NCBI GenBank assembly: GCA_963930775.1
Contig: OZ005692.1
Coordinates: forward strand, 2,466,135 to 2,530,134
Length of the DNA: 64,000 nucleotides
Direction of reading: 5' to 3'
From: Cliona cf. orientalis
Taxonomy: Eukaryota; Porifera; Demospongiae; Clionaida; Clionaidae
This document shows positions 1-64,000 of the stretch, piece by piece (the stretch's first letter is position 1; each line of letters starts with the position of its first letter). Below the pieces are notes generated by a model that made no database searches, was not told where the DNA came from, and was given only the letters and a program-made list of their open reading frames with translations. Made by a program: the position numbers and the translations under genes.

Positions 1-20
1 TATTTAATTACAAGGGGACC

Positions 21-444
21 ACACACTAAGCAGAAAAAAAATGTCCAGAAAACACCATATAATCGAGCTGGATGCATAGGAGAACCATACAATGCAACCA
101 GGCAGCCTAAACTTCAATTTTGTCAAAAGCTGGTAAAGGTCGTCACGCTTATGTGCGCGCGAGGCCCCGCCCCTCACGTAGCGCGTGGGCGGAAAACATT
201 GCAAACGCATGGCTTCCCTATACAAACATAATATGGGAAGTGCCATAACTTTAATTCTAAGGTGTGAATCAAAATTCTGCGCCATCAAATTTCGTATTTT
301 GACCCATTCTGCGTGCCCGTATAAAAATTACGTCCCCAAGTGCTCCCAATTCCTCCACGAATTATTTCTTTTTTTTTCTACTTAGTGTGTAATTCAAATA
401 TGCTTTTTTTTTCTACTTAGTGTGTAATTTCTACTTAGTGTGTA
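21..444. repeat. Terminal-repeat mobile element, copy 1 of a tandem pair
   Basis: The left end reads CACACTAAGCAGAAAAAA. The right end carries three successive copies of its complement (CTACTTAGTGTGTAA at about 378-392, 413-427 and 430-444). The interior (TGTCCAGAAAAC, GCGCGTGGGC, AAACGCATGGCTTCCC, GACCCATTCTGC) is shared with the next element at 456-884. There is no coding potential, so this looks like a MITE-type non-autonomous DNA element. The two copies in the same orientation suggest local duplication rather than independent insertion. The extra terminal motifs at the right end look like slippage or repeated end duplication. Confidence 0.75.
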
Positions 445-455
445 ACAAGCTAGCG

Positions 456-884
456 TGCACACTAAGCAGAAAAAAAATTGTCCAGAAAACCACATAATAC
501 ACCTAGGATGCATAATAGAGCCATACAAAGCAAGCAAACAACCTATACTCCAATTTTGAGAAAGTTTCTAAATAACGCACACCACGGGTATTCCCCGTTT
601 TTCACATAGCGCGTGGGCAGAAAACATTGCAAACGCATGGCTTCCCTATACAAACATATGGGAAAACTTTAAAGGGCCGTAACTTTAATTGTAAGGTGTG
701 AATCATATGATCTGTCCGGTCAAATCTCTAGTTTCGACCCATTCTGCATGCCCATGTAAAAATTGTCCCCCCAAGTGCTCCCAAATCCCCCATGAATTAG
801 ATTATTTAATTCTTTATTTAATTATTTAAATAGGCTTTTTTTCTACTTAGTGTGTAACTACTTAGTGTGTAACTTAGTGTGTAA
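456..884. repeat. Terminal-repeat mobile element, copy 2 of a tandem pair
   Basis: Same family and orientation as the element at 21-444. It starts GCACACTAAGCAGAAAAAA and ends in three shortened copies of CTACTTAGTGTGTAAC between 844 and 884. The interior matches copy 1 in blocks, including the GCGCGTGGGCRGAAAACATTGCAAA segment, with small indels. No coding content. Confidence 0.75.
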
Positions 885-2866
885 CATTATTGTCAGAATG
901 TATATACAAAATTCATACCATTATATCAATATTAAGCATTGCCTACAGGAATGCCAATTGGAAATGGTTTAAAGGGAAGCCATCCTATGTATATTATGTA
1001 CACGTATATGTGACCGTCCACGAGAAAACCATGCATAATGCGCTGGATATCAATCTGAGATACAGGCCAAAATAGTTACCTATGGTGATAACTATCGATT
1101 TTCATTTTTTGGTATAGATCGATAGAAGAATCATTCCTCTACACAAAAATCTGCTTCGTAGCTTCTAGAACGCTATAACTACCAAGTTATGGCTAACATT
1201 GACCATCCATGATACGGAGCCGTTGCCATAGTTGCAGGTAGTAGCGAGTCCAAAGGATAATTATAACTCGCAAAAATGCGTCGCTTGTTTTTACGCGTTT
1301 ATAGTCTATCTAAACGTGGCACCATAAAGTGACATTACAAATTTTCACGCCCACAAGCCAATTCTCGACCGTTTTCCATGCTTCGCACGTCAATCGGCAG
1401 CTCTTTTGCTGTACTTTCTGGATTTGATAGTAAGGAACATCAATACATAATTTTTCTGGCACTTATTTCTGTAGTTTCTGCCTGGGTTTATGAGTATTCA
1501 TTACCTCCAAAACTTTTAGTGGTCCTTACCGTGACATATAGGTTTTTTTTAGTGCTGATTTCAATAATATGCATCATTGCAAGTCATTGATGGCCTACGT
1601 TTTTGTGGAATATACTTTTTAGGTAATTTCATTCAGATTTAGTGATATAGTTATAGCTTGGTATTGTGGAAAGAAACTCACTCTGCTGGGCTCTAAAGAT
1701 AGTTAACATACAGAGGCCCCAGGTTCAGCAGTAACCTAAAGCAGTATTGAAGTCCCACTATCATGTTATTTGCAAGTGCTATCCAACAGTATTTGTAACA
1801 CAATCATAAATAAAACCATTGCAAGGCAATATGGCATACCCATCCAAACCACTTTCTCCATATAAACTTAATAGCTACAAACAAAAATGAAGCTAGCAGC
1901 GCTTCTGTGCAACCAATTTACATGGTTAAGAGGTCAACTGAAAGCTAATTCTGTGAGCTATCTGGTGCAATTTGTTTCATGATTGAATTCCTAACCAGAG
2001 CTGAGATATTGTAGATTGTCTGGGGACCCTTGGTGGCCCATAGTTTGTATGGTGCCATGTCTGTAGAGTAGAGTAGTACCGAGTATGCAAGGAGCAAAAA
2101 GAGAGACAGTAGTAACTTCAAAAGGTTGTAGAACCAAGAAAACGGAGTAAATCCCCAGCAATATGCATATTGTTCGGCTGCTCTAAGGTTGCTCTTTATG
2201 CCTGTAGCATCCTTGTACCAGTTTTCAGAACTTTTCGAAATTCTTTGGACACGCTACAGGTAGGCAAGCATGGCAGCTGCACACAAAAAAGTCTCTAGCC
2301 ACTTCTTCCTTCGATTCTGTGTACTGACGATCTTTAGAAACGCTTGTTTTCTTGTTCTTTTCCATTGAAAAGTTGGCTGCTGCTCTCGTTTAAGCGTTTT
2401 GGCAGCCAGCTAGCTCATTGACTTGGTGGGCGGGGCCACGTATTTACCATAAACGGCGAGTATACGGACTTCCACGTGCAGTTCATTGCATTTTTTTGCA
2501 AAACTTGAGTACGGGCGATCCGGGTATATTTTTGCTCATATCTCCATGACTACACGGGCTAGAGACTTCAAATTTGCTGGAGCAATAGTTCAAAGGTTGA
2601 TAGTTGGTAATGGTGGCCTTAACTCAAAAATTTTTTTCATCGCATTATGCATGGTTTTCTTGTGGACGGTCGCATAATATTATACGTAGTCCCTGGCAAC
2701 ATCAATGGCCATAGAAGGCAGTGAGAGCTGCAGATCTAGAGATGCTTCATAAAGCCTTAGAACCACCTCAGATGTATACTGATAATAATTATGTTTCATT
2801 CAATTATTATAGTAATACTTGTGTTCACTGAGTAGAGGCTAAGAGATTTATTGAAGATATTAATAA
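885..2866. other. About 2 kb with no recognisable gene
   Basis: AT-rich sequence. The only open frames are short, such as 1378-1590 plus and 2486-2677 plus; they have no recognisable domain and no convincing splice context. I see no RNA gene and no clear terminal-repeat element here. Confidence 0.6.
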
Positions 2867-3134
2867 GGCCAGACCAATTTAATTTGTTATTGCTCGGATA
2901 TTGTGAGGCAAAAATTGGACCGAGTGACCGAAAAAAAAGCAATCAATTGGGGTGTGGTTATGGACCACAATCAGACTAATGTGATTATCTAGGACCAGGG
3001 AATCAAGATAGAGCCTACAAAAACCACTCTACTGTACATAATCTCCATCCAACTTAATTAAAAAAATTTTCTTCTGTTTGCCCAAAAATTGGATTGAGCG
3101 AATCCGTGCAACAACTTATTTAATTGGTCTGGCC
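2867..3134. mobile_element. Harbinger-like MITE with TAA target duplication
   Basis: A 268-bp non-coding element with long imperfect terminal inverted repeats. The left end GGCCAGACCAATTTAATTTG is mirrored by the right end, whose complement reads GGCCAGACCAATTAAATAAG. Similarity continues for about 55 bp through TTGCTCGGAT...AAAAATTGGA on the left and its counterpart on the right. The direct flanks are TAA on both sides (2864-2866 and 3135-3137). A 3-bp TTA/TAA duplication is typical of PIF/Harbinger-mobilised MITEs; the assignment rests on that and is an inference. Confidence 0.75.
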
Positions 3135-3245
3135 TAATCATAATATACTGTTGTATGTGACTTCTACAACCTTGGATCTAGCTGCTATCAGCCATAATAA
3201 TATTATTATTACTAAAGTGGTACAATACATGTCCTTACAACTCAC

Positions 3246-3425
3246 CATACTGACAAAGAGCACTTGGTACATCTCCGGTATATTATCGTTCTTATTGGAC
3301 ATATCTGGCTTTTGGCATATTGGACAATTAAAGTGTTTCACCCCCTGCTCCAGAATCACTATCTGAAAGTGTGCCTTGAAACACTCCTTACACATGGAGT
3401 GAGTACAACCTGGCATGGTGATCAT
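3246..3425 (-). pseudogene. Orphan exon coding part of an RBR-type RING1 domain
   Basis: A 180-nt open segment bounded by a good acceptor (TTTCTTCACAG just upstream on the minus strand) and a donor (ATG|GTGAGT). It encodes 60 residues with a zinc-ligand series C-x-H-x2-C-x2-C followed by C-x2-C (GCTHSMCKECF ... FNCPICQKPD). The spacing and the F-x-x-H-F stretch after the second pair resemble RING1 of RBR ubiquitin ligases, especially the HOIP/RNF31 type, which transfers ubiquitin through a RING2 cysteine. The first Cys pair would be on an upstream exon. I find neither that exon nor IBR or RING2 exons within several kb. It is either one exon of a gene with long introns or a gene relic, and I favour the relic at low confidence. 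Confidence 0.45.
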
Positions 3426-4240
3426 CTGTGAAGAAATAGAATAATCATTATTATGAATGCTGCTGAAATCTGAACAATTAGACACTTAGCAATGGGCTAG
3501 AAGACACTTATAAACACACTGTGTTTCATATAATATTATATGTACCATAGATAGGATTTTGATTGTGAGTTTCTAGGGCTTGCAATCATTGAATTTGCAA
3601 AGTGTCTTGTATAGTACATATACATGTATAATTATGGTCAACTATAACAGATTCATACTCTGCCAAACATTAAAACCCATTCTATGGTATTATGATAATA
3701 TGTACAGTGTTCTCGCTAAAGCGCGGTTGAGCGGCGCCCCGCCGTGCTATAGAACGCATAAAGGGGTGGGGCTCTACTGTCATGATCCTGCATCAGAGGT
3801 GCATACAAGCAATAGCAATAGTACTGGAGTACATAGAGCATTTGCTAGACAGTGCTAATGTGTGTGTGCAGTACAATTCGGTACACAACCACAAATACCG
3901 TAGGCTAGCTGTACAAACCACGAGTAGTGGGTTTGTGTAAACTAGCTGCCCACTACACAAGAGCTGCTTCTTACTGCTGTGTATATAGCCAAGCTGCAGA
4001 CATAATTATACCGTAATTTGCCTTTTTTTCGATGTTAAAAAATTTTCATTTCCTCGAGAATGACGAAAATAATTTACTTGAATATTTTCTAACAACGAAA
4101 GTTTTTCACAATGAATAATTAGAACAATTGAATTTATTACGGTATATACACGTGGGTACGTGCACGCGCACCTAGTACCTGGGCCCAACTGTACTTTAAT
4201 ACATGCAGCTGTCGCGAACAGTCTCCAGCTTTCGTTGATC

Positions 4241-6042
4241 ATGTCGATTCGGCAGTACTTCAAGCCAACTAACCAACTTCCCGATCCTAAAGGGCCACTA
4301 TCAAACGGCATTTCTTCTTCAGCAATAGCATTGGCCAACCAGGAAGTGCTAGAAGCAGCTGCGATCGCAAAGAAATCGAAGAAGCGTGGTTCCTACACAA
4401 AGTGAGTACCAATGAATTATTAAATTTTTTATTAACATGCCTAAACACCCCATACTGTTCCTGATATAAAGGAAACTGGAAAGCTTGTAGCTACATATAA
4501 TCTGTAATTTCTCGGGTTGAAAAGTGTTACAGAGGCGTGGCCAAATCTATCGGCGCATGATGCTATAATTTTTTATTTCCCTTTTCGCCCCAGGTACACT
4601 TCTGAAATGAGGGCAGAGATTGGCAGATATGCTAGTATTAACGGTGTACCTGCTGCTAGTGCCACCTTTTCGAATAAATTAGGTGTGAGAGTGAGCAAAT
4701 CGACAGTCAATGTGATGAAAAAGGCTTACCTGGAGAAAAAGAGACGGACTGGTTCAGGGACGGTGACTACTCTATCTCCTAAAAAGTGTGGTCAACCTAT
4801 CCTTGGGGCACACATAGATAAGCAAGTATAGCTCTATTTGAAGAAGATTAGGGAGCATGGAGGGGTGATTACGGCATCTGTCGTGGTGGCTGCTGCCCGT
4901 GGAATTCTGATGGCACCGGATAAATCACTGCTGGCAGAATTTGGAGGTCATATCACTTTATCGAGGCATTGGGCATACCATCTTTTGAATCGCATGAACT
5001 TTGTCAGGAGAAAAGCTATGACATCCAAGAGCAAGTATAAACCAGCAGACTTCGCTGCAGTCAAGGAGCAATTCCTAAATGACGTAGTATCCATAGTGAC
5101 AATGGAAGAGATCCCTCCTGAACTTATCCTCAATTGGGACCAAACGGGCATTCATCTGGTACCAGTATCTCCATGGACAATGGAGCAAGCAGGTTCTAAA
5201 CGAGTTGAGATCAATGGAATCAGCAGCAAGCAGCAGATCACTGCTGTTTTTTGTGGTTCCCTTACTGGTGATTTTTAGCCTGTACAGCTAATTTACCAAG
5301 GAAAGACATCACGCTGCCATCCTACTTTTGATTTTCCAGACAACTGGCACATTACCCATCTCCTCGACACTGGTCAAATGAGGAGACAATGATCCAATAC
5401 ATTGACGAGATCATCCTGCCGTATGTTGAGAGACAAAGGGACACTTTTGACGATACTACTGCGGCGTTGGTCATCATGGATAACTTCAAGGGCCAGATAA
5501 CTGACTCCGTCAACAGCTTACTCGAGGATAACAACATCCAAGTTGCTTTGCTACCTGCCAGTGCCACTGACTTACTCCAGCCAATGGATATTGAACAAGC
5601 CAAAGATTTCTTGAAACGCAGATTCGAACAATGGTATTCAGATGAGGTCACCAAGCAGCTAGAAGGAGTCGAGGATATAGAGTCCGTAGAGGTGCAGCCA
5701 GTTGACATGTGTTCTGCTGCAATGAAGGTGTTGACGGCAAAGTGGCTGGTAGAAATGGGGGAGTACCTTTCAGAGAATCCACAAATTGTGGTCAATGGTT
5801 TTAGGCATGCTGGCATCTCAGCTGCTCTGGACCTGGATGACAGCTATGAATCGGATCAGGAAGAGGGAGAAGAGGTGCAAGAAGCAGATGTTCTCTCAGA
5901 CGAAGAGTGTGACGCAGACGATGAGACCGTGATCATCTCGAGTGACAGTGACTCGCATAAAGATGTATTTTCCTTCTACATGCATGCAAACCTCAGGATT
6001 TACTACAATGTCATAATTATAATTATTATTATTATTATTTAA
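4241..6042 (+). pseudogene. DDE transposase of the pogo/Tigger (CENP-B related) class, inactivated
   Basis: Exon 1 is 4241-4401 (ATG at 4241, donor AA|GTGAGT). Exon 2 starts at 4594 after TTTTCGCCCCAG, and the phase is preserved across the junction. The N terminus MSIRQYFKP has the I-x-x-Y-F core of a PCNA-binding motif but lacks its leading Gln. A helix-turn-helix-like stretch (GVRVSKSTVNVMKKAY) follows, then a DDE_1-type core with acidic residues in LILNWDQTG, ALVIMDNFKG and LLQPMDIEQAK; the spacing fits a D-D-D triad. The tail is acidic (5850-5970). Lesions: an in-frame TAG at 4829-4831, another at about 5276-5278, and a frame change near 5355-5360. The transposase would have cut and pasted the enclosing element. 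Confidence 0.85.
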
Positions 6043-6157
6043 TGTTTACAGTCTACTGTACATCTTCTCACATTCTCAATGATATAATATAATAGGTTCA
6101 ACCATGGAAATTATTAATGGTGATATAAGTACTAACATTGTACATGTACACATCTAG

Positions 6158-6553
6158 CTACAGTTTCAGACATCTTTTTAGCTTGTCCATCTCCTTAGCT
6201 TTGCCTTTAAATAACAGCTTGCACGGAATCTCTAACCCTCCTTGTGGTAAGTCAGCAGAATATCTTCTACCTCCACTCACAATACACGAAATTGTACCCC
6301 CTCTTCTTAAAAACAGCGAGCAAATTTTAGAAAATTATCTCGGCAGATGCCCAATAATGATTCCATCCTTTACAACAGCCACAGCATATCTGTCGGATAT
6401 ATTGGTTGGCTCTCTCTCACAGGCCAGTTCTTCCCCCACCGCCGCTACCCATATAGCCTGGTAAACGTGGTAGCCTCTCACATAGCAGGGCACCTCTCTC
6501 TCGCCACTGTCCATCTTCGCTACAGTGTACGCATGCCACACCCCTAGCCACAC
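6158..6553 (-). pseudogene. HIRAN-domain ORF inside the transposon, one internal stop
   Basis: Reading the minus strand from ATG at 6553 (or a second ATG at 6514) gives a HIRAN-type sequence: GYHVYQAIWVAAVGEEL, then CEREPTN, DRYAVAVVKDG and IIIGHLPR. After an in-frame TAA at 6335-6337 the same frame continues with SLFLRRGGTISC and DLPQGGLEIPC and stops at 6158. The pattern G-E-x-L-x-C-x-R-E-P-x-N-x-x-D-x-x-A-V-x-V and the closing I-G-H-L-P-R are hallmarks of HIRAN, a domain that in HLTF binds 3-prime single-stranded DNA ends. It is about 130 residues long and stand-alone. It lies inside the transposon inverted repeats, which argues for an element-encoded accessory gene rather than host sequence. 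Confidence 0.75.
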
Positions 6554-6811
6554 CCGAGCGCTATCGCACGCGAAAGTAGCTCGCGCCTGCGCACCAGTGA
6601 AATTCTTTCGTTGTTAAAAAAATTTTGTCTAAATAAAAGTTGACGAAAATTTTGTTACACAAAAATTTCTAATGTGAAATATTTGCGAATGAAAATAACG
6701 CAAATTACGGTGTACTTGATTTATAATAATAGTTAAAGGTAAGAATCTTAGTATACCCTTCCCCTTGCTCTATAAAAAAGTTCTGGCTAGAACACTGATG
6801 TATATACTTAC

Positions 6812-6937
6812 TTCATGGATGGGGATCTGTTCTCCAGCACACATTGCCATAATAGGACACTCTGCGAATAGCTCCTCTGTCTCTCTATCCTCTCTCCTTG
6901 GCCTCACCCAACGATGCTCAGCTTTATGGAGATCAAC
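6812..6937 (-). other. Possible orphan coding exon
   Basis: A 126-nt segment on the minus strand is open throughout. It is bounded by an acceptor (GTTATGTAG) and a strong donor (GAA|GTAAGTAT), both phase 0. It encodes a charged 42-residue piece beginning VDLHKAEHRWVRPRRED. The phase matches the all-phase-0 kinase gene upstream on the same strand, whose final coding exon ends near an alternative donor (CAG|GTTGGT at about 7925). It could therefore be an alternative downstream exon of that gene. I do not recognise the sequence. Confidence 0.3.
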
Positions 6938-7901
6938 CTACATAACACCAAACTACATGTACTACAAAATTAATGACAGTACAAAACACAAAATGGCTAC
7001 ACTATATAGGGGATGTGGCAACCATAAGCTCTCCCTTTCCTTTTCCCTTTTCCCTTCCCACAGGTAGAGTGAATGAATGACTGCAAAGTGTTCTGCAAGA
7101 ACTCTGAGCAAGCACTGTACAGTGTGAGAGTCTACTATAGCCAATTCTAACCAGCGAGGGTGATGACCCTTCTTCTACAGTGGTCAAAGTCAAACGAGCA
7201 AAGGTCATCAAAAATTGCCCTTTTGGCCACTGTAGCTTTAGTCTGGACTTCGAAAGGAAATTTTGTTTCATTTGTGATCACATGACCCTTGAAGTGTCTT
7301 CACTTTCTCACTACAGGGGCAAAGATGCCATTCCCAAGTTGCTCCTGGTAAGTATGAAAAATCAGTCACCTCAAGCAAGCTCATTTTTGAATATAAAATT
7401 GTTTCCAATAGTCAGTTTATGACCATGCACCGGCTAGTATAATTTCTTGCTCTTGGATTGCATGACTATGAAAACAGAGTTCTAAGTGATAATGACTGTT
7501 GCATAAAAAATCTCCGTATAGATTTCCGTACTCTAATCTTTAGCATGTGCTGACATACTATAATGTTATACCCAAAGAATACAGGATGATTTTGTATTTG
7601 CCTTGTGCTCAAGGTGGACCTGTGCTGTTCAAAGTCCTTCATTGATCGATATGTCAACCTCTCTCGAGCTAACTCGAAATCTCGTTTGATACTCAAACCA
7701 TCCACACTTGTCATTAAATTTTCTGGATCTCTCGAGCTTGAGTAATTAAGGTCAAAGGGCAAGTATACTAGAAAGAATACTATAGCATACATGTACATGT
7801 ACGATCCCCTAGGGTAACGGAACATGCGCAAACAGTGTGTATACCAGGCCCTTTCTCCTCGGCCTGGGGACGAGGCTAGTCAATAATATGATATGTACCT
7901 A

Positions 7902-10774
7902 CTAGCATTTAGGTGGTGCACCAACCTGTAATCTCTCTATCTCGCTCTGCAATCTGCTGATCTCCGAGTTCTTCTGTTGCTGCTGTAGTCTGAGTTCCTC
8001 TCTCAATTCTTCCTCTCTCTGTCGCTGTCTCTCTTGTAGTTGTTGGACTGCTCTCATGTATTGGATATATCTTTGTTGGAGCTCTGCTCTGTGTGTTTGT
8101 TGCAGCTGGGACATCTCAGCCTGTGAGATTGTTTTACATGAACACCCGTGAATCATACATTAAGTATAAAATATTCATGGTCAATTTTGAAATCTATTGA
8201 AAATATAATATTTTTACCTGAACTTGCTCCAGCTGAGTATTCTTTCGTCGTATTTCCTCGTCTTTTTGATAAAGCTCTGCTTCACGCCTTTCATCAGCCG
8301 CCTGTAAGATCTGCAAATCAACAAATGTGACAATTTTGTGGCAATATCATCAGCCAAAATTAAGCTAGTTCCCAGATTAGCCAAGCTATAGATATTCAAG
8401 ACCTTTAATTACCCCGCGCGCATGTGCAAGGGATAATCGGTCGTGTCGTCGTTGTCGTCGTTGTTGTTGTCGTTAGCAGAAAAATGCCATATCTCGAGGT
8501 CTAGGCACCTGAGCGACTGGTAAGCACATTGAATCAGTCAAATTTGATGAAAAACGGGCTTCAGTGTGTTTCGAATCAAGGGATATGGTCCACGAGCGTC
8601 ACAAATAGTGCCTTTTTGTTAGCCTTCGTAACCACGCCTATCGACAGTGCCCACTCAATGCATTATGCATACAGGCCTTGTGCTTTCTACTCATGTGCAT
8701 AACATTAAACATTATGAACTGGTGAAGGTTGTCAATAATGCTAATAGCACACGTTCAACAAAAGCAGATCTATAGATTGCGCACTTTGTGCGCGGGGTAT
8801 GTGCTCTATAGAGCTCTAGTTAGCTATTATTAACCCTCGCAGCAAAGCGTAGTCGGAGGGTTACTGCAATCGTTTGGCGATTTTTGTCCGTCCGTTTGTC
8901 CGTCCGTCCGTATGGTAAGGGTTGTCTGAGAGAAAGTACGCATCTGAGGATTACCAGGCATCAAGGAAGAGTGGTCACGTTAAGTCTTGCCCAGTGGTAT
9001 AATAGTGTGCAGCTGTGGTTGCCATTCTGTGCCTTGCTGGAATGCAGTGACAGTGTAAACAGGCAGTGGCTCTCAAGTGCATAATTCAGTTTAAAATTAT
9101 AGTCACAGAGGCTTTCAGTTAATATAGTGACATAGGCAGGTGCCTTCCCACTAGCCTATATCATGCACTGACTCTGAAGAAAACTGGAGTACCTCAGGTG
9201 CAGGGTATGTATAACATTATGGTAGTATGTATCTAGTTCAATACTCCTGATATTGACACACTGAGATATGCTATAGATCTACATGTGCATTAATTAGTCA
9301 TGCATGCGTGTAGCGGTGAGGGTTCTGCACTCCTGTGCATTCATTTTGATCAAGAAATTGTTTCGTAGCTACCAGTGCCGACCCTGTACTATATCTACCT
9401 TAGCTTTAGTATAGTCTAGCCAGTTAAGAGTGTACCTCAAGCTGATGCTGCAGTTGCTGTATCTCCTGGTCTTTTGCAGCCAACTGATTGAGTTTTTCTT
9501 TCTTCAAAGCCACTGCTGTCTTTACCTGCCTCATTGCATCAATTGTGGCCAACTCTCCACAAGGCCCTTCAATGTCTCCCTTTACCTCCTCCAGTGCTGT
9601 CACTAGCTGCTCTGCTGTGGGTCTCCGTGAGGGATCATTGTGTAGACAGGTCTTAATCAGATCCACAAGATCACTGAGACTCCCTTTCAGTTGGTCAAAG
9701 TAAAGCTGACGTCGCTCCACTTCAGAGCGACCCAACAACCTCCCTGAAGAGTCTGGATCAGCATAGTTAGGCTCCAGTAGGTCACCGGGAAATACCTATG
9801 CGCACCCATAATGAAAGAGGAGTCAATAAATTAATTGGAACACCCAAGAGACTCAATTTTCAGTTTAATACGCTTCATTAGTCTGACATTGTAAGTCATG
9901 TGACAAGCCTGGTGGAATTTGTAAGACTCTAATGCATGGTGGTTATACATGTATACCTGTAAAAGTGTAAAGAGAGTAAGGTGACCAAACGAGAAGATAT
10001 CAAGGCTGGGGCCGTAGCGAGATGATGATGAAAGTGCTTCAGGAGGCATGTAGACCAGTGTCCCTGGTATTCGAGACAGCGTCCTAGCTAGCTGGCCAGG
10101 CTGTAGGTTCACGATACGCGAGTTTCCAAAATCTGTGATTTTGGCCACAAAATAGGATGTCAGTAGGACATTCTTTGCCGTCAGGTCCCTGTGGATGATT
10201 TGAGGACTGTGTTTGTGCAGGTAAAGGAGACCCCTGGATACGCTCTCCAGAATGGATCGCTTCAATGCTAGAGGGATATTGGGGACTGTCTCTAGTAGTT
10301 CGTCTAAACTCCCATCCAGTCTCTCCATCAGCAGCACAGGGAGTTGACAGTTGGGGAGGAAACACACACCCAGGAATTGGGTGATATTGGGGTGACGAAG
10401 GTCAGACATCAGCTGACACTCCTGCACGTACTTTCTGGCAACATTTTCTATTCCAGCATTATCAGCATCAATAAGAACTTCATGGATCTTCTTGCCAGCA
10501 CATACCAGACCATTCACTTCAATCTGAAAGGAGGGAAAATACTGATTAATGAATCTGCTGATGGGCCATAGAATATATATAATTATTATGGGGAATGGGG
10601 CGAATCTGTGTTGAAGATGCGCCACTGACTTTTCTCTACTTGTATTTCTGCCCTTACCTCTTCAACTGATCCGTAGGAGCCTGTGCCCAGTTGTTTTCCA
10701 GTGGCTCTGCCTTCCAACACGTATCTAGCCAATTGGCGATTGTTGCGTAAAGCTCGAAGACGCCGCTCAGCCAT
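7902..10774 (-). CDS. Protein kinase with C-terminal coiled coil, five exons, 451 aa
   Basis: Exons 10774-10658, 10523-9957, 9795-9436, 8310-8218 and 8120-7902 all join in phase 0. The kinase domain covers about residues 25-320: glycine loop GTGSYGSV (30-36), a KK pair (50-51) and E74 as Lys-Glu bridge candidates, HRDLTAKN (150-157) with catalytic D152, DFG (170-172) and an MPPEAL substrate-binding motif (198-203). HRDLTAKN and the overall style suggest a tyrosine-kinase-like (TKL) enzyme. Residues about 320-448 are a Gln/Glu/Arg-rich coiled coil. No signal peptide or membrane span, so it is cytoplasmic. ATG at 10774 is preferred because the upstream in-frame Met at 10819 adds an unrelated hydrophobic stretch. 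Intron 3 (8311-9435) hosts two mobile elements. Sponges are known to have many such kinases; the substrate is unknown. Confidence 0.85.
8409..8821 (+). mobile_element. CpG-rich terminal-motif element in kinase intron 3
   Basis: Starts TTACCCCGCGCGCATGTGCAAGG and ends GCGCGGGGTATGTGCTCTATAGAGCTCTAGTT. It is a diverged relative of the four tandem units at 22692-24345: they share the CGTCGTTGT run, the ATCTCGAG..CTAGGC segment and the end motif. Non-coding. Confidence 0.7.
8832..9324 (+). mobile_element. AACCCTCGC-type element in kinase intron 3
   Basis: Begins AACCCTCGCAGCAAAGCG and ends AGCGGTGAGGGTT, giving short terminal inverted repeats. The interior (GGAGGGTTACTGCAATCGTT, TGGCGATTTTTGTCCGTCCG, AAGAGTGGTCACGTTAAGTC) matches the interrupted copy at 52427-54630, which allows the boundaries of both to be set. 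Non-coding. Confidence 0.7.
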
Positions 10775-10840
10775 TGTTCCATAAACCACACCCACGAAGA
10801 TAACCAGCCACACCTCCATACGAGGTTTAAGTATTTTGTG

Positions 10841-10852
10841 CGCATGCGCATA
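10841..10852. promoter_or_regulatory. NRF-1-like palindrome upstream of the kinase gene
   Basis: The sequence TGCGCATGCGCA lies about 70 bp 5-prime of the kinase start codon. It matches the YGCGCAYGCGCR consensus of animal NRF-1 and is a plausible core-promoter element. The same palindrome also occurs inside several mobile elements in this window, so its origin could be a transposon end. Confidence 0.45.
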
Positions 10853-11061
10853 CCTCTCGACGATCAGAAATTAGTCTGAAGGGGGCTCGGGCTGGGCACG
10901 AGACTAGTCCGAGTTAGACACCGATCTGATAGAATAATTGGTACAAAATAAAAATTTAGATACAATCATACTAGGGATAATACTTGCATTCCCAATGAGG
11001 ACTTAGCTAACCGAAGTATCTGAACTTCACAGAATTGATGCTATTTCTATCATTTGGCGTG

Positions 11062-11304
11062 TCACACCATAATCACCTCCAACACTAGCAATTCTCCGCT
11101 GGGTAGAGTAATGCAACCACTGCCCCATCGTTTGGTGGGAAATTCTCCAGCCTCGACCCAGCTATTACTGCTAGGCTGGTAGATATAGATGGTTGGTCTT
11201 TCCAGAATGCTTAAATTATACAGAGACTTGACGACCCTTTCCACCGCAGGCATTATAGTGCTAGTATTAAAGCCTTTTTGAGTGATTCGAAACATACAAA
11301 CCAA
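11062..11304 (-). pseudogene. Kelch-repeat fragment
   Basis: The open frame contains one clear Kelch blade: IYIYQPSSNSWVEAGEFPT (the Y-x-P-x-x-x-x-W signature) followed by RWGSGCITLPSGELLVL, where a GG pair would normally follow. Instead the sequence reaches GAG|GTGATT, a possible donor, and then a stop. An acceptor-like TTTAAG lies near 11216. No neighbouring Kelch exons are visible. As I recall, sponges have many proteins joining a kinase, a coiled coil and Kelch repeats, so this could be the last piece of a relative of the adjacent kinase gene. It is most likely a relic. Confidence 0.5.
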
Positions 11305-13083
11305 GTATATCTATCGATTAGTTGTGCTTACAGCACACACAGATGTCTAGAACACGAGTTTTGGCTATTGTATCCTCTTGCGCATGCGCGCGGGTAATAG
11401 TACGTACTCAAATGGTGGGTGGGTGGAGTCATAAAGGTTCTACCGAGGACGCAGAGGACGAAGTAGCTACCTGACATCTTGAGTGGCTTTCTTTGAATCA
11501 GGAGGTAAGCTAATTTAGTTTTGATAGCTTCCACTTATTATATGACTATTTAACCTACGTTTTAATATATCGGGGATCGCCGTATCTATGATCTAGTGTC
11601 GCGGCGTTGCTCCCCCGCGAGACTATAGCTAGCTACTGCATGCTTTGCCAAACTGCAATCACGATAGCTAATTGGTTTATTGCAGTTCGCAGAGTGGATA
11701 ATTATGAATACCCATGCTATATATAGCCTATAACTACCTTGGACTGCATAATTGGAAGTGATGACAACTTTAATATATAGAGGCCTGGCACTAGCTATAG
11801 AAATTAAGTAGCTGGCTACTAGCTAGTGACATTAACTTCCTCATTAAGAATTGGTAGTGCATGTGTGTAGCAGTGTAAACTGTAGTGAGGCTGTACGTCT
11901 TTCTGAGTCTGACATAGCTACAATCAGCCACCCACAGCCGGGTAGCTACAAACACAAACACACTAGACTCTAAGTGGTTATAGCATGCTAGCAGCTGGCA
12001 CCAACACATGCACTCTTATAGTGTGTAGCAAGTTAATTTATCAGGCAGCTCAATCACGATTCGTGTGGTATAGCTATAATATTATTGTTATGCATGAATA
12101 TGGTCATCATAAGCAGTCGGGCTTGCTAATATGTGACTATTAAGCTTATATAGAGCGGGCCAGCAATAACAAAATCACATGATCAGTTAGGATAACAATA
12201 ATTATTACTATAAGGATCAGGATATGAATAACAATTTTAGCACTATACTGATATTCATACTATGCCCAAATTGGAACAGCATAGTGCTACTTACCTAATA
12301 TGTAAGACAGTAATGGTATATTTATGCATATCCAATAACTGCTGAAGCATTAAAATTTGCAACAACATGCACATTTAGCACAAAATTAATATCAGATTCT
12401 ATTACCGGTACTAGCTATAACATGTGTTATTACCAAAACATGATCATAGTTCCTACTGTAACACATATCATGGGTGGATCTAGGGTATATACCATAAAAG
12501 TTCAAGGCTAATTACAGTGCCACTCTAATGTAGCTAAGCGCCACTTGACATTTGATACTATTTCTATTCTAATCCATAATAGCGCAAAGTACTGTCAGGG
12601 ATATGATAAGTAGCGCCTTAAGTAATTTTTAAGCGTTCTATAAATGGAGCGCCAAGTGCGATTCTGAATTAATTTTTTGGCGCTATAATTAGAACTTTTA
12701 CAGTAGCTATAATAATTATTATAATTAATTGTCAGGGTGCCTGTAACCCCAACCTCCCCCAAGCCCTTTATAGAGAATGGCAATGACTTGCTGGATTTCT
12801 TGCTTATGATTTCTTGCTTATGAACCCAAGGCTTCAAATCAACAAACTACATCTGACAAACGTGGTATTAATGACACTATATATGAGTACAAATTATCTG
12901 GTAGCTATGCACCCTAATTATAAACCCTATATCATGGACTTCCGTATAATTAATTGGGCAGCTGATAATAGAGGTTGATCGTTTCCATCATGTATGTACG
13001 AAATCCAAATGTTTATCAAGTAATATTTTGTAGGCACAAACTCTTCATCATATGCAGTCGGCATAGTTCAATCATCATCCAGT
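11305..13083. other. Intergenic stretch, possible 5-prime exon of the gene at 13084
   Basis: No protein-coding gene is visible. At 11384-11395 there is a GCGCATGCGCGC NRF-1-like site. A strong donor (CAGGAG|GTAAGC) follows at about 11505, and an acceptor (TTTTGTAG) lies at about 13034, just before the start codon at 13084. This arrangement would fit a non-coding first exon near 11400-11504 spliced to 13035, but that is inference. The rest is AT-rich sequence without recognisable features. Confidence 0.35.
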
Positions 13084-16000
13084 ATGAGTGCAGACAAAAG
13101 TGATAAAACAATGTACGTCAGTGCAGATGGAACAATTCTACGTGGAGAAGAAGCAATGATTGCTAGAATTGAAGCTGATGTACGTTCACTCAAAAATGAG
13201 CTACCCCCACCAACTTATCCTATTACTTTGAGGCTTCCAAATAGTGTCATGGATCCTCAATCACAAAATAATAGCAGTGAATCACGAGCAGCTACAGTAG
13301 AACATCAACTAGGAGAAGAAGATAGCAATCCCTCAAGCACAGTGACACCTAAAACAAATGAAGATAGTGGCATTGTAAAGGATTCACCAAAGTCTGATAC
13401 ACAGATTAAAAATTCAGATTCTGAAGCTGCTCCACATGATGGAAACGATAAAAATGAGCAAATTCTTACATCAACCATAGTAGAGAAAGTCCATTCAGAT
13501 ATCAATGAGAGCCATACTGACATTATCAATACTTCACCTGCAGAAAGTGACTCAGACAGTGCTAGTGTGAGTGAACGTGAAAGTGTAATGAATACTAGTG
13601 ACGTATCAGACAACAGTTCAGAAGTGGATCAATCAACAGCAGAAACCAATCCTGTAGCTGAACTAAATATCAACTCCACAGCCAGTGATACCACACTCAC
13701 AGAAAGCAATGCAGTAGCAACATCAGATAATGAAACAGATATGACCCCTCAAAGCAGCTCAGAATCAGGTGGTGTGCAACCTTCCAAAGTTCCTGTTGTA
13801 AAGGTTGTAAAGACGCTTGCCACAGCCGCCACTAAGATGGATTCAAAAATCAATAAAAGCGATATCAAGTCTAAAGACATCAAGGCTGCAGCTACAGCAT
13901 TAGCAGGGTCTACAGGTGTGGATGTTAAAATAAACAATGTTAACTTAGCAGGTGCAAAAGTAGAAGCAAACGCTGGTGCAAAAACTCAGATAACAGCTGC
14001 AGAGGTGAAGGTATGGAATACTGACCTGACTGGTATCAAAGCCAAGGCATCAGCAACTACCGAAGTGACAGCAAACCCTGTGAAAGTAAAACTTGCAAGC
14101 AGAGAAGGAACAGCAGCTACTTTGGAATGTAAAGGATCAGCGGAGGCAAGTGCTGGAGGCCTGTCTTTAAATGCAGCAAACACAGGAGCCAATGTGGCAG
14201 AGGGAAGTCTGAAAGCAAGTACATCAGCCTCTGCAAATGCTGCAAAAATTCAAGCTGGAGGTGCAAATGTGAAAGGAGTAGGGGTAGGTGCATCGGCTAG
14301 TGCCTCTGCAGAGGCTAGAGCATTAGATATTAATGCTGGAAAAGCAGATATCAAGGGAATAGAGATTGGAGCCAGAGCAAGTGCATCAGCCGAAGCAACA
14401 GGCTTAGATATTAAAGCAGGAACAGCAAAAGTATCCGGAGGAGAAATTTCAGCATCAGCCTCTGCTAGTGCTTCCGTTGGATTTGAGTTAAAAGTGGCGA
14501 ATGCAAAAATTAGTGGTTTTGATGGAATTGGGGCTCGTGCCTCTGTTGAAGCGAAACCAGGTTTGAGAGCTCTAAATGTTGATATAGGAACTACTGGTCA
14601 AACAGGAGTAGGTGTCTCTGGTGCATTTCAAGTTGCTAACATTGTATTCAGACCTGGAATGCCCAGTCTATCTGTAGCTCCTGCTCTTAACCTTGGAATT
14701 GGTGGAAGTGTAGGTGGGGAAAATAGAGGAGGAGGACGGGGAGGAAGTGAAGGTGGTGGTGGAGGTGGTGGTGGAGGTGGGGGTGGAGGAGGAGGAGGAG
14801 GGGGAGGAAGTGAAGGTGGGGGTGGAGGAGGAGGAGGGGGAGGAAGTGAAGGTGGTGGTGGAGGTGGGGGTGGAGGAGGCAATGGTGGAGGAGGAGGAGC
14901 GGGAGGAAATGAGTATGGTGGTGGCAGTGGAAGTGAAGGTGGAGGAGGAGGAAGTGGTGGTGCAGGTGGTGGAGGAAGTGGAAGTGGAGGGGGAAGTGCT
15001 GGTGGAGAAACTGAGGGTGGTAGAGAAGGTAGGGGAGGCACTGGAAATGGAGGAGGTGGCAACCTTACGGTATTCGCTGGTGGTCAAAGTGGACGAGTGG
15101 GATTTGTAGGAGGCCATAGTCACGGTGCACATGGATATGGTCATGGAGGAGCCATCAGAGGACATGGTCATGGTGGGAACAAACACAGTCAGGCTGGACA
15201 CAGCAGGGGTGGAAGCAATCGTAATCATGGGGGCAGCTCTCATCCAATTGGCAGTCATGGAATACGCAATCAAGATCATTCTGGACTCAGGTACAGATCT
15301 AGAAGTCATGATCGTCATGGAGGACAAGGTGGTCAAGAACGCAACCAAAGAAGCAGTGATTTTGGTGAATCTAGCCATGGATATGGAGGAGAAGGAACTG
15401 TATATGGAGGATACCAAGATACAAGACATGGCCGGTATGATCTTCGTAACAAAGGAAGTGGTCGTGGAGATCATAGCAGTCATTTGAAAGGCCACGGTGA
15501 TGAAGGAAAAAGTAAAAACACTAGAAGCATGTCAGTAAAACTTGATAGTGGTATAAAGACTGAAGGTCATGCAAAGAAGAGAGATCAGAGCAGTATGAAA
15601 CAGAGTGACATGAATAAGAAGCCTTTGCAGTTTGATGCAGATCTTGGTAGAGGAGTAGCTTTGGGACTGGCAACGACGCTAAGCAAGTATGATTCTACCC
15701 CCAGTGATAATGCAATTCCAGTGGAAAAGAAAGGTACAACAGCAAAGGAAGACAAACCAGTTCACTTAAAAATGCTTGATTCATTACATAAGTTGTCATC
15801 TTCATCATCAAAAACACACAGGCTAGATGGTTCTAACAAGACTAAAGGAAAGAGCATTGCAACGAAGGAGCCAACTGAAGGAGAAATGCTCACTGCACTA
15901 GTCTCAAGGGAGTATGACCCTCTCTTTACTGAACTCAGAGAGCAAAAACCACCCTCTGAACATAAAACGGAGCCAAAGAAAATCCCAGAGTCTCGTGAAG

Positions 16001-16290
16001 ATGCACTCAAGGACATACGAAAGAAAATAAAGTCTGCAAGCGAACAATTGGCAGACATTCGTTCCAGGAAATCCAGGGAGTATAGTGCAGCAAGTAAATC
16101 TCACACCTCAGCTTCAAATGCTAAGTCAGAGGATGAAGAGAGCCAACAGCAAGCTGAGGCTAAACCAAAAGAAAAACCATTCGGTGCAAATAGAAATATT
16201 CATACGTTGGGATGTTTTTCAAATGAAAGTTCAAGACCTATCAAGCGTTTTGGTGCTGAAGGACAGATAATGGGATTTGGAGATCAATAA
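13084..16290 (+). CDS. Intronless 1068-aa low-complexity protein, Gly/Ala/Ser/His-rich
   Basis: I do not recognise a family. Composition changes in blocks. Residues about 1-240 are acidic and Ser/Thr-rich. Residues about 240-540 hold degenerate repeats of roughly 22-26 residues, with an alanine-rich strand (ASASASAEA) alternating with V/I-x-I-x-A-G-x-A-x-V-K-G, which suggests a beta-solenoid-like fold. Residues about 540-660 are almost pure Gly with Ser and Glu. Residues about 660-830 are His/Gly/Arg-rich (HGHGG). The C-terminal third is Lys/Ser-rich with a short heptad-like segment near 975-1010 (LKDIRKKIKSASEQLADI). No signal peptide or membrane span. AATAAA follows at 16295. The lack of introns sets it apart from its neighbours. 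A structural or phase-separating cytoplasmic or nuclear protein is possible, but function is unknown. Confidence 0.75.
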   Translation: MSADKSDKTMYVSADGTILRGEEAMIARIEADVRSLKNELPPPTYPITLRLPNSVMDPQSQNNSSESRAATVEHQLGEEDSNPSSTVTPKTNEDSGIVKDSPKSDTQIKNSDSEAAPHDGNDKNEQILTSTIVEKVHSDINESHTDIINTSPAESDSDSASVSERESVMNTSDVSDNSSEVDQSTAETNPVAELNINSTASDTTLTESNAVATSDNETDMTPQSSSESGGVQPSKVPVVKVVKTLATAATKMDSKINKSDIKSKDIKAAATALAGSTGVDVKINNVNLAGAKVEANAGAKTQITAAEVKVWNTDLTGIKAKASATTEVTANPVKVKLASREGTAATLECKGSAEASAGGLSLNAANTGANVAEGSLKASTSASANAAKIQAGGANVKGVGVGASASASAEARALDINAGKADIKGIEIGARASASAEATGLDIKAGTAKVSGGEISASASASASVGFELKVANAKISGFDGIGARASVEAKPGLRALNVDIGTTGQTGVGVSGAFQVANIVFRPGMPSLSVAPALNLGIGGSVGGENRGGGRGGSEGGGGGGGGGGGGGGGGGGGSEGGGGGGGGGGSEGGGGGGGGGGNGGGGGAGGNEYGGGSGSEGGGGGSGGAGGGGSGSGGGSAGGETEGGREGRGGTGNGGGGNLTVFAGGQSGRVGFVGGHSHGAHGYGHGGAIRGHGHGGNKHSQAGHSRGGSNRNHGGSSHPIGSHGIRNQDHSGLRYRSRSHDRHGGQGGQERNQRSSDFGESSHGYGGEGTVYGGYQDTRHGRYDLRNKGSGRGDHSSHLKGHGDEGKSKNTRSMSVKLDSGIKTEGHAKKRDQSSMKQSDMNKKPLQFDADLGRGVALGLATTLSKYDSTPSDNAIPVEKKGTTAKEDKPVHLKMLDSLHKLSSSSSKTHRLDGSNKTKGKSIATKEPTEGEMLTALVSREYDPLFTELREQKPPSEHKTEPKKIPESREDALKDIRKKIKSASEQLADIRSRKSREYSAASKSHTSASNAKSEDEESQQQAEAKPKEKPFGANRNIHTLGCFSNESSRPIKRFGAEGQIMGFGDQ
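14700..15060 (+). repeat. Imperfect GGA/GGT triplet array coding poly-glycine
   Basis: About 360 bp dominated by GGW and GGN codons, interrupted by AGTGAAGGT units (Ser-Glu-Gly), inside the ORF at 13084-16290. Purine bias on this strand opens long proline- and serine-rich frames on the other. It is a length-variation hotspot by nature. Confidence 0.8.
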
Positions 16291-16610
16291 TGATAATAAA
16301 ATAATATAACTTCATGTAGCTACTACACTAATAATATTATTATATTATTATAATTGGATTATTTATTATAGTTGATATGTTATTACTTATTATTATTGGT
16401 TCTTATTATAAAAATTAATACTATTTACAAATTTCCTCTATTTCAATCTCAACAATATTCAAATCACTAAGGTTATAGGTTAAGCTATACATATACATCT
16501 CGGATTAAGTGCATGTACAGCTAAAAAATTGATGTGCACAATAATAAAAAAGTTAAAAGTAACGAATGTCCTAGAAGATTACGGTAACTATTTTATATTA
16601 GCTATTGTCA
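16291..16610. terminator. Shared 3-prime region of two convergent genes
   Basis: Between the plus-strand stop at 16290 and the minus-strand stop at 16611 lie only 320 AT-rich bases. AATAAA at 16295-16300 can serve the plus gene. TTTATT near 16367 is an AATAAA on the minus strand and can serve the minus gene. The transcripts may overlap. Confidence 0.45.
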
Positions 16611-19600
16611 CTAGAGATCTGTTGAGTCAAAGGCGTATCGAACTGCCAAAATTACTGCAGCAGCAAAAGCAAGAACCACTGCCACCATAAGCAAGATCAG
16701 GTTAAACAGGACTAGCAGGTGAATGTTAGCCACAATGATCATTAAAATTGCAATTACAAACACCGCTGTCATTACGTCATCATCAGTGAAGACAGCCAGT
16801 TCTATCACTTCATTCTTACAATCGTACTTCAGCATCAAGCAAGCAATGAAGGCCACTAGAATTGCATAGTAAAGCAGACCACCGATGGCTGCACGTGGAA
16901 TGCAAGCTGGAAAAAGGAATTTCTTCCATATCGGAGGAGCCTTGAACTGCTTAAGCTGCTTTTTTACTTTCTTGTACTGTGATTTCTCCACAAATTTTAG
17001 AGCTTTCTCTTTTGAGGCAGATGCACCCTCCCCTCCGAATACAGCTTCAGCAAAGCTCTCCCCTTTCAGTAGGGAGATCATATTGAGCCAAAAGCCAATG
17101 GAGAACTCCTTCATCCAGTAGTAGTTGACAGCGAAGAACGCCAAGACACCAGCAAGAGGAAGCATTCCACCAAGGACAATGGCAGTGATGAGAAAGGGAC
17201 TGGCTTTAATATCATCATCATCATCGATCTCTATGCTGTCTGGCATCAATCCAGAACCACTACCAGAATAATCTGTACTCCATGGCATTGTTGCTATCGC
17301 TGATCCATCATCCATGCTCTCCAATAACATCATTGCTGACCCAATCCATCCTGTACTCTCCGACATGACATTGTTTCCAATCCTGTTCGTTGTGTTGAAG
17401 CTCTGTGACAGATTACTCATCAGTGCTGAACCAATTTCATCACATTCTGGCATATCTCGATTTTCATTTTGTATCTTAGCACCAATGACCAATATGACCA
17501 TCAGATGAACTAGAATTTGTCCAAGCACATGTATACAGAATTTAATCAGGAGGGGTGTGTTGCTACTGCTGTCTGAGGCCTCTTGGTTGGATGGCATTCG
17601 AATGAGTGATATTACAGATCCTGCAACCATGAAGATTCTCATGAAGTATACGGAAAGGATTAAGTAGAATCCTCCGATCACGAAAAGACTAAAATCTGCT
17701 CGCCCTAGGTCACCCTCAGGGTTATAAGCTTGCTCGATAACAAAGGCAAATAGATCAAAGACAAGGAGTGGATACATTATTAGCTCGGTGAGAATATTTC
17801 GACTGAGCTCAAACCATGTACTGAAATGCTGCTTCCACTTATCATTGAGTTGGTAGCACTTTCTCGGGCCACTCTCATCACCATCATCATCCATTTCTTC
17901 AAAGTCGTCTAGATCCAATGTTTCAAGATCGCTTTGCTGTCTTCTTTTCTTCATTTTCTTCAGCATTCTCGAACATGCATGAATTGCTCTGGCGCAGCTT
18001 CCTAGCTGAAAGAAGTAGATGAAACCGTCCACGAAAGCTAAGGCCATGCTCACTGTAGCAAGCACAAAGTAGGCATAATTGAAAGCACCAGGATCATCAT
18101 TTGAGAATATGTCCACCACGCCAATAGCAAAAGCTACAATGGAGATGGTCAGCTCGAGATAGACCCAAAGATCTTGAGTTATTGCTGGAAGTGCAGGAAA
18201 GATGATACCCTTCACCATATTCAAGCCTTGGTTGCTGGCTCTCTGCATCTCTGGTGTAATTTCTGTTGAAGGGACGATCACCTCCTCCTTTTTTGGAATT
18301 GGTTTATCGACCGGCTTCTTCTCTTCCTTTGGTTTCTTCTTGGACCAACACTTGAGGCGTTCGCAGCATTCTTCCTTCTCTTGGTCTTCTTCAGTGTCTG
18401 TGAATGTCAGAGCCGCTACCTGTTTCATGGCTTTCTTTGCCTGCTCTTTCTGCTTTGGAGGGATCTTTGGCTCCAGTTCAGGCGGCAGGAATGTGAATGG
18501 TTCCTCCCTAAGATCAGCGAGATAATAAAATAGTAGCTATAGCCATACTATTAGCAAATACAAGGTCGACATCATAGAATCCATGAAATATTTCAGAGCT
18601 AAAAATTTGGCTAGCTATAGACTGTTATAATAATAATATTATGGTGTGAATGCTAAGTAGGATAATAATACTATTAATATCAGTTCTCAATATTATTCCC
18701 TAACTAGCTCACTCAAACATTATTATTTATCAATCATTAGTGTTTATCTATCTCAAAAGCTATGTAGAGACTATAAAAATCAACATGGAGATGAATATAG
18801 ACCTTTATTAAGATCTCCTCCTTTTTGATAGTGACCCTGATGTGTTCTGTGGCATATTCTGCTTGGAGTGCACATGGCTACACACGATGCTCATGCATGC
18901 CATTGTCTCATAAGTTGTTATCTATTTCATCTCTTGCTTATTTAGATTCTGCTTACCTCTCTTCTTCTGGTTCCTGCAAGGAAATGATAGGACAATGTCA
19001 TACGATTAGGTTGTACGGAGTCATTGCGCATGCGCGTGATACAATTGCGCATGCGCACACATGCACACAATACAAACATGACGCGGAAGCGACTCGGTCC
19101 ATCAACAAAAGGTCGTCTGGCTTCTCTGCGTCATCACGCTTTTTGTGAGGAAATCAATAAGCGGAAACGCTTGCTTGTTGTTTGTTGGTTGTTGTCACCT
19201 TGCAGATGATATTAAAGTTTGAACGAATCAGGCAATCCACTCTACGCTAGACTTTGGCTAGATATCCATCCAATCAATGACTCACCTCATCTGAAATGAA
19301 GATAATAGTAATAATGATAAGCATGCATATATACAACAGCAATTACTATTAGCTATAAGTACTTACTTTCCATCAGTGACGTTCCACTGAGCGGGTTGAC
19401 ACGCACGACAACGGTAGAACTCCTTGCATGCCAGGGCTCTTTGTCTGAAGTGCTAAGCCTAATGCTGCGATAATTTCCATTCATCCGAAATCCAAGAGGG
19501 TCATTATCGTCTGTTGTTGAATCATTGTCATCAGCCACACCGTCTTGATTGGTCTCCTGAGCAAAAGGATTCAAAGTATCATCCGGTGAGCTTTCTGTTG

Positions 19601-19748
19601 GAATCACTCTCAATCTTCTTATCTGATGGAGTTGGATTCCTTCATCATCCATGGCCAGGCTGCTAGAGCTGGAGGTTCTAAGAGACAGTGCCCCACTGGT
19701 TGATTCATCCCATTCTTGTATATTTTCTCCACGTTGCTGATCACTCAT
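16611..19748 (-). CDS. Multi-pass membrane protein, 766 aa, with 5-nt and 17-nt microexons
   Basis: Four exons join in phase: 19748-19367, 19290-19286 (5 nt, ATGAG), 18973-18957 (17 nt) and 18507-16611. All have canonical GT-AG borders, and the small exons have TTTCATTTCAG and TTTCCTTGCAG acceptors. The first 130 residues are acidic, Ser/Thr-rich and cytosolic in character. A Lys/Cys-rich linker (ECCERLKCWSKKK) follows, then about nine hydrophobic segments, including WVYLELTISIVAFAIGVVDI and AIGGLLYYAILVAFIACLML. A Ser/Asn/Asp-rich loop sits between segments 5 and 6, and a pair of long spans lies at the C terminus. I do not recognise the family; a channel- or transporter-like role is only a guess. 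Without the microexons, exons 1 and 4 would not share a frame. Confidence 0.8.
19024..19052. promoter_or_regulatory. Two NRF-1-like palindromes in intron 2 of the membrane protein gene
   Basis: GCGCATGCGC occurs twice within about 25 bp, separated by GTGATACAATT. The site lies between the 5-nt exon and the 17-nt exon. It could mark an internal promoter or the remnant of a GCGCATGCGC-bearing mobile element. Confidence 0.35.
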
Positions 19749-19811
19749 TGTATTAGTGCTATAGCTACTTGCTTAACAATGTCACAGTGCAGAAGTACTG
19801 AGCTATTACTA

Positions 19812-20048
19812 CACTGTAAAAAGAGAACTGTCAGTTTGACATACAGTATGTCATTCTGGTTGCAGGTGAGTGAATAAAACGCATCACTTGCAGAGGGGAA
19901 CCTCATAACAAATTAAACTTTTCCTCTTTGATATTGGTTCCCCTACACCACTGCAGTAATTATCTGAATCCATGTGTGTGATTTGTTCACTCACCTGCAT
20001 CCAGAATGACAAACTACATGTCAAACTGACATTTCCCTTTTTGCAGTG
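19812..20048. mobile_element. Tc1/mariner-type MITE with TA duplication and about 60-bp TIRs
   Basis: The left end CACTGTAAAAAGAGAACTGT runs through TCATTCTGGTTGCAGGTGAG. It is matched by the complement of the right end (TTCACTCACCTGCATCCAGA ... CCTTTTTGCAGTG). TA flanks both sides (19810-19811 and 20049-20050). It lies about 60 bp upstream of the start codon of the membrane protein gene, so it may sit in its promoter or 5-prime UTR. Non-coding. Confidence 0.85.
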
Positions 20049-20282
20049 TATAGAACTATCTTGTAGACCTTGAACTGATCACGAGCAAGACTCTGACTAT
20101 TTTTATAGCCATGGAAGCATGCTAATCATACATGTTTGACGATTGGCCAGAATTAATGAGGCGCCACCAGACTGCATGACCTCCTGCTGCTAGTATCAAG
20201 AACACACCTCTAACTACAAATTCTCTAATCCTCATACTACCATCCATCAGAGGAGCATCAGAATGCCTCCTCCATGATCAAT

Positions 20283-20354
20283 ACTAGTCTAGTGCCCAGC
20301 CCTCAGGTGCATAATAATATTATAATTATAGAAGAGGCTGGGCGTGAGACTAGT
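20283..20354. repeat. Short hairpin element (CTAGT...GGCTGGGC family)
   Basis: ACTAGTCTAGTGCCCAGCC is mirrored by GGCTGGGCGTGAGACTAGT 35 bp later. Similar half-palindromes (GGGCTGGGCACGAGACTAGT at about 10888-10907) occur elsewhere, so it is a dispersed hairpin family. The rest of 20355-21856 shows no gene or element that I can support. Confidence 0.55.
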
Positions 20355-21856
20355 TTAATACCTTAGTATACTAGGCATGCAAGGACAATAATTATTATTG
20401 TTGTTGCTCTACTGATAAGACATGCTAATTAAAATCAGTTGATTCTATCTTGCACGAGCACCATCCATAATTAACATTATCAACTCAATTGAAACCACAG
20501 TCAAAATTGTGTGTGCGTGCTACAGTGCATGCATGAACCAGGTTTTCAACCCAATAATTGGTTATCTCAATTTCATTTCGACATAACAAAGTTCATTGGA
20601 GACTCACTGGCCAAGTTACTTTCAGTAAGCAGAGTGCATGAATACATGCATGCAGAGGAGGATAAAATTAATTATTCTTAATGGCTGGTTAAGCCTTTAA
20701 GGTACTCATTTTTAACGTATATAGTTATAGTCTATGATTGTATCTGACTCCTCTGCATGAGTAACTACTGTTCCAGAAAATGCAAATTGAGTTGTTTACA
20801 ATTAGGAATTTGGAATATTCAGACAATGAGATTTCCTCATGCTACATTATTATGGTTAATGATCTAGAAAGGAGGCATAAAATCAAGATAACCACATAAT
20901 TATGGCCAAAATAACGATTAATTTCTTACAGTGGGCCGTACGTATACAAGTAACGATCACTAGATCCTATTAATAGCAATAGTTGTCACCATCATTAATT
21001 TCAACGTCTTTATGTTTCATGATCTGATTGAGTTTGCTTAATCCATACCAGAGTGAAATAAGATGATCCTGAGATCTAGCCACTGCCATGGTGCTAGTAT
21101 ATTAAAACATCCAGTTCGCATCAGATTCTGTGCAGGATCATGCATGTTACGACACATATTTGCGTCGTTACAATGCATACTCGTCTAGTCTATCTATAGG
21201 AACCAAAAGGAGTGATTAAATCCTGATAGAAGTAGCCAAACTTGAGCTGATTCGATTAAATTGATATTTAGGAAAGATCGCTGATTGAGGATGAAGCAGG
21301 ATCTTGAGCTCTAGCCACTGGTTTGTAAACAACTAGTTTGTATCTGATTTTGTGCATGTTACTAGGAACCAAATTTATATTAGGAGTGATTGAAAGTATA
21401 TAGTTAATTTTTGATCACGGGCTTCAGTAACCTATGTGGCTGCCTTTCTACGGCTATGGATATAGCTAGCTATAATATTATTATATAGAATTCATGACTG
21501 TAAACTGAGTCCTTATAAGTGATGTTTTGTTTATAATGCTCACCAATTTAAAAGTCCTGCAAAATCCCCTGATTTATAAAACATGGTTGTGTTATGCCCA
21601 TAAGCCTCGTCACGCGGTATTAATTAAAACATAATACTATTTATAATTATTATGTGTACATTCAGTCAATTTACTATGGTATGCAATTTACTTAATAAGG
21701 TACATGCACTACTAACATATATTAAGAGTGTATAATATTACTATTATTATGGCAGCATACTATAATGATAGCTCTAGTTCTGACAGTGTATGTACGCATG
21801 TGGGGATTCATCAGAGTTATTATTCTATTCCAAACTATGGCTCCAGTTTCATCAAC

Positions 21857-24800
21857 TTACTGAGCAGGGACTTTTTGTCCATAGCTCACGGCTGTAGGAT
21901 TCTGTACATTCTGATCTACTGTTCCAGTCACTAACGGATATCCAGCTTGATATCCAGGTTGATGACCATAGTTGTATTTGGCCCCAGTTGCTGCAGGGTC
22001 ACTGGTTACTGGCATGGCAGGAGCCTGACCAAAGGTTGTATCATAGCTTGGTGGATACACGACACCAGGTTGCCCAACTGTGGTTGGTTGTTGTACGAGC
22101 ACAAAGGTCGGTCCGGGAGGTGGAGCTAACACTACGGAAGAGGGTTGAAGTTCCCTTGCTTCGTTGATGAGTTTTGAGCGGATAATTCCAGCAGATATTG
22201 CTGATACGATGAATAATATGGAGAATATGACACCAAGACCCTATTAATTTTATAGGAAGAGTAAGGAATGCATATTAGATATAGCTATCAATTTGTCATT
22301 CCAGATCCATTACATTGTCATTGTACTTACAACTGGTAGAGCGAAGATTGCGATGACAATGCCAGCAAAACCAATGAGAACTATTAACAGGATTACTCCG
22401 ATAATTATGACACCTATTGTTGTTAAAACAGTTAGTCCAGCCATCACTGAATTCAGTATGACATCCTATGACAAAATATAAAGCATAATAATTATTATGG
22501 AAGCCACACCAGGAAGACAGATTTTTTTTACACATTACGGCACTTAGCTAAATTCGGGCTACTGAATAGCTACAAATTAGGCCCAACTCCCACAGATACA
22601 TTCAGAATCTCTAGTCTACCCTCAGTCGTATTTAATTCGACCAGTTACGAGATTTAAGACGCCACTCCCTGTTTTTCAGTGTTCTGTATCATTACCCCGC
22701 GCGCATGCGCTAGGGGTAAAGCAATCGGTTTGTACGTCTGTTGTTACCCCGCGCGCATGCGCAAGGGGTAAAGCAATCGGTTTGTATGTCTGTTGTTGTT
22801 GTAGTTACCCCGCGCGCATGCGCAAGGGGTAAAGCAATCGGTTTGTCCGTCTGTCGTTGTTGTCGTCGTCGGCACGAAAATGCGCAAGGGGTAAAGCAAT
22901 CGGTTTGTCCGTCTGTCGTTGTTGTCGTCGTCGGCACGAAAATCGCCAGATTTTGAGTTCTAGGCGTCTATGCATGCTGTAAGCATAATCAATCGATAGA
23001 TATCGATGAAAAACTGGTTTATACGGGCTTTGAATTGCTCAAAAAGGCTTACTAGTGCTACAAATCGTGCATTTTCTGTTCAACATGCCTGTGGTTTATC
23101 GACCACACCCACTCTTTTAGCATGCTGATGCGACTGCGCATGCTCAACCTCAGTATTGGAAAGGGTCGTCAGGTAATAAAACAGCTCTGCCGCAGAGTGT
23201 TGCAGTAGTACGCAACAGAGGCTACAGAGCGCGCGGGGTATGTGCTCTACAGAGCTCTAGTTGTTGTTGTCGTCGGCACGAAAATCGCCAGATCTCGAGT
23301 TCTAGGCGTCTGTGCGTGTTGTAAGCACAACCAATCGATAGATATCGGTGAAAAACTGGTTTGTACGCGCTTCTAATTGCTCAAAAAGGCTTACTAGTGC
23401 TACAAATCGTGCATTTTCTGTTCTGCATGCCTGTGGTTTGTCGACCACACCCACTCTTTTAGTATGCTGATGCAACTGCGCATGCTCAAGCTCAGTGTTG
23501 AAAAGGGTCGTCAAGTCATAAAACAGCCTAGCTTTGCCCAAGTTGCAATATTGCAGAGTATTGCAGAGCGCGCGGGGTATGTGCTCTACAGAGCTCTAGT
23601 TGTTGTTGTCGTTGTCGTCGTCGGCACGAAAATCGCCAGATCTCGAGTTCTAGGCGTCTGTGTGTGCTATAAGCACAACCAATCGATAGATATCGGTGAA
23701 AAAATGGTTTGTACGCGCTTCGAATTTCTCAAAAAGGCTTACTAGTGCTACAAATCGTGCATTTTCTGTTCAGCATGCCTGTGGTTTATCGACCACACCC
23801 ACTCTTTTAGCATAATAGTATGCGGATGCGACTGCGCATGCTCAAGCACTGTGTTGGAAAGGGTCGTCACGTCATGAAACCACTACATGTGTGCCTCATA
23901 GTGGCTATAGGGCGCGGTGGGTATGTGCTCTACAGAGCTCTAGTTACCCCGCGCGCATGCGCAAGGGGTAAAGCAATCGGTTTGTCCGTCTGTTGTCGGC
24001 ACGAAAATCGCCAGATCTCGAGTTCTAGGCGTCTGTGTGTGCTATAAGCACAACCCATCGGTAGATATCGGTGAAAAACTGGTTTGTACGCGCTTCGAAT
24101 TTCTCAAAAAGGCTTACTAGTGCTATAAATTGTGCATTTCTGTTCAGCATGCCTGTGGTTTATCGACCACACCCACTCTTTTAGCATAATAAAATGCGGA
24201 TGCAATTGCGCATGCTCAAGCACGCTGTTGGAAAGTGTCGTCACGTCATGAAAACAGCTACATATATGCCTCAGAGTGTTGCAATACTACGTACGCTATA
24301 GTGGCTACAGAGCGCGCGGGGTATGTGCTCTACAGAGCTCTAGTTGGAACTGCATATGTAGCTACTAACTATCTTGGTCATGAGTGGCCTGGATCCTATA
24401 TAATATTATGAGGCTGGCCACAGTAATTAACCTTTCACTTGATTATCTTAAAGTCATTCTCAGACTGGTTCTTGATCCTTGTATAATATGAACCCTTGAC
24501 CACATCCCCAGTGGCTGCATAGTTCTAATGGTGCATGTGGTAAAGGTCGTCAATACACACATCGATGCCGGGGCCTCAATCGCAGAGATGGAGTCTAAGA
24601 TCAACTTTCGACTTCGAGTTTCGATGCTTCAATCAAAGGAGATGAAGTCGACAGCACAGTACAGCTTCCGAACTTCAGATCGGTCGTGGCATGACGCGTG
24701 CTATAAATAGCACAAGGCTAGCTTTATTTATCCACGGGATTACGTCAGCCAAGAGAACGCGTGAAGTTCGGCTGGCATTACTTGTCGGAGAAAGTAGCAC

Positions 24801-25838
24801 TCAGCTTTTAATGTATTCGCTGGATATGTATGTAAGTTAATATATGATTCTGTGGATTTTCAGGTCTCAGAAGTGTTCTGTAAAGGCTCTGAATTTTAGC
24901 GCTATGACGACATAGGTTACATCATAATTACAACATAATTACCTAATAATCGCAAAAAAGTAAATTTATACTGGGGATGTAATGAACAACTTGGAGACTA
25001 CGTCCAGAGTCCCTCATGAATACGCCGCCACAAATTCGAACTAGGACACATCGACAAACTGCGCATGCTCCGTATACGCGTACAATATCGGGGCGCGCGG
25101 CTTGAGCCGGTTGACCTTCACCTGCCACGTGTTCGACTGAATAGGGAAATCCCCCCGAGTGCGAGCTCGCCAAAGAAAGCGAACCGAGAAAATCGCCATA
25201 TCTCATCGATAGTCCACGATGTCTTCTACGCTAGGTTCGAATTCTGGGTCCCAACAACCTTTCATGCGCGCTAAACATTTTGAAACAGTTTCACAGGAAT
25301 TACATCATAAGTTTCATCATAGGTTTCATCATCATTTCATCATCATTTCATCATAATTTCATCATAGCGAGAGCCGAATTCTTTGTTTCTAATTGGGACT
25401 CTGGACGTAATAATAATAGCTAATACATGGACTAAATTAAAATTAATAATATTATGGTAGCCACTCACCACCAATAGGCGAGCTGAATGGTTCACGTGAT
25501 CAATCAAAGCAAAGATAATCATCAGGATCTCGTAGATTAGTATGATCACGGCTACAACAATTGTTGCCACTCCAATTCCATTGATACCACTATTCCTCTC
25601 TGGAAACAATCCTAGCAGAAGAGCCCCACCGATTAGTGCCAAGATTTGAAAAATCTGAAATCAAAATTTGAACATAATTAGCTATTTTGACTTATGGTCG
25701 TAGTTGAAATGACTCAGATTAGTATAGCTACAGCTATCACGGGCAAAAAAATGATTGGAGCCTTATAGTCTAGTAGTTATAGCTTACCAAAACAATCACC
25801 CTCACAGTGATTTCTGCTGCCTTTAGTGACGCTGACAT
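21857..25838 (-). CDS. Four-transmembrane protein A with PPxY tail, 251 aa, four exons
   Basis: Exons 25838-25788 (51 nt), 25654-25469 (186 nt), 22465-22331 (135 nt) and 22240-21857 (384 nt) are all phase 0. Exon 1 gives a 17-residue amphipathic start. Exon 2 encodes two spans separated by a short FPERNSGINGIG loop. Exon 3 encodes a third (TIGVIIIGVILLIVLIGFAG) and exon 4 a fourth (GVIFSILFIVSAISAGII), followed by a cytosolic tail of about 105 residues rich in Pro, Tyr, Gln and Thr with a PPSY motif (187-190) that could bind WW domains. The topology is like MARVEL or other small tetraspan families, but I cannot assign one. It shares exon lengths 1 and 2 with the gene at 26705-28164, a tandem paralogue. 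Intron 2 is 3.0 kb because of repeats. Confidence 0.8.
22692..23262 (+). mobile_element. CpG-rich repeat unit 1, with amplified head
   Basis: First of four same-strand units in intron 2 of gene A. Its head motif TTACCCCGCGCGCATGCGC plus AGGGGTAAAGCAATCGGTTT is present in full three times (from 22692, 22743 and 22805) and once partially (22879). The body CGGCACGAAAATCGCCAGA ... TGTGGTTTATCGACCACACC follows and the unit ends GTATGTGCTCTACAGAGCTC. Non-coding. Confidence 0.75.
23263..23601 (+). repeat. CpG-rich repeat unit 2
   Basis: A headless copy: it starts directly with the GTTGTTGTCGTCGGCACGAA segment and ends GAGCTCTAGTT. It is very similar to units 3 and 4 across CGCCAGATCTCGAGTTCTAG and GGTTTGTCGACCACACCCAC. 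Confidence 0.75.
23602..23945 (+). repeat. CpG-rich repeat unit 3
   Basis: A headless copy like unit 2 (it begins GTTGTTGTCGTTGTCGTCG), ending GTATGTGCTCTACAGAGCTC. Units 2 and 3 without heads suggest tandem growth by unequal exchange or template switching rather than separate insertions. Confidence 0.75.
23946..24345 (+). repeat. CpG-rich repeat unit 4
   Basis: Carries the complete head ACCCCGCGCGCATGCGCAAG, the body and the GCGCGCGGGGTATGTGCTCT end. The GCGCGCATGCGC palindrome in the head contains an NRF-1-type site. Confidence 0.75.
24503..24980. mobile_element. CATCCCCAGT-ended element in intron 2 of gene A
   Basis: The ends are CATCCCCAGT and CTGGGGATG. The interior (GGTGCATGTGGTAAAGGTCG, AGCACAAGGCTAGCTTTATT, GTCGGAGAAAGTAGCACTCA) matches the reverse complement of 39847-40479. 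It is followed at 25000 by the ACGTCCAGAGTCCC element. The same pair stands together at 39425-40479 in inverted orientation, joined by the same GAACAACTTGGAGACT spacer. Confidence 0.65.
25000..25408 (-). mobile_element. ACGTCCAGAGTCCC element, single copy
   Basis: The ends are ACGTCCAGAGTCCC and GGGACTCTGGACGT, with an ATCATCATTTCATC satellite near one end. It is the same family, in reverse orientation, as the three tandem copies at 38559-39827. An open frame of 69-94 codons persists in each copy, but no domain is visible. Confidence 0.75.
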
Positions 25839-26704
25839 TCTACTTCAGTCTGTGTAGCAATACAATTATTATCAGAGTAGGTGCAATCTTTTAGCTGATA
25901 CTGAGCTAGCCCTACTGTAACAGTAACTGTTATTAATAACTAATAGCCAGAAAGAAGATACTGTTACTGTCCTAGACTCTGTAGACTTAGCTATATAGTA
26001 TAGTAATGTTGTGGGCCAGGGTATTACACAACACTTTAATTAAATTCCAGTCACCTTATATGAAGGACAAAGCATTTCCTGTAATACTATGCTGACCTTG
26101 CCAAGTGATACTGAGAGTTCAGCCTAGACTAGACTACACAGTTACTGTATTGCACCAATAACATATGACATCACGACTTTGATCTTTTTGTATGGGTGTT
26201 TCCCGTGCACATAAATCTGAATCCTTGTAATACTGTAGCTGCCTAATGAAATCATTTCATGCAGAGATATGTGACCTATTAATCCCATGACAAAACCAAC
26301 CATATAGGTATATTGTGCTGACAACTGTTAAGACCACCATTACCAAGTACAACCTTTGAACTATTGCTCATGTAAATCTATTGTTATGAGCCAAAATGTA
26401 CCCAGATCATTCAATCATTCCACTATTTCCGCTATTCCACCATTCCATGTTCCATTAAATCTATACACCCTAATTCCATATATTATTAAGCTTAGTGCCT
26501 AATGTATTCATGATATCAATAATAGTATAGCTATTGTACATGGGCTGGTTCAGCACCGATATTAAAGAGTGGTATAAATTTTAATGAAGATCTAGGAATC
26601 TGAACGACTCACAAGAAAATTAAAACAAATCGGTCGAAAAATTGCTCATAGCTATACTAGATATACAATGTCATAATATTATTATCCATGGCCGATCATG
26701 AATC

Positions 26705-28164
26705 TCAAAGGTCATCAACTTTTAAACTTGCTGGTGGGCAATCTGCTGTAAGATGTGGATTGGTATCAGCGGCTGGAGAGGAGGATTGACGACCCAATTC
26801 TCTCGATTCTTCATGCACTGAATTTGAAATCGATGAGCAGGTCATCCAAGATATCACAGCAGACGCGACGAAAGGTATTCCATACAAAATAATGACAATC
26901 TGTACAATGAAATATTTTAAATAGTTAATTAGTAAAAAATTTAATAATGAGCAATAACTTACAATTGCGGGTAGAATGACGAACAGAAATATAGTTAAGG
27001 GACTAGGGGCATCTGAGGCCCCATCACGTCCGATACTTGAAAAGTTCAAGGATACTATTATGATGATGATAAGCATCACAATAAGTACTCCAACCATCGC
27101 GAAATTCACTATTATATCCTGCAATAATAACAATTTATAGAGAAGAACTAGGGATAAATGCATACTATAATGGTATGATTCATTGTTCAGAGTTTCATCC
27201 AAATCTTGAGTATACACTATTGGGACTGGGGTGTCAGTATTGGCATAGATACTAGAGCAGTAACTATAGTGGTATGATCATTGAATCAGATTTGGCTGTA
27301 CTAGTCCCTAGCTACGTGGAGCTGTACATGCCATGTAGTACGTCTATAGAATCTGATGGCAACTCACCACTATGAGACGTATTCGATGGTTGATACTATT
27401 CACAAAGACAAGGATGATCATGATGATCTCATAGGTCAACACTAGCGTAGGCTCTCCAACAGCGACCGCTCCAGTGCTGCTGTAAATCACTGCGCTCATG
27501 TAGGTCAGTGCCAAGAGAGCAAGGCCACCGCCCAATGCCATGGTATGGAGAACCTGAATGAATGGATTAGTAGAATTGAAATTACCAATTATTATTAATA
27601 GGGCTTGTGTGTATGTGCTCATTATCCCCAGTGCATGCCCCACCATTACAGTATAATAATTTATTATTATCATAGTAGCTAATATAATAATATTATTATA
27701 ATTCAAGATTATCCCCCCACCCTCGAGCCCGGACCACCACTATCTCTCTCCTGGGCGGATCACCTAATGATAGACTTTGACAAGGAAATTGTTAAAACTG
27801 ATAATATCTTCCTATTTAGGGTTGGGCATTTGATGCAACTCTGTTAAACCCTATTTATAGAACCACGCAGCAGCTGCTGTAGCTATAATAGTGGCTCATA
27901 AAAGTAAGTCTATAATAATTATGATTCGAGTCATGCAGAATTGGACCTGATAGCCAGTAGTCACATAGGTGAGAGTTCTGTAATGATCATTAGCAGCCTA
28001 TTACAGGTCCACATGACACCAAATTTTAATATTATAAACCATCCCTGGTTTATGTACAGATAATATAATAGCTCCCCATTGTAAAATCGACATGTAGCTA
28101 CTAGCCAACCTACCATGATAACAATCCTCACGGAGATCTCTCTTGCCTTGTTTGGTGATGACAT
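26705..28164 (-). CDS. Four-transmembrane protein B, paralogue of A, 195 aa, four exons
   Basis: Exons 28164-28114 (51 nt), 27553-27368 (186 nt), 27118-26963 (156 nt) and 26899-26705 (195 nt) are all phase 0. Exons 1 and 2 have exactly the lengths of those in gene A, and the start (MSSPNKAREISVRIVIM) aligns with MSASLKAAEITVRVIVL. Four hydrophobic spans are followed by a short Ser/Pro-rich tail (about 50 residues) that lacks the PPxY motif. Intron 3 is 63 nt, a multiple of three without a stop, so its retention would insert 21 mostly hydrophobic residues. It lies about 0.9 kb upstream of gene A on the same strand, which indicates tandem duplication. Function unknown. Confidence 0.8.
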
Positions 28165-28504
28165 ACTGGCCTGCAATATTATGCTCTGTGTCGATGTTGA
28201 TAATCTTTATTATTACATACAGCCTCTTTCTGACTGAGTTTCAAGGACCGTGATGATCAAGTCTGAGATGATGGCATTCAGTGCTGCTGTGCAGTACGTT
28301 GTGCACGTCCCTATACGGGAGGCCAGGGTACAGTACTCGACCCATTAAACCTTCTACTCTAGTTCTAGAACCGAGGCTGCTCTACAATAGGGCGTGTCAA
28401 CTACGGTGCATACAGTACATATTAAATATGCATCGCACTGCCAAGAATGCAATCATGCGGTGACCTCTGTAGGGTCAAGGTTTACAATTAGTGGGCGGGT
28501 TAAT

Positions 28505-28526
28505 TAATAATACGCGCATGCGCGCA
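28505..28526. promoter_or_regulatory. NRF-1-like sites upstream of gene B
   Basis: The sequence CGCGCATGCGCGCATGCGCT holds two overlapping GCGCATGCGC cores about 350 bp 5-prime of the ATG at 28164. A promoter role is inferred. The remaining intergenic DNA to 28860 is AT-rich without other features. Confidence 0.35.
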
Positions 28527-28860
28527 TGCGCTAACTAGTGGCCATTTATATACGAATATACACACTTGATATTATGAGTATTAATAATACAGAACAGTAC
28601 TATATTATGGGGGTGAAAAATTAATGCAATAATAGTTATTAATAGTGCAGCAACCACAACATAACTACAGTAGGGCTAGCTATATCAACACACAAAAAAG
28701 CTCTACAAGAACCAAGGAAAATCACGAGAATAATTATGACATTGTATGTATACTATAGTCCTATCATATCAAATTGTCAAACTGGCAAAAAGAGGCCATA
28801 ATGTTCATTTTTTGTGTACATAGTTTATGATCCAACATCCAATATCCTTTTTAATTAGTA

Positions 28861-29766
28861 TCACTGCACGTAGAGTTCCAAAAGGCTGATGGGTGTGTCC
28901 TCAATAATAGCGGATTCTGTTCCACAAATGCGGGTCTCGATATCATCAGTTGTTGGATTAGCGAGTGTCACACTAAACCAAGGCGGAGTCTTCCCATCAC
29001 TACAACACTGACCTTCACACTGCTGGCCATCCCAGAGAGGATCACTAGTATACCTCAATACATCAGTATTTTCGAATGTACTAGATGGATTTCCAGATTC
29101 GCAGTAGTAGTTGTTTCCAATATATGATGGTGGCATTTGAGGTGTAAAAGATGTGCCAGCTAGCACACATGGACAGCTAAAGATTTCACCAGAAATAATG
29201 AGTTGCTCCGATAAACCAGCAGCATAAGTCCAGATATGTGTGCGTGGTGAAGATCCATAGGTAATACTCACTCCATCAACGTATCCAGTATTTATTGATT
29301 ATCGCTGATTTTGAAATACGTCAGTACCTCCAATCTGGTATCCAATAACCTGTCCACAAACCTTGCTATACTGGCGACTGTCACCACTAGCAAAACTCAA
29401 GCTTGAGCAGCTAGATTGTCCCACGCTGCTAGGACGTCCGCAGGCTCTGATGCCATTGGCAGAGTACAATCTCAAAGATGGAGGGCACTGCTGTGTAGGA
29501 TCACTCATATTGAGGTAGGCCACACGATACCACTGCCCAGGTCCACAGCGAGTGCTCACAGTAATATCATTTTCAAATTGCTGTATTGCACTCGAAGTAG
29601 CACTCTGTAGACTTCGTCGAGCTACATCTCTGTCTTCTTGCGAAGCACAAATTCCTGGTTTTATGGCAGGAATGACTTGGAGGCACGTTGAGTTTTGTGC
29701 AAATACGGTTACTACATGTATCTTTGTGAAGAAAGCTATCAAGAATACTATCTTCACTACCAACAT
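28861..29766 (-). pseudogene. Secreted cysteine-rich family, copy 1, one nonsense codon
   Basis: Exactly the same length (906 nt) as the intact copy at 40957-41862 and closely similar throughout. The frame is broken only by TAA at 29299-29301, where the intact copy has CAA (Gln). The upstream part begins with a signal peptide (MLVVKIVFLIAFFTKIHVVT). The downstream part keeps the C-terminal module WDGQQCEGQCCSDGKTPPWF ... TTDDIE ... EDTPISLLELYVQ. It is a young pseudogene, or a polymorphic nonsense allele. Confidence 0.85.
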
Positions 29767-30604
29767 ATTGGCTACTGTTCAGCTGCTATGTATTACTTGC
29801 TGATCAAAAAAGTCACGTTTATAATTATTAATATCGAGGCAATTGGTACAATTTGAAAGCATACACGCAGTTCCATGAGTCCCAAAGCATAGCTAATACT
29901 CTAGGGGTATGTTGTCATGCAAAAAACACTCATAAATGCTGTATACTTGTATGCCTTGCTCTGATATGTAAACATGACACAGACTTAGCAAATTATCAGA
30001 TTCTGTCTAGCAGCTAAGCTGGTTTATTATAGGCTAGGTAATATTGCAGTATTAGTGCTATGGACTGATAAAGTGGATTTTACTATTTTTAGCCTATGGA
30101 TTTGAATTTGCCAGGTACCAGTTACATGCCCTCCCCCTTTGTGAGCTCGCCACTATGAGTATAGTGAATATAGCAGTACAAAGGCACAAACAGAGCTAAT
30201 TCCCAAATGGTGCTCGTAAAAACATGCAGCTATAGTATATAATTAGCTATACAGATGAATTTTTTGACTGGTATATTAATAAATAATATACCCCGATTTT
30301 GGTCCATCTTGTATTCAATTTTTTGGACCACCTCTATCTCCCACAAACTACAGTACCCTTCGAGTTCGCACATGCGTCGAGGGTTAAAGTATAGAAGTTG
30401 CAGAGTACAGTTGGGATGTTAATATAATAATACAAGGAGTGAGCTCGCCAAGTTGTAGGGTAGCTTTAGAAGCTAAGCATATTTATATTACATTCAGAAG
30501 TTAATGTTTACTACGTACATTCTTATACATACATAATACTGTAATGTAGTGTTCCCAAAATGGCTAGTCCAGACAAAAGCAGAATTTAACATGCAATAAT
30601 ATTA

Positions 30605-30830
30605 TTTCTAATATCACTGCACGTGGAATTCCATTATTCTGATGGGTGCATGTGTCCTTGTTTGTAGTGGACTCTGTTCCACAAATGTGGACCTCGATAT
30701 TGTACTATTAGCTAATATAGCGAGTGTTGCAATTAAGGTGGAGTCCTCCCATCACTGCAGCACTAACCTTCAGGCACACTGCTGGCTATCCCAGAGAGGA
30801 TCACTATACTATGAATACTTTAGATCATAG
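30605..30830 (-). pseudogene. Truncated relic of the secreted cysteine-rich family (unit 1)
   Basis: Resembles the last 200 or so bases of the family (ATCACTGCACGTGGAATTCC, TGTAGTGGACTCTGTTCCAC, CCCAGAGAGGATCACTA) with many indels and no frame. Equivalent relics stand upstream of the other copies at 42721-44620 and 60520-60720, so the truncation predates duplication of the unit. Confidence 0.7.
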
Positions 30831-30881
30831 CTGTAACAAATACTGCAATTTGATTGGCCAACGACAGGTATCTATTATAAT

Positions 30882-31125
30882 ATCTCATAGTCACCTACAA
30901 GCTTCTCATAGTCACCTACAAGATTTTCATAGTCACCTACAAGTTTTGCCCTCTGGCTCTAGCAATACAAAGCTATGCGATCTAAACTTGTTAGACACTG
31001 TTTAGTCTGTTTCTATGTGATTTAGAAGACCTCAGGGCTCTCATAGAACCCTCGCTTCACTCGGGATTCTATATAGAGTCCTTCGGTCTTCTAAATCACA
31101 TAGAAACCTCCTAAACAGTGTCTAA
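30882..31125. repeat. Three short direct repeats followed by a foldback hairpin
   Basis: TCATAGTCACCTACAAG occurs three times at 30882-30948. From 30991, TTAGACACTGTTTAG plus TTTCTATGTGATTTAGAAGAC is mirrored by GTCTTCTAAATCACATAGAAA and CTAAACAGTGTCTAA ending at 31125. The loop contains CCCTCGCTTCACTCGGGA, a motif shared with the hairpin at 63230-63345. Confidence 0.65.
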
Positions 31126-31614
31126 CTAATATCAAGAGTATATAATAGAAGAGAGTGTCCTACTCCAGTATAGTATAGTACAGTGTAACAGCTGTTAGGC
31201 AAGGTTATGACCTTTATAATCACATTCATGCTTGTGCCAGTGGGAAGCCATGCAAGGCGCTAGCGTGCACACTACACTGCACTAGTAGACAGCTTGTATA
31301 AACTGTTAGGTATGAATAAAGGTAGGATATAGCTATTATATTGGGCCCAACAGAGATCAGGTGTGATTAGAGTAGTAACATTATTAGAGAAGATGCTGTT
31401 CCAGTTGGTATTGTCTAACATCAGGCAAGATCGAAATTGGCTAGAGAGTAAGTACCTCCAGATTCTTCTGGGGCCAGACTTAGGTCTTCCAGGAGGATTA
31501 CATATATTATACAGAAAGAACTTACAAACCAAGGTGGTCGGAATTACACAAAGCAGGAATTAATAGTAGCACAACTGATTAAATCTGCAGGAGTCTTAAA
31601 CCCATAGCTAGCTA

Positions 31615-32050
31615 TAATATTGTCCAGTGGGCTTCCAGCTACCTGACCAACAGGTCGATACAAAATATTATTAATGATTGTCATTCAGGAAGCAACCTGT
31701 TCTGTCCTTCCAGTTTTATCAGGGGTTCCGCAAGGCTCGGTTCTGGGACCCTAATTTAGCTACATTGATGACGTTTCAAAATTTAATGTTCTACCGGTAT
31801 CAACAGAGAGTACCCTATCACTTTTCGCTGATGATATATGCCATCAGATTTGTTCAATCACGCCTACTCTATTATTCAATCTGACATATCCGCTATTAGT
31901 AATTATGGATCTGAAACAATTTTCTTTCTCTCCAACCCACAAATGCTCTGCCATGCTTCCCAAGCAGGGGTGATAACTCCTATCCTCTATGTAGAAGACT
32001 CCCCACTTTCTTATGACATTTTATCTTCTGATAAGTACCTGGGGATATGA
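31615..32050 (+). pseudogene. Non-LTR retrotransposon reverse transcriptase fragment
   Basis: The frames are broken, but LINE reverse transcriptase motifs are readable: a SYLTNR-type stretch at about 31635, LPVLSGVPQGSVLGP at about 31707-31752, then YIDDVSKFN and LFADDIC with the catalytic FADD at 31824-31835, and later YVEDSPLSYD and KYLGI. The order matches the palm domain of Jockey/CR1-like non-LTR elements. Both ends are missing and the frame changes at least twice. It occupies the spacer between the secreted-family relic and the lipoxygenase. Confidence 0.8.
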
Positions 32051-32745
32051 CTAAAATACTAGCTAGCTATAGGTCTATGGTGGATTATGGATATTGGGAA
32101 ATACAAATAGGCTCAGACACTATACTTGTGTTAGACATAAACTTAAAGCTAGTGTTTGAATCATGATTATGAAATAAAGGGTGATGGGGATTCATCACTT
32201 AAAATCACCTAAGAAGACAAATTAGAAAATAATGCTATATCAATGGATGAATACAAGTAGTATCAAAAACAGAGACAGAGGAGCTAGGGGGACGATAGAA
32301 AAGAGCAAGTTAGAGCAACCCTAGAAGGACGAACATCAATAGAAATCATAATAATTATCTCAAAGTCAGAGAAAATAAGTTGGTGAGATGCTGCGTGATA
32401 TTATTATAATCTGCCTTGTTCTTCACTGCAACTCAATTTAGCTATAGCTAGCTAGCTAGCCAAACAATAAGGCAAGCCGTAGCTAATACCAGATATTAAA
32501 AGTGGTGTGTATGCATTTTAATGAATTTAGAAACCAGTTGAAAGAAAGAAATTTAGCTATTAGCTACAGTAACTGATTTTGTCAAAATCATGCATGCTGC
32601 TATGAGCAGATGTGATGGGACAGTGGATTGGGTCACTGGCCTGGACTAGCTATGCTATGACCGTTTTGTATGAATTCATTTAATGATAATATTATTTTAT
32701 AACCCTTCTTTTTTATTCTCATGCAGTCTCTGTGACACAGTGGAA

Positions 32746-35700
32746 ATGGCTGATATTGGCTCTGAATATGGAGTTCCCCAGCTCAGGTGTAAAGTTAAAC
32801 AGGAGAAAATGGAACGTGACAAACGTACTAATGATTATGAAGAAACAGATGCTGAGGCTTGTGAAGTTGCTGCAGCTTCAATAAAGGTCTCAACTGAAGG
32901 TATGGGGAATTTAATTTAGCAAACAGTAGATGCATGCAATGGTGCCATTCCCGAGTAGGGGTAGGTAAATTGTGCTAATTTTTTGCCTATAATGCTATAA
33001 CTCTCAAAATTTTAATGCTCAAAAAATCCATCAAAAAGTGCACCTATAACTACATTGCCCATTATATGCTCAAATTGAACCAGCTATCTCTATCAGTGAT
33101 TGGCACTATACTATGCATTATCTCAGCTTTATTCAAATTATTATTATGTATACGTATGAACACAAATCGTCGATATTATTATAAACAGTACAATTGGCTA
33201 TTGTAAAAATTAATGTTTCATAATCATTTTTAATTCAGGGCCCAATAACATTAATATTGTAGCTGAAGGCCTTCATATACTTCGATAAATTATGACACAA
33301 AATTTAATAATAATTGTTACAGCTGGTAAGTACTATTATGGAGTATCCATCATGAATGGGAAACAATTAGAAGCTGGGACATCCTCCCCTGGTGTATTCA
33401 TCTGCCTTATTGGTGAAAATGGCCACTCGGGAAAGATATACCTCCAAAGCTACCTGTCGCTGCTCACAAGCGTCATAATTAAAAAAGGCATGTTGAACGA
33501 TGTTATTATTGAAAGCAGTGAAGATCTTGGAGAGATATCGGTGGTGATTCTTGGCATTGAGAAGAGCTATCTTCCGTATTCTGCATGGTACGTGAATGAA
33601 GTCGGGCTCTACAACTTTCAGAGCAAGAAACATGGTGCCTTCCCATGCTACCACTGGATTAGACATGGAGACAGCGTCAGCATCATTTCTAAAACTGGTA
33701 AGTATTAATCCCATGTAGCTACCTTTATTTGAGAGAAACTTTGCCTGTGTGAGATAGTATACTTATATATACTGTAACATGGAGTCTATCCTCATTCAAG
33801 CCTCAAAGTGTTTATACTAGCTGCCAGAGTCCATGCATGTCATCAGCTATTAGTGAACATCTATTATATAATACTGTAACCAATTATTAATAAACCAACA
33901 TTAACTCTCTTTAACTATTATCTAGCATAATAATATATTATTGTATTCTCACTGTAAGTAATTAGTTACGTCACCGGGTGCACACCCGATTAGCCGTTTA
34001 TTTTTGGCTATTGTGTATCCCTTGCTATTGAAGCAAGAATTCTTATAGATAAAAAAACAGTGCTGGATGAATCTTTAATGACTCAGAGTATTGAACATAG
34101 CATAAGCAATTATGGTGTAGGACATTTCAGCTCATGTCAGAGCCTTTATTAGCTAATTAGAACCTGGTATTAACAGATAAGAAGACATACAAAATTCCAT
34201 ATTATCAGGACTGCACCCAAGTGAGACATGTACGATCCACTGAAAAAACAAATCAGATTCTTTAGAACACGAGCAGGTAGTGATGAAATTGTTTGATGAT
34301 AAAAACGGGATTGCTTCCATGTTTATAAACATGCATGACCACAACATCATGATCACCTGAGATGAAGCCTCTGTCATAAATTCGGAGATCTCCAACTGCA
34401 TGTAGACAGAGCTAGAGTCCAACATCAGAAGCAATAAAGCGGGAACGATGAACTTAGATTGTGGTAAGGCTCCCATTCATCTCTGCCACTATGCAAATGT
34501 CATTTTTCTCATTTTTATCCCAGCTGCTTTTCTTTTCACTCTCCGTTGCATGTGCAATGAGAATCTGATAGTGACAAAGGCTCACAAGCCAAAACGACCT
34601 ACACCATTAATGTTTATTATCAATGCGCACACTAAAGATTTGAATTCATCTAACACTTTAATATAACTGAGCCTACAATATTAAGGTTTATATAGAATTA
34701 AAAATAATGTCATGGAATGGTGCACTGTCCCATTTATTTTTTCCAATTTAACTTATACAGCCACCATTAAGCACAGTGGAGGAGATAAAATCCTCCTCAC
34801 TCAAAGAAAAAGCCAAGTAGAGAATAGACGAGTGCATTATGCTTGGCAGAAATTACCCGACACTGGCCTGCCATCATGTATTCATGATAAATGGGTCCAC
34901 ATCCAGGGCCTTGCCAACGAGCTTCCTGTAGATGAGAAGTTTCAGTTGAAGAAGATGTTTGATTTCACGGGAACTGCCTTAGAGGATAGTGCTGTGCTTC
35001 TTGAGAAATCAGCCTTAGAAGATATCACAGATTTGCATGACTACGAGAAGCTGGCAGCTGTTCTTGGAGAGCATGAACTGTCAGTCTACAAAGGTGGGAG
35101 GTGGATGACAGATGTCGAGTTCGGTAGACAAATTCTGAATGGAGTGAATCCCGTAGTGATTGAGAGATGTACAAACCTTCCACCCAACTTTCCAGTGACA
35201 ACTGACATGGTGAAGGGATCTCTCAATTGGGGGAAAACCCTTGATGAGGAAATGAAAGTAAATAAATATAGCTACTGCATGGATATTGGTTATACTGACA
35301 GTTCTACCAGGGCCTATAATATAACAGCCGTTGCCATAAATTAGTTAGTTAGTAAATTGATGCAGCAATCTGCATATCAGTACTAATTAGCTAAATCATA
35401 GTGGTCCAAATTAAATGGTCCAGGAGCTTTCTTCTTTCGTAGAAATGAATTCTTCTTTTTCCTGGAATATTAGTAACTGTTACATCCACACATACAATAT
35501 GTGCATATAATTATAATAAACTGACATTGAGACCCTTTCGTATTAAACTGCAGTAAAAATACTCGTTAATACATAATTATAGGATGGGCATGTCTACATC
35601 TGTGACTTGAAAATCATGGATGGTCTTCCGACTCGAGAAGGGCAGTATTGTGCTGCTCCTATTTGCCTGTTGTATGTCAACGAGTATACGCAGTTGATCC

Positions 35701-37976
35701 CCATAGCCATTCAGCTCAAGCAGAAGGCTGGTGAGGACAACCCCATCTTCCTTCCCAGTGATCACCACTTCGATTGGTTGCTTGCCAAAATCTACTATCA
35801 AAGTGCTCACTTGCAGGTAATTTAAAATAGCTGTATACCTTTAAAATTCACTTGCTATAAGCTATATTTTGTGCTCACACAGTGGAAATGCAATGTATAT
35901 AGCTATAGCTATGTTATATTATGCATAGGAAATTTAGCACTTGCAGATACTGTGTTCCTAGCAGCTCGAATTGAAAGCATGCATGCAAGTTGGTTTAGCT
36001 TGTGCAACCATCTTCTGCAGTCACGGTCCGAAAGAGCTTTAGTCTTAAACTCTTCAACACCAAAGAATGAAGCAATACGATGCAAAACTCTTAGTGCATT
36101 GCAATTAATAACAAGCCTAAATGTTGCAAGCTAAGCCATATGTACATGTATACCAGCAACTGTTATTAGCAGGGTTTGTCTAGATCTAGAGTAGCGCTAA
36201 TCATAAGTCTTAGCATGCATTGCATCCATAATTATGTAACAGTTACATGCGTATGCGTACCATAAATGTATACAAAGAAAGTAAAGCCAAGAAGCGTAGT
36301 TAGTACATTGCTAGCTTAATAATGGTGCGTGGTCACCAGAACTTCTAAATAAAACATTCCCAATGAAATCCACACAATGCATATCAGATTCATGATTGTC
36401 ACAACAATAGCTATAGAAGCCTAACTTAATGACACCATAAACCTGTTTTCAACATATAAACCAGGTAGCTGTATGTGTTGCAGTTACCTTGATAACAGTC
36501 ACACATGCATACACAGAACAACTATGTACTGTAACCATTGCTCATGCACCGAGGATTAATATTCAGTTAATATGTTGCATATTAAGCAATTTTAGTACAT
36601 TGTCGACCAGACATAGAATGCAAAGTATTTTCAGAATTGAAGTATTATAGCTATTAATCTTATCGGGACCTATTGGAGACGTACAAGTACAATAATAAAA
36701 GCTATAGCTATGACTAAACTTGAATTTTCATTTTTTAGTTTCACCAGCTGTCCACTCACTATTTTTCTTGCCATGCTGCTATGGAGGCGTACGCTGTGGC
36801 TACCATGCGTAACCTTCCTGATCCTCATCCCATCCTTAAGCTACTTCGGCCTCACTTTCGTTACACCTTGGCCATCAACACAGCAGCTAGAGCCACTCTT
36901 ATCAATGATGGTGGCATCCTAGACCAGCTTTTCGCCATTGGTGGAGAGGGAAAGGTGAAATTGTTGCAACGTGTTTCCAATCTCTATCAAGTCCAGTGGA
37001 CAAATATTGTCCAGTATGCTCAGGAGCGTGGAGTTGATGATCCTGACAAGTTACCTGGCTATTACTATCGAGATGATGGCACCAAAATTTGGAATATAAT
37101 GAGCAAGTTTGTTGAGGGAATAGTCGATGAATTCTACAACACTGATGAAGATGTCAAGAACGACTCTGAAATTCAAAGTTGGGCTAAGGATGTGTACGCA
37201 GACGCTTTTCCTGGCTTTGGAGCTAAAAAGTCAGGGAGCCATGGTTTCCCCCAAGAGATTAATACCAAAAAAGAGCTCACAGAGTATTGCACCCTCATCA
37301 TATTCACTGGCTCAGTTGAGCACGCTTCCATCAATTTCGGTCAATACGATATGTATGCATTCGTTCCAAATGCCCCTGCTACCCTTTGTCTTCCTCCACC
37401 GAGCAAAAAGGGAGATGCTGACTACAATAAGCTTCTAAGCACTCTGCCTGATAAAACAAGCACAACTCATCAAATTACAGTAGCCCACTTACTGTCTCAG
37501 TACAGCCACGATGAGGTAAGTACATACTTTGAGTGCAACAATAAAATTAATAATATATTTGGGAGAGAATTTAATTAAGTTGGCAATTTGGCAAATCAAC
37601 AGGCCGTGCACCTACCAAAATTTAATATTATGTCACAACATTCAACTGTGTGCACCTTACTTATGGCACAATCTGCATGCTGCATTGCAGTTTTATTGCC
37701 AAACCACCAAGAATTAATAAATTCCAACTTTTCCATATTACATTACTATGATGCATGTAATGCTGTGAAATTTTTATCACATAAATTTAATGCTAGATAT
37801 TTTTGGGTCAGTATCCATCAAGCATATTCTCAGAGAAGGCCGCACAGCGTCTCATCAAGCAATTTCAAGCTGATTTGGATGATATTTCTGAATACATTCA
37901 GAAAAGAAACAAGGATCTTGATGTGCCTTACACCTACATGCTTCCTGGAAAGGTTCCCAACAGTATTACTATTTAA
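32746..37976 (+). CDS. PLAT-domain lipoxygenase, intact, 738 aa, six coding exons
   Basis: Exons 32746-32899, 33323-33697, 34761-35257, 35583-35816, 36739-37515 and 37797-37976 keep one frame. After an acidic leader of about 50 residues comes a PLAT/LH2 beta-sandwich (about 53-175), which in this family guides membrane and substrate access. The helical catalytic domain has non-haem iron ligands H427 and H432 (HQLSTHYFSCHAAMEA), H615 and N619 (EHASINFGQYD) and the C-terminal Ile (PNSITI), the animal pattern. The enzyme should add O2 to polyunsaturated fatty acids to give hydroperoxides; regio- and stereospecificity cannot be read from sequence alone. Animal enzymes are usually near 670 residues; the excess is mainly the leader. 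An acceptor at 32726 suggests a spliced 5-prime UTR. Confidence 0.92.
34153..34476 (-). CDS. Possible small secreted protein antisense in lipoxygenase intron 2
   Basis: The minus-strand frame starts MGALPQSKFIVPALLLLMLD, a convincing signal peptide, and is open for 107 codons. A donor (CAG|GTGATC at 34357) and acceptor (TTTTTTCAG at 34240) would also splice it in frame to 68 residues. AATAAA on the minus strand lies just past the stop (about 34143). No family is recognised and chance is not excluded; the corresponding intron of the second lipoxygenase lacks an obvious counterpart. Confidence 0.25.
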   Translation of the reverse strand: MGALPQSKFIVPALLLLMLDSSSVYMQLEISEFMTEASSQVIMMLWSCMFINMEAIPFLSSNNFITTCSCSKESDLFFQWIVHVSLGCSPDNMEFCMSSYLLIPGSN

Positions 37977-37999
37977 ATGAATTATACCAAAACTAAACA

Positions 38000-38558
38000 G
38001 TAGTTAACTTGTGCAATCTCTTTAATAGTATACTATAATATTATTATGGCATGTGTGCACAACTATACATTGTAGTCTGATTGGAAAAAGTATAACAATA
38101 ATTAGAATTTCATTACCACTTTCCTGTAATCTGATTGGTCAATAGGAGGTAACTTAGTAGCTTAGGTTTTACTTGGGTAATTACTTAGTTACATGTACTT
38201 AATATAAATTTGGCCAATACTATATTATAGGATCCATGGTAATTTATGAGAGCTCCGGGATCCAAGGGAAATAGCTGTACTACTATAGCTGTATAACTTA
38301 GCTCACCTCAGTCAATGGGATCCACAGTAGATATTCAGCATCCCTCTGTCCCCTTATAAATTTAATACCCTCACTACACTCAGGTGTCATGGCTTGGGAC
38401 CATCAGGATGTTAAATACTGTAGATCCCTTATCCTCGGTGTCTAACTATTTTAATAAAAATTTGCACACTCTTCCCACTATACAAAGCGGATGTGTTATT
38501 ATGTGCATGTGCATATGCATACACTGATCAACTACCTGCACCCATAGCTATATACATT
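38000..38558. other. AT-rich spacer after the lipoxygenase gene
   Basis: No gene is visible. It contains AATAAA-like stretches and short GATCC-containing repeats around 38230-38420, and nothing I can name. Confidence 0.5.
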
Positions 38559-38976
38559 ACGTCCAGAGTCCCGATTCGCAAAAAAGAATTCGGCCTCGCG
38601 ATGAGGTAATTATGATGAAATTACGATGAAATGATGATGAAACCTATGATGAAACCTATGATGTAATTGCTGTGAAACTGTTTCAAAATGTTTAGCGCGC
38701 ATGAAAGGTTGTTGGGACCCAGAATTCGAACCTAGCGTAGAAGAGATCGTGGACTATCCGATGATATCCTTATGGCGTTTCTCTCAGTTCGCTTTCTCTA
38801 GCGAGCTCGCTTTCAGGGCAGGGGGATTTCCCTATTCAGTCGAGCACATGGCAGGTGAAGGTCAACCGGCTCAAGCCGCGCGCCCCAATATTGTACGCGT
38901 ATACGGAGCATGCGCAGTTTGTCGATGTGTCCTAGTTCGAATTTATGGCGGCATATTCGTGAGGGACTCTGGACGT
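38559..38976 (+). mobile_element. ACGTCCAGAGTCCC element, tandem copy 1
   Basis: Terminal inverted repeats ACGTCCAGAGTCCC and GGGACTCTGGACGT. An internal ATGATGAAA satellite, AAAGGTTGTTGGGACCCAGA, GAGCTCGC and CGCGCGCCCCAATATTGTAC blocks. Each tandem copy is separated from the next by AGTCTCTNNGTTGTTCATT, so the true unit is about 430 bp. The interior holds an open frame of 94 codons of unknown meaning. Confidence 0.8.
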
Positions 38977-38995
38977 AGTCTCTAGGTTGTTCATT

Positions 38996-39406
38996 ACGTC
39001 CAGAGTCCCAATTAGAAACAAAGAATTCGGCTCTCGCTATGATGAAATTATGATGAAATGATGATGAAACCTATGATGAAATATATGATGAAACTTATGA
39101 TGTAATTCCTGTGAAACTGTTTCAAAATGTTTAGCGCGCATGAAAGGTTGTTGGGACCCAGAATTCGAACCTAGCGTAGAAGACATCGTGGACTATCGAT
39201 GAGATATGGCGATTTTCTCGGTTCGCTTTCTTTGGCGAGCTCGCACTCGGGGGGATTTCCCTATTCAGTCGAGCACATGGCGGGTGAAGGTCAACCGGCT
39301 CAAGCCGCGCGCCCCAATATTGTACGCGTATACGGAGCATGCGCAGTTTGTCGATGTGTCCTAGTTCGAATTTATGGCGGCGTATTCATGAGGGACTCTG
39401 GACATA
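38996..39406 (+). mobile_element. ACGTCCAGAGTCCC element, tandem copy 2
   Basis: Same blocks as copy 1; one end base is changed (GGACAT for GGACGT). It is the copy closest to the one in gene A intron 2 (25000-25408): both have GATGAGATATGGCGATTTTC rather than the GATATCC variant. Confidence 0.8.
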
Positions 39407-39424
39407 GTCTCTAAGTTGTTCATT

Positions 39425-39827
39425 ACGTCCAGAGTCCCAATTAACAAATCGATTCGGCCTCGCGATGAGGTAATTATGATGAATAATGATGAAACCTATG
39501 ATGAAATTATGATGTAATTGCTGTGAAACTGTTTCAAAATGTTTAGCGCTCATGAAAGGTTGTTGGGACCCAGAATTCGAACCTAGCGTAGAAGAGATCG
39601 TGGACTATCCGATGATATCCTTTTGGCGTTTCTCTCAGTTCGCTTTCTCTAGCGAGCTCGCTTTCAGGGCAGGGGGATTTCCCTATTCAGTCGAGCACAT
39701 GGCAGGTGAAGGTCAACCGGCTCAAGCCGCGCGCCCCTATATTGTACGCGTATACGGAGCATGCGCAGTTTGTCGATGTGTCCTAGTTCGAATTTATGGC
39801 GGCGTATTCGTGAGGGACTCTGGACGT
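39425..39827 (+). mobile_element. ACGTCCAGAGTCCC element, tandem copy 3
   Basis: Nearly the same as copy 1 in its right half (TTTGGCGTTTCTCTCAGTTC, TTTCAGGGCAGGGGGATTTC), with a shorter satellite at its left end. It directly abuts the CTCCCCAGT element at 39847. Confidence 0.8.
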
Positions 39828-39846
39828 AGTCTCTGAGTTGTTCATT

Positions 39847-40479
39847 ATCTCCCCAGTAGCAATTTACTTTTCTGTGGTTATGAGGTAATTATAGTGTAAT
39901 TATGATGAAACCTATGGTGTAATCTCTTAGGTAATCTATGAGGTAACTATGAGAAAATTCAGGGCCTCGCTGGAGCCTTTCTGAGACTTGAAAATCAGTA
40001 AATATGTAGAGTATCTTACGCGTGTATCCAGCGAATAGATTACAAGCGGAGCGCTACTTTCTCTGAGAAGTACTGTTGGTTGAACTTCACGTGTTTTCTT
40101 GGCTTACGTAATGCTATGGATAAATAAAGCTAGCCTTGCGCTATATATAGCACGCATCACTGCCACGAGGGGCTGGCCCGCGCGCGACTGCAGCAACGTG
40201 ACCAACCTGAACTTCGGAAGGAATACTGTGTTGTCGAGTTCGTTTCTGTGATTGAAGCATCGAAACTTGTCGCTATCAAGGTTGAGAGTCGATCTTAGAC
40301 GCCATCTCCATGATTTAGCATAGTCTGGCGGGCCAGCCCCTTCGCAAGAGGGGGCTGGCCCGCCAGTCTTGCGAAGGGGCTGGCCCGCCAGACTAGATTC
40401 AGCATCGATCGATGTGTACGCATTCCATTGACGACCTTTTACCACATGCACCATTACACTGTGCAGCTACTGGGGAGAT
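39847..40479. mobile_element. ATCTCCCCAGTAG element containing a perfect GC-rich hairpin
   Basis: Terminal inverted repeats ATCTCCCCAGTAG and CTACTGGGGAGAT (one gap). The body is homologous in reverse to 24503-24980. At 40321-40395 it has acquired a perfect 28-bp hairpin (TAGTCTGGCGGGCCAGCCCC and so on), with a third copy of GGGGCTGGCCCGCCAG in the loop. Confidence 0.7.
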
Positions 40480-40956
40480 GGTCAAGGGTTCATATAACAG
40501 TAAATCCCTTATTTCTATGTCTACATACTGTTATAGTGTTTGTGAATCTGGAAATCCATCCAGTAGTATGCTGGTTCGATAATACTCAGATGCATATCAC
40601 TTTTACTCACTAACGTCAACACACCAGTCAACTCCATGATACTGTAACATTATTATGAACATAATTACAGATATTGTATTATACGGATACAGTGGGGATA
40701 GAAATACAATTAATACTACATGTATGCAATAACCACAAGGTAAAATAGCTGCTACAAGTTCATAATTATGCATCCAGGTAGCTACAGTAGGGCTATTCCA
40801 GCTAGCAGAACAAAAAGGTACTACATGAACCAAGGAAAGTATGCATAATTATTATTATGCTCTAGTCCAAACATAATATCGAATTGTTTTTTTTTTTAAA
40901 AGAAGGTCCTTATCGTGTATGTAATTTTATGATCCAACATCCAATCCTTTTCACTA

Positions 40957-41862
40957 TCACTGCACGTAGAGTTCCAAAAGGCTGATGGGTGTGTCCTCAC
41001 CAATAGCGGATTCTGTTCCACAAATGCGGACCTCGATATCGTCAGTTGTTGGATTAGCGAGTGTCACACTAAACCAAGGCGGAGTCCTCCCATCACTACA
41101 ACACTGACCTTCACACTGCTGGCCATCCCAGAGAGGATCACTAGTATACCTCAATACGTCAGTATTTTCGAATGTACTAGATGGATTTCCAGATTCGCAG
41201 TAGTAGTTGTCTCCAATATATGATGGTGGTGTTTGGGGTGTGAAAGAACTACTAGCTACCACACATGGACAGCTAAAGATTTCACCAGAAACAATGAGTT
41301 GCTCAGACAAACCAGCAGCATAAGTCCAGATATGCCTCCGTGGTGAAGATCCATAGGTAATACTCACTCCATCAACGTATCCAGTATTTATTGATTGTCG
41401 CTCATTTTGAAATACGTCAGTACCTCCAATCTGGTATCCAATAACCTGTCCACAAACCTTGCTATACTGGCGACTATCAGCACTAGCAAAACTCAAGCTT
41501 GAGCAGCTAAATTCTCCCACGCTACTTGGGCGTCCGCAGGCTCTGACGCCATTGGCAGAGTACAGTCTCAAAGATGAAGGACACTGCTGTGTAGGATCAT
41601 CCATATTGAGGTAGGCCACACGATGCCACTGTCCAGGTCCACAGCGAGCGCTCACAGTAATGTCATTTTCAAATTGCTGCATTGCATTCAAAGTAGCATT
41701 CTGTAGACTTTGTCGAGCTACATCTCTGTCTTCTTGCGAAGCACAAATTCCTGGTTTTATGGCAGGAATGACTTGGAGGCGCATTGAGTTTTGTCCAAAT
41801 ACGGTTACTACATGTGTCTTTGTGAAGAAAGCTATCAAGAATACTATCTTCAATACCGGCAT
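40957..41862 (-). CDS. Secreted cysteine-rich protein, intact, 301 aa, single exon
   Basis: The start MPVLKIVFLIAFFTKTHVVT is a signal peptide, probably cut after VFGQ. The mature chain has about 14 cysteines. The N-terminal half contains CGPGQWHRVAYLNMDDPTQQ and CPSSLRLYSANG. The C-terminal half carries the module HIWTYAAGL ... CPC ... YYCESG ... DPLWDGQQCEGQCC ... TPPWFSVTL ... PTTDDIEVRIC ... EDTPISLLELYVQ. This resembles a module common in uncharacterised secreted proteins of sponges and cnidarians; I know no proven function, and an extracellular or surface binding role is a guess. There is no intron. Three damaged relatives surround it, and this is the only copy with an undisturbed frame. 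Confidence 0.85.
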   Translation of the reverse strand: MPVLKIVFLIAFFTKTHVVTVFGQNSMRLQVIPAIKPGICASQEDRDVARQSLQNATLNAMQQFENDITVSARCGPGQWHRVAYLNMDDPTQQCPSSLRLYSANGVRACGRPSSVGEFSCSSLSFASADSRQYSKVCGQVIGYQIGGTDVFQNERQSINTGYVDGVSITYGSSPRRHIWTYAAGLSEQLIVSGEIFSCPCVVASSSFTPQTPPSYIGDNYYCESGNPSSTFENTDVLRYTSDPLWDGQQCEGQCCSDGRTPPWFSVTLANPTTDDIEVRICGTESAIGEDTPISLLELYVQ

Positions 41863-42720
41863 ATTGGCTACTGCTCAGCTGCTATGTATTATATTACTTG
41901 CTGATCAAAAAGTCGCGTTTATAATAATGTCGAGTCAATTGATACAATTTGAAAGCATGCATGCAATTCCATGAGTCCCAAGGCATAGCTAATACTCTAG
42001 GGGTATGTTGTCATGCAAAAAAACACTCATAAATGATGTATATTTGTATGCCTCGCTCTGATGTGTAAACATGGTGGGGTCTATAACCCCTTATAAGTAT
42101 AGTGAATAATAATTATCATAGCAGTATACAAAGACACAAACAGAGCTACCGGTAATTCCCAAATGGTGCTCTAAAAACAGCTATATAATTATACAGATGA
42201 ATTTTTTACTGGTATATACCCTGATTTTGGTCCAGCTTGTATTCAATTTTTTGGACCACCTCTATCTTCCACAAACTACAGTACCCTTCGAGTTTGCACA
42301 TGCGTCGAGCACTGGACCAAAAGTAAGATTTCCTTTATGTCGTGCTTACCAAAACATGATTGAGTTTTCCAACACATGTTTGGCAGAGGATAGGGCAGAA
42401 TTTTTGTAAAATAAATGAAACATGTAGAAAATTTTGCCCTATCCTACATATTTCCTACATGCATGAAATTTGAGTTTTTATATCTAGTGGAGGGTTAAAG
42501 TAGCTATATAGAAGTTACAGAGTACAGTTTGGATGTTAATATAATAATATGGTGCTCTAAAAACAGTAGGGTACGTAGCTTTATAGGAGCTAGGAATATT
42601 ATATAATAATATAATATTCAGAAGCTAATGTTTACTACGTACATTCTTATTACTGTAATAGTGTTCCCAAAATAGCTAGTCCAGATAAAAGCAGAATTTA
42701 ACATGCAATAATATTATTTC

Positions 42721-44620
42721 TAATATCACTGCATGTGGAATTCCATTATTCTGATGGGTGCTGTTAACCCTCGCGCATGCGCGAGGGTTACTGTAGTTAT
42801 TAACGCTCGGCGCATGCGCACGAGCGTTACGGTAGTCTGTTTGTGTTACCAGTCTACTGACTGCATATAAAGTTTATGTTAGAAAATGAACATACCAGCC
42901 AACTTCACGCTGATCTCCAAAGGTTTTCAACTTTGGGATTTTGCTATAAAGCATTCGTTGAAGAGTTATGGCTCTATTCATCCTTTTTAGCGTGCGAGTC
43001 CGCCATTTTTGTGATATAAACTATTTCCACGTGCCTAAGCTGTGCACATACTATATATCTATTTATACCACTTACTATTAATAGGTACCCTCGTGGTACA
43101 TCGCGCATGCGCTATATAAAGCTCATCTCCTTTTTGCACATGACAGTTCACAGCCTAGCGCCTAAGTGGAAAGAATTTGTGTATCTGTGGTACGTTTGTT
43201 TTGTCTCACTCTCTGTTTCAAGATTGTTAACCCCCTGAGCATAAAAATAGTGCACTGCATATACACAGCAGACAGTTTTACATACCTGCTTGTACTGTGC
43301 CTATAATTATAACTTTCTATCACTAAGTATAATCATAGAGTAGCGTTTGATCTCCACTCCATGTGGCATTCCGCCGAGCGTTTTGCACCATGGTGCTTCA
43401 TTGGTTTGTGTGTCTGTCTGTCTGTCTGTCTGTTACCACGCTAGCTGCTACATACCTCGTTTTCGAGTCCAATTTGCAGTGTTGTAAGGTTCCTTATGGC
43501 GTTCCAAACCCATGGTTTGTGTGGATTTCTCCGAAAACGCTTTGTTTGCCAGTTTTGGCGTCATTTGCTGATTCTAAGCTAAGTTGTGAGACTTTGCCCG
43601 AGCTAGCGATAGCATGACTTAACGTATAAATAGGTTGCGTGCTATATACGGTATGTACGTCTATTAACCCTAAGCGCATGCGCGGTTGTATCAATTCCGC
43701 CGCTGGCTAATACAGTCTACCCCATTTTATCCTGACGACCTTTACCTATTCCCTAAGCCTTAGAGTTGCATGAGAAGCCACTGTCATCCCACGCTAAGCT
43801 TCCTGTATTCTTATGGCACCCTTTGACTCTCTGGCTTGTATGCATGCATGGGATTACAGTGCTTGAACCTGGCAAGTGAGTTGCAGTGCTGTCAACTGCT
43901 TGAGACGAGAAATCCTAAAATTTTTGATAAAAATCCTGGCAATTGTATTGGCCTTATGGGAGTAGATGACTGAAAAATCCTAATATGCTTCATTTGCATA
44001 TGCTAATTAGGTAATTTTCATGCTCAAAAATCCAAATATTAGGACAAAATCCAAGACTTTGGCAGCACTGGAGTTGCAAACATGCAATATTGCTCAGTGT
44101 ACTTCAGTCTTCTAGCCAAGTCCCCAAGAATTGGAGGTTAGGCTACAGTGAGGGAAGTTGAGTTGATCTCTACACAGTTAGTCTCGCAAGCCACACCCTT
44201 CAATCTCCACACGCGACTGCACCACAGTGTGGAGTTCGATACAACACACTAGGGTTGTTGCTGCTATGAGCCATTGCACCGTGAATAACACTGCTGTGCA
44301 ATTGCTAGTATAACATTAGCCTCATCCCTATCTCGCCCCGGCCCCAGCCCTTTAGCTACCTCCTTTCTGCATGCAACTGTTGAAGCATTTAGCTAATGCC
44401 ATGCAGCGCGCCGAGGGTTTTGTGCTCGAGAGAGCTCTAGTTTGTAGTGGACTCTGTTCCACAAGTGTGGACCTCGACATAATTTGTACTATTAGCTAAT
44501 ATAGCGAGTGTTATACACTAAACCAATTAAGGTGGAGTCCTCCCATCACTGCAACACTAACCTTCAGGCATACTGCTGGCCATCCCAGAGAGGATCACTA
44601 TGATATAGTATACCTGAATA
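42721..44620 (-). pseudogene. Truncated relic of the secreted family (unit 2), split by an insertion
   Basis: Family sequence stops at about 42764 (TCTGATGGGTGC) and resumes at about 44443 (TGTAGTGGACTCTGTTCCAC) through 44620. Comparison with the unsplit relics at 30605-30830 and 60520-60720 shows that the 1.7 kb between them is an insertion. Confidence 0.75.
42765..44442. mobile_element. GCGCATGCGC-bearing element inserted in the relic
   Basis: The left end TTAACCCTCGCGCATGCGCG is followed at once by a similar TTAACGCTCGGCGCATGCGC motif. The right end reads GCGCGCCGAGGGTTTTGTGCTCGAGAGAGCTCTAGTT, like the ends of the 8409 and 22692 families. A third GCGCATGCGC core lies at 43674-43683. There is no transposase frame: short ORFs such as 43363-43617 have no domain. 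It may be several elements stacked. Confidence 0.65.
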
Positions 44621-44625
44621 CCATA

Positions 44626-44813
44626 GGACGGGGTTTAATTGCGTAGTTTAATAATTGCAAGTCAGGCCAAATTGCGAATCCAATAATTGCGATAGACGAC
44701 CCACTGTAGTAGATCTATACATGCACGTTTACGTTTGCGAATCTATTAATTGCGAAACGTACAAAAACTCACAATTCGCAGTTAATAGATACTCGCAATT
44801 AAATTCCGACCTA
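44626..44813. mobile_element. MITE with TAGGACGGGGTTTAATTGCG ends
   Basis: The left end AGGACGGGGTTTAATTGCG and the right end CGCAATTAAATTCCGACCT form imperfect inverted repeats. The interior repeats ATTGCGA motifs on both strands. The paralogous locus at about 60715-60750 lacks it. Non-coding. Confidence 0.7.
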
Positions 44814-45692
44814 GGTATACTATTTTCGAGTAGAAGATACAACACTTACTAAAACCACATCAAAGTTATCACTGCATGAGGTGCATGCATGTTGCCCTTG
44901 TACTAGTCACGGTTACCGTACACAGTCAAACACATGATGCATGTTTCAGCATGCATCATTTAATTTATCATGCATAATCATGCACAAAATTTATAAATCC
45001 AATACGCACCATTTCCTGTTTCATGTGTACTTGGGGTTTGCTCAGGCTCAGTCTGGATGATTCATGTTACCTACTTTAATAGAGGCAGGCAACTATTAAA
45101 TTTTACTGTTAATACTTGTAGTTCATTAATAATATTATGAGGATTAACATTAATGGAGACCAAAAAATTATTTTCAAATTTGATACCCCCACTGATCACA
45201 GTCTGAAACCACAGCTCCAAGAATTTGAATAATATCAAGAGCATACTCTTGATAATAATACTTAAGAGTGTTATTTGATTAGCCCTAGAATCTAGAATTA
45301 TTGCTAAAACTGGAATTTGCGTGTACACACGTAAATGATATTACTTTACCACATAAACCACTTCACTACTTTTATTATAGGGTTTGATGCCCACAAACAT
45401 TAAGGAAATCATTACTATGACCTCCAGGCAAATTTTATAACATGTAGCTTAGCCTGATACCTGCCACTTAGCTGGTTTACCTACGGTTCAAATTCAAATA
45501 CACAGACTCGATGATTCCTCATAAAGTTAAGGTCAAAGGTCAGTCAAGTGGTCCAGTCACATGGTTACAGACAGCTGCCGCAGCCTTACTGTGTAGCTTG
45601 CTGGCACCAGTGTCTGATTTAGCTTAGCCTAGTGTAATGGCAGAGAAGATAGGACGCCTAAACCATAAATATAAACTGTGATGAATAAATGA

Positions 45693-45824
45693 AGATTCTT
45701 TTCGGACAACTTAACTGTTCGGTAAAACTTGCCGACGTTTCGACTAGATGCTCTAGTCATCCTCAGCATCTAGTCGAAACGTCGGCAAGTTTTACCGAAC
45801 AGTTAAGTTGTCCGAAAAGAATCT
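45693..45824. repeat. Perfect 60-bp inverted repeat with 12-nt loop
   Basis: The left arm 45693-45752 and right arm 45765-45824 are exact complements, and the loop is CTAGTCATCCTC. Each arm contains GACTAGATGCT and CGAAACGTCGGCAAG in opposite senses. The paralogous stretch near 61575 lacks it, so it is an insertion younger than the segmental duplication. Confidence 0.9.
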
Positions 45825-45965
45825 TTGTTTATTCATGCAGAGCAACTGAGAACAATGTCACTTCATAAACTGTGATGTTCAAGAAGTGTAGCTATAGACG
45901 ACTTAAGGCGTGACCATAGCACCAATTAAAATGTTAACAGAAACCAACTATATGAGACATAACAT

Positions 45966-46225
45966 GGGTGTAGATAACTTTTTCGTAGTGGGGGAGCTTG
46001 TGTTGCCACGCCCAATTTTGTGACCACTCCTACTTATTATTAGATTACCACCGTGGCGGTGGTTGTTATAAATAATTTAATGAGAAAGTGGCTCATCACT
46101 TTTGGCAGAAATAAAAGTATCTTATGGAGCCACGGCTCCGATAAGCTCTGGATTGTACATAGTTTATGGTGAAAAATCTGGGGGGGCTTCAGCCCCCCTA
46201 GCCCCCCCCCCCATTATCTACACCC
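45966..46225. mobile_element. hAT-like MITE with GGGTGTAGAT ends
   Basis: GGGTGTAGATAA at the left and TTATCTACACCC at the right form the terminal repeats. The interior includes GGGGGGGCTTCAGCCCCCCT. Non-coding. The flanks do not give a clean target duplication, so the superfamily is tentative. Confidence 0.55.
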
Positions 46226-46379
46226 TTGCATAATGCGACTCAGTTACACTATCATCAAGCGTGGCCACTTCATGTGCTCGGAATCAAAAGTGGGTAGCTA
46301 GCTACCAGCTGATTGACCAACCCTTATAGCTAGCTATAGCTATTATGATGTCGGCATAATTAATTATTATTTTTACCTA

Positions 46380-47100
46380 CCCCCTAAACTGCATTTCATT
46401 CAGATTGCTTGTGGTCCAAACTAATTTTGATGACAAAGAATTTAAAATATTCACTCTTATACTTTTCAAGCGTATTTTTTAATCTGGTATAATATTATAA
46501 CTAACTTAAAAATGCTTTTAAGCTAGAAAAATTGATTTGAGTAATCATTTAGCTACTCATATTAAATATTTCTAGTACTAGCTATACAGTCACTGTAACA
46601 GTAGTAACTATGGTTACCGTAGTAAAATTCTGAAACTCCAGTAGTGATATCGATTGTGTTACCAAGCCAGGAAAGTGCTGTAATTTCAAAATTTCATGGT
46701 CACTACATATTAAACATTGTACTGTGGTGTAGCTAGTACGTAGTGCAATTGATATTTTCCGTGTGCTTTCCTGGTCTTGCTAGGCCATTAGATAAAACAG
46801 TTCAAGGCTATACTATTTCATGCACTTTCAAAATTTAATGTGTTTTTAAATTAAATCTTGGAAGATATATGCTTTTGGATGCATTACTGGATCAAATTTC
46901 CAGTAGCTAGTGATCATGTTATCAACTAGGAAAGTGCAGTAATGCCAAATATGCACAGTCTATATAATGTGGTATAGTAGTGTAATGCTTTCCGTGTGTT
47001 TTCCTGCTCTGAAAGACCACTAATTCACTATTGATAGAGGCTTCAGTTGTAATTAGTCATACCCTAGAATATCATACTCGATATCCTAGGAGCTGGTATT
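46380..47100. repeat. Duplicated upstream region of the lipoxygenase pseudogene
   Basis: This stretch (CAAGGAAAGTGCTGTAAT-like blocks, GTGTGTTTTCCTGCTCT, TAGTCATACCCTAGAATATC) is paralogous to about 61980-62800 plus 63370-63440. It defines the extent of the segmental duplication and the empty sites used to date insertions. Non-coding. Confidence 0.7.
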
Positions 47101-47259
47101 ACCGGTATTGCATGCATACGCCCACATTTCAAACCTGTAACTATCTATAAATCAAGCGTACGTGCAAGGATAGTAATATTTCAGTCGGTACCTTCAATTT
47201 GAAAGTCACTGACATCCATAAACTAGCTTAGCTGCTGGCTCACTGGCACCATCAATCCA

Positions 47260-47325
47260 CAAGTCTATATAAGGAGAGTAGAAACTTTTCTATCATTATA
47301 TTGGTCAACCACCTCAGTGACAGTA
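47260..47325 (+). promoter_or_regulatory. Probable promoter and 5-prime exon of the lipoxygenase pseudogene
   Basis: CTATATAAGG at about 47264 is a TATA-box candidate. About 55 bp on, GTGACA|GTAAGTAT is a donor that can join the acceptor TTTCATGCAG at 47636, just before the ATG at 47658. Confidence 0.4.
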
Positions 47326-48509
47326 AGTATAAAAATTTAATTTAATGTAGCTATATTATTATTATAGTTCCAAAGTTCTATGTTATTATCATAGCTGCAT
47401 GACTGAAACCAAGCCATTCATAGAATCTAGTTGTATACAGTCAGCTATGAATTATTTTCCAGGAGCTTGCAATTTTCATTAAAATTAATGTTTGATTTCC
47501 AATTGAAATCAGTCGATTCAAAGGTTTTCAATTGTCAAAAGCAGTGGACTGGATCACTGGCCTGGATAATACATGCATGCAGGACATATTATGATAGATA
47601 TTTATAATATCCCTTCCATTATTAATTTTTCATGCAGTTTTGCTATACACAGTGGAAATGGCTGAATCAGATATTGCGTCTGAATATGGAGTTCCCCAGT
47701 TCGAGTGTACAGTTAAGCAGCAGAAAAAGGAACATTACGACAACGGTCATGAAGAAACAGATGATGACTCTGGTAATGATGCTGCAGTTTCAATGTAATA
47801 CTATGGGAATTAATATTCTAGTTGTGACATTGCCTCAGTTTTGTTCAAATGAAGTAGAATCTATGAGCATTGAGAGAATTGGAGTTCACTATATTGACAC
47901 ACAAAATTTAATTATTACAATCTTTTATTATTACAGCTTGTAAGTACCATTATGAGATATCCATCAAGAATGGGAAACAACCACAAGCTGGGACATCCTC
48001 CCCTGGCGTATTCATCTGTCTTGTTGGTGAAAACGGTCACTCGGGAAAGTTATACCTCCAAAGCTATACCTGTCGCTACTCACAGGGGGAAACCTCGAAC
48101 GAGGCATGTTGGATGATGTGATTATTGAAAGCAGTGGAGATCTCGGAGAGATATCGGTGGTGATTCTTGGTATTGAGGAGAGCATTTTTCGTTATTCGTG
48201 GTACGTGAATGAAGTCGAGCTCTACAACTTTCAGAGCAAGAAACATGGTGCCTTCCCATGCTACCACTGGATTAGACATGGAGACAACGTCAGCGTCATT
48301 GCTAAAACTGGTAATTAATTAAAATTATTTGAGACTCGAAATTTTTCCTATGTGTGAGATCGAGCCGGATAGTACATGGAGTCTACACCATGATGTTCAA
48401 ACTGTTTATAGTAAATACTGCATGAGTTCATGCATGATCATGACAGTATACCTCATTTAAATAGCACCACTATTAAACAAACAAGGTCTAGCTACATGCA
48501 TATAATAAT

Positions 48510-48717
48510 TACCGTATTTCTTTTAAAAATTCGGCCCTTCTAATTATTCGGCACCCTGTACAACTCTAATTTTTCGGCAAAGGTCGTCACGCGCATATGC
48601 TATAAACGGGAATGGAATGCGCACGCAGACAGAATGTTGAATATTAAACTCTAAAAATTCGGCGAAGCTAAAGCAATATTATTATTTTCATGCCGAATTT
48701 TTAAAAGAAATACGGTA
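48510..48717. mobile_element. MITE in lipoxygenase-pseudogene intron 2
   Basis: TACCGTATTTCTTTTAAAAA and its complement TTTTTAAAAGAAATACGGTA form the ends, extended by TTCGGC and GCCGAA. The interior holds GGTCGTCACGCGC. The ACCGTA start is shared with the elements at 49281 and 62255. Non-coding. Confidence 0.85.
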
Positions 48718-49280
48718 TTTATAGTGCATGTTCCATTAAATTTATTTTTTGCTCATACAGCCACTATTAAGCAGGATGAAGGAGATAAAATTCTCCTCAC
48801 TCAAAGAATAACCCAACTAGAGAAGAGACAAGTTCATTATGCTTGGCAGAAATTACCCGACACTGGCCTACCGTCATGCATTCATGACAATTGGGTCCAT
48901 ATCAAGGGCCTTGCCAATGAGCTTCCTGTGGATGAGCAGTTTGAGTTGAAGAAGATGTTTGATTTCACGGGAACTGCCTTGAAGGACAGCGTTGTGCTTC
49001 TTGAAAAATCAGCTTTAGAAGATATCACAGATTTGCATGACTACGAGAAACTGGCAGCTGTTCTTGGAGAGCATAAACTGTCAGTCTACAAAGGTGGGAG
49101 GTGGATGACAGATGTCGAGTTTGGCAGACAAATTTTGAACGGAGTGAATCCCGTAGTGATTGAGAGATGTACAAACCTTCCACCCAACTTTCCAGTGACA
49201 ACTGACATGGTGAAAGGATTTCTCAATAGGGGGAAAACCCTTGTTAAGGAAATGAAAGTAAAATATAACTGTATAGCGTA

Positions 49281-49484
49281 TATTATACCGTATAGTGGGA
49301 AATTTTCGTGGGGTTCAATTTTTGTGGAAGGCCAATCTTCAAACTTTTTGTGGTTTAATTTTCGCGGATGCGCATACTCATGTCTATTAGGTACTGTACA
49401 ATCGTGCTTATTTCATGGATAGTAGCTTATCCGCAAAAACAGCGAAAGTTGGATCCGAAAAAAAATTTCCCACTATACTGTTCT
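49281..49484. mobile_element. MITE in lipoxygenase-pseudogene intron 3
   Basis: TACCGTATAGTGGGAAATTT at the left and AAATTTCCCACTATACTGT at the right form the terminal repeats. AATTTTCGCGGATGCGC in the interior is characteristic. Non-coding. Confidence 0.75.
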
Positions 49485-49596
49485 GAATCAATGCATGTCA
49501 TACTGACGGCTCCTATAGCTACCAGGGCCTCAGTCACATGAATATTATGGTAACTAAGGACTACAGTATTATAGCTACCTGAATGTGCGATCCCCT

Positions 49597-49650
49597 CCAC
49601 CCCCCCCCCCCCACACACACACACATGCACACACACTCACACTCACACAA
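49597..49650. repeat. Poly-C and CA microsatellite
   Basis: An interrupted C run followed by ACACAC and CACACT repeats. It is a simple repeat within intron 3 of the lipoxygenase pseudogene. Confidence 0.9.
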
Positions 49651-49759
49651 AATTGGCCTTAATCTACAAATTAAGTTTAATGGTCCAGGAGCTTTGATTT
49701 TTCTTCTTTTGATTCAGCATGGAAATAGAAATTGCATGCAATGAGACTCTCCCATAATT

Positions 49760-49974
49760 GAAGGGTCGAGAACCAGAGTGGCCTAATGATTAATAGTGCA
49801 AGTGGAATTGTCCAAAAAGCTCAAAAATGGACTAAAAACCAAACACCCTACTCTACCAAATCACTCTAATTTTCAAAAATGTGAATTTTCTGTTGTTCAT
49901 GAAAACATGTTTTCAAAGATTAGGGGGGCTAACTCAACATTTGTGGGTTAGGCCACTCTGGTTCTGAGCCCTTC
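49760..49974. mobile_element. MITE with GAAGGGTCGAGAACCAGAGT ends
   Basis: The left end GAAGGGTCGAGAACCAGAGT plus GGCCTAA is mirrored by TTAGGCC plus ACTCTGGTTCTGAGCCCTTC. AATT flanks lie on both sides. Non-coding, in intron 3 of the lipoxygenase pseudogene. Confidence 0.85.
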
Positions 49975-51429
49975 AATTGTAACAGTTACTACCGTATTAT
50001 TGTTATAGGACGGGAATGTCTACATCTGTGATTTGAAAATCATGGATGGTCTTCCAACTCGAGAAGGGCAGTATTGTGCCGCTCCCATTTGCCTGTTGTA
50101 TGTCAATGAGCATGAGCAGTTGGTCCCCTAGCCATTCAGCTCAAGCAGAAGGCTGGTGAGGACAACCCCATCTTCCTTCCCAGTGATCATCACTTCGATT
50201 GGTTGCTTGCCAAAATCTACTATCAAAGTGCTCACTTGCAGGTAAAAATGTATCTTTGAAATGTATTTTGCTAGGCTAGTTATTTTGTGCTCGCACAGCA
50301 GAAATTAAATACGGTGTCACAAATATTATGCATAATTATAGGAAACTAAAAGAGGTAAAAGTTTAATAACAATAATTAGAGGAAGGTATTATGGAGCACC
50401 CCATTGGTGAATCAGTGGTGACATACTTACTCAGTCTAATTAGTGCTACAATAATGAATCAGAATCATAATTCACTGACTAATCTTCTTTTTTAGTTTCA
50501 CCAGCTGTCCACTCACTACTTTTCTTGCCATGCTGCTATGGAGGCATACGCTGTGGCTACCATGCGTAACCTTCCTGATCCTCATCCCATCCTTAAGCTA
50601 CTTCGGCCTCACTTTCGCTACACCATGGCCATCAACACAGCAGCTAGAGCCACTCTCATCAATGATGGTGGCATCCTAGATGACCTTTTTGCCATTGGCA
50701 GAGCTGGAAAGGTGGAGTTGTTGCGACGTGTTTCCAATCTCTATCGAGTCCAGTGGACGAATATTGTCCAGTATGCTCAGGAACGTGGAGTTGATGATCC
50801 AGACAAGTTACCTGGCTACTACTATCGAGACGACGGCACCAAAATTTGGAATGTGATGAGCAAGTTTGTTGAGGGAATAGTCGATGAATTCTACAACACT
50901 GACGAAGATGTCGAGAACGACTCTGAAATTCAAAGTTGGGCTAAGGATGTGTACACAGATGCTTTTCCTGGCTGCTTTGGAGCTGAAGAGTCAGATAGCC
51001 ATGGCTTTCCCAAAGAGATCAATACCAAGAGAGAGCTCACAGAGTATTGCACCCTCATCATATTCACTGGCTCGGTTCAGCACGCTTCCATCAATTTCGG
51101 TCAATACGATATGTATGCGTTCGTTCCAAATGCCCCAGCTACCCTTCGTCTTCCACCACCGAGTAAAAAGGGAGATGCTGACTACAATAGGCTCCTAAAC
51201 ACTCTGCCTGATAAAACAAGCACAGCTCGTCAAATTACAGTAGCCCACTTACTGTCTCAGTACAGCGATGATGAGGTAAGCGTAATAATATATTATACTT
51301 CCGTATGCAACATACTATAGTCTCATTCCCAGACCCCACCCTCACAGGAGGGAAAGGGTCTGGTACACATCGGGCTTGTTTCTGAATACTGACGCGCCAA
51401 TCAGATTCATGCCATGTGCCTCATAGATC

Positions 51430-51549
51430 ACATGTATGGAAGCCGAGAAGGGCAATTTCGTTCGATTCCGCAACCGGGCCCAAGGTGCGGGATGCGGATT
51501 GCGGGTTGCGGAATCGAACGAAATTGCCCTTCTCGGCTTCCATACATAT
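51430..51549. repeat. Hairpin with near-perfect 43-bp arms
   Basis: TGTATGGAAGCCGAGAAGGG continues through AATTTCGTTCGATTCCGCAACC. It is mirrored by GGTTGCGGAATCGAACGAAA and on to CTTCTCGGCTTCCATACA. The loop repeats GCGGGATGCGGATTGCGG. It lies within lipoxygenase-pseudogene intron 5. Confidence 0.85.
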
Positions 51550-51721
51550 GATATAACTTCCAATGCATCCAATATAGAGTATACCACCACCAGGTGATAA
51601 ATGGTTTAAATTAATTTATAGTACACAGCAGCTAGCGTAGATACAATGATTGTGCTATAGCCAACTATTACTGCGAGTGAGAGCAGCTGATGCATTGCCA
51701 TGCCAAACCGATACATTCATT

Positions 51722-52392
51722 GGGGCGAGCCGAAGCGAGCCCCACACAGGTGATACCAATCGAGATTTTCCGTTTATATGTGTATATGTGTATATGTGTA
51801 TATGTGTATATCTGCCGTACGTCCTTCCGTACCGTATCTATATATCTTCTATTTGAACGATGTACATTCAATATTTTCAATTAATGCGCATGCGTAATCA
51901 CACAAGTTGCACACAACGTTGACTCAACGTTCATTAACTGTGGAGTCTTCAGCTGCGAGAGAAAAAAACTCCAACGTAGAAGAGGAAGGGAGCGAGCTCA
52001 TCGAGCAGCTGAAACTGCAGCCGAAAAAGAAGAAAGGTTAAGAAAACGTAGAAAGAGAGACCAGGAAAGGAGAGCTGCAGAAACACAAGAACAGAGACAG
52101 ACAAGACTTCAGACTCGGAAAGCGCTCTAGGCAGAGCGAAAGTTTTCATCAGAAACTGAAGAACAGCGAGGGGTCAGATTGATTAGATTAAGTAATAACC
52201 AAAGGGAGAGATTGGCGAGAGTCTCAGGACAAGCATCTACTCACTATAGGAACATATGCACAATCATATGAATTCAGTAACTTTGTATAGAACAACAGAC
52301 AGCTGTGAAATATTATCTGAACATATAGCCTATTGAAAATTCCACTTTTATTATACCATAACACTTGTGTGGGGTTCGCGGAGGCTCGCCCC
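51722..52392 (+). mobile_element. Terminal-repeat element carrying an STPR-repeat coding remnant
   Basis: The ends GGGGCGAGCCGAAGCGAGCC(CCACACAGG) and the complement of TTGTGTGGGGTTCGCGGAGG(CTCGCCCC) form about 29-bp imperfect TIRs; ATT flanks both sides. Plus-strand codons at about 51974-52129 spell roughly 24-residue units (AHRAAETAAEKEERLRKRR, then RRAAETQEQRQTRLQTRK) before a TAG at 52127-52129. Such AAET-x-EQR-x-x-RL units resemble the STPR DNA-binding repeat, which is also found in some transposon proteins. A GTGTATAT satellite occupies 51777-51811. The element is too short to be autonomous. Confidence 0.7.
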
Positions 52393-52581
52393 ATTGATGT
52401 TGAAACATCTTCTCTAGTTATTTATTAACCCTCGCCGCAAAGCGTAGGCGGAGGGTTACTGCAATCGTTTGGCGATTTTTGTCTGTCCGTCCGTCGCAAC
52501 CCTCTTTTGCTAAATGGTAAGGGTCGTTATAGAGAAAGTACGCAATCCTAGGTGTACGTGGCATAAGGAAGAGTGGTCATG

Positions 52582-54223
52582 TACCGTGGCCCTGAAGGGT
52601 CTAATTCGTACCGCCTATGAATGACATCCACTATGCGATTTCTTCTAAGCGATTATCTCTAAGTGATTTTCTCTAAGCAATTTCTTCTAAGCGATTTTCT
52701 CTAAGCGATTATCTCTAAGTATTTTGTCCATAAGCAATTTCTTCTAAGCATTTATCACTAAGTGATTTTCTCTAAGCGATTTCTTCTAAGCAATTAATAT
52801 CTCTAAGTGATTCAAGTTCCTCTAAGCGATTTCTTCTAAGCATTTTCTTAGGGGGCTTGTCCAAAGTCCTTGTGGAAAAATTAGCGTCATTATGACGTTA
52901 GGGGGGGAGGGGGTCTTAGTCCATGACGTTATGCAATTGCATTGCTAGAAAAGTGGGCGGGACTCGCAAAAAGGGGCGTGGCTAACCGAACTGCTGTGAC
53001 GCTAAGAGGAGGGGGGGAGGGGGGTAAAAAGTTAATGTCATAATGACGTTAATTTTTCCACACGGACTTTGGACAAGCCCCCTTAGTAAGTGATTTCTTC
53101 TAAGCGATTATAGTATCCCTAAGTGTTTTCTCTATGTGTGTGTGTGTGTCACAGTGTGTAAGGTTTCAACTCAGTTACTTCATTCCATGCCAATCAAATC
53201 CTGGACCAGTTGACTTGCCGAATTGCTCGATAATCTCAATAGCATTGGTACTCCCCCAAATAATTACCCACCCCCCCCCCCATGCCCAATATTTAGTTAA
53301 CCTCTTTTGGAGAAGAATCGATAATCGCTTAGGCTTAATAAAATAGCTTAGAGAGAATCGCTTACACATAATCGCTTAGGTTTATTAAAATAGCTTAGAG
53401 TATCGCTTAGGCCTACTATGATAGACATGTCATAATCGCTTAGGTCCGGAGATCAGAATCGCTTAGAAATCATTGCAGTGGTGGTGTATTCGCTCGCAAA
53501 ATGCTTAACCACGCCCCCCAAAAGTGTTGACCACGCCCCTAATTAAACGCGTCTTGATAAAGAAGGCTATTTTAGGAACGAGAAACTGCTGTTTAGATCG
53601 AATTTTATTAACCAGTAAATTTATTAGCCGCCAGTCATCGATTATCTGCAACAATAATTTATCGAGGTACGGAGCTGACTGTTGTGCCAGAGCTGATCGG
53701 GGTACTCCAGTACCCTGAGCACCCCTCTGGGTATGCCACTGTGCCGCCGATCGAGATTGTTTGACCGACGTCCAAAAATAGCCTTGACCGCTTGACCACG
53801 GCGAATTGACCCATTGACTATCGACTAATTGCACATGCGCAAATCTCGGCCACGCCTCCCACAGCTTGATCGTGAACTTCCCCAAGAAGTGCCTTGACCG
53901 TTTGACTATTAATTTTCTTCACTGCGGTAGCAGCTCTGGATACAGCACCTATGGGAGTGACCCCCTTGGACATAATTGCTCAGTCCAGTAAAATCGCTTA
54001 GAGATAATTGCTTCATAGACATAATCGCTTAGCCCAGTAAAAATCGCTTAGAGATAATCGCTTATCCCAGTAAATGATCGCTTAGAGATAATCCCTTAGA
54101 CATAATCGCTTAGCCCAGTAAAATCGATTAGAGAAAAATCGCTTAGAAATAATCGCTTAGAAGAAATCGCATAGGGGATATCATTCATAGGCAGTACAAA
54201 TTAGACCCTTCAGGGCCACCGTA
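52582..54223. mobile_element. Foldback transposon with TCTAAGCGATT-repeat arms
   Basis: About 73-bp near-identical terminal inverted repeats (TACCGTGGCCCTGAAGGGTC against TACGGTGGCCCTGAAGGGTC). The direct flanks GTCATG (52576-52581 and 54224-54229) give a 6-bp target duplication. Inside each arm is an array of 11-14 bp units, CTAAGCGATTTCTT on the left and its complement AATCGCTTAG on the right, so the arms fold on each other. The middle part has no transposase. This resembles the Drosophila FB style of element, although FB makes 9-bp duplications. Confidence 0.8.
52851..53082. mobile_element. Harbinger-like MITE nested inside the foldback element
   Basis: GGGGGCTTGTCCAAAGTCCT and about 30 further bases, through AAAAATTAGCGTCATTATGA, are mirrored at the right end. 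TTA flanks both sides (52848-52850 and 53083-53085). It interrupts the left arm of the CTAAGCGATT array, making it the youngest of three nested insertions. Confidence 0.85.
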
Positions 54224-56013
54224 GTCATGTTAAGTCCTGCCCAGTGGAGTAGTAGTGTGCAGCTGTTGCAACTTGCCAGTCTGTGTTTACATGGCACCTA
54301 CCTCAACTACATGACTGATTGCCATTCTGTGCTTTGCTGGTCACCGTTGTCAATGCAGTGACAGTGTAAACAGGCTGTGGCTCTCAAGTGCATAATTCAG
54401 TTGAAGTATGTCACAGAGGCTTTCAGTTTATATAGTGACATAGCCAGGTGCCTTCCCCCAATTCATAGATCACTGACTCTAGTATCAGAACCCTGTTTAG
54501 GTGCAGGGTATGTAGTCACTGAATACTATCCAGTACCCTGTTCAGGTGCAGGGTATGTAGTTCAATACTCCTGATATTGAACATGCACAGAGTGAGCCAT
54601 ACTATATGCATGCATGTAGCGGTGAGGGTTCTGCACTCCTGTGCATTCATTATCATAGCAATCACATGACTTGCTACATCCTGTGAGCCCCAAAGTTGCT
54701 CAATGTGTACCAGACCCTTTCCCCTTTGAGGGCGGAGTCTGGGATCGAGACTAGCAACATACCTGTCCATGATTTGGTGAAGAATAAATTTTATTTAAGT
54801 TGGTGATTTGGCAAATCGAATGGCCATGCAACCACTAAAATTTTAATATCATGCCATAACATATAGCTAGTGTGCAATGTACTTACGAATACTACAATAA
54901 AATTAAGATATTGGCCAATCCACTAAACTCCAACTTTTCTGCATATTATACTACTTATTATTATTATTATATAATGCTGTGTAATTTTTATCACGAATGC
55001 TGTAGATATATTTGGGTCAGTATCCATCAAGCATATTCTCAGAGAAGGCCGCACAGCGTCTCATCAAGCAGTTTCAATATGATTTGGAGGATATTTCTGA
55101 AAATATTCAGAAAAGGAACAGGGATCTTGATGTGCCTTATACCTACATGCTTCCTGGAAAAGTTCCCAACAGTATTACTATCTAAACTAAAACTGCTACG
55201 TATACAGTACATAGTCTAGTAATTAATTATAAGAGAAAGAATTAACTCTTCAATAGTATACTTAGTGTATAGATCTATGGCATGTGTGCACAACTGTTAT
55301 AATAGCTGGAGGAATAATATGATTGTTTGATTGTAATTTTGGATATCGTCAATAATTTTTGGATTAGCAAGTGTCATAACAAAGGTCTATATGTAGTCAT
55401 TATGGATTGGTCTTGCCTATTTCAGAATCTTGAAAATAGGTTTGGAGCTACCTTCACTGTAAGAACTTTTGACCATAATTATGTGGTTCATGTCTCCTTT
55501 CTAGATAATTAACATTAACCATTAACTTTAATTAAATTAGCATCACTGCATGTCTGAATATTCCAAATGCCTAATTGTAAACAACTTAATTTGCAATTTG
55601 TATAACAGCAATTAATCATGCAGAGGAGTACCTAAAAGGTTTAAGTGGCCATTAAGTTGTATTTACCCTTCTTACTGAAAAACTTAACAGTAGTCAATGA
55701 GTCTCCAATGAACTTTGTTTATGTCGAAATGAAATTGACATAACCAATTATTGGGTTATATGTATATAATTAATTGCATACATGCATTCGTGCATGCACA
55801 CAACAATCACATAATCGGTCAAGTATACTAGCAAAATTGCATTAAATTGAAGGGTAACTAAAAGGTATGACACATTTCTATGCACACAGGAAAAGCATTA
55901 ATTAAAAGCAGTTTTTAACATACAGTTTCATGAGTCCAACATCCGATTTGTTTATTTTCGTTTGTCTTCAATGTCACTGCACATAGAGTTCCATTATGCT
56001 GATGGGTGTGTCC

Positions 56014-56883
56014 TCATTTATAGTGGACTCTGATCCACAAATTAATGCGGACCTCGATATCGTCAGTTGTTGGATTAGCGAGTGTCACACTAAACCAAGG
56101 CGGAGTCCTCCCGTTACTACAACACTGACCTTCACACTGCTGGCCGTCCCAGAGAGGATCACTAGTGTACCTGAGCACATCAGTATGTTGGAATGTACTA
56201 GAGGGATTTCCAGATTCGCAGTAGTAGTTGTTTCCAACAAATGATGGCGGCGTTTGGGGTGTAAAAAAACTACCAGCCACCAAACATGGACAACTAAAGA
56301 TTTCATTACTTACAAGGAGTTGCTCTGACACACCAGCAGCATAAGTCCAGATATGCGTGCGTGGACGACCATATGTAATACTCACTCCATCAACATATCC
56401 AGTATCTATTGAATTTTGCTCATTTGCAAAGACGTCAGTACTTCCAATCTGGTATCCAATAACCTGTCCACAAACCTTGCTATACTGGCGACCACTGCCA
56501 CTAGCAAAGCTCAAGTTTGAGCAGCTAAATGTTCCCACGCTACTCAGACGTCCGCAGGCTCTGGTACCATTGGCAGAGTACAATCTCAAAGATGAAGGAC
56601 ACTGCTGTACAGGATCACTCATATTCAGATAGGCTACACGATACCACTGCCCAGGTCCACAGCGAGCACTCACAGCATTATTATTTCCAAATCGCTGTTG
56701 CAATATGCTCGAAGTAGCACTCTCTAGGTTTCGTCGAGATGCAGCTCTGTCTTCTTGGGAAGGACAAGTTCCTGATTCTGTGCCAGGAATGACTTGGGGG
56801 CCCACTGAGCTCTGGGCAAATACGGTTGCTACATGCATCTTTGCGAGGAAAGCTATCAGGATTACTATCTTCACTGCCACCAT
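56014..56883 (-). pseudogene. Secreted cysteine-rich family, copy 3, late frameshift
   Basis: 289 codons open with signal peptide MVAVKIVILIAFLAKMHVAT and the family core intact through WDGQQCEGQCCSNGRTPPWF and PTTDDIEVRI. A 4-bp insertion (CACAAATTAATGCGG for CACAAATGCGG, about 56040) then replaces the last 30 or so residues, removing the final Cys and the EDTPISLLELYVQ end. The old ending is still readable in another frame to about 55974. The protein could be made with an altered C terminus, so loss of function is likely but not certain. Confidence 0.8.
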
Positions 56884-56999
56884 ATTGGCTAGCTTTTAGC
56901 TGCTATGTACGTACCACTTGCGATCAACAAGACGTGCTTATATTAATGAGCCAATGGGTGCAGCTATTATGTTCCACCAAGAGTAGCTATTACTAAAGT

Positions 57000-58339
57000 A
57001 TGTAATCAAAGACCTCCTTAAAGGAAGGGGGTAGAACTAGGGAATGTTTGTAAACTTGAATTCCACAAGTTCTTGACGTAATAATGGAAGGAGAGTGGGC
57101 TGGGGGAATATCACCATGGATTTTAGCTCAAGCTTAATTTTCAATAATTGTTCATAGCAATTATGAATAGTTGTAAATGAATTTTTTTGCTATACTACGT
57201 GTCATAATTATGTACATCATATCACACAATAATGATTATATATGCGACATAATTGCATTCTTGTGGTATAATATGCTAATAGAACGCAAGCTAAAAAAAT
57301 GACTATTTTTTAAAGTTTTGCGCGATTTTCTGGTAAAGATCGTCACACGCTCCATTAAGATGCACTATGAAAAATCCTATATATATAGAACATGAATTTT
57401 CTTGCGCAAATTAGATCATGCATTTTATTAGAATAAACACGGTACACAAGATGTGCTTTGTCCACCTAGCGGCATGACCACACACATATAAATTAAAACC
57501 AAGGAAAATAATAGTTAACTGATAAAAGCTTAAGATCACCAAATCTGCAAAAATAAACCCGTTGACAATTATTATTATTTCCCCCTCCCATCTTTGTCAC
57601 AGTACTACATACCTGCATCACACTCTCCCATCTTCCTCAGCTCTGTGAAGTGCTCCATGGGGTTGGTGGCTATCATGAAGTCATTGGAGAAGAATATGTA
57701 GACTAGGATGGAGTATATAGAGGTAGATTAGAATGATGGCCAGGACTGCAGTCAGCAGAATCGACTGAATGTTCTAATTGGGCAGAACGTTCTGAAGAGT
57801 CTTGAATCTCTGATAATTATCATATCTATCAGCGATGTATGCAAATAATTATCCAGTAACTACAGATCTGAGTTCAATAATTCAGCGTAATAATATTAGA
57901 TCCATTAATTATTAGTATATACCCCTTAGACTCATACCGATAATAATAATATTATATTATACTAAGGCCATAATTTCTCCTCCTCCTCGAAGGGCCTAGT
58001 CTTCTCTCAACTTAAGATAGCTAATCTGGTCCATAGAGAATTCGTCATAAAGGCAGAAGAGGAAGTCTTAGAGTGTGAACATAGCCAGAATATTCGAAGA
58101 AAGTGTTTCGCTGATCATGAAGAAATGCAAACAATAATTCATACATCCTGAAAACATCATAAAAATCCTAATTGCACCTTATTTTCAACATAATATTATT
58201 ATGAACCAGGTATGTAGAAGCTGGTGTGGTAAACTGATACACTGGCAGTCACTAGACCTCCAGCACATAATATTATATTATTATGTATCAAAGATCAAAT
58301 ATTGCACAGAATTTATAGATACTACATGCATGTATAGCA
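57000..58339. other. Spacer without a supported gene
   Basis: AT-rich. A possible MITE-like stretch lies around 57290-57440 (GGTAAAGATCGTCACACGC, ACGGTACAC), but I could not match its ends. Open frames such as 58201-58428 look accidental. Confidence 0.5.
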
Positions 58340-58475
58340 TAGGTGGCGGAACCAGGGGGGCACCAGGGGCACGTGCCCCCCCTTGCTTGACAGTCCTTCA
58401 ATACATTTCTATTGGGGTAGACATGTGACACACCCACTGTGCCCCCCCAGTCACAGCCGTCTTCCTCCGCCACTG
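58340..58475. mobile_element. hAT-like MITE
   Basis: AGGTGGCGGAACCAGGGGGG at the left and CCTCCGCCACT at the right are the ends. The approximate 8-bp flanks TGTATAGC and TGTATAGT fit a hAT duplication. GGGGCACGTGCCCCCC makes an internal palindrome. Confidence 0.75.
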
Positions 58476-58610
58476 TATAGTATAAAAATTAATATAATAT
58501 ATAAACTAAACATAGCTATGCTACTACTACATTACAGTAACTATACACCGAATGTCATCATACTAAATTTCTATGTAGTTTCGATCACTATTATTATTTT
58601 GTCTTCAATA

Positions 58611-59508
58611 TCACTGCACGTACAGTTCCATTAGGCTGATGGGTGTATCCTCGTTTGTAGTGCACTCTGTTCCACAAATGCGGACCTCAACATCATCAGT
58701 TGTTGGATTAGCGAGTATCACACTAAACCAAGGCGGAGTCCTCCCATCACTACAACACTGACCTTCACACTGCTGGCCATCCCAGAGAGGATCACTAGTA
58801 TACCTGAATACATCAGTATGTTCAAATGTACTAGATGGATTTCCAGATTCGCAGTAGTAGTTGTTTACAACAAACGATGGTGGTGTTTGAATCGTGAAAG
58901 AAGTACCAGCTACCACACATGGACAGCTATAGACTTCATTATTTGAAAGAGCTGCTCTGACAAACCAGCAACGTAAGTCCAGATATGTGTGCGTGGTGAA
59001 GATCTATAGGCAATACTCACTACATCAATGTATCCGGTATCTATTGACTTTTGCTGATTTGCAAAGACATCAGTACCTTCAATCTGGTAGCCAATAATCT
59101 ATCCACAAACCTTGCTATACTGGCGACCATCACCACTAGCAAAACTCAAGCTTGAGCAGCTAAATCTTCCTGCACTACTTGGACGTCCGCAGGCTCTGAT
59201 GCCATTGGCAGAGTACAATCTCAAGGAAGGTGGACACTGCTGTGTAAGATCACTCATATTCAGATAGGCCACACGATACTACTGCCCAGGTCCACAGCGA
59301 GCAATCACAGTATCGTTATTTACAAATTGCTGTATTGCACTTGAAGCAGCACTATGTAGATTTTGTCGAGATGCATCTCTGTCTTCTTGTGAAGAACAAA
59401 TTTCTGTGCCAGGAATGACTTGGAGGCCCACTGAGTTTGTGCAAATATGGCTACTACATGTGTCTTTGTGAAGAAAGCTATCAAGAACACTATCTTCACT
59501 ATCAGCAT
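58611..59508 (-). pseudogene. Secreted cysteine-rich family, copy 4, decayed
   Basis: The signal peptide (MLIVKIVFLIAFFTKTHVVA) is kept, but a 1-bp deletion near 59437 shifts the frame directly after it. A TAG replaces a codon near 59101 and another frame change lies near 58930. The last 101 codons (58611-58916) are open and carry WDGQQCEGQCCSDGRTPPWF and EDTPISLMELYVQ. Confidence 0.85.
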
Positions 59509-60519
59509 ATTGGCTACTGTTCAGCTGCTACATGTTACTTGCTGATCAAAAAGTTGCATAGTACAAATTCCAATTTTCCGATAAAATGTATGGACTTCCG
59601 GTCACCTTAGCGTAGACTGTTTATAATAATATCAAGTCAATTATTGCATGCATATGGTACAAAGCATGCATGCATCCCCACGAGTCCCAAGGCATAGCTA
59701 ATACTCTAGGGTATGTTGTCAGGCAAAAAACACTCACTAAATGCTATATACTTGTATGCCTCGCTCTGATATGTAAACATGACATAGATTTTATCTGTAT
59801 AGCAGCTAAGCTGGTTTATTAGCTATAGGCTAGGTAGCTATTATTACAGCATAGTGAATATAGCAGTACAAAAGTACAAACAGAGCTAATTCCTAAATGG
59901 TGCTCGTAAAAACGGCTATGAATTTTTTGACCGGTATATACCCCTATTTTGGTCCAGCTTGTATTTTTTGGACCACCTCACTGGACCAAAAGTAAGATTT
60001 CCTATAGCTATGTCATGCTTACCAAGATATACTCTTGTGCTTACCAAAACATGAGCTTTTCGACACACGTTTGGCAGAGGATAGGGCGGAGATTTTATTA
60101 GAAAATTTTGCCCTAGCCTATCAGACTACACATTTCCTACATGCATGAATTTTTATCTAGCGCCTCTATCTCCTGTATAGTGACATTACAACACAAACAC
60201 AGAACAACTAGCTACCATATACCCTTCGAGTTTGTACATGCATCGAGGGTTAAAGTATATATAGAAGTTGCAGAGTACGGTTGAGATGTTAATATACAAC
60301 AATTGCATGAAGCTGTACAGTAATTAAGTATACAAGTACAATCATACTATCAAGTTATAGGGTATTTGCTAAGCATATATAACATTCAGAAGCTAAAGAT
60401 TTAATGTTTACTACATACATTCTTATTGTACATAATACATCACGATGCAGTGTTCTCAAAATGGCTAGTCCAAACAAAAGTAGAGTTTAATAATATTATG
60501 CAGTCGTAAATATTTCTAA

Positions 60520-60720
60520 ATACTGCATGTAGAATTCAATAATTATTCTGATGGGTGCATGTGCCCTTGTTTGTAGTGGACTCTGTTCCATAAATGGGGA
60601 CATCGATATCGTGAGTGTCACACTAAACCAATTAAGGTGGAGTCCTCCCATCACTACAACACTGACCTTCAGGCACATTGCTGGCCATCCCAGAAGAGGA
60701 TCACTAAAGTATACCTGAAT
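60520..60720 (-). pseudogene. Truncated relic of the secreted family (unit 3)
   Basis: The 3-prime end of the family only (TGTAGTGGACTCTGTTCC, GGTGGAGTCCTCCCATCACT, CATCCCAGAAGAGGATCAC), not split by the insertion seen in the unit 2 counterpart. The frame is lost. Confidence 0.7.
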
Positions 60721-60749
60721 AATATTATACTATGAATAGTATTTCGGGT

Positions 60750-62830
60750 CGAAGATATAAAACCACATCAAAGTCATCGCTGCATGAGGTGCATGTTACC
60801 CTTTTACTAGTCTTGGTTACCGTACACAGTCAAACACATGATGTTTCAGCATACATTGTTTATCATGCAAGATCATGCACAAAATTATAAATCCAATACA
60901 CATGCATGCACCATTTCCTGTTTCACGTGTATTTGGGGCTCGCTCAGGCTCACCCCAAATTAGTCTGGATTCATGTTACCTGTTTAGAGGCAGGCAATTA
61001 TTAAATTTTACTGTTAATACTTGTAGTTCATTATACCATTTATGAGGATTAACATTAATGGGGACCAAAAAATTATTTTCAAATTTGATACCCCCACTGA
61101 TCATGATCTGAAACCATAGCTCCAAGAATTTGAATACTAATACTTAAGAGTGTTATTTGATTATATACCAGTGCAGCCATAGAATCTAGAATTATTGCTA
61201 AAACTGGAATTTGCGTGTACACACATAAATTATATTATTTTACCACATAAACCACTTCACTACTATTATTATAGGGTTTAATGCCCACAAACATAGAGGA
61301 AATCATTACTATGACCTCCAGGCAAATTTTATAGCATGTAGCTTAGCCTGATAGCTGGCCACTTAGCTGGTTTACCTACGGTTCAAATTCAAACACACAG
61401 AAATTACCCATAAAATGAAGGTCAAAGGTCAGTCAAGTGGTCCCTGAGTCTAGTCACGTGATTACAGACAGCTGCTGCAGCCTTATTGTGTGGCTTGTTG
61501 GCACCAGTGCCTGATTTAGCTTAGTCTAGTGCAATGGCAGAGGGCCCTGAGAAGATAGAACATCTAAACCGTAAACATAAACTTTACTGTGATGCTCAAG
61601 AAGTGGTCCCTGAGTCCAGTCACATGATTACAGACAGCTGCCATGTTATCTACCTATAACTAATTTCCAGTACTTTTCTCATTAAATATATGCACCAATT
61701 AAAATAATAATAGAAACCGATGAGACATAGCTAAATTAAATGAGACTCAGTTACACTTAGTCTATCGTCAAGTACTAGTGCAGCCATTAAATTTCATGTG
61801 CTCAGATTCAAAGTGAGTACCAGCTGAATCTTGACCAACCCTTTTAAGTTTACCAGTCCATAATATGTAGTGCAGGCATTGCTACATATAATTAATATAT
61901 ACCCTAAAATGATTCTCATATTTATGCCAGTTGATGCATATAGCTAATGCTTATACACACCTATTGTGCTCAAAATTATGCCGGCATAATTTACCTACCC
62001 CTAAACACCAATGACTGCATTCAGATTGTTAGTGGTCCAGATTTGATGATAAAAGAATCAGAGAAAATTTACTGAAAATTTGAGAAATCACAAAGATTTA
62101 TATTCATAGCTACTTGAAGTACTAGCTACTATCTGTAACCGTAGTAACTAACTATGGTAGTAAAATTCTGAAACATGATTTCCAGTGTAGTGATTGTGTT
62201 ACCAAGCAAGGAAAGTGCTGTAATGTCAAAATTGCATGGTCACTACTAACATAATACCGTATAGCCGGAAATATTTGGCGGCCATTAAATTTGGCGGTTG
62301 AGCCCCAAATCGCTATTAGAAGAATATTGGCGGATTTAAATTTGGCGGTTCGGTACGGGATCGCCATACATATATATGCGAGTAGGAAATTTTGGCGGAT
62401 TTTAATTTGGCGGTTGTAATATAGACCGCCAAACCGCCAAATTTAATTCCCCGCCAAATTTTCCGGCTATACGGTATTGTATTACAATAAGGGGGTGGTG
62501 TAGTAGTGCAATGTTTTCCGTGTGTTTTCCTGCATGGTCTTGCTAGGCCACTAGACAAAATAGTTAAGAAAATTCAAAGCTATATTATTTCATGCACTTT
62601 CAACGTGTATTAAATCTTGTAAGACGCTTTTGAGATACATTACTGGATCAAATTTTACTATCCAGTAGTGATCATGTTATCAACTAGGAAAGTGCAGTAA
62701 TGCCAGATATGCATAGTCACTACTGTAATATTGTACTACATAATATTATAGTGCAATGCTTTCCGTGTATTTTCCTGCTCTTGAATCACCTCCATGAAAT
62801 ATCTACTGATGACCACAATGTTATTAATTT
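60750..62830. repeat. Segmental duplicate of 44820-47070
   Basis: Long stretches align in the same order, for example CTGCATGAGGTGCATG, AATTTGATACCCCCACTGATC, GGAATTTGCGTGTACACAC, CTGGTTTACCTACGGTTC, GTGTTACCAAGCAAGGAAAG and GTGTATTTTCCTGCTCTT. No gene lies in either copy. It marks unit 3 of the cluster. Confidence 0.8.
62255..62477. mobile_element. MITE with ATACCGTATAGCCGGAAA ends and GGCGG repeats
   Basis: ATACCGTATAGCCGGAAA(T)ATTTGGCGG is mirrored by CCGCCAAATTTTCCGGCTATACGGTAT. The interior repeats ATTTGGCGGTT. The unit 2 paralogue at about 46710 has uninterrupted sequence here, confirming insertion. Non-coding. Confidence 0.88.
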
Positions 62831-62916
62831 AACTTAGTAATGTTTTCCTATTCTTTAATCATATGTCCACGAAACATCTGATGATAATTATAGCTACTTC
62901 TCATGCATGCATGGTG

Positions 62917-62971
62917 TAGTAAATTGAAAGCTTCATAGCTAAACATTTAATGTTTAGCTATGAAGCTTTCC
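62917..62971. repeat. Small hairpin
   Basis: TGAAAGCTTCATAGCTAAACA is followed by TTTAA and TGTTTAGCTATGAAGCTTTC, making a 20-bp-armed hairpin with a tiny loop. Confidence 0.8.
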
Positions 62972-63229
62972 TATCCTTGAAATCAGAATAGAAGTACAGC
63001 ACTGCATGGCTTTAGAAATTAAATTAATAATTAGCCACTAAAATTACCAATTCAGAGCTATTTTTAGAACATAGTTGTAGACCTCTCAGTTCACTTATAG
63101 ACCTGGTAGGTCCATTATTGGCCTGCCAAGGGCACAGAGAGATGCACAGTGTAATAGTAGCCTTGTCCGCAGGCCAAATGTCATGGTTACAGTTTCTATA
63201 ATTATATATTCTAAATCAGAGACCTTATC

Positions 63230-63345
63230 CGATGGTCTCTATGCTTTTTAAGAGACCCTCCTGCAGGCCCTTAGTAGCACCCTCGCTTCGCTCGGGATGC
63301 TACAGCCCCCGGGCCTTTGGGTGTCTTAAAAATGCATAGAGACCT
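63230..63345. repeat. Foldback hairpin with CCCTCGCTTCGCTCGGGA loop
   Basis: GGTCTCTATGCTTTTTAAGA ... CCC is mirrored by GGG ... TCTTAAAAATGCATAGAGACC. The loop motif CCCTCGCTTCGCTCGGGA recurs in the unrelated-arm hairpin at 30991-31125. It interrupts the duplicated region between 62800 and 63370. Confidence 0.7.
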
Positions 63346-63445
63346 TGGACTCAGTCTTTTACTATTATACAGATACTTCAATTGATTTAGGTGTAACTAT
63401 ATAGACTCTAGTCATACCCCAGAATAATATCATACTTAATCCGCT

Positions 63446-64000
63446 TAGCGGGAGGAAGGGTCAGAGGTTTCAGCCAAATATTATTTAGGCTGAGATTACA
63501 TATCAAGAAGTTGGTGATCATTTGCTCAAGCTCACACTTTTTCACACAAATGACACATTCAGTCAATGTATTATCTCTATGGAGATAGATTTGTTCTTTG
63601 CCATTTTCTGCTTCCAGGTGCACCATATAAAAAAAAATAGGCCAGCATCACTTTTTTTTTTTTGCTTATAATACTTTATGCAATAATAATATGCAAAGGA
63701 CACACAATAGCTACTAATGCTAATACAGGTGTGTACCCTAGTTAAACTACATGTATATAACAAAATGAGAGCAGTTAAAATTAATTACTTTCTTTGCATC
63801 ACTAGCTATGCACCAATACCAAACATACAAGTAGGAGGAGCTTTGTCTCTCTGCCGATTTTGCGCAAAAATTTATTATTAGTATATATGGAAAAATCGGG
63901 AGTGTCCCGCTTTTCCGCGTTAATATCTCGAGTACAGAGGCTTGCAAGAAAAAAAATAGGGCACCATCAGGAACCTGAAAGAACGGAGATTCACAGGGAA
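63446..64000. other. Right edge, no supported gene
   Basis: AT-rich, with an A/T-run-rich stretch near 63625-63665. Minus-strand frames up to 72 codons have no domains. Homology to the region upstream of the unit 2 lipoxygenase fades at about 63440. Confidence 0.5.

Follow-up and report, generated by a model that had tools for sequence, protein, structure and literature searches.

What does a HIRAN gene do next to a dead transposase? In the window, the whole 64,000-nucleotide stretch of DNA analysed here (C4:2466135-2530134), the two lie convergent to each other, and it must be asked whether the HIRAN gene belongs to the transposon at all and, if so, what it might contribute. A single protein is commonly assumed to be enough for Tc1/mariner/pogo transposons, and HLTF locates DNA ends at forks by means of its HIRAN domain. 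The genome searched comprised 216.8 Mb in 149 contigs.

The window element and its nearest copies

The element spans positions 4011-6710 (2,700 bp). It is preceded on the left by the target-site dinucleotide TA, read directly at 4009..4010, and followed on the right by TG at 6711..6712, also read directly and one base off TA; its sister copy L009 (contig C19, 95% identity) is flanked by TA on either side. The left terminal inverted repeat (CCGTAATTTGC..., 4011..4050, forward strand) and the right one (the complement of CCGTAATTTGC..., 6671..6710, reverse strand) were recognised as an inverted-repeat pair, with the boundaries taken from end readings. The inverted arms are 47 nt long and 72% complementary, 7 nt of these being flank, and a second, subterminal inverted pair measures 38 nt (76%). 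The earlier note had placed a DDE transposase relic and a convergent HIRAN ORF between one pair of inverted repeats, and this arrangement was confirmed at 4011-6710.

The transposase gene lies on the forward strand. Its first exon (4241..4401), encoding the N-terminal sequence MSIRQYFKP, is open here and in L009, and it is followed by a GT-AG intron (GTGAGT...CCCCAG, 4402..4593), the splicing of which joins SYTK to YTSEMRAEIGRYAS; the string spanning this junction is uninterrupted in relatives. Exon 2 (4594..6042), which carries DDE_1, is dead, having two in-frame TAG stops (4829-4831 and 5276-5278) and a frame change before 5389. The last open piece of this transposase matches DDE_1 in Pfam (E 1.2e-7), and the three earlier pieces gave no Pfam match. 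In L009, exon 2 is open within a 485-codon stop-to-stop frame. The HIRAN gene (6161..6514, reverse strand, 118 codons) is interrupted by one in-frame TAA at 6335-6337 (codon 60). The window element is a dead copy in which both genes are broken.

Seven further matching rows (at least 82% identity over more than 300 bases) represent five other copies. L009 has both transposase exons open and a HIRAN gene split by an insert; L010 (C1:34507934-34509696) contains pieces of both genes; and L011 (C1:14900563, 91%) has an open HIRAN frame with the 5' part missing. The copy at C2:2685706 is a fragment corresponding to query bases 1-449, and the one at C1:19411933 is an inner fragment; both stop short of HIRAN. 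Both genes recur in this order in one copy at 95% and another at 90% identity, and in diverged families too, so the gene pair is not a product of chance.

Two-gene elements and their HIRAN-less relatives

In addition to the window, 30 loci were searched for terminal repeats (15+5+5+5), the last five of which were picked because no HIRAN match lay nearby; a fragment (L013), the MITE loci L024 and L025, and L032 and L033 stand outside this count. Both ends were found in 18 of the 30 loci, and in 14 of the 30 a DDE_1 transposase and HIRAN lie together inside TA-flanked ends. TA-CCGTA... ends with convergent genes are present in L009, L014, L017, L021, L022, L026, L034, L035, L036 and L037; TA-CCGTA[CT]TCGCTC ends enclose both genes in L030 and L038; and TA-CAGTRGAACC ends, which we take to be the Tigger pattern, enclose both genes in L027 and L028. 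Both ends were not established in the remaining 12 (L010, L011, L012, L015, L016, L018, L019, L020, L023, L029, L031 and L040). L022, L026, L027 and L035 have both frames open, as does L014 for the extent of its exon 2; besides L009, the two-ended loci L021, L030, L034 and others carry stops or shifts.

L026 and L034 lie on different contigs and share 99.84% identity across an alignment of 3,117 columns that ends at the TA; L021 and L022 are 97.2% identical over 2,993 columns, with the alignment ending at the terminal repeats. Such near-identical, end-to-end pairs indicate that both genes move as one unit, and that L026/L034 did so recently. The proposal that HIRAN is carried by the element is thereby upheld by the 14 loci with both genes in one TA-flanked pair of ends and by the 99.84% copy pair, and the proposed TA duplication by the TA at both ends of all 14, the window element itself showing TA at its left end and TG at its right one. 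The opposite possibility, that the element landed in or next to a host gene encoding HIRAN, could appeal to nothing beyond the single window copy; it is rejected as extremely improbable because 14 two-gene loci have HIRAN within shared ends and near-identical copies occur on two different contigs. A point missed in the earlier note is that HIRAN is found beside several pogo-type lineages, in three orientations.

The pairing was also assessed across the genome. The best 150 of 473 candidates from a search with the window HIRAN protein were taken together with 20 places found by the Pfam HIRAN model only (out of its 97 genome matches), giving 170 HIRAN places, and these were compared with the best 150 DDE_1 matches, the best 150 DDE_3 matches and 143 DDE_Tnp_4 matches, among the matches listed. 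At least 46 of the 170 places are within 5 kb of DDE_1 (32 convergent, 10 divergent and 4 on the same strand), and DDE_1 lies within 3 kb of at least 45 of the best 150 HIRAN matches. The latter figure is a lower bound, since the window's own DDE_1 is absent among the best 150 DDE_1 matches, that of the C19 sister being present. As controls, among the matches listed, 3 of the best 150 HIRAN matches are within 3 kb of DDE_3 and 1 of DDE_Tnp_4, and random placement on the same contigs, each approximated as ending at its last match, produced a mean of 0.8 neighbours and a maximum of 5 (2000 rounds). These DDE_3 and DDE_Tnp_4 controls argue against the idea that HIRAN adjoins any transposase in general. 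Among the matches listed, none of the 20 Pfam-only places is near DDE_1 and one is near DDE_Tnp_4, and 105 of the best 150 HIRAN matches have no DDE_1 within 3 kb. With L022-type transposases included, at least 63 of the best 150 have a transposase nearby; of the 87 that remain, 30 sit in MITE copies and 57 are tied to neither, again among the matches listed. No relative was found in viral contigs, searched with the transposase alignment and with one HIRAN, or in prokaryote genomes searched with the same single HIRAN.

Looking from the side of the transposase, a search with that of L022 gave 93 matches (the best 89 of 330 candidates) at 62 or more loci, a small number of which belong to the L030/L038 type. 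A HIRAN match occurs within 3.5 kb in at least 39 of the 62 (33 convergent, 5 divergent, 1 on the same strand), and in 25 of the 35 loci having at least 1,100 bases of transposase, among the matches listed. Seven of the other ten long-transposase loci were read. Four of them (L039, L041, L042 and L043; 1.8-2.1 kb) have both ends and a transposase only, L040 retains a remnant of the C48-like tail only, L016 is cut off just before HIRAN, and L020 is truncated. CCGTA-like ends are present on L039, L042 and L043 as well. The expectation that intact copies always contain HIRAN is refuted by these four loci, and because such both-ended relatives exist, HIRAN must be an accessory gene that is not needed for transposition. 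MITEs with a truncated HIRAN (L024 and L025) are also present in the genome.

In a FastTree tree of 19 transposases rooted on L030/L038, L042, L039 and L043 group together (support 0.998) to the exclusion of L041; a second clade (0.995) comprises the HIRAN-only families, that of the window among them, and also holds the truncated L016. Families in which HIRAN is fused to a C48-like region appear in two places, L026/L035/L040 (0.999) and an L022/L023/L036/L037 group that is not resolved. The simplest story would be an ancestor with HIRAN-C48, from which the window clade lost C48 and the L039/L042/L043 clade lost both, the deep supports of 0.69-0.93 making this order of losses a working order only.

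The proteins and their conservation

DDE_1 (PF03184) with a DDD triad is present in the element transposases by Pfam search, and the Asp residues at 273, 389 and 425 (L026 numbering) are invariant in 11 of 11 rows of the transposase alignment. The catalytic spacing, counted by hand on alignments, is D,D35D in the window lineage versus D,D32D in L027. CENP-B_N and HTH_Tnp_Tc5 both exceed the cut-off in L027 and L028; L030 has BrkDBD and HTH_Tnp_Tc5 above and CENP-B_N below it. Within the window lineage, Pfam recognised no N terminus of the CENP-B_N/HTH_Tnp_Tc5 type at E 0.1 in L014, L016, L019, L022 or L023, and HTH_Tnp_Tc5 was matched at E 0.093 in L035.

A canonical PIP box, taken as Q-x-x-[ILM]-x-x-[FY]-[FY], is found at the C terminus of four of the five HIRAN-adjoining pogo-type transposases tested outside the window lineage (QSTLKEYF in L027, QSKITSYF in L028, QSKLSAYF in L029 and QTTIDQYF in L031); the C terminus of the fifth, L030, has none. 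The chance of such a C-terminal box is 0.00024 per shuffled protein. The N termini of the window lineage carry a core resembling M[SA][LI]xx[YF]F, which is matched strictly by 10 of the 13 readable ones (chance 0.0065) and by all 13 when relaxed. Gln is absent from this core, and the L022 frame alone has a Gln just before the Met. The same core is present in the HIRAN-less families, strictly in L039, L042 and L043 and in relaxed form in L041, and the motif therefore belongs to the transposase lineage and not to the gene pair. The likeness of MSIRQYFKP to the core of a PCNA-binding motif thus stands for its hydrophobic-aromatic part; however, the Gln is missing and the core does not depend on HIRAN being there. 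That pogo transposase is linked to PCNA is on record, with no purpose stated for it in excerpts of PMC5371812.

The window HIRAN scored 29.0 bits against PF08797 in the genome search reading through stops, above the curated cut-off of 24.7 bits, and its pre-stop half alone scored 22.6, below it. L014 (32.7), L036 (32.5) and L031 (28.5) pass this cut-off; L022 (23.8), L027 (14.4), L028 (15.8), L029 (16.9), L037 (20.3) and L038 (21.7) fall under it. HLTF is matched weakly by sequence alone (E 0.13-0.23). The fold predicted for one HIRAN sequence, read through its stop, matches that of the HLTF HIRAN domain in the best of five models (pLDDT 72.5, the others being at 29-39). In eight loci HIRAN is fused to an Ulp1/C48-like region, a feature missed in the earlier note. 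PF02902 (cut-off 20.7) is exceeded in L026 (23.8), L034 (22.9), L036 (32.7) and L037 (26.6), and L023 (16.5) and L035 (14.4) score below it; L021 and L022 gave no C48 match in the Pfam search. The window element and its subclade have HIRAN without a C48 domain.

In HLTF, R71E prevents the binding of 3'-OH ends and N90A-N91A disrupts HIRAN function, as described in excerpts of PMC11366124 and PMC11237066, respectively. Asp94 does not vary among the element HIRANs, and Asn91 is kept almost throughout, the MITE L024 being an exception; the Arg71 place is occupied by E, D, A, N, S or G, and no basic residue is found there in any of the 14 rows that reach it. The register comes from sequence only, with Lys, Gln or Met standing one place earlier. 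The HLTF-type 3'-end pocket is thus partly kept. As Arg71 is not conserved, gripping of 3' ends by the element HIRAN may be lost or altered, and likeness to the HLTF grip described in the earlier note extends to the Asp94 and Asn91 places but not to Arg71.

HIRAN is conserved at the protein level between families. Among seven HIRAN domains of the lineage, pN is 0.21-0.39 and pS is 0.70-0.95; between the window family and L014, HIRAN has a pN/pS of 0.27 and the transposase one of 0.32, although saturation of pS means that these ratios are not a proper dN/dS, so the dN/dS comparison suggested earlier was obtained in this form only. The core of the transposase shows 50-69% identity within the window lineage and 20-31% between lineages. 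HIRAN has diverged in step with the transposase: the two sets of distances are correlated across 12 families (Mantel r 0.83, p 0.0002), a value partly driven by the split between large lineages, and within the seven families of the window lineage r is 0.58 (exact p 0.030). In these tests the window family was represented by the L009 transposase and the L011 HIRAN, the HIRAN of L017, a member of the same family, stood in for that of L016, and L015, L018, L020, L021 and later-fetched loci were left out. L030 is an exception, with a HIRAN close to those of L028 and L029 (0.43, 0.46) and a transposase far from theirs (0.76, 0.75). Between lineages, HIRAN distances are 0.46-0.63 versus 0.69-0.80 for transposases.

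Possible roles of the second gene

We tentatively favour, at somewhat less than even confidence, the reading that the window holds a dead pogo-type cut-and-paste copy with an accessory, motor-less HIRAN that acts at DNA ends in transposition. Free 3' ends are exposed when the element is excised, and during S phase a fork would run into the gap or the new insertion. By sitting on the free ends, HIRAN might keep host remodellers of the HLTF/Rad5 type, as well as resection, off the transposase-bound ends; such shielding would favour completed jumps or repair from the sister, the latter restoring the donor copy. Both the desumoylase-like region and the PCNA-type motifs on the transposases would fit one address, PCNA at the fork, and a putative steering of the element to forks is plausible. 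A more far-reaching version is a portable fork kit, in which a PCNA motif carried by the transposase, a HIRAN handling 3' ends or shielding them from HLTF/Rad5-type remodellers and, in some families, a SUMO-protease-like domain that could act on SUMO-PCNA would be gained, split, lost and swapped between lineages, tying both excision and insertion to the passing fork and so letting the donor site be refilled; taken as a whole, we consider this doubtful.

Several other roles have to be weighed. HIRAN could be a DNA-binding partner working on the element itself, in terminal-repeat binding, transposase import or repression, with forks being irrelevant. The small Myb-like second protein of Harbinger elements is a precedent; the loss of the Arg71 equivalent would allow another DNA target, and co-divergence with the transposase is what is expected of a partner protein. 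However, similar CCGTA ends are found without HIRAN in L039, L042 and L043, and HIRAN is more alike between lineages than the transposases are, which points to a common target; we therefore regard such a role as rather unlikely. It seems quite unlikely, too, that HIRAN or HIRAN-C48 is aimed at the host, as a decoy or a desumoylase blunting silencing or damage signalling and not taking part in transposition chemistry. The C48/Ulp1-like fusion, above the Pfam cut-off in four loci, and the dispensability of the HIRAN gene would agree with this, as would the OTU or Ulp1 domains that occur in other transposons according to an excerpt of PMC2836005, but the window subclade keeps HIRAN without the protease. 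Lastly, HIRAN might be a passenger without function for the element, as the HIRAN-less families, the MITEs with a truncated HIRAN and the 57 HIRAN matches tied to no transposase or MITE among the matches listed could be taken to suggest. Its conservation, about equal to that of the transposase, and its association with several pogo-type transposases, in any of three orientations, make this improbable.

A second gene conserved over diverged families suggests that these elements encode something beyond cut and paste. The gene pair makes the purpose of the pogo-PCNA link testable, and natural stand-alone HIRAN proteins may serve as tools against HLTF. The isolated HIRAN domain of HLTF prevents HLTF from displacing Cas9 from cut DNA. 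A pogo-type transposon is a known kind of element; the HIRAN accessory gene is new as far as our searches of the HIRAN literature reach. No joint description of HIRAN and a eukaryotic transposon was found in titles and the beginnings of abstracts, a scope that excludes Repbase reports and most subscription papers, and a term search found the word HIRAN absent from the main text of two pogo surveys (PMC7386202, PMC7325037).

With the pogo superfamily (pogo, Tigger; IS630-Tc1-mariner) these elements have in common the TA target, the terminal inverted repeats and DDE_1, and L027/L028 also share CENP-B_N, HTH_Tnp_Tc5 and the C-terminal PIP box. They differ from it by the second gene, HIRAN or HIRAN-C48, and the window lineage differs further in that no CENP-B_N is recognised and its PIP-like core is N-terminal and without Gln. 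Compared with the HIRAN of HLTF/Rad5, the element protein stands alone, with neither a SNF2 motor nor a RING finger, and is distinguished by the non-basic Arg71 place and, sometimes, by the C48-like fusion; lp_0118 (PDB 3k2y) is a stand-alone HIRAN-like protein too, but it is bacterial. Ginger1 and Mutator transposons likewise encode a domain of the C48/Ulp1 type, going by an excerpt of PMC2836005; in Ginger1 it is described there as lying within the transposase, whereas in these pogo-type elements it forms part of a HIRAN fusion encoded by a second gene, separate from that of the transposase and convergent to it.

Short non-autonomous elements

When the genome was searched with the window element, a dead pogo-type transposon, 24 of the 46 rows matched its right-hand end only (window 6636-6711), over 37-78 bp and at 79-100% identity, which suggests that a short non-autonomous family shares this end.

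Two loci elsewhere in the genome, L024:2086-2687 (contig C5) and L025:1958-2559 (contig C6), each hold a non-autonomous element that is roughly 600 bp long and has TACCGTATAGCGGG ends; its HIRAN ORF is truncated, and it lacks a transposase. A genome search gave at least 40 copies of this MITE at 86-100% identity (40 scored of 1513 candidates), and such copies hold 30 of the 150 HIRAN matches, among the matches listed. Within the Tigger-type element at L027, downstream of its HIRAN gene, the stretch 3623-4252 is bounded by TACCGTATAGCGGG-type ends, suggestive of a MITE insertion.

Apparent duplication and tandem arrays in the window

A tandem duplication, roughly 14 kb in size, seems to be present at window positions 34685-41874 and 48655-56895. 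ORFs that we take to be lipoxygenase-like occur there as two sets, and a secreted-protein-like ORF occurs in two copies. Tandem arrays are located at 22692-24313 (repeat units 52-62 bp and about 342-375 bp long) and at 38612-39847 (429-bp unit).

HIRAN at two other loci

At L032 (contig C17), a Harbinger-type transposase (DDE_Tnp_4) and an ORF whose HIRAN is HLTF-like (E 1.7e-9) lie about 1.8 kb apart, the pair occupying 1235-1687 and 3471-4487, both on the minus strand; terminal repeats were sought at this locus, and none was convincing. The highest score of the whole genome with the Pfam HIRAN model, 50 bits, belongs to L033:1930-2205 (plus strand, contig C4). Close to this HIRAN, on the opposite strand, is a long ORF that presumably resembles a retroelement chromodomain.
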